From: Aliiroseovarius zhejiangensis
GTDB taxonomy: Bacteria > Pseudomonadota > Alphaproteobacteria > Rhodobacterales > Rhodobacteraceae
Reading direction: 5' to 3'
Assembly: GCF_014656375.1 (NCBI RefSeq)
Contig: NZ_BNCH01000001.1
Span: 620,001 to 684,000 of the forward strand
Length of the DNA stretch: 64,000 nt
In this document: piece after piece, positions 1-64,000 of the stretch
Layout of the letters: every line of letters begins with the position of its first letter
Position numbering within the stretch: position 1 is the first letter of the stretch
Notes under the pieces: generated by a model
Databases searched by the model: none
What the model was told of the DNA's origin: nothing
Seen by the model: only the letters and a program-made list of their open reading frames with translations
Program-made: the position numbers and the translations under genes

Positions 1-22
1 ATCAGCTGAATATGGCTTGGGC

Positions 23-184
23 TCATTTTTCCGCACTCTCACCCACGGCTTCTTGCCGCGACATGGCTGCCCGCAAACAAGACACCACCTGAGCGCCTTG
101 TGAGCGCAAGTTCCGCACAGCCTCCTCTTCGAGCCAAGCTTTCACGTCCGCTGGAAGGTTAAGTTTGAACTGGGTTGTCTTCAT
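23..184 (-). CDS. Small Arc-like ribbon-helix-helix protein
   Basis: Short reading frame of 53 residues beginning MKTTQFKLNLPADVKAWLEE. The opening strand (TTQFKLNLP) followed by a helix and a second helix is the pattern of Arc/MetJ-type ribbon-helix-helix DNA-binding proteins, whose usual length is 45-60 residues. It is divergent from a second such gene at 254, and the two share a 69-base intergenic region holding two near-identical inverted repeats. It probably represses itself and its neighbour. The targets beyond that are unknown. The fold call comes from sequence pattern only. Confidence 0.6.
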   Translation of the reverse strand: MKTTQFKLNLPADVKAWLEEEAVRNLRSQGAQVVSCLRAAMSRQEAVGESAEK

Positions 185-202
185 ATTTACACCTCAACAA
201 AG

Positions 203-242
203 GGACATAAAATGTCCATATCATTGAGGACAAATATTGTCC
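203..242. promoter_or_regulatory. Twin operators between divergent RHH genes
   Basis: Two 15-base inverted repeats lie in the divergent intergenic region: GGACATAAAATGTCC at 203-217 and GGACAAATATTGTCC at 228-242. Each has 6-base arms and a 3-base spacer, and their centres are 25 bases apart. Spaced short palindromes are what ribbon-helix-helix dimers bind. Autoregulation of the two flanking genes is inferred. Confidence 0.6.
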
Positions 243-253
243 ATCATGGAATC

Positions 254-559
254 ATGAAAGAAGAAGCCTTGGTCCAATTCAAACTCTTGCTTCCTGCCGC
301 GCTCAAGAAGCGTCTGGAAACGCATGCAACACTGAACCGGCGCAGCCTGTCTCAGGAAATCGTCGTCGCCCTTGAGGAGAAGTACCCGGCTGCAGAACCG
401 GACGCGACGTCGGATCCAGCAGCCCGGATGCTCTTCTGGCTTGCCAAACGTATCCGTCGAAGAAACCCGAAGCCCGGAACTCCCCGAGATAAGCAAGCCG
501 CCCTATATGAGCGCATTGCGGGCGATATCGCGGAACGCATGAAAGACATCGGCGAATAG
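254..559 (+). CDS. Arc-like ribbon-helix-helix DNA-binding protein
   Basis: Protein of 101 residues, MKEEALVQFKLLLPAALKKR onward. Residues 4-45 give the ribbon-helix-helix pattern: a strand (LVQFKLLLP), then helices including RRSLSQEIVVALEEKY, typical of Arc-family repressors. The basic C-terminal tail (KRIRRRNPKP) is extra. I prefer the ATG at 254 to one at 212, because 212 lies inside the first operator palindrome and the RHH strand begins right after 254. It is likely a regulator of the element's own genes; its neighbour across the operators is a second RHH gene. Confidence 0.65.
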   Translation: MKEEALVQFKLLLPAALKKRLETHATLNRRSLSQEIVVALEEKYPAAEPDATSDPAARMLFWLAKRIRRRNPKPGTPRDKQAALYERIAGDIAERMKDIGE

Positions 560-561
560 CC

Positions 562-1203
562 CTAGTAGGCCACCCACTCATATCCATGGTTGCCTTCGTG
601 ATCTTCCCATTCCACGCCAACTCCTCGTCGCCAATTCGATGATGAACAGCGCCGTGACGGCAGAACCCACTGCGGGGCATCTACAGGTGTCGTGCGTTGC
701 CAGCCGAATTCGCCCTGCGTGCCGTAGGTGCCGAGGCGCATATTGTAACTCTCAGAACAATCATCGTCGCGCCCGCCTTTGCGGTGGCTGTAGTGCCGAA
801 CATCCCAGACGCGGATCGAGCGCACGAAATCGAATTCCAGACCGCTGATGTCGATATCGGCACCGCCTTCGATCACTTGTGCCAGAATGACTTGGGCGAG
901 CGACTGACCAGCTTGATTGCTGACCTCCCAGATTTTCGGGACGGTGCTTTGCAGCGGTGCACGCTCAGAAACACCCATCGGGCAGCGCCAGATTTGCAAC
1001 GGCGGCTCAATTGGCCAGGGCGTAATCCTGCGGATAAACACGGCGCGGGCATAAGCACATTCTGCGGACGCGGGCCACCCACCAGCCAGGCAAAGCAGAA
1101 TGGCGCAATCGACCTGATAGGCCTTTGCCGCCTGCGGGGCCACGGTTGAAAGAAGAGCCACGACAGCTCCGGCGCTCCAATTTCTGATAAGTCTGCACCA
1201 CAT
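562..1203 (-). CDS. Unknown secreted cysteine-containing protein
   Basis: 213-residue protein with an N-terminal signal peptide: a short basic start, a hydrophobic core around residues 11-20, and a likely cut after QAAKA near residue 28. The mature part contains CAILLCLAGGWPASAEC and other cysteines, which suggests disulphides in the periplasm. No family is recognised. It ends 2 bases from the convergent RHH gene. Its place near the virB operon and the export signal make an accessory role in the conjugation machine or cell surface possible, but this is inferred from position only. Confidence 0.65.
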   Translation of the reverse strand: MWCRLIRNWSAGAVVALLSTVAPQAAKAYQVDCAILLCLAGGWPASAECAYARAVFIRRITPWPIEPPLQIWRCPMGVSERAPLQSTVPKIWEVSNQAGQSLAQVILAQVIEGGADIDISGLEFDFVRSIRVWDVRHYSHRKGGRDDDCSESYNMRLGTYGTQGEFGWQRTTPVDAPQWVLPSRRCSSSNWRRGVGVEWEDHEGNHGYEWVAY

Positions 1204-1231
1204 GTCAATAAATGCCTTATGCTTACATTAC

Positions 1232-1325
1232 TGTATTATTGATACACTAGCGCCAACCTCAACCTTCACACCATATGCGAGCATAGAGTTTGTTACGTTC
1301 GCGTGCGTTTTGTGGAATATATTCC
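1232..1325. promoter_or_regulatory. Candidate operators upstream of XRE gene
   Basis: Two palindromes lie between the divergent genes at 1203 and 1362. TGTATTATTGATACA (1232-1246) has 5-base arms and a 5-base spacer. GGAATATATTCC (1314-1325) is a perfect 12-base palindrome ending 36 bases before the XRE start. Either could be the self-regulatory site of the XRE protein. Confidence 0.4.
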
Positions 1326-1361
1326 GTAGAGCGGCTCCTGTGATCTGGCCGAATACAGGCC

Positions 1362-1574
1362 ATGAAATTGAGGGAACAAGTAGGGCTAAACATCCGGAAT
1401 CTAAGAAATTCCAAAGGTATGAGCCAAGAACAACTAGCTTTGGCTGCAGACATGGACCGCAGCTACATCAGCGAGATCGAACTCGCCAAGAATTCAGCAT
1501 CAATCGATATTCTGGAGCAGATTGCGCTTGCCCTCGATGTTGCCCCGAAGGAATTGTTTAACGAGAGGGGCTAG
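1362..1574 (+). CDS. XRE-family transcriptional regulator
   Basis: 70-residue protein made almost entirely of one Cro/C1-type helix-turn-helix domain. VGLNIRNLRNSKGMSQEQLA starts the domain, followed by the recognition helix DRSYISEIELAKNSASIDIL and the typical closing segment ALALDVAPKELF. Such single-domain regulators commonly control restriction-modification or mobile-element genes. A small downstream gene starts 2 bases after the stop, so the two are probably co-transcribed. A perfect palindrome sits just upstream. Confidence 0.85.
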   Translation: MKLREQVGLNIRNLRNSKGMSQEQLALAADMDRSYISEIELAKNSASIDILEQIALALDVAPKELFNERG

Positions 1575-1576
1575 TT

Positions 1577-1777
1577 TTGCCCGAACTTGAGAGTGTTCGC
1601 ACCACGGCCGAAGCCATCGGTCGCATTACGTGTATCAAGACTGGCGAAGAAATCGGTCTGCTGTATCAGTGGGATAACGGCGAGACGCAGGCAGCGTTAT
1701 ACGATGGCTGCCATCCTAAAACACCACTCAGCTCGGATCACTCCACTGAACCGGACCTTGGTGCAAAACAAAGCTAA
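1577..1777 (+). CDS. Small unknown protein partnered with XRE regulator
   Basis: 66-residue reading frame starting at TTG two bases after the XRE stop, which implies translational coupling. The sequence (RITCIKTGEEIGLLYQWDNG, then QAALYDGC) looks like a small beta-rich domain. No family is assigned. The tight spacing and coding-like composition support a real gene. Its job, perhaps as a cofactor or antitoxin partner of the XRE protein, is speculative. Confidence 0.5.
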   Translation: MPELESVRTTAEAIGRITCIKTGEEIGLLYQWDNGETQAALYDGCHPKTPLSSDHSTEPDLGAKQS

Positions 1778-1837
1778 AGGCCGGAAAGAGCCTGAAGTGA
1801 CCGATGCTGTACGACGCACGAATGTTTGGTTCACATT

Positions 1838-3253
1838 TCAGCGGCGTGATGTCGCCGTAGTGCCGCAGTTAAGAATTTCTCCATTGAAAAGTGTTTGGAT
1901 TGGAAAGTCGGGCAAGGGTGGTTCTTGTGCGGTCATCGCGCCAACCCCTGACATGATAGATACGACTTCGTCGTGGAATCCAAGCTGATCAGAATTCGTC
2001 TTCTGTGCCAGGTCATCAATATGGAACGACTGCTTTTCAGCATACCAGTCTTCAAGCCAAGAAATCAGTGGAGTGCAGGGATGGTCAAGGTAGCGAAGCA
2101 AAACCTGATCTTTAGGAATGCTGCCCATCATTCGGTCGAGATACTCAGTCATCTCGTTGAAATACATGATCTGTGATGCTCGCACTTGTGTTGATCCATC
2201 AATCTCTCCTCTCGCAAGGTGCTGAACGTCATAGTAATCGAGATGTTGATTAAAGCGGATTGCAAAGACGTCCGTATAAGGCCCGAACCCTTCTCTCCCC
2301 TTGCTTTCGTCGAAGGTCGCATAGGCTTCGATCTGCACAGCCGGGGTAAGGCTAAGCGTAAAGTACTGGTTGTCATGCACATCGGCATGTCCGCGCGTAC
2401 GAAGAAATTCTACTAGAGCGCGACCATTGGTCGTTAATGGCGCTATGAAAGTTGGTTGTTCCATCTTCCGGTAGAGGGAGTCGTTGACGTCGTCGATATC
2501 AATCTTTGCAAGGCCGTGGTCGGTCAACAGGCGGATATACTTAACTATGAACGGGTAGATGTCGCCTCTAGAGAACGTGTATGCGATAGGCGCATCCTTC
2601 CCACGGCTAATAACCTGTTTCCGAATGCGCTGAAGCAGAACACTTGCATGAAACTGAACCTTGCTGCAAAGCCCCCAAAGCCCTCCAACGAATAGATCAA
2701 GTGCACTAATCGTCACCGCCGCTGTGCCATGACCGACCGTGATGGTTGATGCAACCATCTCATCTGTGAGCAAGGTCAAGCGGTCCGCATCGTAAACTTC
2801 TAGGGCAAACAATGTGACAAGATAATTCGCAAACGCTTTATCGAGCTTGTTTGATTTGGATATGACAATATGGGTGCTTTGAGAAGTCTGACCCTCGTCG
2901 TCGGGCACGTAGTTTGTGACGTGGTGCCAATAGACCTCGTCATCTTCCGGATGGTAAACGAACAAAAACAGGTGGATTGACAGTTGCAGCCAATATTCAA
3001 GGTCCGCAGCTCTAGCATAGAACTTGAACTGATCCGGTCGATCCCCGTTGACGTAGCTCATCCCGGATTTCACCTGCGCACCGACGATCTTACCCGTCGG
3101 AAAATCTCCAAGGCACACCTCTATCGTCCCATCGACGCCGACATCCTCTTGCAGTAAGTCCCGCCAAATTAGGTCATGATCGTTACATGCTTTTTCGACG
3201 GCAAGTAGTCCCGCCTTCTCGGCAGTCGCCGAGCTCGATCTTTTTTTCGGCAA
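1838..3253 (-). CDS. DUF4365-domain protein, nuclease-like
   Basis: 471 residues. The N-terminal 150 residues match the DUF4365 pattern: EKAGLLAVEKACNDHDLIWRDLLQEDVGVDGTIE, then a GAQVKSG strand and the LEYWLQLSIHLFLFVY stretch. This is a PD-(D/E)xK-like arrangement with acidic residues in GVDGTIE and lysine in QVKSG. The remaining 300 residues are of unknown fold. DUF4365 proteins are often found in defence islands, so a role in restricting foreign DNA or RNA is plausible but unproven. The start is TTG with GGGAG seven bases upstream. Its composition is AT-richer than its neighbours, suggesting separate acquisition. Confidence 0.7.
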   Translation of the reverse strand: MPKKRSSSATAEKAGLLAVEKACNDHDLIWRDLLQEDVGVDGTIEVCLGDFPTGKIVGAQVKSGMSYVNGDRPDQFKFYARAADLEYWLQLSIHLFLFVYHPEDDEVYWHHVTNYVPDDEGQTSQSTHIVISKSNKLDKAFANYLVTLFALEVYDADRLTLLTDEMVASTITVGHGTAAVTISALDLFVGGLWGLCSKVQFHASVLLQRIRKQVISRGKDAPIAYTFSRGDIYPFIVKYIRLLTDHGLAKIDIDDVNDSLYRKMEQPTFIAPLTTNGRALVEFLRTRGHADVHDNQYFTLSLTPAVQIEAYATFDESKGREGFGPYTDVFAIRFNQHLDYYDVQHLARGEIDGSTQVRASQIMYFNEMTEYLDRMMGSIPKDQVLLRYLDHPCTPLISWLEDWYAEKQSFHIDDLAQKTNSDQLGFHDEVVSIMSGVGAMTAQEPPLPDFPIQTLFNGEILNCGTTATSRR

Positions 3254-3453
3254 TGGTAGTCTCCCGCATGCTCTAGGGTCAGATAAATGGCGAAACTAGT
3301 ACAACGCTGTCATCGGTGATAGCGGCAATTTCTTGGCAACTCATTTCAGTGAGCTGTCATTGGCGCAGTCGCCTTGAAAGGCAGTTTTTTTCGTGTTGGC
3401 GACCTTCGCCGCCAGTTTATTGAACGACAGCGTTCTCTATGTCAGGACGGGTA

Positions 3454-3741
3454 TCAATTCATCACATCATCCAGGAATTCCAGAACGCGCGCATAGCTTC
3501 CGCTGACGTCGCGCGCTTGGTCGAAGACCTCTCGCCTCTGCTGATCTAGGCAACGAAAGTACCGCTCGACATCGGTAAAATAAGCCTCCGCATCGCGCTT
3601 CAACAGATCCGCATAGGCCTGCACGTCATCGGCATCGGTCGGCATCCACGGCGGCGCAGGCGGCAGGCAAGTGCCCGCAATCGCGGCAGAACCCCAGCTC
3701 AGAACGACCATAACCGCCCATGTTGGTTTCAAAAGCGCCAT
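3454..3741 (-). CDS. Small secreted helical protein of unknown function
   Basis: 95 residues with a signal peptide (MALLKPTWAVMVVLSWGSAAIAG, cut near residue 23). A proline-rich stretch CLPPAPPWMP follows, then a charged helical region carrying a second cysteine (ERYFRCLDQQRREVF). The protein is probably periplasmic. It lies just upstream of and divergent to the virB operon, so an accessory role in the T4SS is suggested by context. No family is recognised. Confidence 0.55.
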   Translation of the reverse strand: MALLKPTWAVMVVLSWGSAAIAGTCLPPAPPWMPTDADDVQAYADLLKRDAEAYFTDVERYFRCLDQQRREVFDQARDVSGSYARVLEFLDDVMN

Positions 3742-3877
3742 ATTATCTTGGCTCAGCCACTCCGTTGCAGTAAATTTGTTTCAACGCATGAAGGGCGCAA
3801 CAACTCAAATTGCACCTATTGATTGCAAGATTATAATATTGTATCGGTTCGGTAGTCCATGAGGGACTGCCGGGTCA

Positions 3878-4231
3878 ATGCACAATTCTGCAAGGCTCGA
3901 TCCTATGAATTTGATGCAAGACGCCCCCAATGTTGTCAGTGAAGACGGGCTGCGCACGTTGCTTGCCGAGGGCCATTCGGCAGATGTTGTGTGCCGGGTT
4001 ACGCCCAAACGTACAGGTGCTCAGTGGTCCGGAGTTTGGACCGTGCATTGCGTCTCGCCAGATGGCGAGACGCGTCGCCTGCTCGTCACTGCACGCAACA
4101 ACATGGCTGCCCGAGAGTTCAAGACAATCAATGGCTTATCCAGCTTCCTTGCTGGCCTTGGTGTTTCAATCGTCTCGATCCCGATGCTTGAAGGCAAGAT
4201 CGCCTCTCACACGTTGGACGACGCGGGCTAA
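3878..4231 (+). CDS. Unknown protein at head of virB operon
   Basis: 117 residues, no signal peptide, mixed alpha/beta composition (DVVCRVTPKRTGAQWSGVWT, then TARNNMAAREFKTINGLSSF). It is the first gene of the virB operon and overlaps the start of the transglycosylase gene by 44 bases in another frame, which supports co-translation. No family is recognised. A second possible start is the ATG at 3905. Confidence 0.55.
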   Translation: MHNSARLDPMNLMQDAPNVVSEDGLRTLLAEGHSADVVCRVTPKRTGAQWSGVWTVHCVSPDGETRRLLVTARNNMAAREFKTINGLSSFLAGLGVSIVSIPMLEGKIASHTLDDAG

Positions 4232-4874
4232 GCTACTTGCCGTCCTCGCAGCATTCCTTGCTGACCCTGCCTATTCTGAAGGCTTCGTGCTTTCCATGCG
4301 GGCCGATGGCCAGCTGGAGACCAAAACACCCCAATCAGGTTTTGCACAAAGCTATGTCGACGGGATTGGTGCAAACCCGCCAGAGCTGATCGTTTTTGCA
4401 GCGCCTGAGCCTGAAGCTCCGCCTCCTACACCCGCCCGCGCAGTTCCCCGCCCCGAAATCCTCGCCGCCCTTGAAAGCACCGCGCATCGATATGGCGGGC
4501 ACCCGGCGTTGCGTCGCGCGGGTCTGTCGGTGACGGAATGGCAGGCACTCTTCCAAGCCAATATCGAGATCGAAAGCGCTTATCGTCCGAATGCACGCAG
4601 CTCTGCAGGTGCGATCGGCCTCGGGCAGTTAATGCCTGCGACGGCTGCACAGCTCGGCGTTGATCCGCATGACTGGCAGGCCAACCTCGATGGCTCTGCC
4701 CGTTACCTTCTGATGATGTTGGCGCAGTTCGGCACGCCCGAACTCGCACTTGCCGCCTATAACGCCGGACCAGACGCGGTCGCGCGCTATGGCGACATCC
4801 CTCCCTATCGAGAAACCCAAAATCACGTGCGCCGCGTCATGTCCGTGCGTGACCGACTGACTGGAGCCTCCTGA
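4188..4874 (+). CDS. virB1: VirB1-type lytic transglycosylase
   Basis: Murein lytic transglycosylase that opens local gaps in peptidoglycan for T4SS assembly. The 228-residue form starts at TTG 4188: a basic N-terminus (KARSPLTRWTTRAK), then the hydrophobic stretch LLAVLAAFLADPAYSEG, gives a good signal peptide. The C-terminal SLT domain shows the catalytic glutamate in IEIESAYRP (about residue 128), GAIGLGQLMPATA and the AAYNAGP motif. It overlaps the upstream gene and meets virB2 in an ATGA-type junction at 4874. The start codon is the least certain part. Confidence 0.85.
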   Translation: MKARSPLTRWTTRAKLLAVLAAFLADPAYSEGFVLSMRADGQLETKTPQSGFAQSYVDGIGANPPELIVFAAPEPEAPPPTPARAVPRPEILAALESTAHRYGGHPALRRAGLSVTEWQALFQANIEIESAYRPNARSSAGAIGLGQLMPATAAQLGVDPHDWQANLDGSARYLLMMLAQFGTPELALAAYNAGPDAVARYGDIPPYRETQNHVRRVMSVRDRLTGAS

Positions 4875-5164
4875 TGCACATACAATTTCGCACGATCCTG
4901 TCGCTGGCTCTGGCCAGTCTAATGATTGCCAATCCCGCCATGGCGCAGAGCATCGACCTTTCGCCGGTGCAGAACCTGCTGCAGGGCATTGTCGACACGA
5001 TTACTGGCCCCCTGGGCATTGTCATCGGCACCTTGGCCTTGATCGGTGTGTTTCTCTCCTGGCTCTTTGGCATTCTGGATTTCCGCCAAGCTCTTTGGGT
5101 GCTTGTTGCGATTGCAGGCATCGCAGCTGCACCGACCATCGTGACCGCGATCTGGGGCGCGTAA
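4874..5164 (+). CDS. virB2: VirB2 pilin subunit of T4SS
   Basis: 96 residues with a cleavable signal (AMAQ junction near residue 25) and two hydrophobic segments at about 45-65 and 72-92, the classic TrbC/VirB2 pilin layout. After processing it would form the conjugative pilus and the extracellular part of the channel. It overlaps virB1 by one base and precedes virB3 by 7 bases. Length and topology match the family. Confidence 0.88.
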   Translation: MHIQFRTILSLALASLMIANPAMAQSIDLSPVQNLLQGIVDTITGPLGIVIGTLALIGVFLSWLFGILDFRQALWVLVAIAGIAAAPTIVTAIWGA

Positions 5165-5171
5165 AATCGAC

Positions 5172-5450
5172 ATGGCAACGCAAACCCGCCTCTTCCTCGG
5201 TCTGATCCGGCCGCCAAAGCTCATCGGCTTGCCGATCATGTACGCCATGGTCTGGCTGTTCGGGTTTGTGTTGCTGTTTCTCTGGGTCCAGAGCTGGCCG
5301 GTGATCATCATCGCCGCTCTGGCCTATCCCGCACTGTGGAAAGCAGCCGATTGGGATCCGGCCTTTCTTGAGGTGATGGTCACTGCCCTGCAGGAAACGC
5401 CGCCCACCCCGAACCGCAAGATCCATTCGGGGGACAGCTATGCTCCGTGA
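5172..5450 (+). CDS. virB3: VirB3 inner-membrane T4SS protein
   Basis: 92 residues. The cytoplasmic start TRLFLGLIRPPKLIGLP is typical of VirB3, followed by a hydrophobic double segment at residues 18-55. The C-terminus (NRKIHSGDSYAP) is hydrophilic. VirB3 works with the VirB4 ATPase in pilus assembly at the inner membrane, and the gene overlaps virB4 by 11 bases, the usual coupling. Confidence 0.88.
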   Translation: MATQTRLFLGLIRPPKLIGLPIMYAMVWLFGFVLLFLWVQSWPVIIIAALAYPALWKAADWDPAFLEVMVTALQETPPTPNRKIHSGDSYAP

Positions 5451-7806
5451 CCCCTCGGATGATCTTGAAACGCTGCCGGACTGGGCGCGCAAAGAGCGCC
5501 CGATGGCCAGCATGCTGCCCTATGTCAGCCTCGTGAATGGTGTGACGATCCGCACACGCGGAAATGCGCTGTTCCAGTGCATCCGCCTTGATGGCGTCAA
5601 CAGCATGACCAGCGATGACGCGCATCTGGAGAAGGTCCGCGCGCTTTTCGCGGCGATCATTGCGCAGATTGGGCCAGAATACAGTTTCTACGTTCACAAA
5701 GTCTCAAAAGCGATCGAGACAGCATTGCCACCGGTGCCCAAGGAAGGGTTTGCCAGAGCGTTGGACGCCCGCTGGCAAACGGCGATGGCGCGGACAGGCC
5801 TGCGGGACAAGACGCTCACGCTCACAGTGCTGAAACGCCCTCCCCTCGGCGCGCGGCTGCGTCTGAAACGTTCAGACTCCATCGCACAGATGAAAGACCA
5901 GACAGCGAAGCAACTGCGTAAGCTCGAGGAAGTCGTCGGGTTTCTACTGTCGTCCTTTGCAGAGACGAACCCGCGCCTGCTTGGGGCTGAGAGCGGCGAA
6001 CTGCTCGGGTTCCTCGGGGCGCTCAATATTGGTCAGGAACGGCCGCTGTTCGCCAAATCGCGATTTGGCGTCATTGCCGAAGATGTCGCCAACACGCGCG
6101 TCACGTTTCAGGGGCGAGGCTTTACGCTGGACGATGGAACCGCGGGCAAGCGGTTTGGTGCGAGTTTTGCAATCAAGACCTATCCAGCCAAAACCAGATG
6201 CACCATGTTCGATGAGCTGAACTTGCCTGTCGACATGGTGGTCACACATTCCTTCACGCCGATAAACAGCAACATCATGGCCAGCCGGATCAAACGCCAA
6301 CAGCGCCTGATGAAGGCCAGCGATGATGGCGCGATTTCCCTCGCCGAAGAACTGGTCGACGCGCTAGATGATTTGGAATCCAAGCGTCTCAGCTTCGGCG
6401 ATCATCACATGACGGTCACGGTTTTCGCCGAGACCGAAGAAAAACTGGAAGCCATCGCGGCCGAGGTGCGCAACATCGCCGCCAGTGAAGGCGTCAATCT
6501 GGTGAATGAGAGCTTCGCGGCTCGGACCCATTATTTCGCGCAGCATCCGGGCAACGGACAGATGCGCAGCCGCAAGGCCGCCATCACGAACACGAACTTT
6601 GCCGACCTCGCAGCGCTGCATCGCGGTCAATTGGGCAAACCCGGACACAAAGTCCCATGGGGCAAGCCGATCACTCTCTTCCCGACACCTGAACGATCTG
6701 GTTTCTTGTTCAACTACCATGAGGCTGGTCAGCCAGACAAAGAGCCGACCGGTGGTCATACTTTGATCCTCGGCCGTCCTGGCTCAGGCAAATCGGTGTT
6801 GTCGGCCTTCCTCATGACCCAAGCCCGTCGCTGCGACGCGCGCGTCTTCGTCTTCGACTATCGCGCTGGCATGGAAATGGCCGTGCGGGCCAATGGCGGG
6901 CGCTACAGCGCCATCAAGGCGGGTGAAGCAACCGGCCTGAACCCGCTGCGCACCGAAATCGATGGGCGCGGGCAAGCCTGGCTTTCTGATTGGCTGGCCA
7001 CGTTGTTGCATCGCGCCGACAAGCCACTGAGCCCGGTTCAGATCAACCGCATCCAAGAGGTGGTGCGCCAGAACGCCGGGGCGAGCGATGCTGCCCTTCG
7101 CAACTGGCAGGATTTGGCCTCACTCTTTGTCGCTGGGGCGGATGAAGGCGATCTGTTCGAGCGGATTCAGGAATGGACCGCAAATGGTCGCTACGGTTGG
7201 ATTTTCGGGCAAAGCTCTGAGGACACCTTTTCGCTCGATGGTGATGTCGTCGGGTTCGACCTGACCGGCATACTCGACAGCGAAAGCGAAAAGGAACGCA
7301 TGGCGGTCCTCTCCTACCTGTTTCGGCGGGTCGAACGCGTGATCGAGGATCGCAAGCCGACGCTGATCATTATCGATGAAGCGTGGAAGGCGCTCGACAA
7401 TCCGTATTTCGCAGACCGGCTGAGCAACTGGCTGGTCACAGCGCGCAAACAGAACGCGGTTGTCGTGATGATGACCCAATACGCGAGCCAGCTTGAGAAA
7501 ACTCGCACTGGCAAAACGATTGTCGAGGCTGTGCCGACGCAACTTTTGCTTCCTAACATCCGCGCTTCGGCCAGCGATTACACCATGCTGGGGCTAACCG
7601 AAAAAGAGCTCAGCGTATTGCTCGGCACGGGCAGCAACTCCCGTTTGGCGCTGGTACGCGATGATCAAGGCTCGGTTGTGATCGACGCTGATCTGAGCGC
7701 CCTTGGCCCCTACCTCACGATCCTTGGCGGCATGGAAAAAGGCGAAGCGCTGGTCGGCGCGGATTATCGCCAGAACCCCGATTTTTGGAGACAGATTAAT
7801 GCGTAG
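5440..7806 (+). CDS. virB4: VirB4 T4SS ATPase
   Basis: 788 residues, normal for VirB4/CagE ATPases, which energise pilus biogenesis and substrate transfer from the inner membrane. The N-terminal CagE domain covers about residues 20-400. The P-loop GRPGSGKS lies near residue 445, and the Walker B with following helix (LIIIDEAWKALDNPYF) near 642. A conserved MMTQYASQLEKTRTG segment follows. It is in-frame and intact within the virB operon and overlaps the lipoprotein gene that follows by 8 bases. Confidence 0.95.
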   Translation: MLRDPSDDLETLPDWARKERPMASMLPYVSLVNGVTIRTRGNALFQCIRLDGVNSMTSDDAHLEKVRALFAAIIAQIGPEYSFYVHKVSKAIETALPPVPKEGFARALDARWQTAMARTGLRDKTLTLTVLKRPPLGARLRLKRSDSIAQMKDQTAKQLRKLEEVVGFLLSSFAETNPRLLGAESGELLGFLGALNIGQERPLFAKSRFGVIAEDVANTRVTFQGRGFTLDDGTAGKRFGASFAIKTYPAKTRCTMFDELNLPVDMVVTHSFTPINSNIMASRIKRQQRLMKASDDGAISLAEELVDALDDLESKRLSFGDHHMTVTVFAETEEKLEAIAAEVRNIAASEGVNLVNESFAARTHYFAQHPGNGQMRSRKAAITNTNFADLAALHRGQLGKPGHKVPWGKPITLFPTPERSGFLFNYHEAGQPDKEPTGGHTLILGRPGSGKSVLSAFLMTQARRCDARVFVFDYRAGMEMAVRANGGRYSAIKAGEATGLNPLRTEIDGRGQAWLSDWLATLLHRADKPLSPVQINRIQEVVRQNAGASDAALRNWQDLASLFVAGADEGDLFERIQEWTANGRYGWIFGQSSEDTFSLDGDVVGFDLTGILDSESEKERMAVLSYLFRRVERVIEDRKPTLIIIDEAWKALDNPYFADRLSNWLVTARKQNAVVVMMTQYASQLEKTRTGKTIVEAVPTQLLLPNIRASASDYTMLGLTEKELSVLLGTGSNSRLALVRDDQGSVVIDADLSALGPYLTILGGMEKGEALVGADYRQNPDFWRQINA

Positions 7807-7957
7807 ACTTGGCGTACTGGCCCTCACCCTTTTGACCCTGACAGCCTGTGCGGAATACCGGCCGTCAGAAGCCGAATGCTTCAACTCCTTTGCCCAGGTC
7901 AGCCGCAGTAACTGCAATTTCGAGCTGCTCGGGCCGATTGGCATTCTCAGTGACTAA
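7799..7957 (+). CDS. VirB7-like lipoprotein
   Basis: Only 52 residues. It has a lipoprotein signal with lipobox LTAC: basic MRR, hydrophobic LGVLALTLLTL, then the cysteine at residue 16. Two or three further cysteines (AECFNSF, SNCNF) could form disulphides. It sits between virB4 and the second transglycosylase, overlapping both by 8 bases. Size and lipid anchor fit VirB7, which stabilises VirB9 in the outer-membrane core. Sequence similarity among VirB7 proteins is low, so the name rests on position and features. Confidence 0.7.
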   Translation: MRRLGVLALTLLTLTACAEYRPSEAECFNSFAQVSRSNCNFELLGPIGILSD

Positions 7958-9098
7958 GTTCCGCCTGCATATCTTTGCGGGCCTTGCCTGTTTCGCTGCG
8001 CCATTGGCCTTTGCCCAAGGCGTGCCCACATTCGATGCGGGCATGTTTCTGCAGCGCGAGCGCGTGTTGCAGCAGGGCGAACAAGATCTGGCGCTGCAGC
8101 GAGACCGGCTGACCAAAGAAGAAGGGCTCGAAGCGCTCGAGCAGGAACAACTCCAAGCGCTAGAAGACATCCTCGATGCCACGACGTTGGCCAGCGGGAA
8201 CTCAGGCGCAATAGTCGCGAACTTGGAAGCTGGTTCATCACCTGAAAGCGCCGCAGACACGCTCTATGGTTCGGTCGACCCAAACCCCGGCGCAGCCCAG
8301 ATGTTCGGCGATGCCTCGGGGTCGATTGAAGAGCTGATCATTCGCGCTTCTCAGGAAACGCACCATATGTCTGGCGTGCGCGCAGCTGGCCTATCGCCCA
8401 AGCAGTGGCGCTGCCTGTTGCAGGCGCTGATCTGGCAAGAAAGCCGTTTCGCCATCGGCGCGCGCTCCCCTGTCGGCGCATTCGGCCTGACCCAAATCAT
8501 GCCCGGCACCGCGCAGGATCTCGGGATTTATCCGGCCTATTATGAAAATCCCTACATCCAGGTCGCTGGCGGCGCGCGCTATCTGGCCCAGATGCTGGCC
8601 ATGTTTGATGGCAACATCATTCACGGGCTGGCCGCCTACAATGCCGGTCCTGGCAATGTGCAGCGCTACGGCGGCGTGCCGCCATTTGCCGAAACCCAAC
8701 ACTACATTCAGGTGATACCGGAGCGCTACAACCTTTACCTTGCCCGCGTCGGCGGCGTCGATGCGCTTGGCACGATTGATCCTGTCTTGCTTGCCAACTC
8801 CACGATGAGCCTGACCTCGTTCGGCGCAGGGGTCTATGGCGACTACTCCTTGGTCTCGGTGCAAGCGGCCGCGCTTCGCGTGCAGGACATCATCACCCGC
8901 ATTGGTGAGACAGATGACATTCACGCGGCCATGTCGCTCAACACCTACGCGCGGGCTGAACTTGCTCGCCTGATCGCGATCCGCACACGCCTCAAGGCCG
9001 CCCATACCCGCCCGCTTAGCGCGGCAGAGCTGGCCATGGCGGCCGCGCAGGCCCGCGAACAAGACTTCATGCAATTCGATCTGGAGGCACTCCGATGA
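7950..9098 (+). CDS. Second lytic transglycosylase in virB operon
   Basis: 382 residues from GTG 7950. The signal peptide ends at PLAFAQ. The N-terminal region (residues 25-75: GVPTFDAGMFLQRERVLQQG and a coiled coil) resembles the start of the VirB5 that follows. A central SLT domain (residues 150-260) has the catalytic glutamate in ALIWQESRF (about 165), AFGLTQIMPGTA and AAYNAGPGN. A helical C-terminal part of about 120 residues is extra. It is a complete peptidoglycan hydrolase in addition to VirB1, and overlaps virB5 by 4 bases. Confidence 0.85.
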   Translation: MTKFRLHIFAGLACFAAPLAFAQGVPTFDAGMFLQRERVLQQGEQDLALQRDRLTKEEGLEALEQEQLQALEDILDATTLASGNSGAIVANLEAGSSPESAADTLYGSVDPNPGAAQMFGDASGSIEELIIRASQETHHMSGVRAAGLSPKQWRCLLQALIWQESRFAIGARSPVGAFGLTQIMPGTAQDLGIYPAYYENPYIQVAGGARYLAQMLAMFDGNIIHGLAAYNAGPGNVQRYGGVPPFAETQHYIQVIPERYNLYLARVGGVDALGTIDPVLLANSTMSLTSFGAGVYGDYSLVSVQAAALRVQDIITRIGETDDIHAAMSLNTYARAELARLIAIRTRLKAAHTRPLSAAELAMAAAQAREQDFMQFDLEALR

Positions 9099-9874
9099 CC
9101 CGCTTTCTATCCACCGTTGCCACTTGCGCGCTGTTGGTTGCTTCACCTGTGTCTGCCCAAGGTGTTCCGACTGTCGACACACGCAACATCGCCCAGGAAA
9201 TTCGTCAGCTGCAGCAGATGCTGGAGGATTTCGGGATCCAGACCGACCAGCTCGACACACTTCTCGAACAACTCGATCTCGTGCAGCAGCAACTCGACAC
9301 ACTCAATGAGACTTACGACGCCCTGACTGGCGCGACGGATATTATCGAGATGGCCATGGGTGGTGATCTCGACGGGCTTCTCGATCAGGAATTCGGCGAC
9401 CTCCTTGGCACCATTCGGCAAATCCAAAGCGGCGATTTCAGCGGCCTAATCGGCAATGCGGCCCCTCAGATGGAAGGACGCATGACGCAGGCTTTGGAAG
9501 ATGCGGGCTTTGACCAAGACAGCCTTTCCGACATGGCCAACAGCGGCAATCCTGGGGCGGAGCGCATTGCCAGCCAGGCAGGCACTGGGGCTGTGATGTC
9601 GGCGGCCGCTGAAAACAGCTATGAAGAGGCCGCGCAATCCCTTGAACGGGTCGAGCAGCTGGTCTCGCTGATCCCGGACATGGAAACGCTCAAGGAAGCC
9701 GTCGATCACAACACCCGTGTCACCGCTGAGCTGGCCATCGCCATGACACGCATGTGGGAGCTCGAAGCCATTCAGACTGTCGGCGCAGGTCAATCCGGCG
9801 TGGTGGATGCCGCCACGCTGGCCGAAGAGCGCCGCTACATGGACTTCACCCTGCCAGAGCTTCGCGCGGACTGA
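9095..9874 (+). CDS. virB5: VirB5 minor pilin / adhesin-type T4SS protein
   Basis: 259 residues. Signal peptide ends at VSAQ (about residue 22). A long helical coiled-coil region follows (IAQEIRQLQQMLEDFGIQTD and further heptads), then a glycine-rich middle and a helical end, as in VirB5/TraC-like pilus-tip proteins. Start overlaps the transglycosylase gene (ATGA). VirB5 sits at the pilus tip and helps recipient contact. Confidence 0.8.
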   Translation: MTRFLSTVATCALLVASPVSAQGVPTVDTRNIAQEIRQLQQMLEDFGIQTDQLDTLLEQLDLVQQQLDTLNETYDALTGATDIIEMAMGGDLDGLLDQEFGDLLGTIRQIQSGDFSGLIGNAAPQMEGRMTQALEDAGFDQDSLSDMANSGNPGAERIASQAGTGAVMSAAAENSYEEAAQSLERVEQLVSLIPDMETLKEAVDHNTRVTAELAIAMTRMWELEAIQTVGAGQSGVVDAATLAEERRYMDFTLPELRAD

Positions 9875-9878
9875 CCAC

Positions 9879-10529
9879 ATGAACAGCGAGGCCGAAATCA
9901 TCGAAGAAGAGCTCGTCTACGGCGCAAGACGACGCGAGCTCATGTGGCAGAAATTGGGGCTGACAGGCATGGCGTTTGGCATGGCAGGTTGTCTCGCCGC
10001 TGCTCTTGTCGCTCTGTTCGACGTGGACCCGCCGCCCATGATCGTGCCCTTTGATAGCGAAACCGGCATGGCCCTCCCCAATGCCGTGGTTGAAGCGGTC
10101 TCACTCACGGAACGCCCCGCTATCATCGAGGCGCAGGTCTACCGCTATGTCATCGATCGAGAGACATACAATCAGCTCGACAATGATGTGCGTGTGCGGC
10201 GGGTCCTGGACCAGTCGGACAGCGCGGCAGCTGCAGGGCTGCGCGCATTATGGACCAGCGGCCACGAAGCCTATCCGCCCGACAGCTACGGCACAGATGC
10301 GCGCCTCGATGTCGAGGTTCTGTCGATCACCCATATCAGCGCCAACCGTGCCCAGGTGCGCCTACGTAAACGCCTCAGCACGCCGCGCGGCAATCAAAAC
10401 GGGCTCTTCACCGCAACGCTGATGTTCGAGTTTAGGCCCGAGAATAGCCGGTCGATCGACGATGTCTGGCAGAACCCTTTCGGCTTCACCGTCACCGAAT
10501 ACGCGATCCGCTCGGATCGTCTGGAGTAA
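9879..10529 (+). CDS. virB8: VirB8 inner-membrane scaffold
   Basis: 216 residues from ATG 9879, 4 bases after virB5. Short cytoplasmic part, one transmembrane helix at about 29-49 (LTGMAFGMAGCLAAALVALF), then a periplasmic NTF2-like domain with the family pattern (RVRRVLDQSD, SANRAQVRLRKRLS, FEFRP near the end). VirB8 nucleates assembly and links the core to VirB4, VirB6 and VirB10. An in-frame upstream extension to 9807 lies inside virB5 and is rejected. Confidence 0.92.
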   Translation: MNSEAEIIEEELVYGARRRELMWQKLGLTGMAFGMAGCLAAALVALFDVDPPPMIVPFDSETGMALPNAVVEAVSLTERPAIIEAQVYRYVIDRETYNQLDNDVRVRRVLDQSDSAAAAGLRALWTSGHEAYPPDSYGTDARLDVEVLSITHISANRAQVRLRKRLSTPRGNQNGLFTATLMFEFRPENSRSIDDVWQNPFGFTVTEYAIRSDRLE

Positions 10530-10532
10530 CCC

Positions 10533-11228
10533 ATGCGCCGCCTGTTCCTGATCCTCGCCCTCATTTTTCCGATTGCTGGCACCGCCTATGCGGAGACTCA
10601 GCCGCGCCAAGGCCCCTTTGATGCCCGTGTCCGGCTGGCTACCTATCAAGATGGGCAGGTCTACCGCATCCGCACCAGCCTGACCCACGTGACCAGCATT
10701 GAATTCGGCCAGGGCGAGACCATCCGCTCGATCATCGCGGGCGACACTGAAGGGTTTCTCCTGGACGGCGTGCCCGGCGGTCAGGCCTTTGCGATCAAAC
10801 CAGTCTCGCGCGGCGCGCATACCAACATCACCGTCTACACCAACCGGCGCAGCTATTACTTCAACGTGACCGAGGCGAGCTCACCGACGTTCTATGTCAT
10901 CCGTTTCACCTATCCCGATTCTGCCCCCCAGCAGTCTCGAGTTGCCGCAAGCAAACCTGCAAACCACGCCTATGGCGTCAGCGCACGGTCCGAGATCACA
11001 CCGCGCGAAATCTGGGACGATGGCACCTTCACCTATTTCCGCTTTGCCGCAAACGCGCCGCTGCCAGCGATCTTTCGCTGGTCCGGTGGCAACGAGCGCA
11101 GCGTGAATGCTCTAGCCCGACCAGATGGCGTGATCCGTGTGTCAGGTGTCAGCGATCGATGGGTTCTCAGGCTTGGGGAGGACGAGATCTGCGTCCAAGA
11201 GATGAGCGAGGCAAACCAAGATGAGTGA
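10533..11228 (+). CDS. virB9: VirB9 outer-membrane core component
   Basis: 231 residues with a signal peptide (ending GTAYAE). N-terminal beta domain contains YQDGQVYRIRTSLTHVTSIEF, the usual VirB9/TrbG opening. The C-terminal beta-sandwich includes ITPREIWDDGTFTYFRF, the segment that binds VirB7. It would form the outer ring with VirB7 and VirB10. It overlaps virB10 by 8 bases. Confidence 0.94.
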   Translation: MRRLFLILALIFPIAGTAYAETQPRQGPFDARVRLATYQDGQVYRIRTSLTHVTSIEFGQGETIRSIIAGDTEGFLLDGVPGGQAFAIKPVSRGAHTNITVYTNRRSYYFNVTEASSPTFYVIRFTYPDSAPQQSRVAASKPANHAYGVSARSEITPREIWDDGTFTYFRFAANAPLPAIFRWSGGNERSVNALARPDGVIRVSGVSDRWVLRLGEDEICVQEMSEANQDE

Positions 11229-12534
11229 AACAGCTGAGCTTAAGAAGCGCCTCGAAGCGCTTGAAGGAAAACCACAAAACCTAAAAGCGCGGCCATCTTT
11301 TGTCGCCATCGCCCTGGGCATTGGGGCAATCGCAGTCCTTGGTGGTCTCTTGCTGCTGTTCTCTGGCAGCTCTGAACCCGACAGCCTGGAAACCGCCTCA
11401 CCGGATGAGTTCCAGGCGGCGGGACCGGGCTTTGGTGCGCTCGAGCCCACGCCTGCACCGATAGACACAACCCCACCGCCGGAGCCGCAAGCAGACAGAG
11501 AAACAGAACAGCTGCGCGCGCAAATGGCCGCTATGCGGGCCGAACTTGAAGCACTGCGCAACGCGCCAGCACCTGAAGCCCCAACTGTCGACCTCGAGGC
11601 ACTGGATACCTTGGGCGCAGAAATCGACGCCCTGCGCAGCGAGGCAGAAGCAACGCAAACCGCCTTGCGCGAAGAGTTGGAAGAACGTGCGCGGCAAATC
11701 CAGCGCCTGCAGAACGATCTTGAGCTTGCACGCCTGGAAGCCCCGCGCTCGCCTGCACCAACCGGCCCGACGGCCGAGGAACTGCGCCTTCAGGAGCTGG
11801 AACGGCGGCGGCAAGCCGAACTTGAAGAGCTGCAAGCCCGTATCGCCAGCCCAATCATTGCTTTCGGCGGCTCGGGCAGCGGCAACAATGAAACCGCCAC
11901 GCAGCAACGGCGGCTTGATGGTGACACAGACTTTGTCCGCAACGGCGCTGAACCTGCTGAGGTGACGCAAGCCCAGTTGATTGTGAACCCGTCAAATACG
12001 GTAGTTCAGGGCACGATGATCCAGGCGGTGCTTGAGACCGCGATCGACAGCTCGCTCGCCGGTCAGGTTCGCGCGATGGTATCGGAAGATGTCCACGCTT
12101 ATGACGGCTCACAGATACTGATCCCGCGCGGGGCGCGCCTGATCGGGCGGTATCAATCCGGCCTCGACATAGCGCAACGACGCGTGACCATCGCCTGGGA
12201 TCGGATCATTCTGCCCAGCAACCAGACCGTCGAAATCAGCGCCTTCGGCGGTGATGAGTTGGGGCGCTCCGGCACAACCGGTTTCGTCGACAGCCGCTTT
12301 GGCACGCGGTTCGGGTCAGCCGCACTGATATCGCTGATCGGAGCCTTGCCCGCCGTGGCAGCCCAGAACACCGAAGATGAGATCACCTCTGATGTTCTGG
12401 AAGGCATTGGCGAAGACCTGCAAGACAGCGCGCAAAGCGTGATCGGCGAATACCTCTCCGTCTCGCCCGTGATCTATGTCGATCAAGGTGCCCGTGTCAC
12501 CGTGATGGTCGATCGCGATCTGGAGATTTTCTGA
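11221..12534 (+). CDS. virB10: VirB10 T4SS channel protein
   Basis: 437 residues. Cytoplasmic start, transmembrane helix at about 28-48, then a proline/alanine-rich and coiled-coil periplasmic arm (residues 60-220). The C-terminal TrbI domain contains VNPSNTVVQGTMIQAVLETA, SQILIPRGARLIGRYQSG and the antenna region FGTRFGSAALISLIGALPAV. VirB10 spans both membranes and passes the energy signal from VirB4/VirD4 to the outer pore. The arm is rich in charged heptads. Confidence 0.94.
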   Translation: MSETAELKKRLEALEGKPQNLKARPSFVAIALGIGAIAVLGGLLLLFSGSSEPDSLETASPDEFQAAGPGFGALEPTPAPIDTTPPPEPQADRETEQLRAQMAAMRAELEALRNAPAPEAPTVDLEALDTLGAEIDALRSEAEATQTALREELEERARQIQRLQNDLELARLEAPRSPAPTGPTAEELRLQELERRRQAELEELQARIASPIIAFGGSGSGNNETATQQRRLDGDTDFVRNGAEPAEVTQAQLIVNPSNTVVQGTMIQAVLETAIDSSLAGQVRAMVSEDVHAYDGSQILIPRGARLIGRYQSGLDIAQRRVTIAWDRIILPSNQTVEISAFGGDELGRSGTTGFVDSRFGTRFGSAALISLIGALPAVAAQNTEDEITSDVLEGIGEDLQDSAQSVIGEYLSVSPVIYVDQGARVTVMVDRDLEIF

Positions 12535-12536
12535 TC

Positions 12537-13532
12537 ATGGCGGCCAGCTATCTGCAAAGCTCAATGGACAAGATCCCCAAGGCGCGTGATCCGAAGCTGA
12601 TCGAGCTTTGCATCAACCCCGACGGCACGCTGTGGGCCGAGTTTCAGGGCGATCACTTCATGCGGTCCGTCAGTCGACAGCTCTCGCAGAACGAGATCAA
12701 AGACTTGGGCAATCAGATTGCTTCCGCCGCCAACACCACGCTCAGCCGGACCAAGCCGATCGTGTCGGTCAGCATCACTTATCGCGACCGCCCCATCCGC
12801 GCGCAAGTCGTCCAGCCTCCAGCAGTTGAGGGCGATTACGCGATTTCTTTGCGGTTCTTTGCGGACCTTCCATTGGATCAGATCAAACTGTCTTATCTCT
12901 TCGGAAAAGAGCGCAGCAATGAAGGTGCAAGACGCAAGCGCAATGCCGAGCTGCGCGATGTCGTGGCCACCGGAGACATCGACGCCGCGATCAAGTTCTG
13001 CGTCACGCACAAGCTCAACATGATCGTGTCCGGCGGGACCTCGACCGGCAAGACCGTCACAGCGCGCAAGATCCTCTCCTTCGTGCCCGCCGACGAGCGT
13101 ATCATCACGATCGAAGAGGCCGCGGAGCTGCGTCCAACACAGCCCAATGTCGTCACGCTGATGTCTGACCGCGACGAAGCCACGCGCAGCGCTGACGTCC
13201 TGCTGACTTCCACCCTTCGCATGCGGCCGGACCGCATCGTCCTAGGCGAAGTACGCGGCAAAGAGGCGATGACCTTCCTTGAGGCCATCAACACCGGGCA
13301 TGGCGGCTCTCTCACCACGCTCCACGCTGAAACCCCTCAGCTGGCGGTCCAGCGCCTCGCCATCGCCGCCCTGAAAACCGACGTGCCTATGACCTACCAG
13401 GACATGAACGACTATATCACCCGCTCGATCGATGTGATCATCCAGGCCGGTCGCCATGAAGGCGCGCGCGGCATCACCGAATTCTACCTGCCGATTGATC
13501 CGGCCCATCCAAAGGAAACAGCCCATGTTTGA
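12537..13532 (+). CDS. virB11: VirB11 hexameric ATPase
   Basis: 331 residues of the VirB11/PulE secretion ATPase family. Walker A VSGGTSTGKTVTARK lies near residue 164, an Asp box around IITIEEAAELR, Walker B/His box in RPDRIVLGEVRGKEAMTFLE, and GHGGSLTTLHAE follows. The hexamer switches the T4SS between pilus assembly and DNA transfer. The start lies 2 bases after the virB10 stop, and the last codons overlap the DUF4177 gene. Confidence 0.95.
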   Translation: MAASYLQSSMDKIPKARDPKLIELCINPDGTLWAEFQGDHFMRSVSRQLSQNEIKDLGNQIASAANTTLSRTKPIVSVSITYRDRPIRAQVVQPPAVEGDYAISLRFFADLPLDQIKLSYLFGKERSNEGARRKRNAELRDVVATGDIDAAIKFCVTHKLNMIVSGGTSTGKTVTARKILSFVPADERIITIEEAAELRPTQPNVVTLMSDRDEATRSADVLLTSTLRMRPDRIVLGEVRGKEAMTFLEAINTGHGGSLTTLHAETPQLAVQRLAIAALKTDVPMTYQDMNDYITRSIDVIIQAGRHEGARGITEFYLPIDPAHPKETAHV

Positions 13533-13701
13533 ATACAAGATTGAACAGATTAACACCGCCAATACAAAGCCGCCAAAGATCGAAGCGCAGCTGACGGCTC
13601 TTGGTCAGGATGGTTGGGAGTTGGTCTCCGTCGTGCCGGATTTCGACGGCGAACACATCCTGAAGGCCTTCATGAAACGTCGCACTGGTGACAACGCCTA
13701 A
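13525..13701 (+). CDS. DUF4177 small protein
   Basis: 58 residues from ATG 13525. It matches the DUF4177 pattern: an aromatic start FEYKIEQI, then IEAQLTALGQDGWELVSVVP and a terminal KAFMKR. This is a small alpha/beta domain with no known biochemical role. It overlaps the virB11 stop by 8 bases, so it is translated with the T4SS operon. I see no signal peptide, so it should act in the cytoplasm. Confidence 0.75.
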   Translation: MFEYKIEQINTANTKPPKIEAQLTALGQDGWELVSVVPDFDGEHILKAFMKRRTGDNA

Positions 13702-13721
13702 AACAAAGCGAGGAAGATCCG

Positions 13722-14720
13722 ATGGGCGTTGTCACCTGGATGGTTGAGACAACCGACAACTTTCTGGACGACGCGGCCCAAACCACTTTTGGCAACGTCG
13801 CCGGTCAGCTTGGCGGCATCGTTGCAGTCGCCTCGACGCTCGCCGTGATCGGCGTCTTCCTCAACATGGTGTTTCAGTACAAATCCATGGATGGGCGAAC
13901 CGCCTTCTGGTTCGCCCTCAAGCTCATGCTGATCTCTTTATTCGCAATGAACTGGGTCCAATTCAACGCGGTGGCGAGCGCGCTGATCGATGGGCTAGAC
14001 CAACTCGCGGGTGGCATGGTGGCAGGGCTTGGCGGTGGCGGTGCCGGTGCATCCTACTTTGCCGGGGCCTTCGACGATCTCATCGAGGAATTTGGCGACT
14101 ACCTGAACGCGGCCGGTGACAACATGCATTGGATGGCCGGAGCCCTGATCGGCGCGATAGGTGCATTCCTTTTGGGCGTCATCGGCGCGCTCTGCGGCCT
14201 AGTTCTGATCTTCGCGAAGATCATGCTGGCCTTCATGATCGGCATCGCGCCAATCATGATCGCGCTTTCGCTGTTCGACGTCAGCAAGGACTATTTCCAC
14301 CGCTGGCTGTCGAGCACAGTATCCTACGCGCTCTACCCTCTCGTGATCGCGGGCGTGTTTTCCACCGTCGTCGGAATGTCGCGCTCGCTGATGACTGAAC
14401 TCGGTGATCCCTCAGGCGCTAGCAACATCGGCGCGTTGGTGCCCTTCTTCATGATGATGTTCCTCGCTGGCGGCATGATCATCGCCACCCCGCTGATCGT
14501 GCGCTCTATCTCAGGCAACTTCATGATGGCCGGACCGCCAAGCATTCCGGGTCCCGGCGGGTTCGCAAAGGGCTTAATTGGCACCAAAGGGTCACGGGCG
14601 CGGGCACGGTTTGGGACCAGGTCGAACGCTGAAATTGCGGGAGCTGGGATACGGCAGGCAGGCGGTGCGACTGTTTCGATGGTTCAGAGAGTTGCTGAAC
14701 GGGCGAAGCGGTTGGGGTGA
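13722..14720 (+). CDS. virB6: VirB6 polytopic membrane channel protein
   Basis: 332 residues of the TrbL/VirB6 family with about six to seven hydrophobic segments (for example VASTLAVIGVFLNMVF, LIGAIGAFLLGVIGALCGLV and FFMMMFLAGGMIIATPLIV). The central tryptophan/glycine-rich part and basic C-terminal tail are typical. VirB6 lines the inner-membrane passage for DNA. RBS AGCGAGGAAG precedes the ATG. It is the last gene of the virB run; unrelated cargo begins 200 bases later. Confidence 0.9.
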   Translation: MGVVTWMVETTDNFLDDAAQTTFGNVAGQLGGIVAVASTLAVIGVFLNMVFQYKSMDGRTAFWFALKLMLISLFAMNWVQFNAVASALIDGLDQLAGGMVAGLGGGGAGASYFAGAFDDLIEEFGDYLNAAGDNMHWMAGALIGAIGAFLLGVIGALCGLVLIFAKIMLAFMIGIAPIMIALSLFDVSKDYFHRWLSSTVSYALYPLVIAGVFSTVVGMSRSLMTELGDPSGASNIGALVPFFMMMFLAGGMIIATPLIVRSISGNFMMAGPPSIPGPGGFAKGLIGTKGSRARARFGTRSNAEIAGAGIRQAGGATVSMVQRVAERAKRLG

Positions 14721-14918
14721 GATCGGCCCTGAGCCGCCGCTGGCTGATGTGTTGAATGCTTTGCAGCAGCGTCACCAGAACGGCCATTCGCACACAACGC
14801 AGCATTCTTAGGTTAGGCAAGACCGCGCCCAGCATTCTGCGCCAATGTCGCATATGAGTAATACAAACTCTGGCTGAGAAGCTAACTTGCCTGGAGTGAC
14901 CACTTCGATTGGCCCGAA

Positions 14919-15836
14919 ATGAAATCTATCTCACCCTCCTCTTCTCATGCGGACGCCCACAAGTACGGTGTGCTCTTCGTCTTTGCGGCGGGGGTCTTGT
15001 GGTCGACCGTCGGCCTTGGCATTCGCCTGATCGAAGATGCTGTCGTGTGGCAGATTCTGCTCTATCGGTCGATCAGCATGTCGCTGTTTCTTTACGTGCT
15101 TATCCGCGTGCGGTCTGGCGAAAGCCCGTTTGTTCAGATCCGCCGTATCGGCGCCCCTGCCATCATCGCAGGGCTTTCACTGGTCGCGGCCTATTCCGGC
15201 GGCATCTACGCGATCCAGAACACCTCGGTCGCGAATGCGATGCTCTTGTTCGCGACAGCACCGTTTATGGCTGCAGTACTCGGATGGATCGTGTTGCGAG
15301 AACCCGTTCGCGCGGCAACCTGGATAGCGATCGCCGTCGCAATCGGCGGGATCGCGATCATGGTCGCCGGCAAGTCCGGCGGCGTCGCCCTGAAGGGCAG
15401 CCTTGCAGCACTTGGATCAGCCTTCGGGTTTGCCGTTTTCACCGTGGCGCTGCGATGGGGCCGCACAGGGGAGATGCTACCGGCAGTCTTCCTGTCGGGT
15501 CTCTTCGCGATCGTAATTACTTTGGCCATATGCCTCGGCCTCGGGCTCTCAATCGTATTGAGCCCCAGTGATGGCGGCATTGCGATGGGTATGGGGGTAT
15601 TCCAGGTCGGCGCCGGTCTGATCCTCTACACGCTGGGCTCGCGCAGCCTCCCGGCAGCAGAGCTCGCTCTGCTGTCTCTGGCCGAAGTCCTGCTCGGCCC
15701 ACTCTGGGTGTGGCTGTTTCTGGGGGAAACCGCGACCGAAAATACCCTGATCGGCGGCGCAGTTCTGCTCGCGGCGATTGCGGGCAATGCGCTGTCGGGC
15801 AAGAGAAGAAAGCCACCTCCCATTACCGCACCGTAG
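14919..15836 (+). CDS. EamA-family (DMT) transporter
   Basis: 305 residues with ten predicted transmembrane helices in two EamA repeats, the standard size for drug/metabolite transporters. Visible features include YGVLFVFAAGVLWSTVGLGI at the start, a glutamate-bearing helix after ALLSLAEVLLGPLWVWLFLGE in repeat two, and a basic tail. It is probably an exporter of small metabolites or amino acids; the substrate cannot be read from sequence. It is the first gene after the virB operon and appears to be cargo. Confidence 0.88.
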   Translation: MKSISPSSSHADAHKYGVLFVFAAGVLWSTVGLGIRLIEDAVVWQILLYRSISMSLFLYVLIRVRSGESPFVQIRRIGAPAIIAGLSLVAAYSGGIYAIQNTSVANAMLLFATAPFMAAVLGWIVLREPVRAATWIAIAVAIGGIAIMVAGKSGGVALKGSLAALGSAFGFAVFTVALRWGRTGEMLPAVFLSGLFAIVITLAICLGLGLSIVLSPSDGGIAMGMGVFQVGAGLILYTLGSRSLPAAELALLSLAEVLLGPLWVWLFLGETATENTLIGGAVLLAAIAGNALSGKRRKPPPITAP

Positions 15837-16021
15837 AATAGGAGCCAACGGCCCTTTGCAGACGTTGGCGCGACGATCTGATGCTACGTCGCGGCTTCAC
15901 CACTGCGGACATTCGGGGTGCCTGCAGCAATCTTCCTGTCCGAGCTTGAAGCAGGCTTCGCGCGGATTGCGGGTTGGCGTCGCGCAGAGTAAAAAATTCC
16001 GAGCAACACCGGGAGGTATTT

Positions 16022-16705
16022 ATGGACCAGTCCGATCAGGAACTCGAGCGTCTCAGCGCGCTGTTGCATGCGCTGCCCATCGAGAACATGCCCATGACGC
16101 TCAGTGAACTTGATGGCTATGTAGTCGGTGTTCTTGCGTGCCCGGATATGATCCCGCCCTCGGAATGGATGTCCCATGTCTGGGGAGAGACAGGTGAGGC
16201 AAATTTTCCCGATCAGAAAACCGCCGAAGCCACGGTCGGTGCGGTCATGGCTCACTACAACTCGGTTGCGGAGGCGATGACCCGCTCACCTTGGATCGAA
16301 CCCATCTACGAGGTTGACCCCAACAGTGATGAGGTGATGTGGGAGCCTTGGATCGATGGCTTCACTCGCGCTATGGGGCTAAGACCGGATGCTTGGGATC
16401 GACTGCTCGCTCAGGCCGACGAAGAGACGCGGACGACGATGATCTTCTTGATGGCGCTTCAGGAAATATACACTGGCCACAGCAAGTTCACGGATGAGGA
16501 GATCGACGAAATCGACCTTGAAGCACCCAATCTGATCCCGAACTGCGTTGCGACGATACTCTATCAGTCTCGTCCCGAGCTTTCCCGCATGGAGCCCGCA
16601 AATCGTTCCGAGATGCCGTTCAACGCCGGTCCCCGGCCCGGGCGGAACGACCCATGCTCCTGTGGGTCGGGCCGCAAATACAAGCAATGTTGCGGTCGGA
16701 ATTGA
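16022..16705 (+). CDS. UPF0149/YecA-like protein with SEC-C metal-binding tail
   Basis: 227 residues from ATG 16022, which follows RBS GGGAGG. The N-terminal helical UPF0149/YecA domain ([20 protein letters not shown], then [16 protein letters not shown]) is followed by a C-terminal SEC-C zinc motif, [24 protein letters not shown] tails bind zinc and in SecA and YecA contact ribosome or SecB partners. Physiological role of this protein is unknown. An in-frame extension to 15974 precedes the RBS and is rejected. Confidence 0.85.
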
Positions 16706-16969
16706 CCGATCGCCCAAGTCTCTCACGGCCCTGAGCCGACCGCCGCCGTCAGGTGCGATGCCGTAATGCAGCTTCACCAGACCGGACATTCGTGCATGGG
16801 TGCAGCATTTTCGGAGGGTGAAGGTCGGCAAAGCGGGGCGGAGCTGCCGGTCGAAAATGGGCGACTACACTTCATGCGTCAAATGGCAATGCAGATTGCT
16901 CGGCCAACACGATGATGATACCCTGAGACCTCAATCTCTTGTTGAAAATGTGAAATTGTATCCGCCGAA

Positions 16970-17497
16970 ATGTCACTGTTGAATACCATAATCGAGAAAG
17001 CCAGCCTTCCGAAGGTGGCGTTCGTTGTGTGCGGTCTGTGCCTGCCTTTAAAACCAGCTTATGCTTGTATGCGTCTTAACGAGCCGCTGGATATTTCGAT
17101 ATGTGTCGCGGGCACGTCATGGGAGCTGCGTGAAGACAAGGCGGATAGCGCCCTCTTCTACAACACAGAAGATGGTTTTGCCGGGAGCCTCGGGTTTTTT
17201 GACGGGGGCACAGATAACGGGGTGGAAAGCGAGCACGCCGCACGCCTCATGGCCCAGTCAGATGGTAAAGAATCCCAAGACTTCGCTCTTTTGAAGTCGG
17301 GGAAGGTTTCAAGCGGCAATTATGTTTATGCAGCACGTGGGTCGGTGAATGGCCGATCCAATATCTATGTGAATACGATCTCTGTGGGCCCAACGAAAAC
17401 GCTGCGCATCACCACTTGGCGCATTGGCGACACGATGTCCGATAAAGATCGCGAGATGCATATTGCGTTCGGGAATCTGCTAAAGACCGGGTTGTGA
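16970..17497 (+). CDS. Unknown secreted protein
   Basis: 175 residues. The N-terminal hydrophobic stretch VAFVVCGLCLPLKPAYAC gives a probable signal peptide with cut after AYA. The mature part is beta-rich (GTSWELREDKADSALFYNTE, then SISVGPTKTLRITTWRI). No family is recognised. Composition is less GC-rich than the cargo around it. It is followed 22 bases later by another unknown gene, so the two may form a unit. Confidence 0.55.
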   Translation: MSLLNTIIEKASLPKVAFVVCGLCLPLKPAYACMRLNEPLDISICVAGTSWELREDKADSALFYNTEDGFAGSLGFFDGGTDNGVESEHAARLMAQSDGKESQDFALLKSGKVSSGNYVYAARGSVNGRSNIYVNTISVGPTKTLRITTWRIGDTMSDKDREMHIAFGNLLKTGL

Positions 17498-17519
17498 GAA
17501 CGGCAGAGACGGTCCTTAT

Positions 17520-18320
17520 GTGAGCCGAACGCAACCGGCAACGAGGTGCCATACAGTGGGATTTTTTATTGGATTAGGCGCCAAGGATCATTGCGGGCAT
17601 TTCAATGCGCTACATGACATGGTGGAGGCGAAACACGGAGTTACGATTCCCCGAACGCACAAGCGTGCAGAACTTCTGCATCAGGCAGAAACCGTTTTCA
17701 AAGCTCCGCTTGGCCAAGAGGTAAAGTCGTTCCTGGGTTTCCTCGCAGATATCTCTGCCAGCAACGTTTTCGAGGCACTGGTCGCTGACAAAGGGAAAAT
17801 GAAGCCAACCGAGCCCTGCCAGTATCACCTTGAATTGAAGGATCTGAGCGATATCGACCCTTCGATCGAAGGGATCAGTTTCATGGAAACGCGTGATGCG
17901 CGATCATATTTTACAATACTGAAATCACATCAAGCTCATTCCCCCTGTCCAACAGCAAACTATTCGCTGCGAAGAAACAAGGCGAAGCGAGAGCTTGCCC
18001 GTAGCCCATATGGTGATATCAGCCTCATTTCCTTCGCCTTGCGTTTCTTCGGGCAAAGATTGACGAAAGAAGGCCGTGCGCTGAGTTCGGTCTCATCAAA
18101 TTCTGAGGCGTTTTTTGCGGAGGCATGCCGGTGTTTTGGCGCTCCCGCTGAATTGGGCGGAGGGGTGTATTTTTTCGAATCTGATAATGCCGAGATATTG
18201 GTAAGGCCAGTCGCCGATATTGGGATTGATCTGCATGTATTCGACTTGTGCAAGCCGTCGCCCGTTTCAGATGAGCTATTAAGGCTGTTGGATGGCGGGA
18301 TGGCGACGTTCAGAGCCTGA
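17520..18320 (+). CDS. Unknown protein, possible recent acquisition
   Basis: 266 residues from GTG 17520. No signal peptide or membrane segment. It contains an N-terminal C/H-rich patch (HCGHFNALHDMVEAKHG), a basic middle (YSLRRNKAKRELARS) and a beta-rich end. No family is recognised. The lower GC and position beside an IS-like remnant point to horizontal acquisition. Confidence 0.5.
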   Translation: MSRTQPATRCHTVGFFIGLGAKDHCGHFNALHDMVEAKHGVTIPRTHKRAELLHQAETVFKAPLGQEVKSFLGFLADISASNVFEALVADKGKMKPTEPCQYHLELKDLSDIDPSIEGISFMETRDARSYFTILKSHQAHSPCPTANYSLRRNKAKRELARSPYGDISLISFALRFFGQRLTKEGRALSSVSSNSEAFFAEACRCFGAPAELGGGVYFFESDNAEILVRPVADIGIDLHVFDLCKPSPVSDELLRLLDGGMATFRA

Positions 18321-18344
18321 CCGACCACATCCAATGTCCGACTT

Positions 18345-18520
18345 GGGCTGATTGTGTTGAAAAAGTCGGTGTGCAGCAAAGAAGAAGCAAATCTGCAGAA
18401 CATCCTCCCGCGAAAGCTACATCGCTCAAACACAGCTTGCCCAAGGGTGACATGCGGGAACGCTGTTCCAAAATTTTGAGGCGATTTTCCGGTTGCAGAG
18501 TTTTTCAACAGAATCGGCCC
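18345..18520. mobile_element. Short non-autonomous IS-like element or remnant
   Basis: Segment of 176 bases bounded by imperfect inverted repeats. The left end reads GGGCTGATTGTGTTGAAAAA, and the right end, read in reverse complement, reads GGGCCGATTCTGTTGAAAAA. No transposase is encoded. The termini resemble those of the IS5-family copy at 53283 (CTGAAGAAGTCGG), so it may be a MITE or internally deleted copy. It separates the unknown genes from the glp cluster. No clear target duplication is seen. Confidence 0.5.
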
Positions 18521-18696
18521 ATAGCCGCCCTAGTGCACCTCCTGAAAATGCTGCGGTGGCAACCCGCTTTCCTGCCATTCGCTGCATATGAGAAGCTATA
18601 GATATGCCAATGAAAAACGGAAAGCTGCGGCCGCAGCTGGCCACGTCCCGCGTTGCGGCGCCTTCCCGATTTCGGGGCGCGCTATGGCATGCGGCG

Positions 18697-19461
18697 TTAC
18701 TGATCAGCGACGACGATCTTTGTCCGCCACGCGTCACATGACGCAGCCAAATCTCTGGGCAGCGGCCTATCCGTAAAAAATGTGTCGATATCGGCGAGCG
18801 ACGCAATCCGCGCCGGGGCGCTGCGCGACAGCTTTGACTGGTCGGCTACCAGATAGGTTTTGCGGGATTGGCGCAGGATGGCCTGGCTGACGGTCACTTC
18901 CTGAATGTCGAAATCCAGCAAATCGCCCTCGACGTCGAGCGCGGAACAACCAATCACCGCCAGATCGAATTTGAATTGGCGAATGGTCTCCGTGGCCAGA
19001 TTGCCGACCAGACCGCCATCGGCGCGCCGCAGCTGGCCACCTGTCACGATAATTTCGCAGTCCCTGTTGCCGGCAAGAATGTTGGCCACGTTCATATTGT
19101 TCGTGACCACCATGAGGTTTTCATGATGCATCAGTTCCTGTGCGACGGCCTCGGTTGACGTGCCGATATTGAGAAACAGCGAAATGCCGTTGGGGATCTC
19201 GGCGGCACAGGCGCGGGCCATGGCGCGTTTTTCTTCAGCTTTGAGGGCACGGCGCTCTTCATAGCCGATATTGGTCGTGCCTGACGGCAAGACCGCCCCG
19301 CCATGCACCCGTTCCAGCCGACCCGCATCGGCAAGGTCGGTCAAGTCTCGGCGAATGGTCTGCAGTGTAACGTCAAAATGCCGGGCCAGCCCTTCGACCG
19401 TCACCTTGCCTTCACGACGCGCGATCTCAAGAATTTCGGGATGGCGGAATGTTTGCGACAT
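18697..19461 (-). CDS. glpR: DeoR-family glycerol-3-phosphate regulator GlpR
   Basis: 254 residues. N-terminal winged-helix DeoR domain (FRHPEILEIARREGKVTVEG, then TLQTIRRDLTDLADAGRLER, VHGGAV) and a C-terminal DeoR sensor domain that binds a sugar phosphate (FLNIGTSTEAVAQEL, VTNNMNVANIL, GCSALDVEGDLLDFDIQE). It lies divergent to glpD with a 258-base intergenic region carrying repeated TTCGTTTGTG-type motifs. It would repress the glp operon until glycerol-3-phosphate binds. The ATG at 19461 has GGAAG upstream and is preferred over GTG 19479. Confidence 0.88.
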   Translation of the reverse strand: MSQTFRHPEILEIARREGKVTVEGLARHFDVTLQTIRRDLTDLADAGRLERVHGGAVLPSGTTNIGYEERRALKAEEKRAMARACAAEIPNGISLFLNIGTSTEAVAQELMHHENLMVVTNNMNVANILAGNRDCEIIVTGGQLRRADGGLVGNLATETIRQFKFDLAVIGCSALDVEGDLLDFDIQEVTVSQAILRQSRKTYLVADQSKLSRSAPARIASLADIDTFFTDRPLPRDLAASCDAWRTKIVVADQ

Positions 19462-19481
19462 GATCTTCCTTTTCACCAATG

Positions 19482-19650
19482 TTCGTTTGTGGCCGGGTCC
19501 ATGCCGGTTTGGGGTAGGAGAATCGCGAAAAACGAATGAAAAGGCAATAAAAATTCTTCTGTTTGGCGCTGTGCTGGCTGTAATCGCTCGGATTTACGCC
19601 AGATAAGCCTTTGATAAACGGGTAAAAGTGTAAAACCGAACACAAACGAA
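19482..19650. promoter_or_regulatory. Candidate GlpR operators in glpR-glpD intergenic region
   Basis: The 10-mer TTCGTTTGTG occurs at 19482-19491, and its exact complement CACAAACGAA at 19641-19650. A related AAAACGAA lies near 19528-19535. These repeated half-sites in the divergent control region match the TTCG-containing sites typical of DeoR/GlpR regulators. Binding by this GlpR is inferred. Confidence 0.5.
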
Positions 19651-19719
19651 AAAATAGTTGTTGCGATATGTCGGTGATTTCGCCACAAATGTGGCACAAC
19701 GCGCTTGGAGGAGAATCGC

Positions 19720-21318
19720 GTGGAACACCCGAACGATACGGAAATCACTGACCTGTTCATCATTGGTGGCGGCATCAATGGCTGCGGTATCGCCCGGGAT
19801 GCGGCGGGCCGTGGGCTGACGGTGGCGCTGGCCGAGATGAACGACCTTGCTTCCGCCACATCTTCGGCGTCGACCAAGCTGTTTCACGGCGGGCTGCGCT
19901 ATCTCGAATATTTCGAATTCCGGCTGGTGCGCGAGGCGCTGATCGAGCGTGAAACACTGTTGAAGGCGATGCCGCATATCAGCTGGCCGATGCGTTTTGT
20001 GCTTCCATATCATAAGGATATGCGTTTTGAGTCGGATACGCCAACCTCGAAACTCCTCAGCCTGTTCATGCCCTGGATGAAAGGGCGTAGGCCCGCATGG
20101 CTGATCCGGCTGGGGCTGTTCATGTATGACCATCTGGGCGGACGCAAAATCCTGCCCGGCACGGCAACGCTGGATTTGACCGGCACCACCGAGGGCGCGC
20201 CGCTGCAGGATCGCTTTGCCAAAGCCTATGAATATTCCGATTGCTGGGTCGAGGATTCGCGCCTTGTCGTGCTCAATGCCCGTGACGCCGAAGCGCGTGG
20301 TGCACATATCATGACCCGCACGCAGGTGGTCAGCGCGACCAACGAAAACGGCATCTGGCGCATCGAAACGCGCAATACCGAAAACAACCATCTGCAAACC
20401 TTTTATGCCCGGATGCTGGTAAATGCCGGTGGTCCGTGGGTTGGCGACATCATCCAGACCAAAGTGCGGCTGAACTCGCGCGAAGGTGTGCGGCTGGTGC
20501 GCGGCAGCCACATCGTGACCCGCAAACTCTACGATCACGACAAGTGCTATTTCTTTCAGGGCACCGACGGGCGGATCATCTTTTCGATCCCCTATGAGAC
20601 CGATTTCACCCTGATCGGCACCACCGACGCGGAACATGCCGACCCGTCGGTCAAACCGGAATGCACGCCCGAGGAACAGGACTACCTGCTGGGCTTTGCC
20701 AACCAGTATTTCAAACAGCAACTGACCCGCGATGATGTGGTCTGGACCTATTCCGGGGTGCGTCCGCTTTATGATGACGGCGCTAGCAGCGCCACGGCGG
20801 CGACGCGGGACTATACGCTAAAGGTCGATACCAGCGCGGGCGCGCCGGTGCTCAATATTTTTGGCGGCAAGATCACAACCTACCGCCGTCTCGCGGAAAG
20901 CGCGATGGACAAAATCGGGGAGCACCTGACGCTGGCCAAGGGCAAATGGACTGCGGGCGTTCCCCTGCCTGGTGGCGATTTCCCGGTGGATGGCGTGGCG
21001 GGCCTGATGGCCGATCTGCAATCCCGTTTCCCGTTCCTGAGCGATTTCTGGGCCAGGCGGCTGGTACGCGCCTACGGCACGGAAGCCTCCGACATCCTTG
21101 GCAATGCGGAGCAAGCTTCTGATATGGGTCAGGATTTTGGCGCCACGCTGACTGAGGCCGAGATCGCTTGGCTTATGACACATGAATATGCGCGCACGGC
21201 AGAAGACGTGATCTGGCGGCGTAACAAACTGGGACTGCGTTTGAGCAAAGAGCAGGTCCAGGCACTTGACGACTGGATGGCGCAGCGCCGCCATCCATCA
21301 CCCGCGGCGGCGGAATAA
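19720..21318 (+). CDS. glpD: Aerobic glycerol-3-phosphate dehydrogenase
   Basis: 532 residues. FAD-dependent, membrane-associated enzyme that oxidises sn-glycerol-3-phosphate to dihydroxyacetone phosphate and passes electrons to quinone. The FAD dinucleotide fold is at residues 10-25 (FIIGGGINGCGIARDAAGRG), followed by ASATSSASTKLFHGGLRYLE and GVRPLYDDG as in GlpD. Start GTG 19720 follows RBS GGAGGAG; starting further upstream would include that RBS. First gene of the glp operon, controlled by GlpR sites upstream. Confidence 0.95.
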   Translation: MEHPNDTEITDLFIIGGGINGCGIARDAAGRGLTVALAEMNDLASATSSASTKLFHGGLRYLEYFEFRLVREALIERETLLKAMPHISWPMRFVLPYHKDMRFESDTPTSKLLSLFMPWMKGRRPAWLIRLGLFMYDHLGGRKILPGTATLDLTGTTEGAPLQDRFAKAYEYSDCWVEDSRLVVLNARDAEARGAHIMTRTQVVSATNENGIWRIETRNTENNHLQTFYARMLVNAGGPWVGDIIQTKVRLNSREGVRLVRGSHIVTRKLYDHDKCYFFQGTDGRIIFSIPYETDFTLIGTTDAEHADPSVKPECTPEEQDYLLGFANQYFKQQLTRDDVVWTYSGVRPLYDDGASSATAATRDYTLKVDTSAGAPVLNIFGGKITTYRRLAESAMDKIGEHLTLAKGKWTAGVPLPGGDFPVDGVAGLMADLQSRFPFLSDFWARRLVRAYGTEASDILGNAEQASDMGQDFGATLTEAEIAWLMTHEYARTAEDVIWRRNKLGLRLSKEQVQALDDWMAQRRHPSPAAAE

Positions 21319-21331
21319 GGAGGAGGACCTG

Positions 21332-22420
21332 ATGACGCTGGAACTGAGAGGCGTATCAAAGACCGTCGAGGGGCAGACCCATATCTTCCCGACGGATCTG
21401 ACGCTGGAAAAAGGCACGATGAATGTGCTGCTTGGACCGACCCTGTCGGGCAAGACATCGCTGATGCGGCTGATGGCCGGGCTTGATGTGCCCGCCACGG
21501 GGCAGGTCTTTTGGAACGATCAGGATGTGACCGGACAGCGGGTTCAGGATCGCAAGGTCGCGATGGTGTATCAGCAATTCATCAACTACCCGTCGATGAG
21601 CGTGTATGACAACATCGCCTCGCCGATGAAGCTGATGGGCGTGAACAAGGCCGAGATCGACACCCGCGTGCGCGAAACCGCGGAGTTGATGAAGCTCACC
21701 CCGATGCTGGAGCGCAAGCCGCTGGAGTTGTCAGGCGGTCAGCAACAGCGCTGTGCGCTGGCGCGGGCGCTGGTCAAGAATGCCGGTCTGGTGCTGCTCG
21801 ATGAGCCGCTTGCGAACCTCGACTACAAGCTGCGCGAAGAGCTGCGGGTCGAGATTCCGAAAATTTTCGAAGCTTCCGGCTCGATCTTTGTCTACGCCAC
21901 CACGGAACCCGAGGAGGCGCTTCTGCTGGGCGGCAATGTCGCCACCCTGTCCGAAGGCCGCATCACCCAGTTCGGCCCGACCCCGTCGGTCTACCGCCAG
22001 CCGGTGGATGCCACCACGGCGCGGGTGTTCTCGGACCCGCCGATGAACTTCCTGCCGATTTCCAAGACCGGCAACCGGATCATGTTCGGCGACGGTCAGA
22101 GCGCGGCGGCGACAGGCAAGCTCGCGGAACTGGCCGATGGCCGTTACACCGCCGGGTTCCGCCCGAACCATCTGGAAATCAATCAGCATTCTCCGGATGT
22201 CATGCAATTCGCCACCAAACTGTCGGTGACCGAGCTGACCGGGTCGGAGACCTTCGTGCATCTCGACCATTTCGGCGAGCGCTGGGTCGGTCTGATCCAT
22301 GGTGTGCATGAGCTGGAGCTGGGCGCGCGGCTCGATGTCTGGCTGGACCCCCGCCATGTCTACATTTTTGGCGAAGACGGCAAGCTGGTGGCACCTGCCG
22401 CTTATGCGCTCGCGGCCTGA
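21332..22420 (+). CDS. glpS: G3P ABC importer ATPase GlpS
   Basis: 362 residues from ATG 21332, just after RBS AGGAGGAGG. ATP-binding subunit with Walker A GPTLSGKTS (residues 35-43), Q-loop VYQQFINYPS, intact signature LSGGQQQR (from 133), Walker B VLLDEP, and a C-terminal TOBE-like regulatory domain. The usual H-loop histidine is absent: YATTEPEEA stands where YVTHDQxEA is expected. It pairs with GlpT next door, whose defects are complementary. Confidence 0.9.
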   Translation: MTLELRGVSKTVEGQTHIFPTDLTLEKGTMNVLLGPTLSGKTSLMRLMAGLDVPATGQVFWNDQDVTGQRVQDRKVAMVYQQFINYPSMSVYDNIASPMKLMGVNKAEIDTRVRETAELMKLTPMLERKPLELSGGQQQRCALARALVKNAGLVLLDEPLANLDYKLREELRVEIPKIFEASGSIFVYATTEPEEALLLGGNVATLSEGRITQFGPTPSVYRQPVDATTARVFSDPPMNFLPISKTGNRIMFGDGQSAAATGKLAELADGRYTAGFRPNHLEINQHSPDVMQFATKLSVTELTGSETFVHLDHFGERWVGLIHGVHELELGARLDVWLDPRHVYIFGEDGKLVAPAAYALAA

Positions 22421-22431
22421 GGGAGGGAACC

Positions 22432-23568
22432 ATGGCCAAGATCACACTTGATAACCTCGCGCATTCCTACCTGCCCAATCCGGGCAGCGAAGATGACTTT
22501 GCGCTGAAGGAACTGAACCATGACTGGACCGACGGCGAAGCCTATGCGCTGCTGGGCTCGTCGGGCTGTGGCAAGTCCACGCTGCTCAACATCATCTCGG
22601 GGCTTTTGCACCCGAGCCAGGGCCGCATCCTGTTTGATGGCAAGGACGTGACACACGCCCCCACCGCCGAACGCAATATTGCCCAGGTGTTCCAGTTCCC
22701 GGTCGTCTACGACACGATGACCGTGCATGACAATCTTGCCTTCCCGCTGCGCAACCGTGGCAGGGACGAGAGCTATGTCGCGGAGCGCGTTCAGGAAATC
22801 GCCCGCATGATCGGCATGGAAGACATGCTGCGCAAAAAGGCGCGCGGTCTCACCGCCGATGCCAAGCAAAAGATTTCGCTGGGCCGTGGCATGGTGCGCA
22901 AGGACGTGAACGCGCTCTTGTTTGACGAGCCGCTGACCGTGATCGACCCGCATATGAAATGGGAACTGCGCACCCAGCTGAAGCAGCTGCACCATGATTT
23001 CGGGCACACCATGATCTACGTCACCCATGACCAGACCGAGGCGCTGACTTTCGCCGACAAGGTTGTGGTCATGTATGACGGTCGCGTTGTGCAGATCGGC
23101 ACGCCCGAAGAGCTGTTCGAGCGTCCCGAGCATACTTTCGTCGGCTATTTCATCGGCTCGCCCGGCATGAACGTGATCCCGGCGCGGATCGACGGCAACA
23201 AGGCCTATGTGAACGGCTCCTATGTCGAGCTCGCGCAGGGCTACAAGCCGCTGGATGGCAAGGTCGAGATCGGCGTACGCCCGGAATTCGCGCGCCTGTC
23301 GCAGTCCGAAGGCCTGCCGGTCAAGGTGCGCCGTGTCGAGGATGTGGGCCGTCACAAGATCATCCGCGCCGAGTTCTTTGGCAGCGATATCAATATCATC
23401 GCGGGCGAAGACGACCATATCAGCGCTGATATGAACCGGGTCACATTCGATGCGAACCGCGTCAATGTTTACGCCAATGACTGGCGCGTCAACGGGAGGC
23501 CGCGTGATGGAGGGCCGTCCGATCCTGACACCGCAACAGATCATGGAACGCCAGATCCAAATGGTTGA
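22432..23568 (+). CDS. glpT: G3P ABC importer ATPase GlpT
   Basis: 378 residues. Second ATPase of the rhizobial-type glycerol-3-phosphate importer, not the E. coli GlpT antiporter. Walker A GSSGCGKS (42-49), Q-loop VFQFPVVYDTMTV, Walker B LLFDEPLTVIDP and normal H-loop YVTHDQTEAL. The signature is degenerate: LTADAKQ in place of LSGGQ. The final 20-25 residues are low-complexity and overlap a small downstream frame, so the natural end may be functionally unimportant. Confidence 0.9.
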   Translation: MAKITLDNLAHSYLPNPGSEDDFALKELNHDWTDGEAYALLGSSGCGKSTLLNIISGLLHPSQGRILFDGKDVTHAPTAERNIAQVFQFPVVYDTMTVHDNLAFPLRNRGRDESYVAERVQEIARMIGMEDMLRKKARGLTADAKQKISLGRGMVRKDVNALLFDEPLTVIDPHMKWELRTQLKQLHHDFGHTMIYVTHDQTEALTFADKVVVMYDGRVVQIGTPEELFERPEHTFVGYFIGSPGMNVIPARIDGNKAYVNGSYVELAQGYKPLDGKVEIGVRPEFARLSQSEGLPVKVRRVEDVGRHKIIRAEFFGSDINIIAGEDDHISADMNRVTFDANRVNVYANDWRVNGRPRDGGPSDPDTATDHGTPDPNG

Positions 23569-23641
23569 CCGTTTCCTCGATCAGGCATCCGCACAAATCG
23601 CGCGCCCCGTGGCGCACTCGTCCGGGGAGGGGGCGAAGTAA
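23507..23641 (+). CDS. Small translationally coupled protein in glp operon
   Basis: 44-residue frame (MEGRPILTPQQIMERQIQMV onward) starting at ATG 23507 inside the 3' end of glpT. GGGAGG lies 8 bases upstream, and its TAA stop shares a base with the glpP ATG at 23641. Strong RBS and tight coupling suggest it is translated. It has no membrane segment and reads as an amphipathic helix. Possible role as a small transporter subunit or coupling peptide is a guess. Confidence 0.5.
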   Translation: MEGRPILTPQQIMERQIQMVDRFLDQASAQIARPVAHSSGEGAK

Positions 23642-24510
23642 TGGAAAAGACAGTCAATCAAAAGGCATGGTTTCTCGTCTTGCCTGTGCTGCTTCTGGTG
23701 GCCTTTTCGGCGGTGATCCCGCTGATGACCGTGGTCAACTACTCGGTTCAGGACACGTTTGGAAACAACCAGTTCTTCTGGGCCGGGCTTGAATGGTTCG
23801 AAGAAATGCTGCGCTCGGAGCGCATGTGGGACGCGCTTGGCCGTCAGCTCATGTTCTCGGGCATCATCCTGGCCATCGAGATCCCGCTGGGCATCTTCGT
23901 GGCGCTGAACATGCCGAAATCGGGCTTCTGGTCGTCCTTCTGCCTCGTGCTGATGTCGCTGCCGCTGCTCATTCCATGGAACGTGGTCGGCACGATCTGG
24001 CAGATCTTTGGTCGCGTCGATATCGGCCTGCTGGGCTACACGCTGGACGCGCTTGGCATCAACTACAACTACACGCAGGACATTCTAGCGGCCTGGGTCA
24101 CGATCATCGTCATGGATGTATGGCACTGGACCTCGCTTGTGGCGCTGCTGGCCTTTGCCGGTCTGAAGTCGATCCCCGACGCCTATTATCAGGCGGCCAA
24201 GATCGACCAGGCGTCGCGCTGGAAGGTGTTCCGCTTCATCGAACTGCCCAAGATGATGGGCGTGCTGATGATCGCGATCCTCTTGCGCTTCATGGACAGC
24301 TTCATGATCTATACCGAGCCGTTCGTCGTCACCGGCGGTGGCCCCGGCAACGCAACCACGCTGCTGTCGATCGACCTCGTCAAGATGGCGCTGGGACAGT
24401 TCGACCTTGGACCGGCCGCGGCCTTCTCGATCATGTATTTCCTCGTGATCCTTCTCATCTCCTGGGTGTTCTACACCGTGATGACCAACCTCGAAAAGCG
24501 GGAGGGCTGA
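23641..24510 (+). CDS. glpP: G3P ABC importer permease GlpP
   Basis: 289 residues, six transmembrane helices, binding-protein-dependent permease fold. The EAA-type loop is visible as SIPDAYYQAAKIDQASRWKV, which docks on the ATPases. It is the first of two permeases in the glpSTPQV order known from rhizobia. It starts at the stop of the small frame before it and is followed 3 bases later by glpQ. Confidence 0.93.
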   Translation: MEKTVNQKAWFLVLPVLLLVAFSAVIPLMTVVNYSVQDTFGNNQFFWAGLEWFEEMLRSERMWDALGRQLMFSGIILAIEIPLGIFVALNMPKSGFWSSFCLVLMSLPLLIPWNVVGTIWQIFGRVDIGLLGYTLDALGINYNYTQDILAAWVTIIVMDVWHWTSLVALLAFAGLKSIPDAYYQAAKIDQASRWKVFRFIELPKMMGVLMIAILLRFMDSFMIYTEPFVVTGGGPGNATTLLSIDLVKMALGQFDLGPAAAFSIMYFLVILLISWVFYTVMTNLEKREG

Positions 24511-24513
24511 TCC

Positions 24514-25365
24514 ATGGCCGATATGACCGTAAACCAATTCTCATCCCGCGGGCTGTCTCTGCCCAAGATCAACAGCAGTCTCGTGGTGATGACCCTCTAT
24601 CTCCTGTTCCTTCTGCTGCCGATCTACTGGCTGCTGAACATGAGCCTGAAGACAAACACCGAGATCCTGAACGAGTTCACTCTGTTCCCGCGTGACCTGA
24701 CATTCGCCAACTACGCCACGATCCTGACCGATCCGGCCTGGTACATGGGCTATGTGAATTCGCTGATCTACGTGACGCTGAACACGGTGATCAGCCTCGC
24801 GGTGGCGCTGCCTGCAGCCTATGCCTTCTCGCGCTATCACTTCATGGGCGACAAGCACTTGTTCTTCTGGCTCTTGACCAACCGGATGGCACCGCCCGCG
24901 GTTTTCGCGCTGCCGTTCTTCCAGCTCTATTCGTCGGTGGGCCTCTTTGACACCCATATCGCCGTGGCGCTGGCGCACTGCCTGTTCAACGTGCCGCTCG
25001 CGGTGTGGATTTTGGAAGGCTTCATGCGCGGCGTGCCCAAGGAGATCGACGAGACCGCCTATATCGACGGCTACAGCTTTGGCGCCTTCTTCGTGAAGAT
25101 CTTCACGCCGCTGATTGCCAGCGGAATCGGGGTCGCCGCGTTCTTCTGCTTCATGTTCTCATGGGTGGAACTGCTCTTGAGCCGCACGCTGACCACCGTG
25201 GATGCGAAACCCATCGCCGCGATCATGACCCGGACCCAAGGGGCATCGGGCATCGACTGGGGCGTGCTGGCGGCTGCCGGTATCCTGACCATCGTGCCCG
25301 GCGCGCTCGTGATCTACTTCGTCCGCAACTACATCGCCAAGGGCTTTGCCCTGGGTCGCGTGTAA
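24514..25365 (+). CDS. glpQ: G3P ABC importer permease GlpQ
   Basis: 283 residues, six transmembrane helices, MalG-like permease. The EAA loop appears as VPKEIDETAYIDGYSFGAFF. It pairs with GlpP to form the inner-membrane channel. It is not the glycerophosphodiesterase that shares this name in enterobacteria. Good RBS and 3-base spacing after glpP. Confidence 0.93.
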   Translation: MADMTVNQFSSRGLSLPKINSSLVVMTLYLLFLLLPIYWLLNMSLKTNTEILNEFTLFPRDLTFANYATILTDPAWYMGYVNSLIYVTLNTVISLAVALPAAYAFSRYHFMGDKHLFFWLLTNRMAPPAVFALPFFQLYSSVGLFDTHIAVALAHCLFNVPLAVWILEGFMRGVPKEIDETAYIDGYSFGAFFVKIFTPLIASGIGVAAFFCFMFSWVELLLSRTLTTVDAKPIAAIMTRTQGASGIDWGVLAAAGILTIVPGALVIYFVRNYIAKGFALGRV

Positions 25366-25389
25366 GCCTGAAGAAAGGGAGGATTTCCA

Positions 25390-25662
25390 ATGGACTGGAT
25401 GGCATGGACCTGGCCGACCGCGATCTTCTTCGCCGTCATCGCCTCGCTGCTGATCACCTTCACGGTGTTGGCCATTAAATTCCCGGAAACGCCCCGCACG
25501 GGCATTCTGCGGATCGAAACCACGAGGGGCGACCGGCTCTTCATCACCCTTCTGGGCTCGGCCTTTATCAATCTGGCCTGGCTCGGGATCGTTGGGGCGC
25601 AACAACCTTACGCCCTCATCGTCTGCCTGATCTACGCCGCCGCGGTGTTCCGCTGGGTGTAG
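25390..25662 (+). CDS. DUF2160 membrane protein of glp operon
   Basis: 90 residues with two hydrophobic helices (TAIFFAVIASLLITFTVLAI and the segment ending LIVCLIYAAAVF) separated by a hydrophilic loop FPETPRTGILRIETTRGDRL. This matches DUF2160, a small membrane family that sits between permease and binding-protein genes in glp clusters of alphaproteobacteria. It may assist the transporter; its biochemical role is unknown. RBS AAGGGAGG is strong. Confidence 0.82.
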   Translation: MDWMAWTWPTAIFFAVIASLLITFTVLAIKFPETPRTGILRIETTRGDRLFITLLGSAFINLAWLGIVGAQQPYALIVCLIYAAAVFRWV

Positions 25663-25750
25663 CCACAGGCACCCGTGGCCGGGACAGGAGGAGACCCGTC
25701 CACGTCTCGAACTTCCTCATTCATCGGTTCAAAATGGGAGGACAAAACCA

Positions 25751-27463
<1,713 letters not shown>

Positions 27464-27471
27464 GCCTTCCT

Positions 27472-27499
27472 CCCCGGTCGGGGCCCTACGGGGCCTCGG
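27472..27499 (+). terminator. GC-rich hairpin between glpV and glpK
   Basis: Alternative stems CCCCG-GT-CGGGG and GGCCC-TAC-GGGGCC lie 9-32 bases after the glpV stop, with no U-run. This fits an intercistronic stabilising or partially terminating hairpin, common after highly expressed binding-protein genes, rather than a full terminator. Confidence 0.45.
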
Positions 27500-27568
27500 C
27501 CAATTCAATCCCCCACAAACTCCGCACCGGTTCGGTGCATCGCTACATCGCTTTAAGGAGAGGCGGTC

Positions 27569-29047
27569 ATGACCCATATTCTGGCCATTGATCAGGGCAC
27601 GACATCGACGCGGGCGATTGTGTATGACGCGGCAATGCAGGCCGTTGCTTCGGCGCAGGAAGAATTCCCCCAGTATTTCCCCGACAGCGGTTGGGTCGAG
27701 CATGACCCGGACGATCTCTGGGCGACCACGGCGGCGACCTGCCGGGCGGCCATCGAGAAATCCGGCGGAGCCGATATTGCCGCCATCGGCATCACCAACC
27801 AGCGCGAAACCACGCTGGTCTGGGACCGCGCCACGGGCAAGCCCATCCACAATGCCATCGTCTGGCAGGACCGGCGCACCTCGTCCATGTGCAAGGCGCT
27901 GAAAGCCGATGGGTTCGAAGAGGTGGTGACAGACCGCACCGGGCTGTTGCTGGACCCGTATTTCAGCGGCACCAAGCTGGCGTGGATACTCGACAACGTT
28001 GAAGGTGCCCGCGCCCGGGCCGAGGCCGGAGAGCTGGTCTTTGGTACGGTCGATACATGGCTGGTCTGGAACCTGACCGGCGGCAAGCAGCATGTCACCG
28101 ACGCCACCAATGCCGCGCGCACGATGCTGTATGACATCCGCAAAGGGCGCTGGTCACGGACGATTTGCGACCGGCTGAACATCCCCATGTCCATGCTTCC
28201 CAAGGTGCGCGACTGTGCCGCCGATTTCGGCGAAACGCGTGCCGATCTTTTCGGCCACCCGATCCCGATCCTGGGCATCGCGGGTGATCAGCAGGCGGCC
28301 ACCGTGGGTCAGGCCTGTTTCGAACCGGGGATGTTGAAATCCACTTATGGAACGGGCTGTTTCGCGCTGATCAACACGGGCGACACGCCCGTTCGGTCAC
28401 AAAACCGGCTGCTCACCACCATCGCCTATCAGCTGGACGGCAAGCCGACCTATGCGCTGGAAGGCTCGATCTTTATCGCCGGTGCCGTGGTGCAATGGTT
28501 GCGCGACGGGCTGAAGATCATCCGCGAGGCCAAGGAAACCCAACCGCTGGCAGACGTCGCAGATCCGGCTCAAAACGTGGTGCTTGTGCCGGCCTTCACC
28601 GGGCTGGGCGCGCCTTATTGGAACGCCGAATGCCGCGGGGCGGTGTTTGGCCTGACCCGCGGCTCTGGGCCTGAAGAGTTAGCCCGCGCGGCGCTGGAAA
28701 GCGTGGGCTACCAGACCCGCGATCTTCTGGCAGCGATGCAGGCGGATATGGGCGGGGCAAGCGACGCGGTGCTTCGGGTCGACGGCGGCATGAGCGCCTC
28801 GGATTACACGATGCAATTCCTCTCTGACATCATCGACGCCCGCGTGGACCGGCCCAAGGTGCTGGAAACCACCGCCCTTGGCGCGGCCTGGCTCGCAGGC
28901 AGTCGCGCCGGGATCTATCCCGACATGGACGGCTTCGCCGCGACCTGGGCGCTGGAGCGCAGCTTCGAGCCGTCGATGAGCTCCGAGGACCGCGACCGAA
29001 AATATGCCGCCTGGCAACGGGCCGTGAGCGCGACGATGAGTTTCTGA
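27569..29047 (+). CDS. glpK: Glycerol kinase
   Basis: 492 residues, full length for GlpK of the FGGY family. It phosphorylates glycerol to sn-glycerol-3-phosphate. N-terminal ATPase motif [17 protein letters not shown], substrate region [17 protein letters not shown], and C-terminal [20 protein letters not shown] and [32 protein letters not shown]. It is followed 2 bases later by fbp, linking glycerol entry to gluconeogenesis. Confidence 0.95.
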
Positions 29048-29049
29048 TC

Positions 29050-30057
29050 ATGTCCGAACCGATCACCCTGCGCCGCTTCCTGACCCGCTATGCCGAGCCC
29101 GGCGGGCTTGATCCCAATCTCATTTTTCTGATCGAGGATATCGCCTCGGCCTGCCGTGTGATCGGCAACCGGCTGCGCAACGCGGCGTTCGAAGGCAATC
29201 ACGGCCTTGCCGGGGACACCAATGTGCAGGGCGAAGATCAGAAAAAGCTCGACGTGATCGCCGACGAGGTCTTTGCCCGGATCTGCGAAAGCTCGCCGCG
29301 TCTTGCCGCGCTGGTCAGCGAAGAGCGTGAAGACGCGGTCTGGCTCAAGGAGCCGGAGGGCGGCGATTATCTCCTGTTCTACGATCCGCTGGACGGATCC
29401 TCGAATATCGACGTGAACCTGTCGGTCGGCTCGATTTTTTCGATCTGTACCGTGGGCACGGATGGCGACCGCGATGTGCTCAAGGCTGGGGACGCGCAGC
29501 ACTGTTCGGGATACGCGATCTATGGCCCGACCATGATGCTGGTCCTGACCGTGGGCAGCGGCGTCTACGGGTTTTCCTGTGAATACGGCACCGGCGATTT
29601 CCGCTTGACCCATCCGCGCATGACGATCCCGGCGGAAACTTCCGAGTTCGCCATCAACGCCTCGCGCTATCGTCTATGGGACGCACCTGTGCGGCGCTAT
29701 GTGGATGAATGCTCGGCTGGGATGACCGGCCCGTGCGGGCGCGATTTCAACATGCGCTGGACCGCGTCGATGGTGGCCGAGGTGCACCGTATCCTGACGC
29801 GCGGCGGCGTGTTCCTCTACCCGGTAGATGACGGCAACCGCGCAGCAGGTGGAAAACTGCGTTTGCTCTACGAGGCTAGCCCGATGGCGCTTTTGGTGGA
29901 ACAAGCGGGCGGCGCCGCCACGGACGGCCATAGTCGCATTCTCGATCTTCAGCCCACGGGCCATCATCAGCGCGTGCCGGTCATCCTTGGTTCCGCCAAC
30001 GAGGTGGACCGAATTGCACAATATCATACTGCGGACGCCGGTTCGGCCGCGTCCTGA
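29050..30057 (+). CDS. fbp: Class 1 fructose-1,6-bisphosphatase
   Basis: 335 residues. It hydrolyses fructose-1,6-bisphosphate to fructose-6-phosphate, the committed gluconeogenic step. Metal-binding glutamate in VSEEREDAV and signature YDPLDGSSNIDVNLSVGSIF (residues 111-130) are intact, with ARGGVFLYP-like segment TRGGVFLYPVDDGN near the end. The start lies 2 bases after the glpK stop, so expression is coupled to glycerol use. Confidence 0.94.
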   Translation: MSEPITLRRFLTRYAEPGGLDPNLIFLIEDIASACRVIGNRLRNAAFEGNHGLAGDTNVQGEDQKKLDVIADEVFARICESSPRLAALVSEEREDAVWLKEPEGGDYLLFYDPLDGSSNIDVNLSVGSIFSICTVGTDGDRDVLKAGDAQHCSGYAIYGPTMMLVLTVGSGVYGFSCEYGTGDFRLTHPRMTIPAETSEFAINASRYRLWDAPVRRYVDECSAGMTGPCGRDFNMRWTASMVAEVHRILTRGGVFLYPVDDGNRAAGGKLRLLYEASPMALLVEQAGGAATDGHSRILDLQPTGHHQRVPVILGSANEVDRIAQYHTADAGSAAS

Positions 30058-30072
30058 GGAAAGGACCCTCCC

Positions 30073-31140
30073 ATGGCTCTCGTATCCCTTCGTCAGCTGC
30101 TCGATCACGCGGCGGAACATGATTACGCGCTGCCCGCGTTCAACGTGAACAACATGGAGCAGATGCTGGCCATCATGGCAGCAGCGGACGCCACCCAAAG
30201 CCCGGTCATCATGCAGGCCAGCCGGGGGGCGCGCGCCTTTGCCAATGACATCGTGCTGTCGCATCTGATCCGTGCCGCGATCGAGCTTTACCCGCATATC
30301 CCCGTCTGCATGCATCAAGACCACGGCAACGCGCCAGCCACCTGCCTGTCGGCGATCACCAACGGATTTTCCTCGGTCATGATGGATGGCTCGCTGAAAG
30401 CCGATGGCAAGACACCGACCACGTTTGAAGAGAATGTCGCGGTGACGGCCAAGGTGGTCGAAATGGCGCATCTGGTGGGTGTGTCGGTCGAGGGGGAGAT
30501 CGGGCATCTGGGGTCGCTCGAAACCCTGCGCGGCGAGGCGGAGGACGGGCACGGGTTCGAAGGGGCCTTGTCGCGTGAACAGCTCCTGACCGACCCGGAA
30601 GAAGCGGCCAAATTTGTGCGGCTGACCGGCGTCGATGCGCTGGCCGTGGCCATCGGGACATCGCACGGAGCCTACAAGTTCACCCGCAAACCCGATGGCG
30701 AGATCCTCGCGATTGACCGTTTGCGCGAGATTCATGCACGCTTGCCGGACACGCATCTGGTGATGCATGGCTCTTCCTCGGTGCCGCAGGATTTGCAGGA
30801 TATCATCAACGCCCATGGCGGCGAGATTGCCCCGACATGGGGCGTACCGGTCGAGGAAATCCAGCAGGGCATCCGCTATGGCGTGCGCAAGGTCAACGTG
30901 GATACGGACCTGAGGCTGGCGCTGACCGGCGCGATCCGCACAGTCTTTGCCAAACATCCCGGTGAGTTCGATCCACGCAAATACCTCGCCCCCGGGATCG
31001 AGGCCATGTCCGCCGTCTGCCGCGACCGTTTCGAGCAATTCGGCAGCGTGGGCCATGCGCCGCGGATCAGGCCCATCGCCTTGTCAGACATGGCAGCGCA
31101 TTATGTGCGCCAGGAAATCGGGAGCACCACCGCCGCATGA
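30073..31140 (+). CDS. fba: Class II fructose-1,6-bisphosphate aldolase
   Basis: 355 residues, zinc-dependent aldolase that condenses dihydroxyacetone phosphate and glyceraldehyde-3-phosphate. The motif CMHQDHGN (residues 79-86) supplies catalytic Asp and zinc His. [16 protein letters not shown] and the second zinc His region GTSHGAYKF follow, then [15 protein letters not shown]. This resembles the Calvin-cycle (CbbA) subtype. RBS GAGGAAAGGA. Overlaps the dehydrogenase gene by 4 bases (ATGA). Confidence 0.94.
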
Positions 31141-32276
31141 CGGGTTTTGCGCTGACCGCTCCGAACCGCACGATTTTCGGTCGTGACTGTCGTGTTACGA
31201 CCGCGGATGAGATCGCACGGATAGGATCCCGTGTGTTGCTGGTTCGGGGAAGGTCGGTCTCCTGGGTTGACGAACTGGCAGCGGAATTGACCCGCTTGGG
31301 CGGTTCCCTGAAGATTGTGTGTTCAGCCGGAGAACCGGATCTGGACGACGTCCGTGATGCCGTTGCCATCGCCCGGGATCACAGGGCGGAGTGCATTGTC
31401 TCGGTCGGAGGCGGAGCGATAATCGACTTGGGCAAGGCAGTTGCCGGGCTCTGCGTGAGCGAGGGCGATCCCGCGGAATATCTTGAACAGGGCAACGCAT
31501 CCCCGCGACAGCTGAACGAACCGTTGCCTTTCATTGCCATGCCGACAACCGCCGGAACCGGAGCCGAAGCGACGCGGAACGCGGTGATTGGCGTTCCTGA
31601 ACTGGAGGCAAAGATCAGCCTTCGCGACCCGCGCCTCGTCCCGGACCTGGCGATCGTGGATCCCGCACTGACTGACGGGTCCCCCAAAAGTCTGACGCTG
31701 GCGAGCGGGCTGGACGCGATCACCCAGTTCATCGAAAGCTATCTGTGCAACCGGGCCAATCCGGTGACGGACGCCCTGTGCGAGGCCAATATCCGACCGG
31801 CCATGGCCGCATTGCACAGGCTGATGGAAGGCGAAGATCCTCAGGCACGGGACACAATGGCGCGCGCAAGCTTTCTCAGCGGCATTGCGCTGGCGAATTC
31901 CGGCTTGGGGATCATACATGGTCTGGCCTCCGTCATCGGTGGGCGCGGTGCCCCCCATGGTGCTATCTGTGGCCGACTTCTGGCCCCTGGACTGACCGTA
32001 AATGCCGAAGCCCTGACGCGCCTATCCGCGGACACTGTGCGTTTTGACAAAGTGAACGGGTGGCTGGCCGATGGGCTTGGCGACCCCGGCGGGAGCGGAG
32101 CATCGGCCCTGCATTGCTTTATCGAGTCCAAAGGATTGCCGAGTTTGTGCGATTTAGGCATTGCCGAGTCAGAATTCGATAGTATCGCAAAGCTGAGCGC
32201 GTATGCTTCATCCACCAAAGCAAATCCCGTTGCGCTTGAACACGCAGACATCTGTCGCATCTTGCAAATCGCCTGA
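31137..32276 (+). CDS. Iron-type alcohol dehydrogenase family protein
   Basis: 379 residues of the Fe-ADH/dehydroquinate-synthase-like fold. Nucleotide site [15 protein letters not shown] (residues 90-104), [16 protein letters not shown], and metal region [12 protein letters not shown] plus [20 protein letters not shown]. The second metal position, often His (DALTH), is Gln here, as in a subset of the family. It is coupled by ATGA to fba and so belongs to the glp operon. Substrate is unknown; a glycerol-derived aldehyde or alcohol is a fair guess. Confidence 0.85.
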
Positions 32277-32518
32277 ACGATGGGATCAAAAAGCAGCCCG
32301 TGAAAATTCGCATTGGTATGATTGTTGTCTCGGTCTGCTTCACGGGTCAGCCCGACATTCGAATCCCATTTCATACCGAAGTCACCGTGAATGATAACTT
32401 GCCTGACGAACGCATCCGAGTAATGGCGATATAGATCTCCCGGGAGATCAATGTCTGCTTTGACGATCCCCTCAGGTGCATGCTGCGAAGCGGCGAACGA
32501 CCGGATTCCGCCCTTCAT
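32277..32518 (-). pseudogene. 5' fragment of an unknown gene downstream of virD4
   Basis: A reading frame begins at ATG 32518, overlapping the virD4 stop as ATGA. It gives a protein-like sequence (VKADIDLPGDLYRHYSDAFV, then QVIIHGDFGMKWDS) for about 80 residues. It then runs into the antisense of the dehydrogenase gene, where the sequence stops looking like protein. This fits a backbone gene that was cut off when the glp cargo entered. A 16-base perfect palindrome, GATCTCCCGGGAGATC (32434-32449), lies within it. No family is recognised. Confidence 0.4.
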
Positions 32519-34407
32519 CCCCGAGCTGCCTCCTCCATAAATCTCTCCACCCGTTCAGCTCCTGCTTGATACTCGCCCAAACCAGGCTTTTCGCCTGACG
32601 CCGGACCCCGCTCTTCATTGGCCAAAGCATCGATCTCTTCGCGCCGCGTCCCTCCGCTTTCGGACCCGTCACCTGAAACCGCTCTCGGCATCTCAAGCGC
32701 CCCAATCTTCGCCTCCAGCGCCTTGATCTGCCCTTGCAGCCCGCGCATTTGGTCTCCGGCTGAGGGATATGGCAGATCGCCGGTCTGTTTGTCGAAGATC
32801 TGTTTGAAGAACCGATCCTCATAGTATTTGATCCGCTTGGCCCGCACGGGCATTTGTGCGTCGACGACCAAGACGATGTCATCAAGATCCATGCGCCGCG
32901 CCTCATCCTCGGGCAGCAACTCGGTTTCTTCAGTCCGTTCAGACATGCTGCGCCCGGCGAAAGGGTTTCGGCCGACAGAACGCGAGCGGGTCACAACGCG
33001 CTTGGTGGTTTTGCCGACGGCTTTGCTGAGCTCTTCAATGGTCTTTTCATCCGATGGTGTCAGATAGAGCTTGATGCCTGCGTTACCCTGCAGAGCGCGG
33101 CGGGCATTTTCTCCGTAGATTTCGTCCAAAGCCGGGATCGTCTGTGTGACGATCGCTAGGTTGGCCCGGTAGGATCGCAGCGTCTCGATACTGTCGAGCA
33201 CGATCGGCATTTTGCCCAGGCGATTGAACTCATCGAGCATGATCATCACCGGCCAAGGTTCGTCCTTGCCGGGTTCATGGTCCTGCAGCGATGCCAGCAA
33301 GTCCGAGAAGAACAGGCGGATCAGCGGCGCGAGAGGTTTTACCATGAGCGGCTCGACCACAAGATAGACCGAAAACGGCATCTTTCGGATGTCGCGAAAA
33401 TCGAAGTCTGAGGTAGCTGTTGCACGGTCGATGGCGGGGTTCGACCACTGCTTGAGGCCAGATGTCATCAAGAGCGACAGGTAAGATGTCAGGGTATCGT
33501 TGTTGGTCGAGGCCATACGCATGAAAATCAGCTTGGCGGCTGGATTGACCACTTCGTCGGCGCGGCGGCGATATTCCTTCTGCTTGTCCCCGCCTGAGGC
33601 CGTGATGCGGTAGATCTCACCCAAGGTCGGCCGCTTGCGCTCAAACGCCAAAAGCCCTGCCGCTACGAATAGATCGATACCGCCATCAAGGAGCCCCTGA
33701 ACCCGATCGTTATCAGCCTGAAGGAACAGCGATGCCAAGAGTTGTAGCTCCATCTGCTGGCGGTCGACATTTTCGAGCGCTGATATGCGCAGTAACGGAT
33801 TGTACCGGTGCGAGCGGCCATCCTTCCAATCAGTGGGCGCAAACCGGAACACCTTGTCGCCCTGCGCGGCCCTGTGGCGCGCTGTCGCCTCGAAATTTTC
33901 GCCCTTCACGTCCAGCACAACCGCGCTGCCTTGATAGGTTAAAAGGTTGGGAATGACGAACCCCGTGGTCTTTCCGCGTCCGGTTGGAGCCACGATCAGC
34001 GCATGGGGGAACACCTTGGACATCACGAAGGGTTTGCGGCTCTTGGGCTTGCCCATTTTGCCGAGGACAAAGCCGTGACCGGGCTTTCCGAAAAAGCCGT
34101 TCCGCTTCATCTCCGACATCTGCTGCCAGTGGGTTTCCCCAAATTTGGTCAGCGCATCGTTCATCAAGACCGCACTGAGCAAAACACCGGCACCAGTGCT
34201 GATCCCCACGATCAAGTGAACAATCTGCATATCGGCCGGATGGGTCATTCGGAGAACCCCATAGCTGCGCGCCAACATCAGAAAATCGATATCAGTCCCG
34301 ACCCCGAACCAGCGGAATGTCAGAAAGGCCGACGCCAGAACATATCCCAGCACTACGCCGAGAAGAGCAAAGCTCATGACGCCGAGTGCGATCCGCGCCT
34401 TACCCAT
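32515..34407 (-). CDS. virD4: VirD4/TraG type IV coupling protein
   Basis: 630 residues. DNA-pumping ATPase that links the relaxosome to the VirB channel. Two N-terminal transmembrane helices (about 8-30 and 64-83), Walker A APTGRGKT (140-147), Walker B MIMLDEFNRLGK (about 383-394) and IVTQTIPALDEIYG. The C-terminal 70 residues are charged. It overlaps the relaxase gene by 8 bases, forming a mobC-virD2-virD4 operon on the minus strand, opposite to virB. Confidence 0.94.
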   Translation of the reverse strand: MGKARIALGVMSFALLGVVLGYVLASAFLTFRWFGVGTDIDFLMLARSYGVLRMTHPADMQIVHLIVGISTGAGVLLSAVLMNDALTKFGETHWQQMSEMKRNGFFGKPGHGFVLGKMGKPKSRKPFVMSKVFPHALIVAPTGRGKTTGFVIPNLLTYQGSAVVLDVKGENFEATARHRAAQGDKVFRFAPTDWKDGRSHRYNPLLRISALENVDRQQMELQLLASLFLQADNDRVQGLLDGGIDLFVAAGLLAFERKRPTLGEIYRITASGGDKQKEYRRRADEVVNPAAKLIFMRMASTNNDTLTSYLSLLMTSGLKQWSNPAIDRATATSDFDFRDIRKMPFSVYLVVEPLMVKPLAPLIRLFFSDLLASLQDHEPGKDEPWPVMIMLDEFNRLGKMPIVLDSIETLRSYRANLAIVTQTIPALDEIYGENARRALQGNAGIKLYLTPSDEKTIEELSKAVGKTTKRVVTRSRSVGRNPFAGRSMSERTEETELLPEDEARRMDLDDIVLVVDAQMPVRAKRIKYYEDRFFKQIFDKQTGDLPYPSAGDQMRGLQGQIKALEAKIGALEMPRAVSGDGSESGGTRREEIDALANEERGPASGEKPGLGEYQAGAERVERFMEEAARG

Positions 34408-36208
34408 GCGTCACGCCCTTTTCGCCGTCGGCATCAACATGCCGCTCGCGTTGGAGGTCTATTTCCTCATTGGCGATCTCGTCGAGGACATGCTCCATCG
34501 CCACGCTGTTCGCCAGAGCGGCATCGCTCTGCAGATAGGCCTTGGCCGCATATAGACGGTCCAGACGGTCTTCGATATGTTCCTCAAACGCTGTCTCATC
34601 GCCAATCGCCAAGTCCTGGGTGCCCTCTTCACCGACCAGTTCCTCCATCTCAGCACGCAAGGTCTCGCGTTCCAGATCGTTACGGAATGGATCTGCCGTT
34701 GGGTCGTCCCTCATACGGCTCAGGATATCAGCCGTGGTCGGCGGCAACCCGTCGACTATGGCTTCCTGCCGGTCGGCCTCCACCACTCCACTGTCCTTGA
34801 GAACTTCAGCATCGGCCAACATACGACCCAGATCACTGTGCACCTGGTCAAGGCGGTCGATCGCTTTCTCAAGCTCATCGGCGCGTGACAGGTCAAAGCC
34901 ATCCTTCTCGGCAATCGCCTTCAAATCCTGTCCAAGCCATTGCCGCTCGAGCGCGGCATTGCCCGCGCCGTTTTCGACACGACGTGTCACCTCTTGCGCG
35001 TTAATGCCGGTGCCTTTCAAAGCCTGCTGGAGACGTTCTGCCAGAGCTGGATCCTGCAACGCTTCTTGAGCTTCGGCCTGGATATTTGCGGCAGAATAAA
35101 TCCCACTCTTGGACGCATCCTCGAGCAATGTGTGGGACTGCGTTCCCATTGGGCTGAGATGTGACAGTGAGCGATAGATGTCGTTGAGCTCATGCTCGAG
35201 CGCCGCCCGCCGTTCAACCGGAGCGTCCGCGACGATCCGTTCGGCCTGATGGATCTTGTCGTGAAAGGCATCCACGACCTCATCAAACGAATGCTGTTCT
35301 TCGGCCATGCCATATACCTTTCCATCTGCTTCAATCGGTTTGCCCTGCGCCAAAAGCGTCGCGGCCTTGTCCAAGGCTGCTGCAATGTCATGCTGGTTCT
35401 CGCGCGAGGCCTCGGCCGTCAAGCCGCGATAGTGCCGCGCGTTCTGCGCCACCTCAGCCAAGGCACGGTCAAGCTCCGGCCCCACGCGCTCACGCTCGGT
35501 CAGCTTCTGCCCCGTGGCTTCTGCACGACGTTGGTCCAAGTCGCTTGGGCTCTTCGTCGTGATCCCACGCTCGAGCTTTCGCGTCGCCTCAAGCCGCAGC
35601 CCATATCGGTCCGACACCTCGACCATGGCCTCACGAAAACTGTCGTAGTTGAAATGGTGCCCTTCTTTCAGAAAGAAGAATTCGCCGTCCTTGCTGCGAC
35701 GGTTGAGAACGATGTGGGCGTGCGGGTGATCCCGGTCCTCATGCACGGCGGCGATGTAGTCAAAATGGCTGCCTTCGCCTTGAAAGAACCGCTCGCAAAT
35801 CTCGCGCGTGATCTCGACGACATCCTCACCGCGCGTGCCAATCGGGAAGGCCATCAGTAGGTGCGATGTATGCCCCAGCTTAGGATGAAACCCCTCATTC
35901 CACTGCGCTGAAAACCGGCGCGTGACCTGCTCGATCTCTTTGGCCGACAAGACGCTTTGGCCGTCATACGTGCCACGGCTGTCGATGATAAAGCTCGACT
36001 TAGTTGTGAGGTATTCCAGCTGGTTGCGCAGCTGCACTTTGTTGTTCGTGCCGCCGTCGCGAATGGCTTTGAAGATCGCAGGGGAATGCCCCATGGCGGC
36101 GCGCGCCATCTGCTTTGCGCGGGCGCGCGGGACGCTGCCACGAATGCGGCTCCAGTCGCGATCAAAGAAGGCCTCCTGCGTGGCGGCAACGGCGCTATTC
36201 CGGGCCAT
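34400..36208 (-). CDS. virD2: VirD2/MobP-type relaxase
   Basis: 602 residues from ATG 36208, which has GGGAGG upstream; a TTG further up overlaps mobC. The relaxase nicks oriT and stays bound to the T-strand. Likely catalytic tyrosine is Y66 in RNQLEYLTTKS. The metal-binding motif HEDRDHPHAHIVLNRR (from residue 156) carries the histidine triad. The remaining 400 residues are helical and charged, probably secretion signal and scaffolding. Product is intact. Confidence 0.92.
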   Translation of the reverse strand: MARNSAVAATQEAFFDRDWSRIRGSVPRARAKQMARAAMGHSPAIFKAIRDGGTNNKVQLRNQLEYLTTKSSFIIDSRGTYDGQSVLSAKEIEQVTRRFSAQWNEGFHPKLGHTSHLLMAFPIGTRGEDVVEITREICERFFQGEGSHFDYIAAVHEDRDHPHAHIVLNRRSKDGEFFFLKEGHHFNYDSFREAMVEVSDRYGLRLEATRKLERGITTKSPSDLDQRRAEATGQKLTERERVGPELDRALAEVAQNARHYRGLTAEASRENQHDIAAALDKAATLLAQGKPIEADGKVYGMAEEQHSFDEVVDAFHDKIHQAERIVADAPVERRAALEHELNDIYRSLSHLSPMGTQSHTLLEDASKSGIYSAANIQAEAQEALQDPALAERLQQALKGTGINAQEVTRRVENGAGNAALERQWLGQDLKAIAEKDGFDLSRADELEKAIDRLDQVHSDLGRMLADAEVLKDSGVVEADRQEAIVDGLPPTTADILSRMRDDPTADPFRNDLERETLRAEMEELVGEEGTQDLAIGDETAFEEHIEDRLDRLYAAKAYLQSDAALANSVAMEHVLDEIANEEIDLQRERHVDADGEKGVTHG

Positions 36209-36785
36209 CGGCAAAGCCTCCCAGTACGCGGGCAACCTCGCCAGACAGCGCGCTGCGGCGGCGCTGCGCCATGTCCTGAACCTGGTCGGCGATGTCGAAG
36301 ATCAACCCGGCCAAGGCGCGGACCTGGCCATGGGCGGAATTGCCATAGGGCGGCGTCTTGCCTTGGCGCTTTGCCTCGTTCAGGCGCTGCGCAATCTGAT
36401 TAACATTGTTGCCGGTGCGATTGAGCGAGGCCGAGAGCCCCTGCATCTGATTGGCCAGTTCGTCGTCAGGAACAAAGAGATCGTTTGAGGCATGGATCAG
36501 CCGCCGTAATCCCTCCGCGCGGCTGGTGATATCATGCCGCGTCAGCACCGCATCAAAGCTCGAAAGCTCCTTTGGCGTCAGCCGGACATTCACCAGTTCA
36601 GAGCGCACGCGCGCATCAAGCTTGCGGCTTTGATCGGCCTTCAATGTGTAGAAGATGCTCCGGGTCGTTACCCCGAATTCACGGGCCAGATCCTCGATCG
36701 ACACCCCTTCGGCACGCTTGCGCACGATGGCAAAGCGCTGGTTCTGCGTCAGCCGCTTGTGGCGTGGTGCGCGCGGTCGGCCCAT
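36195..36785 (-). CDS. mobC: MobC-like relaxosome protein with N-terminal HTH
   Basis: 196 residues. Residues 10-48 form a Hin/resolvase-like helix-turn-helix (LTQNQRFAIVRKRAEGVSIE, DLAREFGVTTRSIFYTL). The rest matches MobC-type accessory proteins (VRLTPKELSSFDAVLTRHDI, then LSASLNRTGNNVNQIAQRLN). MobC proteins bind near nic and help the relaxase open the strands. It overlaps the relaxase start by 14 bases and lies right beside the candidate oriT. Confidence 0.85.
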   Translation of the reverse strand: MGRPRAPRHKRLTQNQRFAIVRKRAEGVSIEDLAREFGVTTRSIFYTLKADQSRKLDARVRSELVNVRLTPKELSSFDAVLTRHDITSRAEGLRRLIHASNDLFVPDDELANQMQGLSASLNRTGNNVNQIAQRLNEAKRQGKTPPYGNSAHGQVRALAGLIFDIADQVQDMAQRRRSALSGEVARVLGGFADGPE

Positions 36786-36818
36786 GTGAAGTAATCACCC
36801 CTATTTCTTGCCAGCATC

Positions 36819-36954
36819 ATACAGGCAGCTCTGTTATGGCATTTCACCATAATTGAATCAATATTATAGCATTGCATCAACTGCCTGTATTCCATTTGGA
36901 GCAGCCATCGGCTGCGACCGCCGGGCAAAGCCCGGCCCCATGCGCAAGGCATGG
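36819..36954. other. Candidate oriT: cluster of inverted repeats
   Basis: The gap upstream of mobC is AT-rich at first and then full of hairpins. A long-range pair ATACAGGCAG (36819-36828) / CTGCCTGTAT (36881-36890) surrounds an AT-rich stretch. Three tight hairpins follow: GCAGCC-ATC-GGCTGC (36901-36915), GCCGGGC-AAA-GCCCGGC (36920-36936) and CCATGC-GCAAG-GCATGG (36938-36954). Position between relaxase genes and the leading region fits oriT. The nic site cannot be named, and one hairpin could instead terminate the leading-region operon. Confidence 0.55.
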
Positions 36955-36959
36955 CACCA

Positions 36960-37241
36960 CTAATCGTGGTTCCACGCCTCAGCATCGCCAAGCAATTGCA
37001 AAGCTATTGCGCGGGCCGCGCCTTCGGCGCTGGCATAGGTTTGATGATCGAGCAGCTCGTGCAGATCAAAAGGCTGTTGTGGGTCGTCCGGGGTCTCGAC
37101 CCGGACATAGATCGCCCAGCCATCGATCCGTGCTGGATCATCACAATACTCCTGCCCGCCATCGGGCAAGTTGCAAAACCCATGTAAATGCACGCTGGCG
37201 CGGCCCTCTCGGGCCGCCTGCTTGATATCAGAATACTTCAT
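36960..37241 (-). CDS. Unknown small leading-region protein
   Basis: 93 residues from ATG 37241 (MKYSDIKQAAREGRASVHLH). Mixed alpha/beta with an acidic middle and a helical end (ASAEGAARAIALQLLGDAEA). No family is recognised. It is the last of four consecutively overlapping genes transcribed toward oriT, which supports a real gene. By position it is a candidate for protection of the incoming strand. Confidence 0.6.
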   Translation of the reverse strand: MKYSDIKQAAREGRASVHLHGFCNLPDGGQEYCDDPARIDGWAIYVRVETPDDPQQPFDLHELLDHQTYASAEGAARAIALQLLGDAEAWNHD

Positions 37242-37452
37242 GGCAAACCTCGGCGCTTTCACTGATGAAGAATTCGTCAGGCCTGCCGTTCAGGCGAGTG
37301 CCATCCGGACTGGTCAAACCAATAGCTGACCCGTTCCGCGAGAAGGTGATGAGGTACTGCCCAAGACCATCACACGTCACCACATACCCGCTGTTGGCCC
37401 AGTGAACGCGGTTGCCCGCGTCCACTGCTGCTTTGATCTCATCCAAGGTCAT
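37228..37452 (-). CDS. Unknown small leading-region protein
   Basis: 74 residues, MTLDEIKAAVDAGNRVHWAN followed by a beta-rich stretch (YVVTCDGLGQYLITFSRNGS). It looks like a compact beta domain with one leading helix. The start overlaps the upstream stop (ATGA) and its own end overlaps the next gene by 14 bases. No family assigned; similar small proteins are seen on roseobacter mobile elements, but I cannot name one. Confidence 0.6.
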   Translation of the reverse strand: MTLDEIKAAVDAGNRVHWANSGYVVTCDGLGQYLITFSRNGSAIGLTSPDGTRLNGRPDEFFISESAEVCHEVF

Positions 37453-37652
37453 CGCAACACCTCTTCAAGGATTGCGAGGGCCCCAAGGCAATCGTCGATA
37501 TAGGCCTGCTCCTCGCCGTCCAGATCGTTCAGCTCCAGCCGGTTCAGAACCGCGTAAAGCGTGGCGCGGGCCTCTCGGGCAGCGCTTCGCAGGCTGACGG
37601 TGTCTTCCAGACGCGCCGTAGCGAAATCATCGCTGTGATAGTCAGGGGTCAT
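37449..37652 (-). CDS. Unknown small acidic helical protein
   Basis: 67 residues from ATG 37652 (MTPDYHSDDFATARLEDTVS). Strongly acidic and mainly helical (ARATLYAVLNRLELNDLDGE, then AYIDDCLGALAILEEVLR). The acidity could suit a DNA-mimic or inhibitor, which is speculative. It overlaps both neighbours by 4 bases (ATGA), so the four genes form one translational chain. Confidence 0.58.
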   Translation of the reverse strand: MTPDYHSDDFATARLEDTVSLRSAAREARATLYAVLNRLELNDLDGEEQAYIDDCLGALAILEEVLR

Positions 37653-37957
37653 CGGATTTCTCCCGCCTTGTGTTTCCAACGCGGGGCGATGTCCTTGAAC
37701 GGCACCGTAAAGGGCGGCAGCGCGTCAAAGCCGTTCGAGCTTTTGGCCACCTTCACCTTGGCGCAATCATCCTCAACGCTGAGGATCTCGACACAGAACA
37801 CACCGCCCAAACCTGACGGAACAACGATCTCCTTCAGCTCATGCCGATGCTTCCCGCAATAGACACAGGTGCTATAAAGCCCGTCGATGATGTGACCGCC
37901 GGTCGTGCGATCACAGTCGCAGGTCCAGAATTTTTGGGGCTGATATTTGTGAGCCAT
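37649..37957 (-). CDS. Zinc-ribbon-like leading-region protein
   Basis: 102 residues from ATG 37957, preceded by RBS AGGAGG. Two pairs of metal-ligand-like residues, CDCD near residue 13 and CVYCGKH near residue 30, suggest a small zinc ribbon, followed by a beta-rich part (GGVFCVEILSVEDDCAKVKV). First gene of the downstream leading-region operon and immediately behind leader copy A. No known family. Confidence 0.62.
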   Translation of the reverse strand: MAHKYQPQKFWTCDCDRTTGGHIIDGLYSTCVYCGKHRHELKEIVVPSGLGGVFCVEILSVEDDCAKVKVAKSSNGFDALPPFTVPFKDIAPRWKHKAGEIR

Positions 37958-37995
37958 TTGTGGCCTCCTTTTGGGTGCTGCGGTTGGGGCTTGGC

Positions 37996-38310
37996 TCCCC
38001 TTCCGCCGATGGGCTGCACACCGGCCAATCTGATCTGACCGAATACGCATGTATTCGGCGGAACAGAGTGGGTGGGGGCACAGCCCGACCCACGCCCCTG
38101 GAGCGGCCAGTCAATGGGTCAGAGCCAGCAACTGGTGCGGCCCGCAGCGCGCGCCGCGCGAGGACACGGGTTGCAGGCTTTGACGACGCGCCCGCGCGGC
38201 GCTTGCCCATTGACGGGACGCGGCAGGGATGTTGGGCGGACCAATCAAATTGAAAGAAGCCTGAAGGAGGTGAGCGGGCTGAAAGCCAGCCGATCCTCCG
38301 CACAGTCCGT
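37996..38310 (-). repeat. Duplicated leader, copy A (double hairpin)
   Basis: This segment lies upstream of the gene at 37957 and matches copy B at 39503-39835 in two blocks, about 37996-38118 and 38224-38310, with a divergent middle. The first block is roughly 85-90% alike by eye. It includes the exact palindrome CCGAATACGCATGTATTCGG (38039-38058) and a second hairpin with inner stem GGGC-ACA-GCCC, flanked by GTGGG and ACCCAC. A promoter active on single-stranded T-DNA is inferred. Confidence 0.75.
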
Positions 38311-38404
38311 TTCTAAGGGCGGCCCGTGCGCAGCAGCACGGGCCACAATTTTTCATCTGGTTCAAAATGCCTGCGCCCCGCCACATGAGGCGGGGCGCAG
38401 ACGT

Positions 38405-38584
38405 TTAAAGCTCAACACCGGCTTTCAAGTTGCCGTCCGGATCCAGCCAGGAACGGGCCTCGGCGCAATCCAAGCAAATACAGGAGCAACTGCCTTTAAC
38501 GATGACCGGCGCGAGAAAGATCACTGGGTTTGACGCGCCGCATTTGCGGCACGTCATTGGGGGCAGGATTGCTGGGCCGCTCAT
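38405..38584 (-). CDS. Small zinc-ribbon protein downstream of ardC
   Basis: 59 residues from ATG 38584, overlapping the ardC stop (ATGA). Contains CRKCG and CICLDC, a probable Cys4 zinc ribbon, in a beta-rich context (NPVIFLAPVIVKGSCSCI). No family name. Co-translation with ArdC points to a linked role in the leading region. Too short to judge more. Confidence 0.6.
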   Translation of the reverse strand: MSGPAILPPMTCRKCGASNPVIFLAPVIVKGSCSCICLDCAEARSWLDPDGNLKAGVEL

Positions 38585-39459
38585 GCTGCGGCCGCTTTCG
38601 ATTGACCTGCGGCTGCTAGGACAAAATCGGCTGCCTTCTGGGCCTCGGACGCCGCGCGAAAAATCGCCCGTTTGTCCTCTTTGAGAGCTTTCAACCACCC
38701 TTCGACATAGGCGGCGCTTTGGTCGAATTCCGGCGCGACGCCAATCTGGGCACCAAGGAAACAAGCGCCGATTTCCGCCACCAGCTCTTCAAAGGCGTAG
38801 GCCTCACGGTTGGCAAACTTCTTGATCCGCTCCAACCGCTTTTCGCTGCCGGTCCAATGGATCACCTCATGGGCCAACGTCCCATAATAGCCTGCCGCAT
38901 CGTGAAACGTGGCAATCGGCGGCATGTGGATGTGATCTTTGGCGGGGCTGTAATAGGCACGCGGGTCGTCGCTGGTGAGGATCTCCGCCCCTGTCCGGCT
39001 GAAAAACGCCTCAAGCTCTGGATCTTCCGCCGTCCCAAGGTCGCGGGGTTCCTCGGGCCGGATGTAGTAATCCTCCGGCAATCCCTCGATCTGATCCGCA
39101 TTGAACACGCGATAGGCGCGCGCATAGGGCAGCTCTTCCTCGATGCCCAACTCGTTCTCTCGGGTGAACGTCCCGTATTTGACCACGGTCGACGACGTTT
39201 CGCCTCTGCAGACCTGACCGCCCAGCTCTTGGGCCTGCTTGTAGGTCATCCAGCGGCTGGAAACATGGCCATGCTTGGCCGCCATGATCCAGAGCATCAG
39301 GATATTAATCCCGCGATACTCCTCCCCGTTGTGTCGGGTCGGCAGGGCAATGCCGGACGCGCTCCCTGTCCACGGCTTGCGCCACGGTGGCGTGCCTGCC
39401 TCGATCTCAGCAATAATGGTTTCGGTGACATGGGCGTAAACATCAAACTTCGGTGCCAT
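38581..39459 (-). CDS. ardC: ArdC-type antirestriction protein
   Basis: 292 residues. N-terminal ArdC ssDNA-binding domain (about 1-125: VYAHVTETIIAEIEAGTPPW, RKPW, YRGINILML, WMTYKQAQELGGQVCRGE) and a C-terminal zincin-like metallopeptidase domain with HEVIH at 197-201 and downstream ELVAEIGACF. ArdC binds single-stranded DNA and shields entering DNA from restriction. Strong RBS AGGAGG, same as for the gene at 37957. It is transcribed toward oriT from leader copy B. Confidence 0.92.
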   Translation of the reverse strand: MAPKFDVYAHVTETIIAEIEAGTPPWRKPWTGSASGIALPTRHNGEEYRGINILMLWIMAAKHGHVSSRWMTYKQAQELGGQVCRGETSSTVVKYGTFTRENELGIEEELPYARAYRVFNADQIEGLPEDYYIRPEEPRDLGTAEDPELEAFFSRTGAEILTSDDPRAYYSPAKDHIHMPPIATFHDAAGYYGTLAHEVIHWTGSEKRLERIKKFANREAYAFEELVAEIGACFLGAQIGVAPEFDQSAAYVEGWLKALKEDKRAIFRAASEAQKAADFVLAAAGQSKAAAA

Positions 39460-39502
39460 TTGTGGCCTCCTTGATCAAAGTGACGCGGGTGAGGCTTCGC
39501 GC

Positions 39503-39835
39503 CCCCTTCCGCCGATGGGCTGCGCCTCGGCCACCTGATCTGACCGAATACGCATGTATTCGGCGGAACAGAGTGGGAGAGGGCAAAGCCCGACCCACGG
39601 CCCTGAACGGGACTGTCAATCGGCCACATTTGCGAAGAAAATGTCTGCGCCAAAATCAGACGCCAATTTGACCCGCGAGGAATGGCTCGCTCGCGAGACA
39701 GGGGAAATTGGTGGCTGATTTTGGGGATGGACTAAGGTTGACCGCCACGGTCAGGGATGTTGGGCGGACCAAACAAAATGAGGGATGCCTGAAGCGGGGT
39801 GAGCGGGCCAACGGCCCGTTGAGCTCCGGTGCAGA
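39503..39835 (-). repeat. Duplicated leader, copy B (double hairpin)
   Basis: Second copy of the leader, here in front of ardC. It carries the same 20-base palindrome at 39544-39563. The second hairpin differs in sequence but keeps its shape: GTGGG, inner stem GGGC-AAA-GCCC, ACCCAC. The distal block beginning AGGGATGTTGGGCGGACCAA (about 39753) repeats that of copy A. With 39836-39963 this fills the 504-base gap between ardC and hsdM. Confidence 0.75.
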
Positions 39836-39963
39836 CATAATCACCACAAAAAACACAACCAGAAAGTGAAGTGTTTTTACGCTACCCCGTGATTTGCATG
39901 GTAAACGCCCGAGATTACGCATAATTTGCTTGCAATAATCTTGAGCAGTTGGGGGCAAATCCT

Positions 39964-42153
39964 TTGAACCAAAACCACGATAAACTTGTCGGCCTCATTT
40001 GGAGCATCGCCAACAAACTCCGCGGTCCTTACCGCCCCCCGCAGTATCGTCGTGTCATGCTGCCCATGACCGTGCTGCGGCGCATGGATCTGGTTCTCGC
40101 TCCAAACAAAGACAAAGTGCTCACCCAGTACGAAAAGCTGCAGGCCCAGGGCCACAGCGAAGAAGCGATTCACAAGATCCTCGGCAAGACCGCAACCGAT
40201 GACCGAGAGCAACCGCTCTACAACGTCAGCAAGTATGACTTTGAAAAACTTCTTGGTGATCCGAACAACATCGCGCGCAATCTGGTCACGTACATCGAAG
40301 GCTTCTCCCCCAAGGCCAAAGACATCTTCTCAAAATTCGGCTTTGATGCCGAGATCGAGAAGCTCGACAACGCCAACCGTCTGTTCATGGTGATCCAAGA
40401 GTTCGCCAAGCCCGAAGTTGACCTGCACCCCGACCGCGTCAGCAACCTGCAGATGGGCTACGTCTTCGAAGAGCTGGTACGCAAGTTCAACGAACAAGCC
40501 AACGAAGAAGCCGGGGATCACTTCACCCCGCGCGAGGTCATCCGACTGATGGCCCACCTCATGTACACGGAGGACGAAGACGTCTACACGCCCGGCATCG
40601 CGCGCACGATCTATGACCCAACCTGCGGGACCGGCGGCATGCTCTCGGTGTCCGAGGAATACATCCGCGAGCAAAACCCGCAAGCCAACCTCATCCTATA
40701 CGGCCAAGAATACAACGCCGAGTCCTACGCGATCTGCTGTTCAGACCTGCTCATCAAGGATGAACCGATTGACAACATCCACTTCGGTGACACGTTGGGC
40801 GACGGAAAATCTGAGGACGGCCACCCGGACAAGAAGTTCCACTACATGATGGCCAACCCGCCCTTCGGCGTGGAATGGAAAACCCAGCAATCCATCGTTC
40901 AGAAAGAGGCTGACGCGCTCGGCTTCTCGGGCCGCTTTGGCGCGGGAACGCCGCGCATCAATGACGGCGCGCTGCTGTTTCTCCAAACGATGATCAGCAA
41001 GATGCGTCCCAGCCCCGAGATCGGCGGCGACGGCTCCAAGATCGCAATCGTCTTCAACGGCTCCCCCCTCTTCACGGGCGACGCCGGTTCAGGCGAAAGC
41101 AACATCCGCCGTTGGATCATCGAGAACGATTGGCTCGACGCGATCATCGCGCTGCCGGACCAGATGTTCTACAACACCGGTATTTTCACCTACATCTGGA
41201 TTGTCTCGAACCGCAAACGGCCCGAGCGGCGTGGCAAGGTGCAGCTGATCGACGGCACCAAGCATTTCATGAAGATGCGCAAGAGCCTGGGCAACAAGCG
41301 CAACGAACTTGGCGACGGCGAGGATGGCAAGCCAGACCACATCGGTGAGATCACGCGCCTCTATGCCGCCTTCAAACACGACGACACCTCGAACGTCATC
41401 ATTGACGGCAAGACGAAAGAGCGGATTTGTTCCAAGATCTTTGACAACCGCGACTTCGGCTATCTCAAGATCACGGTCGAACGCCCGCTCAAGCTGAACT
41501 TCCAAGCCAGCGCGGAACGCATCGCGCGGCTTGCGGGCGAGACCGCCTTTGCCAAGCTGTCCGAAAGCAAGAAACGCAAGGACAGTGCGGTCATTGCGGC
41601 GGAGGAAGAGGCAGGCAAAGCGCTACAGGCCCAGATCATTGCCGTGCTGGAGGGCATGCCCGACACGCTGGTCAAGAACCGTGCTGACTTCATCAAAACG
41701 CTCAACGCCGCGTTCAAATCTGCAGGCATCAAGCTCGAAGCGCCGATCCGCAAGGCAATCCTTAGCGCGCTGTCGGAACGGGATGAGACCGCCGACACCT
41801 GCACAGATGCCAAAGGCAACCCCGAGCCGGATACCGAGCTGCGCGATACCGAACTGGTACCGCTGCCCAAGGATATCGAGCTGCCCATGCTGAACGCGGG
41901 CGAAGGCGAGCTGACGGATGATCAGCTGCCCGATCTCGTGCACGAACATGTTGAAATCTACCTCGCCGCCGAGGTGCATCCGCACGTGCCTGACGCCTGG
42001 GTAGACCACAAGAAAACCAAGATGGGATATGAAATCCCGCTCAACCGGCATTTCTATGTCTACGAGCCGCCGCGCAATTTGGAGGAGATTGAAACAGATA
42101 TCGCGGACGTCACCCGTGACATCATGGACATGCTTAAGGGGATCACCGCATGA
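39964..42153 (+). CDS. hsdM: Type I restriction-modification methyltransferase HsdM
   Basis: 729 residues from TTG 39964, with GGGGG eight bases upstream; a TTG at 39949 would overlap that RBS. N6-adenine methyltransferase. Helical N-terminal HsdM domain, SAM motif I DPTCGTGGM (about 218) and catalytic NPPFG (about 298). The C-terminal 200 residues are longer than in short HsdM proteins. ATGA overlap with hsdS. Divergent from ardC. Confidence 0.93.
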   Translation: MNQNHDKLVGLIWSIANKLRGPYRPPQYRRVMLPMTVLRRMDLVLAPNKDKVLTQYEKLQAQGHSEEAIHKILGKTATDDREQPLYNVSKYDFEKLLGDPNNIARNLVTYIEGFSPKAKDIFSKFGFDAEIEKLDNANRLFMVIQEFAKPEVDLHPDRVSNLQMGYVFEELVRKFNEQANEEAGDHFTPREVIRLMAHLMYTEDEDVYTPGIARTIYDPTCGTGGMLSVSEEYIREQNPQANLILYGQEYNAESYAICCSDLLIKDEPIDNIHFGDTLGDGKSEDGHPDKKFHYMMANPPFGVEWKTQQSIVQKEADALGFSGRFGAGTPRINDGALLFLQTMISKMRPSPEIGGDGSKIAIVFNGSPLFTGDAGSGESNIRRWIIENDWLDAIIALPDQMFYNTGIFTYIWIVSNRKRPERRGKVQLIDGTKHFMKMRKSLGNKRNELGDGEDGKPDHIGEITRLYAAFKHDDTSNVIIDGKTKERICSKIFDNRDFGYLKITVERPLKLNFQASAERIARLAGETAFAKLSESKKRKDSAVIAAEEEAGKALQAQIIAVLEGMPDTLVKNRADFIKTLNAAFKSAGIKLEAPIRKAILSALSERDETADTCTDAKGNPEPDTELRDTELVPLPKDIELPMLNAGEGELTDDQLPDLVHEHVEIYLAAEVHPHVPDAWVDHKKTKMGYEIPLNRHFYVYEPPRNLEEIETDIADVTRDIMDMLKGITA

Positions 42154-42845
42154 CTTATGAACCCTACCCGGCTTACAAAGATAGCGGCGCAGACTGGCTT
42201 GGCAAAATTCCAACTCAGTGGGAAGTTAAGCCGATCAAATTTTTCGCGACATATAACGACGAAGCACTACCAGATGGCACAGACCCGGATTTGATGCTGA
42301 ATTACGTCGATATTTCTAGTGTCAGCTTGGTCGAGGGCATTCAGAAAATAGAACAGGTAGAATTTGAAAAAGCTCCATCGAGGGCGCGCCGGATCGTCCG
42401 CGACGGCGACACAATCGTGTCGACAGTAAGGACCTACTTGAAGGCCATCGCACCGGTTCGCAGACCGATCGAAAATATGATCGTTTCGACTGGGTTTGCG
42501 GTAATTCGCCCCGACCGAACTATGAACCCCGACTATCTTGGCTATTTCATCCAATCCGAAGGCTTTGTTGGCGAAGTGGTCTCAAAGTCTAACGGTGTTA
42601 GTTATCCCGCAATCAACCCAGGCGATTTGGTTGGAATCTTAGGTCTCCGCCCACCGCTTGAAGAGCAGGCAGAAATCGTACGCTTTCTTGAAGAGAAAAC
42701 CGCAGAGATCGACAAGCTTTCCGGCAAACTTGGTTTGGAAAACTCCCCAAAAGGAAGCAATGGAGCAAGCTTAGGACGCCTGCTTCACGAGTATAGGAGC
42801 GCCCTAATCTCGAACGCAGTGACCGGTAAAATTAAGGTCGCGTAA
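42150..42845 (+). CDS. hsdS: Half-size type I specificity subunit HsdS
   Basis: 231 residues, about half the usual 400-450. One target-recognition domain (about 10-165: SGADWLGKIPTQWEVKPIKF to PAINPGDLVGILGLRPPLEE) is followed by one helical spacer (EQAEIVRFLEEKTAEIDKLS). It then runs straight to the conserved C-terminal motif LLHEYRSALISNAVTGKI. It may dimerise to give a symmetric target, or be the product of an internal deletion. Start overlaps hsdM, stop lies 2 bases from the next gene. Confidence 0.85.
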   Translation: MTYEPYPAYKDSGADWLGKIPTQWEVKPIKFFATYNDEALPDGTDPDLMLNYVDISSVSLVEGIQKIEQVEFEKAPSRARRIVRDGDTIVSTVRTYLKAIAPVRRPIENMIVSTGFAVIRPDRTMNPDYLGYFIQSEGFVGEVVSKSNGVSYPAINPGDLVGILGLRPPLEEQAEIVRFLEEKTAEIDKLSGKLGLENSPKGSNGASLGRLLHEYRSALISNAVTGKIKVA

Positions 42846-42847
42846 TT

Positions 42848-43197
42848 ATGACAGTAAATGCACAGGGCTACTTCAATCAGCTGCAGACACAGCTTTCAGA
42901 CAAATACTGCGTCTTGCCCAATGATGCTGGGCAAATGGTTCTCACTGAGAAGCCCGAACCGGAGTCCCCCAAGCAAACGGTTCGCTTCACGTTTTCGGGG
43001 ACAGCGCTCGCGGTGAAGCTGGATAAGTTTCAAGCGCCCCTGTTCCATTTTTTGGAAAACAAAGGGCATCCTTGGTCCAAGCGTTGTGACTTCGTCGTGT
43101 TTCATTGTCGACGCAACGCGGTGCGGGCCTATTGCATCGAATTCAAAACTGCGCGCACTAATATTCCGGTCGATAAAGTGATCCCGCAACTAAATGC
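42848..43197 (+). pseudogene. N-terminal part of a nuclease-like gene, cut by IS DNA
   Basis: About 117 residues from ATG 42848, 2 bases after hsdS. The segment CDFVVFHCRRNAVRAYCIEF followed by K shows the D...(E)xK spacing of PD-(D/E)xK nucleases. The host sequence ends around 43197 (after IPQLNA), where an IS256 fragment begins. I propose that 47342-47587, just before hsdR, is its missing C-terminal end. It probably belonged to the RM operon as an accessory restriction gene. Confidence 0.6.
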
Positions 43198-43610
43198 AGC
43201 TCGAACAGCCCGAACAGTGCCCGCTTGACGCGCCGGGTATTGGTGCCGGAGAGATAGACTGCGGCGATCAAGGCTTCGGCCTTCTTGGTCAACCGCTGGT
43301 AACGGGGCAGCGCTTTCGAGCGCCATTCCGTCACCTTGCCAGCGTCATCCTCGATCCGGGCCCGCGGCACCCTCACCGTTTCCGTCCCGAAGGTGCAGGT
43401 GAGCTGCCGTTCGCGGTGCCCGTGGCGATAGCCTTTCGCAGCTCCGTCGCCACGGTCGTAGCGCAGGCGACCAAGAAAGCTGGCGAGTTCCTCCTCAAAA
43501 ACGGCCTCGATGGTCGCGCGGACGTTCATCCGGAGCCGCTCCTCGATCGGATCGAACCCGGCCTCATGGGCCAGTAGCGAAAAGCTGGAAGTATCGGTAT
43601 TCTTGGTCAT
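43198..43610 (-). pseudogene. Truncated IS256-family transposase
   Basis: 137 residues of an IS256 mutator-type transposase N-terminus (GFDPIEERLRMNVRATIEAV, FEEELASFLGR, then RRVKRALFGLFE). Intact proteins are about 400 residues, so the catalytic part is lost at 43198. Start ATG 43610. Inactive. Confidence 0.8.
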
Positions 43611-43715
43611 GGCGTGATCTCCCTGGCGGTTGCCGCCGCCGGTTGGGTGGGTGGATGTTCACCCGGAGATTACGCCGCCTTCAAATTTCCACCAACTCCG
43701 AGACACGACCACAGC
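43198..43715. mobile_element. IS256-family remnant
   Basis: Comprises the truncated transposase plus about 100 bases upstream of its start to the element end near 43715, where AbiTii-like coding sequence begins. The other end, including its inverted repeat, is missing, so a deletion after insertion removed most of the IS along with host sequence. Confidence 0.65.
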
Positions 43716-44060
43716 AGATGAGTTCATGACAGACCTGCTCAGCACGGCTCGTGTTGCGCAGTCAATTGGTAGCCTCCGTGACTTGGTGTCTCGTGAAGGG
43801 AATGGCCTTTACCATTTCCCAATCCCTACAGAAATAGTCAATGAAATTAATAAGTTGATGAATATACAGACCCCTCGCATGGTTGTTCAAATTCCTCGTG
43901 GTGGAATCGTGGGTATTTTGGATTTTGTTCGCAACAAAGTCCTGGACTGGTCAATCGAAATGGAACGAAGCGGAGTGTTGGGCGATGGTTTCACGTTCAA
44001 TGCAACCGAGGTAGAGAGCGCGAAAACGGTCATGACAACATTTAACAGCGGTTCTCCAGG
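43716..44060 (+). pseudogene. Fragment of an AbiTii-like abortive-infection gene
   Basis: About 115 residues in frame without their own start: VAQSIGSLRDLVSREGNGLY, FPIPTEIVNEINKL, then GGIVGILDFVRNKVLDWSIE. The last block matches the GILDTVRNxxLDxxLELE pattern of AbiTii domains. The N-terminal half is lost at the IS256 junction, and the frame enters unrelated sequence after about 44060. It is non-functional debris of a phage-defence gene. Confidence 0.6.
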
Positions 44061-44484
44061 GCCGGTTGCTGCCATATGGTTGAAAAAATCCGGCACGGCG
44101 TCGGCCGCCGCCGCCTCGTCAAGACCGTCTAATTCTGGGAAGGACAGGATACACTCGATCGACAGCGTCGCTCCAGGATCGAGCTCGGTTTGGTCAGGCC
44201 TAAGCGCGCATCATCGCGGTTCTTTCTCCGATGCCGCTGGAGGGCGGCACCAATTCATTGCCCGGCCTTGTCGGCTGCGCGGGCTCAGCGGTGGTCTTGC
44301 GCCCCTATCGGTCTGTTCCGACGGAACGTCAGGAATGCCCTGCGAAGCCACGAAACAGCGAAACTTGTCAGGCCCGGACACCCATTCGCGGTGAGGACGG
44401 CCCTTGGACGAACATAATGGCGTTGGGGCGGCAATTACAATGGGGAAATTTCGGCAGGCCCGCGCAGCGGGGATGCGGCGCGAG
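44061..44484. other. Scar region without recognisable gene
   Basis: About 420 bases between the AbiTii fragment and the secreted-protein gene. The open frames here lack coding character, and no repeat, tRNA or promoter stands out. It probably records further IS-mediated rearrangement. Confidence 0.4.
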
Positions 44485-45633
44485 TCATGGGCAGTTGGCG
44501 GCCAGCCAGTCCTGCAGCACTCCGACCTCTCGGCCATAGGCCGCAGCTTCCTCGGCGGCTTGGTTCTCGGGCACCTGCAGCCAAGCATAAAAGCTCGAAC
44601 GCGGCGCAGAAATACCGTCGACCAAGACACCCACGAACGGATCGACGTTATCCCAGTTGATGATACGCCCGTCGGGAGCCGTATAGGTCGGCGGCTTGTT
44701 CCAACGGCGGCAGGACTCGCGGTGCGTGGCCTCATGCGTGAAAGCGCCCTTGATAATGATTGCCGGCTGGCAGCTTTTGGCCACGTCAGCGGGTTCCATC
44801 ATCTTGATCTTGCAACTGACAGGGTCGACCTGCGCATAGGCGCCCGGCTGTGTCCTTGCGCCAGCGCTGCGATCGCCCGCATTCAACTCGCCTTGCGGAA
44901 CTATCTCTTCGGGCGCGGGCGGTGCCCCGCCCGTGGCCGTACTCGCCAGGGTCAGGTCATCATAGCTGTAGCGCGGCTTGTCGCCACCAAAAGCGTGAAG
45001 CCTGCGATTGTCGTCCATCCAGAAATTCTCGCCTGGACCGCTGCCGCGCAACCCTTCGGCGCGGGCCTGGGCGATCAGCGCCTTGTCCTCGTAGGACGCA
45101 AGGCGCGACTCCAGGAAATCGAGCTCCTCGCGCACCTTGGCGCACATGCAGGCCGCCGCCCTGCCCTGCCCCTGCAATTCCATCGGCAGCTTGCGGTTGG
45201 GCTTGCCCATCGTGGACATGGCCGGGGGCAGCGTGATCTCGAGGGTGAAGCCCTCGGTCATCGCAAAGCTCGCCTCCAGTTGCGCCGTATACTCGCCGCT
45301 CGACATGTCCAGGGGCGGCGGCGCGGCTGTCAGCTCGTAGAGGAACGGCCCGCCGAAGGGCGACGGCTCGGCCCCCGACCAATAGCCCGTGCCGGCGGAG
45401 CAATGCAGGATCACGTCCACGTCCGGCCCGTCGAACCGCTTGGCCTGGATGCGCATCTGCGTGGGACAGGCGGCCGCGTCGCCATCGACATAGCTGAGTG
45501 TCAGCGGCTCGGACGTGCCGTACACGCCTTCGCTGGGCAGAGGGTTGCAGCCGCAGCCCTCCGCCAGGGCGGCCCCCGCCCACAGGATCACCGCCACAGA
45601 CAGGCCGGCCCGCATCGCACCAGTCATCCCCAT
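44485..45633 (-). CDS. Secreted protein with HExxH motif, putative metallopeptidase
   Basis: 382 residues from ATG 45633, RBS AAGGAGGG. Signal peptide (AGLSVAVILWAGAALAEG, cut near residue 23) then a cysteine-rich start (CGCNPLP). A beta-rich half is followed by a C-terminal domain bearing GAFTHEATHRESCRRW. HEATH at 300-304 fits the zincin HExxH signature, with more acidic residues downstream. No family recognised. It could be an exported protease or toxin. It lies between IS fragments, so it arrived with them. Confidence 0.6.
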   Translation of the reverse strand: MGMTGAMRAGLSVAVILWAGAALAEGCGCNPLPSEGVYGTSEPLTLSYVDGDAAACPTQMRIQAKRFDGPDVDVILHCSAGTGYWSGAEPSPFGGPFLYELTAAPPPLDMSSGEYTAQLEASFAMTEGFTLEITLPPAMSTMGKPNRKLPMELQGQGRAAACMCAKVREELDFLESRLASYEDKALIAQARAEGLRGSGPGENFWMDDNRRLHAFGGDKPRYSYDDLTLASTATGGAPPAPEEIVPQGELNAGDRSAGARTQPGAYAQVDPVSCKIKMMEPADVAKSCQPAIIIKGAFTHEATHRESCRRWNKPPTYTAPDGRIINWDNVDPFVGVLVDGISAPRSSFYAWLQVPENQAAEEAAAYGREVGVLQDWLAANCP

Positions 45634-45719
45634 CGCACCCTCCTTGCGGGGGCGGGCAAGGGCGCGGCCCCCTCTACCCGACATTCCCCAAGTGGCCTGC
45701 CGCTTGACTTCAAGATCGC

Positions 45720-47326
45720 CTGATTTTGCTCGCTGGGCAAGCGTTTTTCGCCCCGAGCGGTGTCTGTCGTCGCGCAAACGGCCGAAGTCGGGTGGATCAA
45801 GCCTCGAACCCGCAGCATTCTGGCCCGGCAGAGCCGCTTTTCCGCGCGGCAGACGGACCTGTCCTGCCGCTTTCGTTCAGCTTGGGCATGGATCGTGGTC
45901 ATGCGCATGACGGAGGCGTTCGAAGACGGCGGATGGCGGCAAGGACGGCCCGCACCATCGGGCCGGTGACGGCGACCTCGGCCAACTGGAAGGTAATGGC
46001 GCGGGCGTGGCGGACGACGCGGGCGCCGATCTTGATCAGCTTGAGTTGCAGGCTGGTCAACGACCAGTCCGCCATGGCCTCGGGCAGTTCGATGCAGCGC
46101 AGGAAGGTTGCCAGGTTGTAGGCCAGCGCGTGCAGTTGCAGCCGCACCTCGTTGTGCCGGAACTTCCGGCATGACAGCCGCGTCCAGCGAAAGGCATATT
46201 TGCCTTCCTTGATGTGCTGCTCTGCGGTGCCGCGCTGGTTGTAGAACCTCACCACCCAGTCTGGCTCCATCGGCAGGTTGGTGACGATGAAGCCGACTTT
46301 GGGGAACAGCTCGCCCGGATGCCATTCGATCTTGGCGATGACGCGGCGCGGCTTGTCCCAGGACGCCGCCTGATACTCGAAGTCCTCGAAGAACCGTTTG
46401 ACCTTGGTCAGCGAAGGCCGTCCCACGGGCCGTGTCAGCCGATGCGCGATCTTCTCGCGCAAGACGGCGTTGGCGGGCAGACGGATGGCGTAGAAGAACC
46501 TGGCTTCTTCCAGCCGCATATAGATCGCGGGGATCGCGTAGGCAGCGTCGGCCCGGAAGAAGCGTCCACCAAGGTCGCGGCCAGCATATCGGGCAATGAC
46601 GGGATCAAGGACATCCCGCCAGCCATCGGCGCTGTGGACATTGCCGTTACGCAGGGCGCAGCGCTCCAGCATGCCAAACTGGTTGAACAAGAAGATGGGG
46701 TGATAGCAGGTGCAGTCGAAATGCCCGTTCCAGGCAGCACCTTCCTGATCGCCGTGGGTGGGGCTGACCGAGCTGTCCATGTCCAGCACGATGTATTTCA
46801 ACCCGTTGCGGTCATGAAACCGGTCGATCCATTGGCCGTTCAGATCGGCCAGCGCCGCCCGGTTCGCGGCCAGAGCCAGCGTCTCGGTCTCGAACCGTCC
46901 CATCTGCGATGCCGAAGCAGCTTGCGCCTCGACGGCCCTGCCGCCAACGACCTGACGCATCACGGGATCGAGGGCCAAGCGGTCGGCATCGTTCACATCC
47001 TCGTATCCGGCCAGTCGTCCGAACACCGATTGCCGGAACAATCCGTCAAGCCGATGGAGCGTGTTCTTCCCGGTGCGGCTGTCTCGCAGCGCCTCCGACG
47101 CCAGATTGGACAGGCCGAGCACGTCATCAAGCTCGCGCATCACCAGCAGGCCACCGTCTGAACTGATCTGCGCACCACGGAACTCCAGACGCACACGGCG
47201 GTCGAAATCAACCCGATCTCCCCGCGCCAAGCCCGCACCCTCCAGGTGATCCATGAAACGCGCCCCTCGCAGCCGTCAACGCCATGATTTATATGCGAAA
47301 TATCACGATTACGACAGCGAAATCAG
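45720..47326. mobile_element. IS1380-family insertion sequence
   Basis: Element of about 1.6 kb with 11-base termini CTGATTTTGCT (45720-45730) and AGCGAAATCAG (47316-47326), which are inverted with one mismatch. It encodes one complete transposase. The flanking bases give no clear target duplication, consistent with later deletion of one side. Confidence 0.65.
45899..47254 (-). CDS. IS1380-family transposase
   Basis: 451 residues, full length. DDE-type transposase. The N-terminus RRVRLEFRGAQISSDGGLLV, catalytic-core strand YIVLDMDSSVSPTHGDQEGA and later FFRADAAYAIPAIYMRL, then RFYNQRGTAEQHIKEGKYAF with the C-terminal glutamate, match IS1380. It appears intact and so may still be active. Confidence 0.92.
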   Translation of the reverse strand: MDHLEGAGLARGDRVDFDRRVRLEFRGAQISSDGGLLVMRELDDVLGLSNLASEALRDSRTGKNTLHRLDGLFRQSVFGRLAGYEDVNDADRLALDPVMRQVVGGRAVEAQAASASQMGRFETETLALAANRAALADLNGQWIDRFHDRNGLKYIVLDMDSSVSPTHGDQEGAAWNGHFDCTCYHPIFLFNQFGMLERCALRNGNVHSADGWRDVLDPVIARYAGRDLGGRFFRADAAYAIPAIYMRLEEARFFYAIRLPANAVLREKIAHRLTRPVGRPSLTKVKRFFEDFEYQAASWDKPRRVIAKIEWHPGELFPKVGFIVTNLPMEPDWVVRFYNQRGTAEQHIKEGKYAFRWTRLSCRKFRHNEVRLQLHALAYNLATFLRCIELPEAMADWSLTSLQLKLIKIGARVVRHARAITFQLAEVAVTGPMVRAVLAAIRRLRTPPSCA

Positions 47327-47341
47327 CGACTTACTTGGAGA

Positions 47342-47587
47342 ATGTGGGATGCAGGCCATCACTGGTGCGAGTCGCTTCACAATACGATCCGGAATTACAC
47401 CGCGTCGAAACGGCGTCTTCAGGTTTCAAAATATCTCTTCACCGCAAGTTTGGATCCCTCTGCGGTCTTGGATCCGACTGGGCGCTACCTTTTGAAGGAT
47501 ACGTCAATTCGACATTACAACTTCGACGAAGTTGATATGATGGATTTAGACGACATGGAAAATGACCATGTGTATACTGTTAGTTGA
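47342..47587 (+). pseudogene. C-terminal fragment of gene upstream of hsdR
   Basis: Open frame of about 80 residues (CESLHNTIRNYTASKRRLQV, then GRYLLKDTSIRHYNFDEVDM) ending 8 bases before the hsdR ATG. It has no credible start of its own and lies right after the IS1380 end. Its strand and place between hsdS and hsdR match the truncated gene at 42848, so I read the two as halves of one gene split by about 4.1 kb of IS-borne DNA. Confidence 0.5.
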
Positions 47588-47595
47588 TAGATATT

Positions 47596-50500
47596 ATGAG
47601 CAAACACACCGAAATCCGTTTTGAAGATGCCATCATCGAAAGCCTGACCACGGCTGGCGGCTATGCCTTGGGCAACCCCGACGGCTTTGACGCCGAGCGC
47701 GGGCTGTTCCCTGACGATGTCATCGCCTTCATCGAGGCGACACAGGCCAAACGCTGGGCCAGCCTTCAGGAGTTCCACGGCGACCGCGCCAAGGGCACCT
47801 TGCTGGATTCGCTTTGCAAAGAGCTGTCGGCCAAAGGCTCGCTGCATGTGCTGCGCCACGGGTTCAAGTGTTTCGGCAAAACGTGGAAGCTGGCCTATTT
47901 CGCGCCCGCCTCGGGCATGAACCCCGACGCGCTGGCCGACTATGCCGCCAACCGCATGACCGCCACGCGGCAGGTGCATTTCGACCCCAAGAAAAAGGGC
48001 CTCTCGCTCGATCTGGTACTGTCGGTCAACGGCCTGCCCATCGTGACGATGGAGCTGAAGAACCAGATGTCCGGCCAGACGGTCGAACACGCCAAGAAGC
48101 AGTACAAGTTCGACCGCGATCCAACCTGCCCGATTTTCCGTTTCAAGGAACGGGCGTTGGTGCATTTCGCCGTCGATACCGATCTGGCCTCTATGACGAC
48201 ACGGCTGAGCGGGTCGAAGACGGTGTTCTTGCCGTTCAACAAGGGGCATGGGCACGGCGCGGGCAATCCGCCGGATGAGGACAACTACCGCACCGCTTAT
48301 CTGTGGGAAGAGGTTCTGACCAAGGATAGCCTGATGGATATCCTGGCGCGTTTTCTGCACCTCGAGGTGAAGGAAACCAAGGTGGTGACCGCGCGCGGGA
48401 TCAAGACCTCGCGCAAGGAAACGATGATCTTCCCGCGTTATCACCAGCTGGATTCCGTGCGGAAGCTAGTGGCCGACGCCAAGACACAAGGCCCTAGCCA
48501 CAATTACCTGATCCAGCACTCGGCCGGGTCCGGTAAGTCTAACTCGATAGCCTGGCTGGCGCATCGCTTGTCGAGCCTTCACGATGAGAATGATCAGAAG
48601 GTGTTCAGCACGGTGGTGGTGATCACTGACCGGCGCGTTCTGGATCAGCAGCTGCAGGACACGATCTATCAGTTCGAGCATAAACAAGGCGTGGTCGAGA
48701 AGATCGACGAGAATACTCAGCAGCTGGCCAAGGCGCTGTCAGGTGGCGTGCCGATCGTAATCACGACGATCCAGAAGTTCCCTTTCATCGCGCAGGCATT
48801 GGACACGCTGTCCAAGAAGGGTGAAGGTGTTCAGATCGACACGACCGGCAAGAGCTTTGCCGTGATCGTAGACGAGGCGCACAGCTCCCAAAGTGGTGAG
48901 ACTGCCATGGAGCTGCGCAAGGTGCTGAACCGTGAAGGCATCGCGGCCACGATTGCCGAACAGATCATCGATGATGAGGAGGAGCAGAACCTTTCCGACG
49001 AAGCGAAAGAAGCCCTGTTCCAGGAGATGCTCAAGCGTCCCCGCCAGAAGAACATCAGCTTTTTTGCTTTCACTGCGACGCCGAAATTCAAGACGCTGGC
49101 GGTGTTCAATGAGCCGGGACCGAACGGGAAGCCCCCCTTTCACCACTACTCCATGAGGCAAGCCATCGAAGAAGGCTTCATCATGGACGTGCTCAAGAAT
49201 TACACGACCTACAAAGCCTACTACGGGCTAATCAAGTCGATCGAAGATGACCCTGAAGTCCCGCGCAAGAAGGCCGCCAAGCAGCTTGCGCGTTTCATGA
49301 GCTTGCACCCGCACAATATCGCGCAAAAGGTGGAAGTAATCATTGAGCACTTCCGCCATCATACGCGTCATAAGATTGGTGGCCGCGCGAAAGCGATGGT
49401 GGTCACCGGATCGCGCTTGCATGCGGTTCGCTATAAATTGGCTTTCGACAAATATGTCAAAGACAAAGGCTACGGCGACATCAAGGCACTGGTGGCGTTT
49501 TCCGGTTCGGTGAAGGATCCCGACTTCCCCGACAAGGAGTACACCGAAGTCGGGATGAACAAGGGCATCAAAGAAAGCGAATTGCCAGAGAAGTTCGGCA
49601 CTGAAGAATACCAGGTGCTGCTCGTGGCCGACAAATATCAGACCGGTTTCGACCAACCTTTGCTTCACACCATGTATGTGGACAAGCGTTTGTCAGGCAT
49701 TCAGGCGGTCCAAACGCTGTCTCGCCTCAACAGACGGACAGCGGGCAAGGAAGACACCTTCGTGCTGGATTTCGTCAACGAACGCGATGAGATTTTCCAA
49801 TCGTTCAAGGATTATTACGAAACCACCGACGCGGGTGAAGCGCCGGATCCGCACCAGCTCTATGAACTGCAGCATTCAATTGAAGAATGGCGTGTTTTTG
49901 GCAGCGATGAAGTCGATCAGGTTTGCGAAATCTGGTTCAAGAATCGCAAAGAACCGACTGCTTCCGATCATCGCAACATGAATGCTTTGATTGACTTGGC
50001 TGTTGAACGCTTTGCGGCTCTGGAAGATGCCGACCGCGAGCTACTGCGTGGCAAACTCACCAGTTTCCGAAACCTTTACGCTTTCTTGTCTCAGGTCGTA
50101 CCATATCAGGATTCAGACCAGGAAAAGCTCTACACCTACCTTCGCCTTCTTATCCCGAAACTGCCGAAACGCGCCGAGGACGATCCATTCCAACTCGGTG
50201 ACGAGGTAGAGCTACAATACTACCGGCTGCAAAAGATCAGCGAGGGTGGCATCGACCTTTCGCAAGGTGAAGCTGAACCACTGAAAGGGCCAACGGAAGT
50301 AGGATCAGGGGTTTCTAAAGATGAAGCTGTCCAGCTAAGTTTGCTGGTCGACACGTTGAATGAGCGGTTTGGGACCGAATTCGATAAGGCTGACGAGCTG
50401 TTCTTCGATCAGGTAGTAGAGGTGGCAACAGGGAAAGAAAAGTTGCGCGAAGCCGCGCGGGCAAACACGTTGGATAACTTCTCCTTGGTCTTCAACTCCA

Positions 50501-50655
50501 TGCTTGAAGGCATGTTCATTGAACGCATGGAAGGCAATGAAGAGATCTTTGCCAAACTAATGAACGATGATCGGTTTCGGGAGGCTGCTGCGAACGGCCT
50601 CGTGAAGCGAGTTTATGATTCAATCGTCGGTAAAGAAGCCCCCTCAGCGGACTGA
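47596..50655 (+). CDS. hsdR: Type I restriction endonuclease subunit HsdR
   Basis: 1019 residues from ATG 47596. N-terminal nuclease domain with LVLSVNGLPIVTMELKNQ (about 140-157, the ExK motif), then SF2 translocase: Walker A SAGSGKSNS (about 308) and DEAH in VDEAHSSQSGE (about 428). It is complete, with a helical C-terminal region that docks on HsdM. With HsdM and HsdS it would cleave unmodified DNA at a distance. Activity depends on the half-size HsdS working. Confidence 0.93.
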   Translation: MSKHTEIRFEDAIIESLTTAGGYALGNPDGFDAERGLFPDDVIAFIEATQAKRWASLQEFHGDRAKGTLLDSLCKELSAKGSLHVLRHGFKCFGKTWKLAYFAPASGMNPDALADYAANRMTATRQVHFDPKKKGLSLDLVLSVNGLPIVTMELKNQMSGQTVEHAKKQYKFDRDPTCPIFRFKERALVHFAVDTDLASMTTRLSGSKTVFLPFNKGHGHGAGNPPDEDNYRTAYLWEEVLTKDSLMDILARFLHLEVKETKVVTARGIKTSRKETMIFPRYHQLDSVRKLVADAKTQGPSHNYLIQHSAGSGKSNSIAWLAHRLSSLHDENDQKVFSTVVVITDRRVLDQQLQDTIYQFEHKQGVVEKIDENTQQLAKALSGGVPIVITTIQKFPFIAQALDTLSKKGEGVQIDTTGKSFAVIVDEAHSSQSGETAMELRKVLNREGIAATIAEQIIDDEEEQNLSDEAKEALFQEMLKRPRQKNISFFAFTATPKFKTLAVFNEPGPNGKPPFHHYSMRQAIEEGFIMDVLKNYTTYKAYYGLIKSIEDDPEVPRKKAAKQLARFMSLHPHNIAQKVEVIIEHFRHHTRHKIGGRAKAMVVTGSRLHAVRYKLAFDKYVKDKGYGDIKALVAFSGSVKDPDFPDKEYTEVGMNKGIKESELPEKFGTEEYQVLLVADKYQTGFDQPLLHTMYVDKRLSGIQAVQTLSRLNRRTAGKEDTFVLDFVNERDEIFQSFKDYYETTDAGEAPDPHQLYELQHSIEEWRVFGSDEVDQVCEIWFKNRKEPTASDHRNMNALIDLAVERFAALEDADRELLRGKLTSFRNLYAFLSQVVPYQDSDQEKLYTYLRLLIPKLPKRAEDDPFQLGDEVELQYYRLQKISEGGIDLSQGEAEPLKGPTEVGSGVSKDEAVQLSLLVDTLNERFGTEFDKADELFFDQVVEVATGKEKLREAARANTLDNFSLVFNSMLEGMFIERMEGNEEIFAKLMNDDRFREAAANGLVKRVYDSIVGKEAPSAD

Positions 50656-50690
50656 ACGCCGCCGACCGCAGTATTGGAGTTAGTTAGTCG

Positions 50691-50789
50691 ATGTTCCGCG
50701 TTGATTTGAAACAAAATTACTTGCTTCGCCTCATGTTCGTCTCTTTGAACATCAAGGCCACTGAGGCGGAAGTGCAGGCGGTGCTATGA
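50691..50789 (+). CDS. Short leader ORF duplicating a downstream gene start
   Basis: 32-residue frame beginning MFRVDLKQNYLLRL. Its first 20 bases are identical to the start of the gene at 51275 (MFRVDLNQNRLSRL), after which it diverges. It ends in an ATGA overlap with the gene at 50786. It may be a coupling leader or the scar of a gene insertion that duplicated the acceptor gene's start. Confidence 0.4.
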   Translation: MFRVDLKQNYLLRLMFVSLNIKATEAEVQAVL

Positions 50790-51265
50790 GCGAGGACATC
50801 AAGGTGTTTAGCGTGGACGATGAAACCGAAGCTTGGATGCTCTGCCGAGCCGATGCCGAAGTGTTGGCTGATATCCTGCAAGAACTGTGGAGTTGGAAGG
50901 CCGGTCTGGCCAGTGGCCAAGACATGCTCGCACTTGGGGCCGCAATTACGGCAATCGAGAGCATCCTTGAAAAGGACTACCGGGGATGTGGCGTGCAGGT
51001 CGGCTGGACGCTGCGCCCCGAGATGATGGAAGGTGTCTCCGTCGATTTGGCTATCAGCGACGACGGCATCGCACTCGGCAAGACGGAGTTCGTCCCAACC
51101 GGGCAAAACAATAGTTGTGACCATGCTTGCAAGACCTTGGCTTTCCTGAACGACGACGGTGGATTTGACGTCTCCGCCATCGGGCGCTGGCTCGAATTGG
51201 TTGTGAATGTGAAAGGCGACCAAGCGAAGTTCGACAGTGAGATTACTTGGCTGCAAGAGTACTGA
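50786..51265 (+). CDS. Unknown protein in type I RM operon
   Basis: 159 residues, acidic, no signal or membrane segment: helical first half (ADAEVLADILQELWSWKAGL) and beta-rich second half with GVSVDLAISDDGIALGKTEF. No family recognised. It is flanked by two copies of the same gene-start sequence (50691 and 51275), suggesting it was inserted between them as a unit. Its tight coupling suggests that it is expressed with the RM genes. Confidence 0.58.
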   Translation: MSEDIKVFSVDDETEAWMLCRADAEVLADILQELWSWKAGLASGQDMLALGAAITAIESILEKDYRGCGVQVGWTLRPEMMEGVSVDLAISDDGIALGKTEFVPTGQNNSCDHACKTLAFLNDDGGFDVSAIGRWLELVVNVKGDQAKFDSEITWLQEY

Positions 51266-51274
51266 GAAGAAAAT

Positions 51275-52411
51275 ATGTTCCGCGTTGATTTGAACCAAAA
51301 CCGTTTGTCCCGCCTGACCCAGAAGCGCTTTTCTGACTTGAACCTGCGCGAGCGTGACCACTTGCAGGAGTGGCTGGCCAACCAACCTGATGCCCTCGGG
51401 GAGGAATTGCTGATCATTCAGAAGGAGTTCGACGGGTTTGATGAAACCCGCGAACGCCTGGATCTCTTGGCGCTCGACAAAGACGGCAACCTCGTTGTGA
51501 TCGAGAACAAACTCGATGACAGCGGGAGAGATGTGACCTGGCAGGCGTTGAAGTACACCGCCTACGTCTCCGGCCTGACCAAGACGCAGATCGTCGATAT
51601 CTACCAGCAATACCTCGACCGCTATGCGGGCGGCGGCAATGCGGCCGTGCGGATCTGCGAGTTCATGGAAGTCGAGGAGTTAGAGGAGACCGTCCTGAAC
51701 CCCGGCAATGACCAGCGCATGATTTTTATCGCAGCCAATTTTCGGCGTGAGGTCACGGCAACGGTCCTGTGGCTCCTCAGCCGCGGAATTCGCGCACAAT
51801 GCTTCAAGGTGACTCCGTATTCGTTTGGCGACGAGCTGATGGTCGACATTCAACAGATTATTCCCACGCCTGAGGCGGCGGACTTCATGATCGGAATGTC
51901 GAGCAAAGAAAACGAAGAGAAAGCCATCCAGGACACGCAGAAAAAGCGGCACAAGCTACGCTTGGACTTCTGGGAAGCTGCCCTTGAACAGCTGCGCATT
52001 GAAGGCGTTACGCTATACCAAAATATCAGTCCGACGAAGGATCACTGGCTCAGCGCAGGATCTGGGACGCGGTCTTGCCCCTATCAGATGATCTTCTCGC
52101 GAGATGAAGCGCGCGTCGAGATAAGCTTGCAGCGCTCTGAAACTGCAGAGAACAAATGGCTGTTCGATCAGCTCTATGGCCAGAAAGATGCGATCGAAGC
52201 AGCGTTTGGGGCCGAACTCGATTGGCGGCGCATGGACGATAAGAAGGCCAGCCGCATTGTCTATGCTCAACCCTTCGACGGCTTCAACAGGGAAGCGTGG
52301 CCCGAGATGATTGGTTGGCTTGTGGCTCATATCCAAAAACTGGAAGCGGCCTTCAGTGAACCCCTTTCGCGCCTGAACCGTCAGGTTCGGTCGCAAGATG
52401 AAGCGACTTAG
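51275..52411 (+). CDS. DUF4268 / NucS-like nuclease-fold protein
   Basis: 378 residues. N-terminal nuclease-like domain with LDLLALDKDGNLVVIENKLD followed by DVTWQALKYTAYVSGL (about 68-105), the D...ExK pattern of RecB/NucS-like folds. The C-terminal part, from about 220, matches DUF4268 (LRLDFWEAALEQL, then ISLQRSETAENKWLFDQLYG). Such genes often accompany type I RM systems. Direct role unknown; a modification-sensitive nuclease is possible. Confidence 0.78.
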   Translation: MFRVDLNQNRLSRLTQKRFSDLNLRERDHLQEWLANQPDALGEELLIIQKEFDGFDETRERLDLLALDKDGNLVVIENKLDDSGRDVTWQALKYTAYVSGLTKTQIVDIYQQYLDRYAGGGNAAVRICEFMEVEELEETVLNPGNDQRMIFIAANFRREVTATVLWLLSRGIRAQCFKVTPYSFGDELMVDIQQIIPTPEAADFMIGMSSKENEEKAIQDTQKKRHKLRLDFWEAALEQLRIEGVTLYQNISPTKDHWLSAGSGTRSCPYQMIFSRDEARVEISLQRSETAENKWLFDQLYGQKDAIEAAFGAELDWRRMDDKKASRIVYAQPFDGFNREAWPEMIGWLVAHIQKLEAAFSEPLSRLNRQVRSQDEAT

Positions 52412-52424
52412 CTGAGGATCCAGT

Positions 52425-52540
52425 TTTCAGGAATGAAGGCCAAGACGGGAAACCCGCCCTGGCGCTCAGGTCATTCCGTGACCGGATCTTCATCGCGGCG
52501 CGGGAAGGCGACCATTTCGACGTCGGGGATCCTATCGACA
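52425..52540 (-). pseudogene. 3' remnant of a copy of the gene at 54706
   Basis: The reverse strand reads PDVEMVAFPRRDEDPVTE and stop, nearly identical to the C-terminus of the intact gene at 54706 (PDVEMVAFPRRDEEPVTE). The terminator-like GC stem after it is also present in decayed form. It is a truncated duplicate; the 5' part is replaced by sequence leading to the UDG gene. Confidence 0.6.
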
Positions 52541-52597
52541 GTGCGACCTCACAACTGAGGCAGCCCAATTTCGCATGCTTTGGGCCGTCCGCCGACT

Positions 52598-53128
52598 TCA
52601 CGGAACTGCAGCGAACTGGTCTTCAGCCCAGCGGCGGATCTTGTCCTCTCTCGGCATGCCTCGATATTGGCGCGGAGTATTCCAAGCTTGGGTTGATGGG
52701 TGCCCTGTTCGGTAGGCTCTTATGTCAGGCATATGCGCTTCAAACACTTCGTGGGCGAACTGTGCCGCCTTTCCCAAATAAACGATGATTTCGGGCTGAA
52801 CGCGTTGCAAACGGGCAATGAGCCTAGCTCGGTTCTCGGGTGCCAGAACGTCCTGTTTGCGAGGCTGCGTACTCCCATCATATCCCTCGCGCTCGGGATA
52901 TCTTGGCAGTGAATGCGCATTGACTAAGCTGTAGGCATCCAGTTGCAGCGATGGAAAAACCAGCGGATGCAGGACCTGCAAGCATCGGAGCATGATTTCA
53001 AGATTTTGTCCGGACTGCCCTGCGAAAGGCCGTCCGTCCCGTTCTTCTTCACGTCCAGGACAGGCCCCGACCAACAGTACTCTTGGATGTACATCGACAA
53101 ATCTGAAATCAGCAGCGTTCCTACACAT
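52598..53128 (-). CDS. Uracil-DNA glycosylase superfamily protein
   Basis: 176 residues. Motif VLLVGACPGREEERDGRPFA followed by GQSGQNLE matches the active-site region of family 4/5-like UDGs (GExPGxxEDxxGRPFVGxSG). The second motif region near the end is TGHPSTQAWN, with His and Ser in place. Iron-sulphur cysteines of family 4 are not evident, so function may differ from classical uracil removal. It is the last gene before the IS5-family insertion. Confidence 0.72.
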   Translation of the reverse strand: MCRNAADFRFVDVHPRVLLVGACPGREEERDGRPFAGQSGQNLEIMLRCLQVLHPLVFPSLQLDAYSLVNAHSLPRYPEREGYDGSTQPRKQDVLAPENRARLIARLQRVQPEIIVYLGKAAQFAHEVFEAHMPDIRAYRTGHPSTQAWNTPRQYRGMPREDKIRRWAEDQFAAVP

Positions 53129-53282
53129 CTCGAAAACCTAGCCGACCATGATCGGAAACCCAAGGGCACTGGCGACGGGGTGCGAATACATCCTTACAGT
53201 CCAGCCGATAGTGAAGTGAATACCGCAGAAATCGATCGGCCATGCCCACGAAATTTCACCTGAAAGCCGAACTACAGCTTAG

Positions 53283-54649
53283 CAGGCTGCTGAAAAAGGC
53301 CGGTCTCGACGCGGTTTCGAGAACATGATTCACTTCCGGCACGGCAGCGGCAGTGAGGGTGACGATGCGTGGGACGGACGAAGTGAGCGGATCGCTGTTC
53401 AGCTATGTGGACCTTGATGAGCGGGTCCCAGCGGGTCATCCACTTCGCAAGATCCGGCAGATCGTGAACGACGCGCTGGCGAGCCTCGATGCCGAGTTCG
53501 GTGCGCTCTACACCGACTTCGGCCGCCCCTCCATTGCGCCGGAGCGCTTGATCCGGGCGAGCCTTCTCCAGATCCTGTTCTCGATCCGCTCGGAGCGGCA
53601 GCTGATGGAGCAGATGGATTACAACCTGCTGTTCCGGTGGTTCGTCGGCCTTGGCATCGACGACGCTGTCTGGGTCCCCACGGTGTTCAGCAAGAACCGC
53701 GACCGGCTGCTGACCACCGACATGTCGCGCAAGGTCATGGCCGCGATCCTCGCGCACCCTGAGGTCAAGCCACTGCTGTCGGACGAGCACTTCTCGGTCG
53801 ACGGCACCCTGGTCAAGGCGTGGGCATCCATGAAGAGCTTTCAGCCAAAACATGGCGCGCCGCCGCCGCACGACGATGATCCCGGCGGGCCACCGCCACC
53901 AACTGACGAGACCTCCGCCAACACCGGACAGCCCCAACAGACCGAGACCCAACCGATGCCCGACACGCCCCGCCAAACACGCAACGCCGAAGTGGACTTC
54001 CGCGGCCAGAAGCGCTCGAACGCGACCCATGCCTCGGTCACGGACCCAGATGCCCGTCTTTACAAGAAGGCGCCGGGTGCCGCGGCGATGCTGTGCTTCA
54101 TGGGGCATACGCTGATGGAGAACCGAAACGGCCTGGTTGTGCAGGCGGAACTGACCCACGCCGACGGCCATGGCGAGCGCAAGGCGGCACTCGAGATGAT
54201 CAATCGGCACTCACCAGGCTCGACCCGGCGCCTGACGCTCGGGGCGGACAAGGGATATGACAGTGCTGACTTCATCGCCGATCTCAGGCGCATGGTCGTG
54301 ACACCGCACGTCGCGCAGAAGGCCCGGCATTCCGCCATCGACGGACGGACTACCCAGCATCCCGGCTATGCCCTTTCCCAGCGGCGCCGGAAGAAGATTG
54401 AGGAACCGTTCGGCTGGGCCAAGACCGTCGGCGGCATGGCTCAGACCGTTCATCGCGGCCTCGACAGGGTTCGCGCGCAGTTCACCATGACCATGGCGGC
54501 CTGCAACCTCGCAAGGCTCCCGAAACTCCTGGCGGCCTGATGAACAAAGCAACCCAGACCTGGCGTCTGCCGCCGGTGCCGCAGAAAACCGCCTTGAAAT
54601 CCATGCGGCAGGAACAACGTCCTTCAAGCCCGACTTCTTCAGCAGCCTG
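53283..54649. mobile_element. IS5-family insertion sequence with TTAG target duplication
   Basis: 1367 bases. Ends CAGGCTGCTGAAAAAGG (left) and, read in reverse, CAGGCTGCTGAAGAAGTCGG (right) form near-perfect inverted repeats. The element is flanked by TTAG at 53279-53282 and at 54650-54653, a clean 4-base duplication. This marks a recent, simple insertion. Confidence 0.9.
53365..54540 (+). CDS. IS5-family transposase
   Basis: 391 residues from ATG 53365. N-terminal domain with GRPSIAPERLIRASLLQILF and SERQLMEQMDYNLLFRWFVG. DDE core: DEHFSVDGTLVKAWASMKSF, LGADKGYDSADFI and RKKIEEPFGWAKTVGG. A proline-rich insert lies near residues 165-215. Complete and probably active. Confidence 0.92.
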   Translation: MRGTDEVSGSLFSYVDLDERVPAGHPLRKIRQIVNDALASLDAEFGALYTDFGRPSIAPERLIRASLLQILFSIRSERQLMEQMDYNLLFRWFVGLGIDDAVWVPTVFSKNRDRLLTTDMSRKVMAAILAHPEVKPLLSDEHFSVDGTLVKAWASMKSFQPKHGAPPPHDDDPGGPPPPTDETSANTGQPQQTETQPMPDTPRQTRNAEVDFRGQKRSNATHASVTDPDARLYKKAPGAAAMLCFMGHTLMENRNGLVVQAELTHADGHGERKAALEMINRHSPGSTRRLTLGADKGYDSADFIADLRRMVVTPHVAQKARHSAIDGRTTQHPGYALSQRRRKKIEEPFGWAKTVGGMAQTVHRGLDRVRAQFTMTMAACNLARLPKLLAA

Positions 54650-54672
54650 TTAGTTCTATCGCCTCAGAAGAA

Positions 54673-54699
54673 AGCCAGGGCGGGCGACCCGCCCTGGCA
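54673..54699 (-). terminator. Rho-independent terminator of gene at 54706
   Basis: Perfect 10-base stem CCAGGGCGGG-CGA-CCCGCCCTGG. It is followed in the direction of transcription by a pyrimidine/T-rich run (CTTTCTTCT), starting a few bases after the stop codon at 54706. A decayed version accompanies the remnant at 52425. Confidence 0.7.
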
Positions 54700-54705
54700 C
54701 TGAGG

Positions 54706-54903
54706 TCATTCGGTGACCGGTTCTTCATCGCGGCGCGGGAAGGCGACCATTTCGACATCGGGAAACATGCTGTGCTTGACGTTGATCGACGTGATGTTGC
54801 CGCTGTCGTCGGTGTTGACGAAGAGGACACCGCAGCGGTCCCAGAAGTTCTTGCCATCTTTTTCGCCGGATTTGACGTTCAGTTTCAGAGTTTGAGTAGC
54901 CAT
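54706..54903 (-). CDS. Small conserved unknown protein
   Basis: 65 residues, MATQTLKLNVKSGEKDGKNF then WDRCGVLFVNTDDSGNITSI. It is a compact beta-rich domain, cytoplasmic. RBS GTGAGGATC upstream and a strong terminator downstream give a complete transcription unit. A 3' fragment of a second copy lies at 52425, so the locus was once duplicated. No name assigned. Confidence 0.68.
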   Translation of the reverse strand: MATQTLKLNVKSGEKDGKNFWDRCGVLFVNTDDSGNITSINVKHSMFPDVEMVAFPRRDEEPVTE

Positions 54904-55210
54904 TTTTTGATCCTCACTTTGAGTGTTTCGATGAACATGACCAAAGCTGGCACCAAGGGGCTGTCAGCGAGAAACTTGCCTCGCGAGGAATGCGCTGGCG
55001 CAGGGGAATTTTCTTGTTGAAGCGGGGCTTGCACCGCGTCTGCTACTGCTGCCCGCTTATGTTCAGCAATCAGAAACACGGCGCTGAGGGTCTGAGTTCG
55101 GCACTCCAAAATCGACTGCCACGTCATCCCGCATCGCAATGGCGAAGGACCTCAAAATCCCGCTACAGCCAAACGGCTTTCGCTCAAGCCCATTCAACAG
55201 CTGCCCCAGT
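54904..55210. other. Promoter region without gene
   Basis: About 300 bases upstream of the gene at 54706. It contains CTCGCGAGGAATGCGCTGG followed by CGCAGGGGAA, similar to GCGAGGAATGGCTCGC plus ACAGGGGAA near 39677-39707 upstream of ardC. This suggests a shared regulatory motif on the element. Nothing else recognised. Confidence 0.35.
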
Positions 55211-56431
55211 TCACGCGCGCGCCAAATCCGCTTCCTCGTGATCAAAGGCTGACGCCATCTCCCTGATCTCCCTCTCCGGAGCCCCCAGGGCACGGGCAAC
55301 GTCACGCCAAGCCATCGTCGCTTCGGCCACCTCTGCAATGATGCGATCTGCCTCACTGCGCTCGAGTAGATAGGATTCATGTTGAGCGCGGTGCAGGGCG
55401 ATACTGGCATCCGGATTGTCATCATCAACGTAGCTCTTGAGCACACGCGGTTGGTTCGGCACGGGATTGATGTCGTAGGCCGGTGAGAGGTGCCAGCCGC
55501 CACGCCCACGAAGAAATCCGTGATTGCGCATATGGTCATCGAGGTTCGTCACGAGAATGGAAAAGGCAACCCGCCGGTAGAGCTCCTCTCGGTCTTGGTC
55601 GGGAGTGACGCTTTCTGAGGTGATGATATCGGCCAAGTCCAAATAGCTATAGCTTTCGCCATCTTTGCCGCCCAGCATGGCCATGGCCGACATGAACGGG
55701 ATCCTGCCGTCATCGTTCCGATCAAACCGATGGGACAAGAAAACCGGCTTGTCGCCCGCCATCTCAAGCGTGTGATCAGAAACCGTGATTCCGGCGCGTC
55801 TTGCCAACGCCAATGCAATGGCTTCCCAGCGTTCCACGCAATAGGCGTCCGTCTCTTTCGGGAACTTTGCGACAGAAAGACGGCCGTGTTGGTCGAGGAT
55901 GCTGGCCTTCGGCCGAGCGCCTCCTAAGGAACTTCCCGGAGCAAACAGCATTTGAAGATCCTCGGCGGTCTCCTCCCCGCGAAGAACGCGTTGCGAGGCA
56001 TGAAGCAAATCCCCGAGGCTCACGAGAGCAGGCACGCCAATGCCGTCGCGCGCTTGAAACTCCCCATCAACCTTAAAGCGTAGCGCGCCCAAACGGGTCT
56101 CGTCATTCACCCCTAGCAGGTAGTCGGTTTCTTGCAGCACTCTCGGACGTCGCCCCTCGGCCTCTGCCATGCGCCCCTCATAGCGCCGCATCACCGTTCG
56201 CCCCCAGGTATCAGGGGCAGAATCCCCAAGCGGCGCAAGCATGTCCTGCCCCGCCTCAGGCACGAATTGCCCTTTGACGAGAGGCATGCCCGGCGAAAGC
56301 CCGAAGGCATTTTCGTCGGCAAGCCAATCGTCATGATAGGTAAAGGAGACCCGCTCTCGGCCCCGCCCAGCTGTACGGTGGAGCGTGCCGACCTGTTTCA
56401 GCCCTTTCCAGTCGATCCAGACCTCAACCAT
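55211..56431 (-). CDS. hipA: HipA-family kinase toxin (module 1)
   Basis: 406 residues. Ser/Thr kinase-fold HipA-like protein. P-loop-like GSSLGGARPKASI (about 166-178), catalytic loop NLDDHMRNHGF (about 293-303) and Mg-binding YDINP (about 320). HipA toxins phosphorylate targets such as glutamyl-tRNA synthetase and halt growth; the target here is unknown. It overlaps its antitoxin gene by 8 bases. Confidence 0.9.
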   Translation of the reverse strand: MVEVWIDWKGLKQVGTLHRTAGRGRERVSFTYHDDWLADENAFGLSPGMPLVKGQFVPEAGQDMLAPLGDSAPDTWGRTVMRRYEGRMAEAEGRRPRVLQETDYLLGVNDETRLGALRFKVDGEFQARDGIGVPALVSLGDLLHASQRVLRGEETAEDLQMLFAPGSSLGGARPKASILDQHGRLSVAKFPKETDAYCVERWEAIALALARRAGITVSDHTLEMAGDKPVFLSHRFDRNDDGRIPFMSAMAMLGGKDGESYSYLDLADIITSESVTPDQDREELYRRVAFSILVTNLDDHMRNHGFLRGRGGWHLSPAYDINPVPNQPRVLKSYVDDDNPDASIALHRAQHESYLLERSEADRIIAEVAEATMAWRDVARALGAPEREIREMASAFDHEEADLARA

Positions 56432-56726
56432 TTTTCAGTCTCGCACGCTGCGGGAGGTCATCCAGGGCCATTTGCTCGCCAACCGGGTCATCGAGATCCC
56501 CCCAGCCTTTCAGAAGGCCGAGCGCCTGCAGGACTGCCACATAAGTGCCGATCTTGACTGCGGGGTTCCCGCTTTCGATCTTGGCGATGGTCTGCCGCGT
56601 TGTGCCAGCACGCTGCGCAACAATCTCAGCGGTCAGTTTGCGGCGCAGTCGTGCAACACGAATGTTTTCCCCAAGTGCCACGAGCTCCTTACGCGCCGCT
56701 CTGGGCACCTTGATCGGAACAGCCAT
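56424..56726 (-). CDS. hipB: HipB-like antitoxin (module 1)
   Basis: 100 residues from ATG 56726. XRE helix-turn-helix (LGENIRVARLRRKLTAEIVA, QRAGTTRQTIAKIESGNPAV) at about 20-75, and a short acidic C-terminal tail. It neutralises the downstream HipA and represses the pair. Upstream, TTACGCTGAGTAA near 56761-56773 is a possible operator. Confidence 0.85.
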   Translation of the reverse strand: MAVPIKVPRAARKELVALGENIRVARLRRKLTAEIVAQRAGTTRQTIAKIESGNPAVKIGTYVAVLQALGLLKGWGDLDDPVGEQMALDDLPQRARLKNG

Positions 56727-57140
56727 AATGATATCTCCAAGCAACACTAAGCACCAACATGTTACGCTGAGTAAACATTAATGTCAATTTTGATGACTTA
56801 AATCAACAGTGCAACACCCCCGTTCGAACCACACCTTATGTTATCTCAGGGGAACATTTCACAGATTAAAGTTATCTTTGCGCAACATAACCCGGCCCAC
56901 CGAGCAAGCGTTCTATCCGCTGCCGAGCCACAAACGTGACACCCATCTCTGCGCAAGCAAGGCTGGTTGAAAGAAAGCGCTTTAACGGCCTTCAGAACCC
57001 ATACTGCGTTCATCATGGAAAACCTGCTTACGAAATTCTCAGATAAAAGCTATCAATTGACGCGAATTATTCTGAGGATAACCGCCCCCCACAAGTGTCT
57101 GCAAAGGCCGGTTAGCTCGCAAGATGAAGTGACATGATCC
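56727..57140. other. Control region between hipBA module 1 and DUF6880 gene
   Basis: 414 bases, AT-richer than its surroundings, between divergent genes. It holds TTACGCTGAGTAA, a short inverted repeat near the hipB start and a likely autoregulatory site. No gene, RNA or transposon end is recognised in the rest. Confidence 0.35.
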
Positions 57141-58550
57141 ATGGCTCGAAAACCCTCTCTTTCCATCGAAAAACTGACCGAGTTGCCCGCTCAGAAGCTT
57201 GCCCAACTGGTGCTGGATGAGGCCGAGCGCAATGCTGGCTTTCGCCGTCAGGTCAAAGCGGCGCTTGCCGCGAAATCCGGGCCGGAAGGCATTGCGAAGC
57301 TGATCGACCGGCGGCTGTCAGGGCTTGAACGCGCCAAAAGCTTTATCGAGTGGGACAAAGCCCGCGCCTTTCGCGGTGATCTGCAAAGCCTGATCGACAC
57401 AATCGAGGCCGAGCTTGCACCGGCCGCACCGGATATGGCGATGGACCGTTTCATACGGTTCATTGCCACCCACGAGCGCGTGTTCGAACGGGTCGACGAT
57501 TCATCAGGCCATGTTCAGGATGTCTATTACCTGGCAATCATAAGCGCCGGGAAATTGGCGGCACAGCTGAGCACCTCCGAGGCCGCGTTGCTGCCTGATA
57601 AAATCATGGCACGCCTTGGTGAAACCACGCATGGCTATCTGGCCGACCTGACCAAGGCCACCGCACCACATTTGCCGCAATCTACGCTGGCGCGGTGGGA
57701 TGCGGAGCTAGACGCCGCGATTGCGCAGCGCAAAATTGAAGAGGCCAAGATTTCGACTGATCGCTGGCATTATTCCATGACCTCGCAATGGTCAGAAATG
57801 CGCCAAACACTTGCAGAAGCACGCGGTGATATGGACCTGATGATCGCCCTGGAAAGCGCCAAAAAGCCACATATGCAGGATGTTCAGGGGATGGCTGTGC
57901 GTTTGTTGACTGCGGGTCGCGCCGATGAAGCTCTGGAATGGGTGCGCAAACCTGGATCACGCGTCAAAGGTCAGGATGACGCGCTGTCCCCCAGTAGGGT
58001 CCAGATTGAAGCGTCTATTTTAGAAGCGCTGGATGACAAATCAGCAGCTCAAGCACTGCGCTGGCAGTGCTTTGAGAACCGACTATCAGCCGACATCTTG
58101 CGCGATTATCTGAAAAACTTACCTGACTTTGATGACATTGAAGCCGAAACAAGAGCTTTGCAGTATGGCCTGTCTCATCAGGTTCCGGAGTTGGCCTTGC
58201 GGTTTTATCTCGATTGGCCACGCCTTGACCTCGCCGCGCAGGTCATCCTTCAGCATCACGCTCATTGGGATGGTGGTCTCTGGCACAGCTTGCCCAAAAC
58301 GGCAGAAACGCTGGAACATGAGCATCCGGCGGCGGCAACGATCCTCTATCGCGCGCTTCTGGACGACATCCTCAAGGCGGCGCGATCCAAGGCATATGGG
58401 CATGGGGCGAGGTATGTGGGAAAACTCGCCCTGCTGGCCGAGGCTGCTGATCCCTTCCTTCCGGAAGGAGTCATGGCACACGAGGATTATATGGCCGAGC
58501 TTCGAAAAAACCATGGCAGAAAATCCGGGTTTTGGGGGCGGGTTGGGTAG
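57141..58550 (+). CDS. DUF6880 family protein
   Basis: 469 residues, almost wholly helical with repeat-like organisation (LTELPAQKLAQLVLDEAERN at the start, then pairs of helices such as DMDLMIALESAKKPHMQDVQ). This fits DUF6880, whose members resemble helical-repeat scaffold proteins. A short basic end RKSGFWGRVG. It lies alone between two HipBA modules, oriented against both. Biochemical role unknown. Confidence 0.68.
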   Translation: MARKPSLSIEKLTELPAQKLAQLVLDEAERNAGFRRQVKAALAAKSGPEGIAKLIDRRLSGLERAKSFIEWDKARAFRGDLQSLIDTIEAELAPAAPDMAMDRFIRFIATHERVFERVDDSSGHVQDVYYLAIISAGKLAAQLSTSEAALLPDKIMARLGETTHGYLADLTKATAPHLPQSTLARWDAELDAAIAQRKIEEAKISTDRWHYSMTSQWSEMRQTLAEARGDMDLMIALESAKKPHMQDVQGMAVRLLTAGRADEALEWVRKPGSRVKGQDDALSPSRVQIEASILEALDDKSAAQALRWQCFENRLSADILRDYLKNLPDFDDIEAETRALQYGLSHQVPELALRFYLDWPRLDLAAQVILQHHAHWDGGLWHSLPKTAETLEHEHPAAATILYRALLDDILKAARSKAYGHGARYVGKLALLAEAADPFLPEGVMAHEDYMAELRKNHGRKSGFWGRVG

Positions 58551-58623
58551 ACGGGCCCCCGCATCCAGAACGGTCTCATCATGGTTGGCGCCGGATATTT
58601 GGGCGCATTCATGCCGTCAAGCA

Positions 58624-59925
58624 TCAGGTCAACAGGTGCAACCTGGCCTTCAGCGCGCCATCGATCGAAGCAAGCAACGCCTCAGGGAAACCCGCCGGAA
58701 GCTGATTGAACGTGGCCTCAACGATCGCGTGCGAAGTCTCCTGCAGCTCTTCGAACAGGCGCTTCACGACTGCGCGGGACAAGCCGGATTGAACTCCGGT
58801 CTCCACGATGTGGCGTCCCACGATATTTGCCACTTTGTAGTGGTTTGAGTTTCCGAAATTCATAGCGAGCTTGAAGTATTTTCTCTCGATCTGCCGGGCG
58901 TCGACGGTGGGCTGCACCGTCAGCACATCGTAAAGCGGTGTCATGCGGAAACGGCCGCCGGGTAGGAGGCTGACGCTGAAGTTCTTGCCATGGCCGTCTG
59001 TTGCACCCAGCAACCAAAACAATACGTTGGCTTTGAAAAAATCGTACCGATCTTTGTTAGGATCATCACTCCCCAACAAGAGTTCCATGATATCAGAGAT
59101 GCCTGGCCCGCCCTCGTTCTGGTATTTTTGAGTGGGCACAATGGATAATGCTTGGCAGCAATCCTCCTGCGGCAGACGGATCAAGCGGCCATCAGACGTC
59201 CAGCGCCGATCAAAACGCTCAACCACCAAGGCTTTCTTATCGCCAAACTGAGCGATTTCGACGTTCGCAGCCCGAAGCCCAAACGCCTCCATCAGCTTCA
59301 GGCACAGGTATTCGTTTTCAACGCTGTCGGACAGGTCCATACCGTTGGGCAGTCTACCAATTTGCGGCTTAATGATGTGCGTGGTTGGCGTCGTGCCGGT
59401 TGGCTCAATCCACTGGCCATCTTTACGAAGCAGCGCGGTTTTTTCCTGTGCACCAGCGACAGAAATGCGGAAATCATTCTCTCGGCGGATACCCAGTGGT
59501 GCTAGATCGAGGTCGCCCAAAATGGCCCCGATCTGCGCCTCGTCGACAGGTTCTCCAGTCAGCTCGGACATTGGCTGTGGCTCTTGCCCGTCGGGCAGAA
59601 ACTGAAGCGCACCGATGCAGTCCCGCCCAATTTGTGACAGCAAGCTGAAGGCATCGACGCCTTCGGCCCCGACACGTTCCGCGACCCTTCGGCGGATGAC
59701 ATCGCTATCGGGCAACAGGTTGTCAAAGACGGCCATCACAGGTGCGCCGCTGTACCGGTTCTCCTGCAACGGCAACGACAACGAGACCGGCATCCGGTGC
59801 TCCCATTCGAGCCAGTCACGTGCATAGGCGAAACTGACGCCGCCCGAGGGCTCACGCACCAATTGACCCACGAGCCGCGAGTTCAGAAAAACGTTCAGCG
59901 GTGTGTAGCTGCGCTTGCGGCCCAT
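58624..59925 (-). CDS. hipA: HipA-family kinase toxin (module 2)
   Basis: 433 residues, canonical HipA layout. N-terminal HipA_N subdomain (VFLNSRLVGQLVREPSGGVS), P-loop region ISVAGAQEKTALL (about 154-166), catalytic GATDGHGKNFSV (about 305-316) and YDVLTVQP (about 328). It differs clearly from module 1 and is closer to the classical E. coli type. It follows its antitoxin with 1 base between them. Confidence 0.92.
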   Translation of the reverse strand: MGRKRSYTPLNVFLNSRLVGQLVREPSGGVSFAYARDWLEWEHRMPVSLSLPLQENRYSGAPVMAVFDNLLPDSDVIRRRVAERVGAEGVDAFSLLSQIGRDCIGALQFLPDGQEPQPMSELTGEPVDEAQIGAILGDLDLAPLGIRRENDFRISVAGAQEKTALLRKDGQWIEPTGTTPTTHIIKPQIGRLPNGMDLSDSVENEYLCLKLMEAFGLRAANVEIAQFGDKKALVVERFDRRWTSDGRLIRLPQEDCCQALSIVPTQKYQNEGGPGISDIMELLLGSDDPNKDRYDFFKANVLFWLLGATDGHGKNFSVSLLPGGRFRMTPLYDVLTVQPTVDARQIERKYFKLAMNFGNSNHYKVANIVGRHIVETGVQSGLSRAVVKRLFEELQETSHAIVEATFNQLPAGFPEALLASIDGALKARLHLLT

Positions 59926-59926
59926 G

Positions 59927-60178
59927 TCAGAAGATGTCCTCTAGCCCGTCTGATGTGCCTTTACTGCGCTCGTTCACCGTTATCTCGAGCTCCAAGGCCG
60001 CGATCAAATCGAATACCGTTTCCAGCTTGGTGCCCCCACTGCCGTTCTCAATTTTGGAAATTGTCTCTTGCCAGACACCGCTCATTGAGGCGAGTTCCTT
60101 TTGGGTAAGGTTCTTTGCCTTTCGAGCCTGGCGAATTGCGTGGCCCAAGTTTTTTGATGTACGAACGAGGTGCTTCAT
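59927..60178 (-). CDS. hipB: HipB antitoxin (module 2)
   Basis: 83 residues. XRE helix-turn-helix: LGHAIRQARKAKNLTQKELA, SMSGVWQETISKIENGSGGT, LETVFDLIAALELEI, followed by an acidic tail ending DGLEDIF, as in classical HipB. It binds HipA2 and the two palindromes upstream at 60209-60261. RBS AGGAGAACC is good. Confidence 0.92.
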   Translation of the reverse strand: MKHLVRTSKNLGHAIRQARKAKNLTQKELASMSGVWQETISKIENGSGGTKLETVFDLIAALELEITVNERSKGTSDGLEDIF

Positions 60179-60208
60179 GGAGGTTCTCCTGCCACTCCAT
60201 ATGGCCTA

Positions 60209-60261
60209 TAGATCATAAATTGTCAATATGATCTACAAGTCATAAGTTCGCAATATGATCT
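60209..60261. promoter_or_regulatory. HipB operators upstream of module 2
   Basis: First site TAGATCATA-9 bases-TATGATCTA (60209-60235) is a perfect inverted repeat. The second, AGTCATA-9 bases-TATGATCT (60238-60261), is nearly so. Their centres lie about 27 bases apart. Paired spaced palindromes match the operator layout of hipBA operons. Confidence 0.65.
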
Positions 60262-60317
60262 GAACACCATAAAAATCGACGACATTGGTGGCTGTCTCCC
60301 AGACTTCACCAATGCTC

Positions 60318-61181
60318 TCACGCCTTCAGCCCTACAGCACGAACCTGCTCGGGCGTCACAAGCTTTGACGCGATCAAATCCTCGATCTGCCGGTTGGTGA
60401 TGTGGCGGCATAGAGGATGGCGCTCGTGAATCCACTCGGCGAGGCTGGCGCGCCCCTTGGCTTCGGCTTCTCGCGCTTTCTCTCGGTCCGCCTGTACCTG
60501 GACAAGCCCCTTCTCCCAACGCCGCATCTTGAACCAGTTGTCCGAGAAACAGACCTTGCTGCGCGTGTAGCCTTCGCTTTCCTTGGCATAGGCTTTGATC
60601 GCTTGCTTCAGATCATCGGGCTCTACCCCGGCTTTCACAGCCGCTGCGATCAGGCGCAGACTGGTTCGCCGGTCTCGGATCCTGTCTTCGGGATAGGCCG
60701 CCAAGATCTTCTCAGCTTCAAGATCTTCAACCTCCTCCGCCGCCTCGCGCCTGCGCGTAGGTGGTTTATGGATGGTTTTAGGATGGTTTGGGGTCCACCG
60801 TGAACCCCGTACCCCGTTCACGGTGGACCCCGTACCGGGTTCAGGCTGGACGGGGTTCATAGTGACCCCCGTCTCAATATCGGGTTCAGCCGTGGGTTCG
60901 AGCGCGGCCACGCGCTCCAGAACGATGCGGTAAATGACGGTGTAGCCATTCTTGCAGTGCCGCCGCCCCGTCTCAATCAGAATGCCTTCTCGCAAGAAGT
61001 CGATGATGGTGCGCTTGACCGTGCTCTCGCTAAGCTCTGTGTGGCGCTGGATCGTCCCCTTGGAACACCAGATGCCGGAGCCGTCATCGCTCGCTTTGTC
61101 GGCCAAGAACATGATGATCTGCTTGCGCGCGGCGCTGCCAAAGCGGCGCTCGGCGCATTCATTTGCGATACGCCAGCTCAT
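60318..61181 (-). CDS. Winged-helix protein next to att site
   Basis: 287 residues. N-terminal winged helix (about 15-75: AARKQIIMFLADKASDDGSG, then SKGTIQRHTELSESTVKRTI), of the type found in replication-initiator-like and helix-turn-helix-36 proteins. A low-complexity linker and a charged helical domain (ILAAYPEDRIRDRRTSLRLI onward) follow. Proteins of this design occur on mobile elements. A regulatory or replication-accessory role is guessed. Confidence 0.7.
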   Translation of the reverse strand: MSWRIANECAERRFGSAARKQIIMFLADKASDDGSGIWCSKGTIQRHTELSESTVKRTIIDFLREGILIETGRRHCKNGYTVIYRIVLERVAALEPTAEPDIETGVTMNPVQPEPGTGSTVNGVRGSRWTPNHPKTIHKPPTRRREAAEEVEDLEAEKILAAYPEDRIRDRRTSLRLIAAAVKAGVEPDDLKQAIKAYAKESEGYTRSKVCFSDNWFKMRRWEKGLVQVQADREKAREAEAKGRASLAEWIHERHPLCRHITNRQIEDLIASKLVTPEQVRAVGLKA

Positions 61182-61416
61182 GGTCTCACCGCCAATTGGG
61201 TTGAGCTCAGGCCGGAAATGCCGTAAATGTTGAGACGGAAATATACTTCTGTGCCGTTGAGGTGGGTGGCCGCCCCCTCAGCGGTTTTTCTTTGCCTTGT
61301 CGTCAGAGCGGGAGACTGTGAAAAACCGTTTACTTGGGCCTCGTAACCTATTGAAAAGTGACCCTGAACGAAACAAGTCCGTTTACAATTTTTCCCTATG
61401 AAATCAATGAAGTTTT

Positions 61417-61465
61417 CCGGATTGCAAATCCGTGTACACCGGTTCGATTCCGGTACTCGCCTCCA
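61417..61465 (+). other. 3' fragment of tRNA-Cys, likely attachment site
   Basis: The sequence contains the anticodon arm CGGATTGCAAATCCG (anticodon GCA), a TpsiC arm CCGGTTCGATTCCGG and the acceptor 3' strand CTCGCCTCCA ending in CCA. The 5' half (acceptor 5' strand and D-arm) is missing: the upstream bases do not fold to complete it. A 3' tRNA fragment of this kind is the signature of integration at the 3' end of a tRNA gene by a tyrosine recombinase. Confidence 0.8.
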
Positions 61466-61864
61466 TGTTTCGTGGTGATGCGCATTCCCTCGAGGCTGGG
61501 TGCTTTTGGCGTGAACCGGTTGTCGATGGCATCGGCTCAGTTTTGGAGCTGGTCAGGGCTGTCACTACACAGCGAAGTTCAAGTAATTGGCGCACCGCTC
61601 CTCGACGGCGCATCCTTTCTCGATCGGCTGTTCATCAGCCTATACGACCCTCGACCCCGACATGAGATCTGAGCCTGCAGGTCTTTGCGGATAAGGGCCC
61701 GTGAACGGTGCTATCCCCCACTGAATCAAAGGGATTGTTCGGGACAACGAGCAGTTCTGCGCAGCTTGGCTTGACCGCGATTCTCTCAGGTCGAATCGAC
61801 TCTCGGCCGAAGTTATGTTAAGGAGATAGGATTAAAGTTTTAATGGTATTTGGGGGGATGCCGT
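61466..61864. other. Intergenic chromosomal stretch
   Basis: About 400 bases between the att fragment and the coiled-coil gene. No convincing gene, RNA or repeat. A G-run (GGGGGG at 61852) probably serves as the RBS of the next gene, and AAGGAGATAGG at about 61820 is another purine-rich site. Confidence 0.4.
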
Positions 61865-64000
61865 TTGCATGCTTTTATTTTTAGAGCGTTTTTTTGCCTG
61901 ATTGTTCTTCTTCTGCCGCTTCACGCAAGTGGTCAGACATCACTGGAAACACCTGACGATCAAGGCCCGTCCACTACGTCGTTGCGCCAAATACTGGCAC
62001 TATTGGAAGACGAGATCGAACAGGCAACACAAGAGCGCGACCAACTGCTGGAAGAAACCGCGGCTGCCGAAGCCCGGCTTCGGTCGATTGAGGACGAGCT
62101 GGTTCAGCAGCAAGACCAATCGCGCACCAATCTGCTTTTGGCGGCTGAAATCGAAAGAACCCGCAAATCGCTGGAAGGTGAGCTGTCCGAGGCACAGAAA
62201 TTGCTGGACAAATACACGTCGGCATCGGAATCCGCGTCGCTCGAGCTGGCCGAACGACAGGCCAAGGCAGAACAGATTGCCGCAGACACTCAGGCAGCAC
62301 AGGCGGTCCTGACGGGGTTGCAAGCGAAGATCGAGACGTTGAAAGATACCGCTGAACAACTGCGTCTGGACAGCGAGAAGGCGGACGACATGGCCGCAGA
62401 GATCGCCGATCTCGAAACGCGGAAGGCCGACGGCACCGCCGCTCTTGAAGACCTGACCGCGCAGATAGAGGCTGCCCGCACCGAGCTTGAGGGGCTGAAA
62501 GCTGGTATTGCCGAAGACGTTGCCGCACACGAACGCACAAAGAATGAACTTGCCGCCTCTGAAACTCGGCTGACGGAACTGCGTGACGGCATCGCCGAGG
62601 CCGAGGCAGACGCCCTACGGCTGGAAGAGTTGCAAGCCCAGACGGCATCGTTGTCTCAGAAAGTCACGGCGTTGACGGATGACATCGAAGCCCGGGAACT
62701 CCGTCTGACCGATCTGAACAACCAGATGAAAGACGCGGAAAACAAACTTGCCAACACGCGCGACGCGATTTCGGACGAAACCCTCAATCTTTCTGCGCTG
62801 CGCACCGAACTTGCCGCGGCACAAGCGATCATTGACGATCAGAACGCGGCAGAGGCAAAGCTCAAAGAGCTTCGAGCGGAACTGGCAACGGTGAAGCAGG
62901 CGCATCAGATGGCGGTTTCACAGACCGCAGCCGCGAAGCAGGATCTTCAGACGGTAAATGCCGAACTGGCCCAGACCCGCGATGCGCTGGCAGTGGCATT
63001 GACCGAAGCCGAGGCTGCCGAGGCCAGAACTGCCGGTGCCGAGGAAGATCTGGCGGCGGCCACAGGGCAGCTTGAAACTGTAGAAGCGCAAATTGCCGAG
63101 CAAGAGTCGCTGGTCGTGGACAACACCGACGCCCGCGCCAGTTTGTCTGCGCTCAGGACTGATATTCAGGCTGCAACGGCTGAAAAAGAAACGCTTGCCG
63201 AGTCGTTGGCAGCCGATCAGCAAGAGCATGCGGCGCTGCAGGCCGATATCGCTACGGCCAAGACGAATCTGGCCACCATTGACGAGACCGTAACGGCCCA
63301 GCGCCAGTTTCTTGCCGAACTGACGGATGAAATCGGCAAGAGCCAGGCGCGCCTGCTCGACCTGGCACAACAAACCGCCGATGCCGAAGCGCGGCAGCAG
63401 GAGCTTGATCAGAAGCGTGCCGAACTGGCCGAACTGACGGAAAAAAGCAGTGCCATCTCGGACGAGCTTGACGCCCTGCAAGACAGGATCGCCGTGACGC
63501 AGGCAGAGCTGGACACCACGCAGGATGAACAAAAGAGTCAGTCTGCCGAACTGGCGCAAACCGTTGAGAAGCTTAAAAATGCCCGCAACGAGCTGGCCGG
63601 GATCGAGCAGGCCAAACGCACCCGCGAAGATGAGGTGGCACAGCTTGAAGAGGAGTTGGCTGAACTGCGCACCAACCGCGAAACCGTCCGCGCCAACATT
63701 CACTTCATGACCCAGACCTTGACGGGGTTGATCGGGACTGGCGCGTCAGCCTCAACCACAGCGCCGCCGACCGTTGTCGAGACCGCACCGCAGGCCATGC
63801 CGGTTGTGGCCTCGCAAACGGAAGACGCCCAAACGACCGGCGCAACGGACGCGCAATCGCCGGATCGTGGCGAGCCAAGCCAGGTCGCGCAGCGCCGCCG
63901 TGCAGTGCCGTTGACCGCAGTTCAGGTGCAAGCCTTGCTGTCGCAAACGCCCGGTCTGTCCGGCGCCGACCCCGACGCGCTGGCAGTATTGCGGACCGAA
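61865..64000 (+). CDS. Long coiled-coil exported protein (partial, runs off window)
   Basis: At least 712 residues, open at the right edge. A hydrophobic signal or anchor (FIFRAFFCLIVLLLPLHASG) leads into about 600 residues of near-continuous heptad coiled coil (LLEDEIEQATQERDQLLEE and many similar repeats rich in Glu, Ala, Leu and Gln). An Ala/Thr/Pro-rich linker and a non-coiled end (VPLTAVQVQALLSQTPGLSG) follow. Start TTG 61865 follows GGGGGG; the exact start is uncertain. A periplasmic spacer or peptidoglycan-linked role is possible. Confidence 0.75.
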   Translation, partial: MHAFIFRAFFCLIVLLLPLHASGQTSLETPDDQGPSTTSLRQILALLEDEIEQATQERDQLLEETAAAEARLRSIEDELVQQQDQSRTNLLLAAEIERTRKSLEGELSEAQKLLDKYTSASESASLELAERQAKAEQIAADTQAAQAVLTGLQAKIETLKDTAEQLRLDSEKADDMAAEIADLETRKADGTAALEDLTAQIEAARTELEGLKAGIAEDVAAHERTKNELAASETRLTELRDGIAEAEADALRLEELQAQTASLSQKVTALTDDIEARELRLTDLNNQMKDAENKLANTRDAISDETLNLSALRTELAAAQAIIDDQNAAEAKLKELRAELATVKQAHQMAVSQTAAAKQDLQTVNAELAQTRDALAVALTEAEAAEARTAGAEEDLAAATGQLETVEAQIAEQESLVVDNTDARASLSALRTDIQAATAEKETLAESLAADQQEHAALQADIATAKTNLATIDETVTAQRQFLAELTDEIGKSQARLLDLAQQTADAEARQQELDQKRAELAELTEKSSAISDELDALQDRIAVTQAELDTTQDEQKSQSAELAQTVEKLKNARNELAGIEQAKRTREDEVAQLEEELAELRTNRETVRANIHFMTQTLTGLIGTGASASTTAPPTVVETAPQAMPVVASQTEDAQTTGATDAQSPDRGEPSQVAQRRRAVPLTAVQVQALLSQTPGLSGADPDALAVLRTE

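What the first reader, a model, noticed from the sequence alone, without database searches (positions are those of the whole stretch)
37996..39835. Duplicated double-hairpin leaders: candidate single-stranded-DNA promoters
Two copies of a leader of about 315-330 bases, each with the same 20-base palindrome and a second hairpin whose sequence varies while its shape is kept, lie in front of ardC and in front of a four-gene chain. All these genes run toward oriT. If oriT is at 36.8-36.95 kb and this side enters first, the transferred strand is exactly the template for them. That matches the logic of Frpo/ssi-type promoters that fold on T-DNA to express protective genes before second-strand synthesis.
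Basis: partly seen in the sequence, partly recalled or inferred. Interest (0 to 1): 0.8.

Follow-up and report, generated by a model that had tools for sequence, protein, structure and literature searches.

The report
Repeated leaders that fold single-stranded DNA
Two repeated stretches of DNA in front of 'arrival' genes on a conjugative element belong to a widespread family whose predicted transferred strand is built to fold into hairpins, which suggests that those genes can be switched on while the incoming DNA is still single-stranded.

Summary
Two leaders (37960-38298, 39462-39827, minus strand) share hairpin sequences and end at a ribosome-binding site and start codon. They belong to a family, not found described in my searches, on plasmids and integrated elements of Rhodobacterales and some Hyphomicrobiales, before ardC, DUF3768, DUF4942, DUF3560 and DUF932 genes. 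The assumed polarity is supported by motif: a VirD2-like relaxase and a nick-like site (36810/36811) make the plus strand the transferred strand and the template of these genes. In 43 loci, 68 of 70 copies share the strand of mobC/relaxase and lie upstream of it. The structure covaries (62 of 102 pairs change on both sides), and the template strand folds better than the sense strand in 41 of 41 cluster representatives, beyond shuffle controls; F Frpo regions lean the same way, one clearly and one weakly. So the selected form appears to be folded transferred-strand DNA. No -10 box and no similarity to F Frpo were found; transcription is untested. Best reading: an Frpo-like but structurally distinct single-stranded-DNA initiation element. 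A 40-base hairpin cap also occurs on 235 plasmid records, gammaproteobacterial ones included.

The parts
37960..38298 (-). Leader copy A (sense = minus strand) in front of the four-gene chain
   Evidence: Profile envelope, 248.9 bits with a profile that includes it; repeats D1, D2, D5, D12
39462..39827 (-). Leader copy B in front of ardC; hairpin 1 has a different sequence
   Evidence: Profile envelope, 199.5 bits with a profile that includes it; repeats
38011..38086 (+). Hairpin 2 of copy A on the predicted transferred strand, with the 20-mer (38039-38058) at its tip
   Evidence: DNA fold of the plus strand; helix 5 of A2, 11 of 16 pairs with a change on both sides
38085..38239 (+). Hairpin 1 of copy A on the predicted transferred strand; its base competes with hairpin 2 and the middle hairpin for a few bases
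   Evidence: DNA fold; inverted repeat I1; helix 8 of A2, 16 of 23 pairs with a change on both sides
39517..39591 (+). Hairpin 2 of copy B, with the identical 20-mer at 39544-39563
   Evidence: By homology with copy A, read from the sequence; the isolated stretch also shows an alternative base pairing
39590..39767 (+). Hairpin 1 of copy B, same shape and different sequence
   Evidence: DNA fold; inverted repeat I8
38109..38114 (-). TTGACT in the 3' arm of hairpin 1, copy A (-35-like); mirrored by TTGACG at 38210-38215 (+)
   Evidence: Read from the sequence; TTGAC exact in 22 of 32 aligned leaders
39614..39619 (-). TTGACA in the 3' arm of hairpin 1, copy B; mirrored by TTGACC at 39738-39743 (+)
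   Evidence: Read from the sequence; TTGAC exact in 22 of 32 aligned leaders
36800..36815 (+). Predicted nick region CCTATTTCTTG|CCAGC, cut between 36810 and 36811; the transferred strand would start at 36811 and run to higher coordinates
   Evidence: This or a similar motif is on the template strand upstream of mobC/relaxase in 33 of 41 loci, on the other strand in 2; canonical TATCCTGC on the same strand in 6 of 19 oriT regions read; consensus YATCCTG|Y is recalled
36960..37957 (-). Four short ORFs behind leader A (37649-37957, 37449-37679, 37228-37452, 36960-37262); no family match
   Evidence: ORFs; Pfam and NCBIfam gave nothing at the limits used
38581..39459 (-). ardC-type gene (ArdcN plus MPTase-PolyVal)
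   Evidence: Pfam
38405..38584 (-). 59-aa ORF after ardC, no family match
36195..36785 (-). mobC-like HTH protein beside oriT
   Evidence: Pfam HTH_23; position and homologues
34400..36235 (-). VirD2-like relaxase
   Evidence: Pfam Relaxase E=1.2e-13; NCBIfam VirD2 E=2.8e-26, 93.1 bits against a cut-off of 623

Best explanation
The leaders are single-stranded-DNA initiation elements. When the plus strand enters a recipient 5' end first from the nick at about 36811, each leader folds on it into a branched domain (hairpin 1, a small middle hairpin, hairpin 2). That fold gives a transcribing enzyme, most likely the recipient's RNA polymerase, a local duplex to load on, so the four-gene chain and ardC are transcribed from the incoming strand before the second strand is made. 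Shown here by computation: conservation, covariation, strand-biased folding, position at gene starts, and polarity by motif. Inferred: recruitment of an enzyme, start of RNA synthesis, timing, and silence on duplex DNA.
For: The template strand folds better than the sense strand in 41 of 41 cluster representatives (DNA energies). In the 32-sequence alignment against dinucleotide shuffles, mean z is -3.18 vs -2.06 for hairpin 1 (28 of 32) and -6.10 vs -3.78 for the middle hairpin plus hairpin 2 (30 of 32). Eighty random 190-nt plasmid segments show no clear bias (46 of 80, p 0.15); of two F regions taken by position as Frpo, the one near oriT does (difference score 2.20-3.07), the one before ssb weakly (1.02-2.04, separate z about equal). 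Covariation on the transferred strand: 62 of 102 pairs with a change on both sides, 313 cells vs 110 in shuffles; sense strand 54 of 100 and 236 cells. In pairs predicted on both strands, wobbles suiting the transferred strand outnumber the others 52 to 24. Nick-like motif on the template strand. 68 of 70 copies on the strand of mobC/relaxase and upstream of it. 23 of 28 long plasmid copies end within 35 nt of an annotated start (with 35, 46). Sigma-70 scan of 37900-39900: 0 sites, 0.5 expected. Published: ArdC of R388 was required in recipient, not donor, cells (start of the abstract of PMC7213743 in listing 58).
Against: No -10 box near TTGAC: at most 2 of 6 letters in 30 leaders measured, whereas F Frpo is reported to rebuild both boxes (PMC9849209, passages). 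No transcript data. Aligned sequences are related, so tests over-count independent events, and the structures were derived from the same alignments. Some conserved G-T pairs of hairpin 1 suit the sense strand (A1 columns 177/209 in 26 of 32 rows, 118/156 in 24, 73/266 in 24). Class II leaders do not show the bias (difference score -1.23 for L154, -0.28 for L155), nor does L160 (-0.68). Cap-only copies occur on the opposite strand in L081, L155, L156 and weakly L090. L088 carries two leaders with a MobF relaxase on the other strand; it is outside the 68-of-70 count.
Confidence: 0.6

Rival explanations
1. Complementary-strand start sites (ssi/sso type): the fold loads a primase or primosome that begins second-strand synthesis; early gene expression is only indirect.
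For: Also predicts a fold on the transferred strand and placement in the leading region. F Frpo is described as serving transcription and priming (title of Masai and Arai 1997, seen as a reference). No -10 box is present.
Against: Does not by itself explain why 23 of 28 long plasmid copies end at a start codon (with 35, 46), or why one plasmid has three full-length copies before three different genes.
Confidence: 0.17
2. Conventional duplex promoters with operators, a regulon like the IncN CUP elements: the hairpin is a repressor site, silent in donors and derepressed in recipients.
For: Same genetic setting as CUP elements: repeated upstream sequences before ard genes, bound by ArdK (PMC6289460, passages).
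Against: No sigma-70 site found in the window leaders; other promoter types were not scanned. Arms of the 20-mer hairpin change by paired changes (A2 columns 93/107 and 95/105), which suits structure over a fixed operator. Folding is strand-biased, unlike three R46 regions taken as CUP (0.27 to 0.77). In L083, L085, L090, L091 and L092, 29 annotated minus-strand genes lie between first leader and mobC and none has a leader, apart from one weak cap-only match in L090 (with 35, 46; the gene tables are incomplete).
Confidence: 0.13
3. Structured mRNA leaders (riboregulators) acting on translation of the downstream gene.
For: Leaders abut the ribosome-binding site; the sense strand also covaries (54 of 100 pairs) and keeps some G-U pairs in hairpin 1.
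Against: No Rfam match at gathering score. The sense strand folds worse than its complement in 41 of 41 representatives.
Confidence: 0.06
4. Recombination or relaxosome sites that merely travel with the genes.
For: The hairpin-1 cap also occurs apart from full leaders and near rep or virC genes.
Against: Full leaders keep one orientation and mostly end at gene starts (with 35, 46).
Confidence: 0.04

Closest known systems
Frpo1/Frpo2 of plasmid F and ssi promoters of ColIb-P9
   Same: Repeated element in the leading region, upstream of genes whose template is the transferred strand, folded on that strand; shared neighbours in F (DUF932, ParB-like, anti-restriction genes). F regions lean to the same strand, one clearly, one weakly.
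   Different: No sequence similarity to the F leading region beyond matches of 14-18 nt. Predicted branched domain with several hairpins instead of one stem-loop (PMC9849209). No -10 box. VirD2-type alphaproteobacterial elements instead of a MOBF plasmid. Activity untested. ColIb-P9 was not compared.
CUP elements of IncN plasmids R46/pKM101
   Same: Conserved repeats upstream of ard and other leading-region genes
   Different: The three R46 regions tested (before ardA, ardB, ccgAI; taken as CUP by position) show no strand bias and contain a promoter-like TTGACT-17-GATAAT before ardA and ccgAI (sequence); CUP is bound by ArdK (PMC6289460); only 14-15 nt matches to the leaders
Frpo candidates of Samuel et al. 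2024 (PMC11541004)
   Same: Predicted single-stranded promoters before anti-defence genes in leading regions
   Different: Those came from BLAST with known Frpo or from -35/-10/UP consensus searches (passages); the leaders lack a -10 box and were not named in the passages read. Their supplementary sequence table was not available here, so overlap is not excluded.

Membership tests
Frpo/ssi single-stranded promoters | Lies in the leading region, transferred strand is the template | tested here: met
   By motif and position only: nick-like motif on the template strand in 33 of 41 loci, on the other in 2; 68 of 70 copies in matching orientation
Frpo/ssi single-stranded promoters | Stable fold on the transferred strand | tested here: met
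   predicted and supported by covariation, not probed
Frpo/ssi single-stranded promoters | Fold rebuilds -35 and -10 boxes | tested here: not met
   TTGAC exact in 22 of 32 leaders; at 15-19 nt at most 2 of 6 letters of TATAAT in the 30 measured
Frpo/ssi single-stranded promoters | Sequence similarity to known Frpo | tested here: not met
   Only matches of 14-18 nt between 32 leaders and 18 kb of F with its leading region; ColIb-P9 not compared
Frpo/ssi single-stranded promoters | Starts RNA on single-stranded template | not testable with these tools
   Needs in vitro transcription
CUP regulon elements | Sequence similarity to CUP repeats | tested here: not met
   Only matches of 14-15 nt with 50 kb of R46
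CUP regulon elements | Bound by an ArdK-type repressor | not tested
   No repressor gene was searched for
Rfam cis-regulatory RNAs | Match to a described RNA family | tested here: not met
   0 matches at gathering score in the window; two sub-threshold matches in 36700-40100

The most novel reading that the evidence does not exclude
The leaders are a separate, independently evolved class of single-stranded-DNA promoters, built as a branched DNA domain without a -10 box and used across alphaproteobacterial conjugative elements; their hairpin-1 cap (about 40 nt) is a transferable module shared with plasmids of other proteobacterial classes, where it can precede homologous early genes such as DUF932 and anti-restriction genes.
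Probability: 0.35. Interest if true: 0.82.

Novelty: new variant of a known kind. Interest (0 to 1): 0.63.

Why it matters
Single-stranded promoters are established in a few enterobacterial plasmids and, in the papers read in part here, sought elsewhere by similarity to those or by -35/-10 consensus. This family would be a second solution found by folding bias and covariation. It would mark the leading region and transfer polarity of many alphaproteobacterial elements, point to unknown early genes (the four-gene chain, DUF3768, DUF4942, DUF3560), and give a general test: the transferred strand should fold better than its complement.

Tried and rejected
Rfam: no family; a mir-927 and a cold-seep-1 sub-threshold match were taken as chance. 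Sigma-70 scan: none. Sequence kinship with F or R46: none beyond 18 nt. An RNA-leader reading was considered first because the leaders abut the ribosome-binding site; the strand test spoke against it. I considered the hairpin-1 cap as the universal core of a transferred-strand promoter, but cap-only copies on the opposite strand and missing bias in class II leaders keep that as a lead. Literature searches: no listed title or shown abstract start describes these leaders; listings were capped at 20 papers, and supplements, preprints and most subscription papers were not searched. A covariance model was not built.

Rows dropped: alignments A1/A2 hold 30 of 41 cluster representatives (88% identity, from 159 full-length of 205 matches) plus the two window copies. 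The 11 left out were my choice: 7 that looked like kin of the window copies (not measured) and 4 with low scores (102.5, 68.2, 55.9, 30.6 bits). All 41 were later folded. In the -10 check 2 of 32 leaders had no TGAC before the expected place, and in at least 2 of the 30 measured (L034 at 5233, L114) the script took another TGAC. Own-genome duplicates of the window were removed. The 43 loci (window included) are not all independent (L008 and L097 are one place); 114 of 157 leader loci had no relaxase match in the fetched stretch. The random controls were drawn from L080-L093 without excluding leaders.

Full report
OBSERVATION. The two leaders are real and nearly where stated. Direct repeats pair 38030-38121 with 39535-39626 (88%), 38224-38266 with 39752-39794 (88%), 37997-38027 with 39503-39533 (90%) and 37953-37970 with 39455-39472 (100%), with start-to-start spacings of 1502-1528. 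Hairpin 1 is 38085-38239 in copy A and 39590-39767 in copy B and has quite different letters in the two.

A FAMILY. A DNA search with copy A found matches in 15 of 148 genomes, own included. An exact 30-mer occurs in 47 stretches of a collection of 84,980 species genomes, mostly of genera that I know as Rhodobacterales, plus for example one Henriciella. A distant search gave 37 plasmid records, 16 Paracoccus and 8 Phaeobacter among them. With other members as queries, 37 of 295 family and 47 of 292 order genomes matched; these counts include the own genome and short partial matches. Jiella, Ochrobactrum and Acuticoccus extend the family or its cap to Hyphomicrobiales. No Rfam family matches at gathering score.

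GENES BEHIND THE LEADERS. On annotated plasmids the leaders stand before ArdC/zincin genes, DUF3768 followed by a ParB-like gene, ORFs before DUF4942, DUF3560 plus methyltransferase, and DUF932 (Pfam). I count 28 long copies in these records; 23 end within 35 nt of an annotated start. The other five are L089 (no gene annotated), L092 at 5753 (annotated start lies inside the leader), L093 (match ends before the model end, 87 nt to the gene), and two weak copies 259 and 269 nt from the next gene (L083 at 8049, L157 at 14569). One Paracoccus plasmid (L083) has 6 matches: three full-length ones before three genes, and three weak or partial ones. In plasmid F the leading region also holds DUF932, ParB-like and anti-restriction genes.

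POLARITY. The window's relaxase resembles VirD2 (NCBIfam E=2.8e-26, far below that model's cut-off). VirD2/TraI-type relaxases cut at YATCCTG|Y (recalled). Of 19 oriT regions read, six (L082, L085, L086, L093, L154, L159) have TATCCTGC beside mobC on the template strand of the leader genes, and none showed TATCCTG or ATCCTGC on the other strand; L081 and L083 showed no clear motif. The window and its kin have TATTTCTTG|CC at the same place and strand. Over 41 loci a looser motif is on the template strand in 33 and on the other strand in 2. So the strand that enters would be the template of the leader genes and would enter from their side.

ORIENTATION. Of 70 copies in 43 loci with a mobC or relaxase match (window included), 68 are on its strand and upstream of it; 36 of 38 multi-copy loci have all copies on one strand. 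The two exceptions among the 70 are weak cap-only matches (L081, 26.6 bits; L155, 20.7 bits). Loci are not all independent, and 114 further leader loci had no relaxase in the fetched stretch. L088, a MobF plasmid, was not in that count: its relaxase is on the other strand.

STRUCTURE. On 32 diverse leaders (A1 sense, A2 transferred strand), the transferred-strand structure has 102 pairs: 88.2% of cells pair (shuffled 77.3), 62 pairs have a change on both sides (39.5), and 313 cells are changed on both sides (110.1); no shuffle of 500 reached any observed value. The sense structure scores lower on each: 100 pairs, 85.6%, 54, 236, also above every shuffle. Sliding the partner by 1-3 columns lowers pairing to 38.6-47.3%. 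These structures were derived from the same alignments, which favours them.

WHICH STRAND. With DNA energies the template strand folds better in 32 of 32 aligned leaders (mean -93.3 vs -77.5 kcal/mol) and in 41 of 41 representatives, dropped ones included. Composition explains part of this, so I compared with dinucleotide shuffles: mean z for hairpin 1 -3.18 vs -2.06 (28 of 32), for the middle hairpin plus hairpin 2 -6.10 vs -3.78 (30 of 32). Eighty random 190-nt segments gave a mean difference score of 0.26 (sd 1.27; 46 of 80 favour the template, p 0.15). Two F regions, taken by position as the Frpo copies, gave 2.20-3.07 (near oriT) and 1.02-2.04 (before ssb, where the separate z values are about equal); three R46 regions taken as CUP gave 0.27-0.77. 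In pairs predicted on both strands, wobbles suiting the transferred strand number 52, those suiting sense 24. This speaks against an RNA leader as the form under selection and for single-stranded transferred DNA.

HOW IT LIKELY WORKS. Hairpin 1 has TTGAC in both arms of the window copies (3' arm exact in 22 of 32 leaders), so a folded transferred strand presents a duplex -35-like element pointing toward the gene. At the normal distance stands GTGGGTCGGG or similar, not a -10 box: at most 2 of 6 letters match in 30 leaders, and the window leaders have no sigma-70 site. I therefore propose that the fold loads an enzyme on incoming DNA, most likely RNA polymerase, and that the gene behind is transcribed at once; priming of second-strand synthesis is the main rival, and both may happen, as the title of the 1997 Frpo paper says for Frpo. 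This step is inference. R388 ArdC, of the same named kind as the gene behind copy B, is reported to be required in recipients and not donors (abstract start in listing 58).

COMPARISON. F Frpo1 and Frpo2 are 92% alike, about 5 kb apart, fold into a stem-loop that rebuilds -10 and -35 boxes, and drive early transient expression (PMC9849209, passages). The present leaders match in setting, duplication, strand and expected use, but not in sequence or -10 box, and they are predicted to fold as a branched domain. IncN CUP elements share the setting and are bound by ArdK (PMC6289460, passages). Samuel et al. searched with known Frpo sequences and with promoter consensus (PMC11541004, passages), criteria that this family would likely escape; their sequence table was not seen.

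A WIDER LEAD. The tip of hairpin 1 (CCGTGTCCTCG...CTGCGGGCCGCACC) is present in 25 of 32 aligned leaders by its first half, is absent from copy B, and the cap recurs on 235 plasmid records (leader plasmids included) such as Pseudomonas 40, Klebsiella 22, Citrobacter 22, Enterobacter 19, Aeromonas 10, Xanthomonas 8, Salmonella 7, but only in 2 of 5426 E. coli genomes. The exact pattern occurs in 6 of 398 phylum-wide and 2 of 289 class-wide genomes, own included, and in 18 stretches of viral contigs; 7 of these 18 are followed by an ORF that looks like DUF932 by eye. In 30 of 38 distinct cap places TTGAC lies within 60 nt behind. Yet some copies stand on the opposite strand before a small gene near virC2 (L155, L156; also L081 and weakly L090), and the two class II leaders folded show no strand bias. 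What this cap does is unexplained.

Noticed in passing
L154:12006, L155:12006, L156:10006, L160:1846, L161:9005, L163:9004 and others: Hairpin-1 cap of about 40 nt, nearly constant across proteobacterial plasmids (235 PLSDB records), with TTGAC within 60 nt behind it in 30 of 38 places, in several cases followed by ardC, DUF932 or antirestriction genes.
   Followed up: partly
L155:18703-18746(-), L156 near 12610(-), L081:15627-15710(-), L090:35272-35317(-): Cap-only copies on the strand opposite to the leading genes, before a small ORF between ardC and virC2; in L155/L156 flanked by GACAGGG and CCCTGTCGAT instead of TTGAC. They do not fit a transferred-strand promoter.
   Followed up: no
G000:C7:136471-136502 (L171): A second copy of the cap elsewhere in the window's own genome, with a CTGTCGA-type flank.
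   Followed up: no
window 36923-36938: GGGCAAAGCCCGGCCC, close to the middle hairpin of the leaders (repeat D4), lies about 110 nt downstream of the predicted nick.
   Followed up: no
window 36820-36889: Inverted repeat ACAGGCAG...CTGCCTGT around an AT-rich stretch on the leading side of the predicted nick; the arms change together in L008 and mostly in L062.
   Followed up: no
window 39949-50655: Type I restriction genes (hsdM 39949-42153; hsdR 47584-50655) are separated by at least one DDE transposase gene (45899-47254); the element carries its own restriction genes next to ardC.
   Followed up: no
window 5440-13532 and 32515-34407: VirB4, VirB8, VirB10 and VirB11-type genes on the plus strand and a VirD4-type coupling protein on the minus strand, with transporter and sugar-kinase genes between.
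   Followed up: partly
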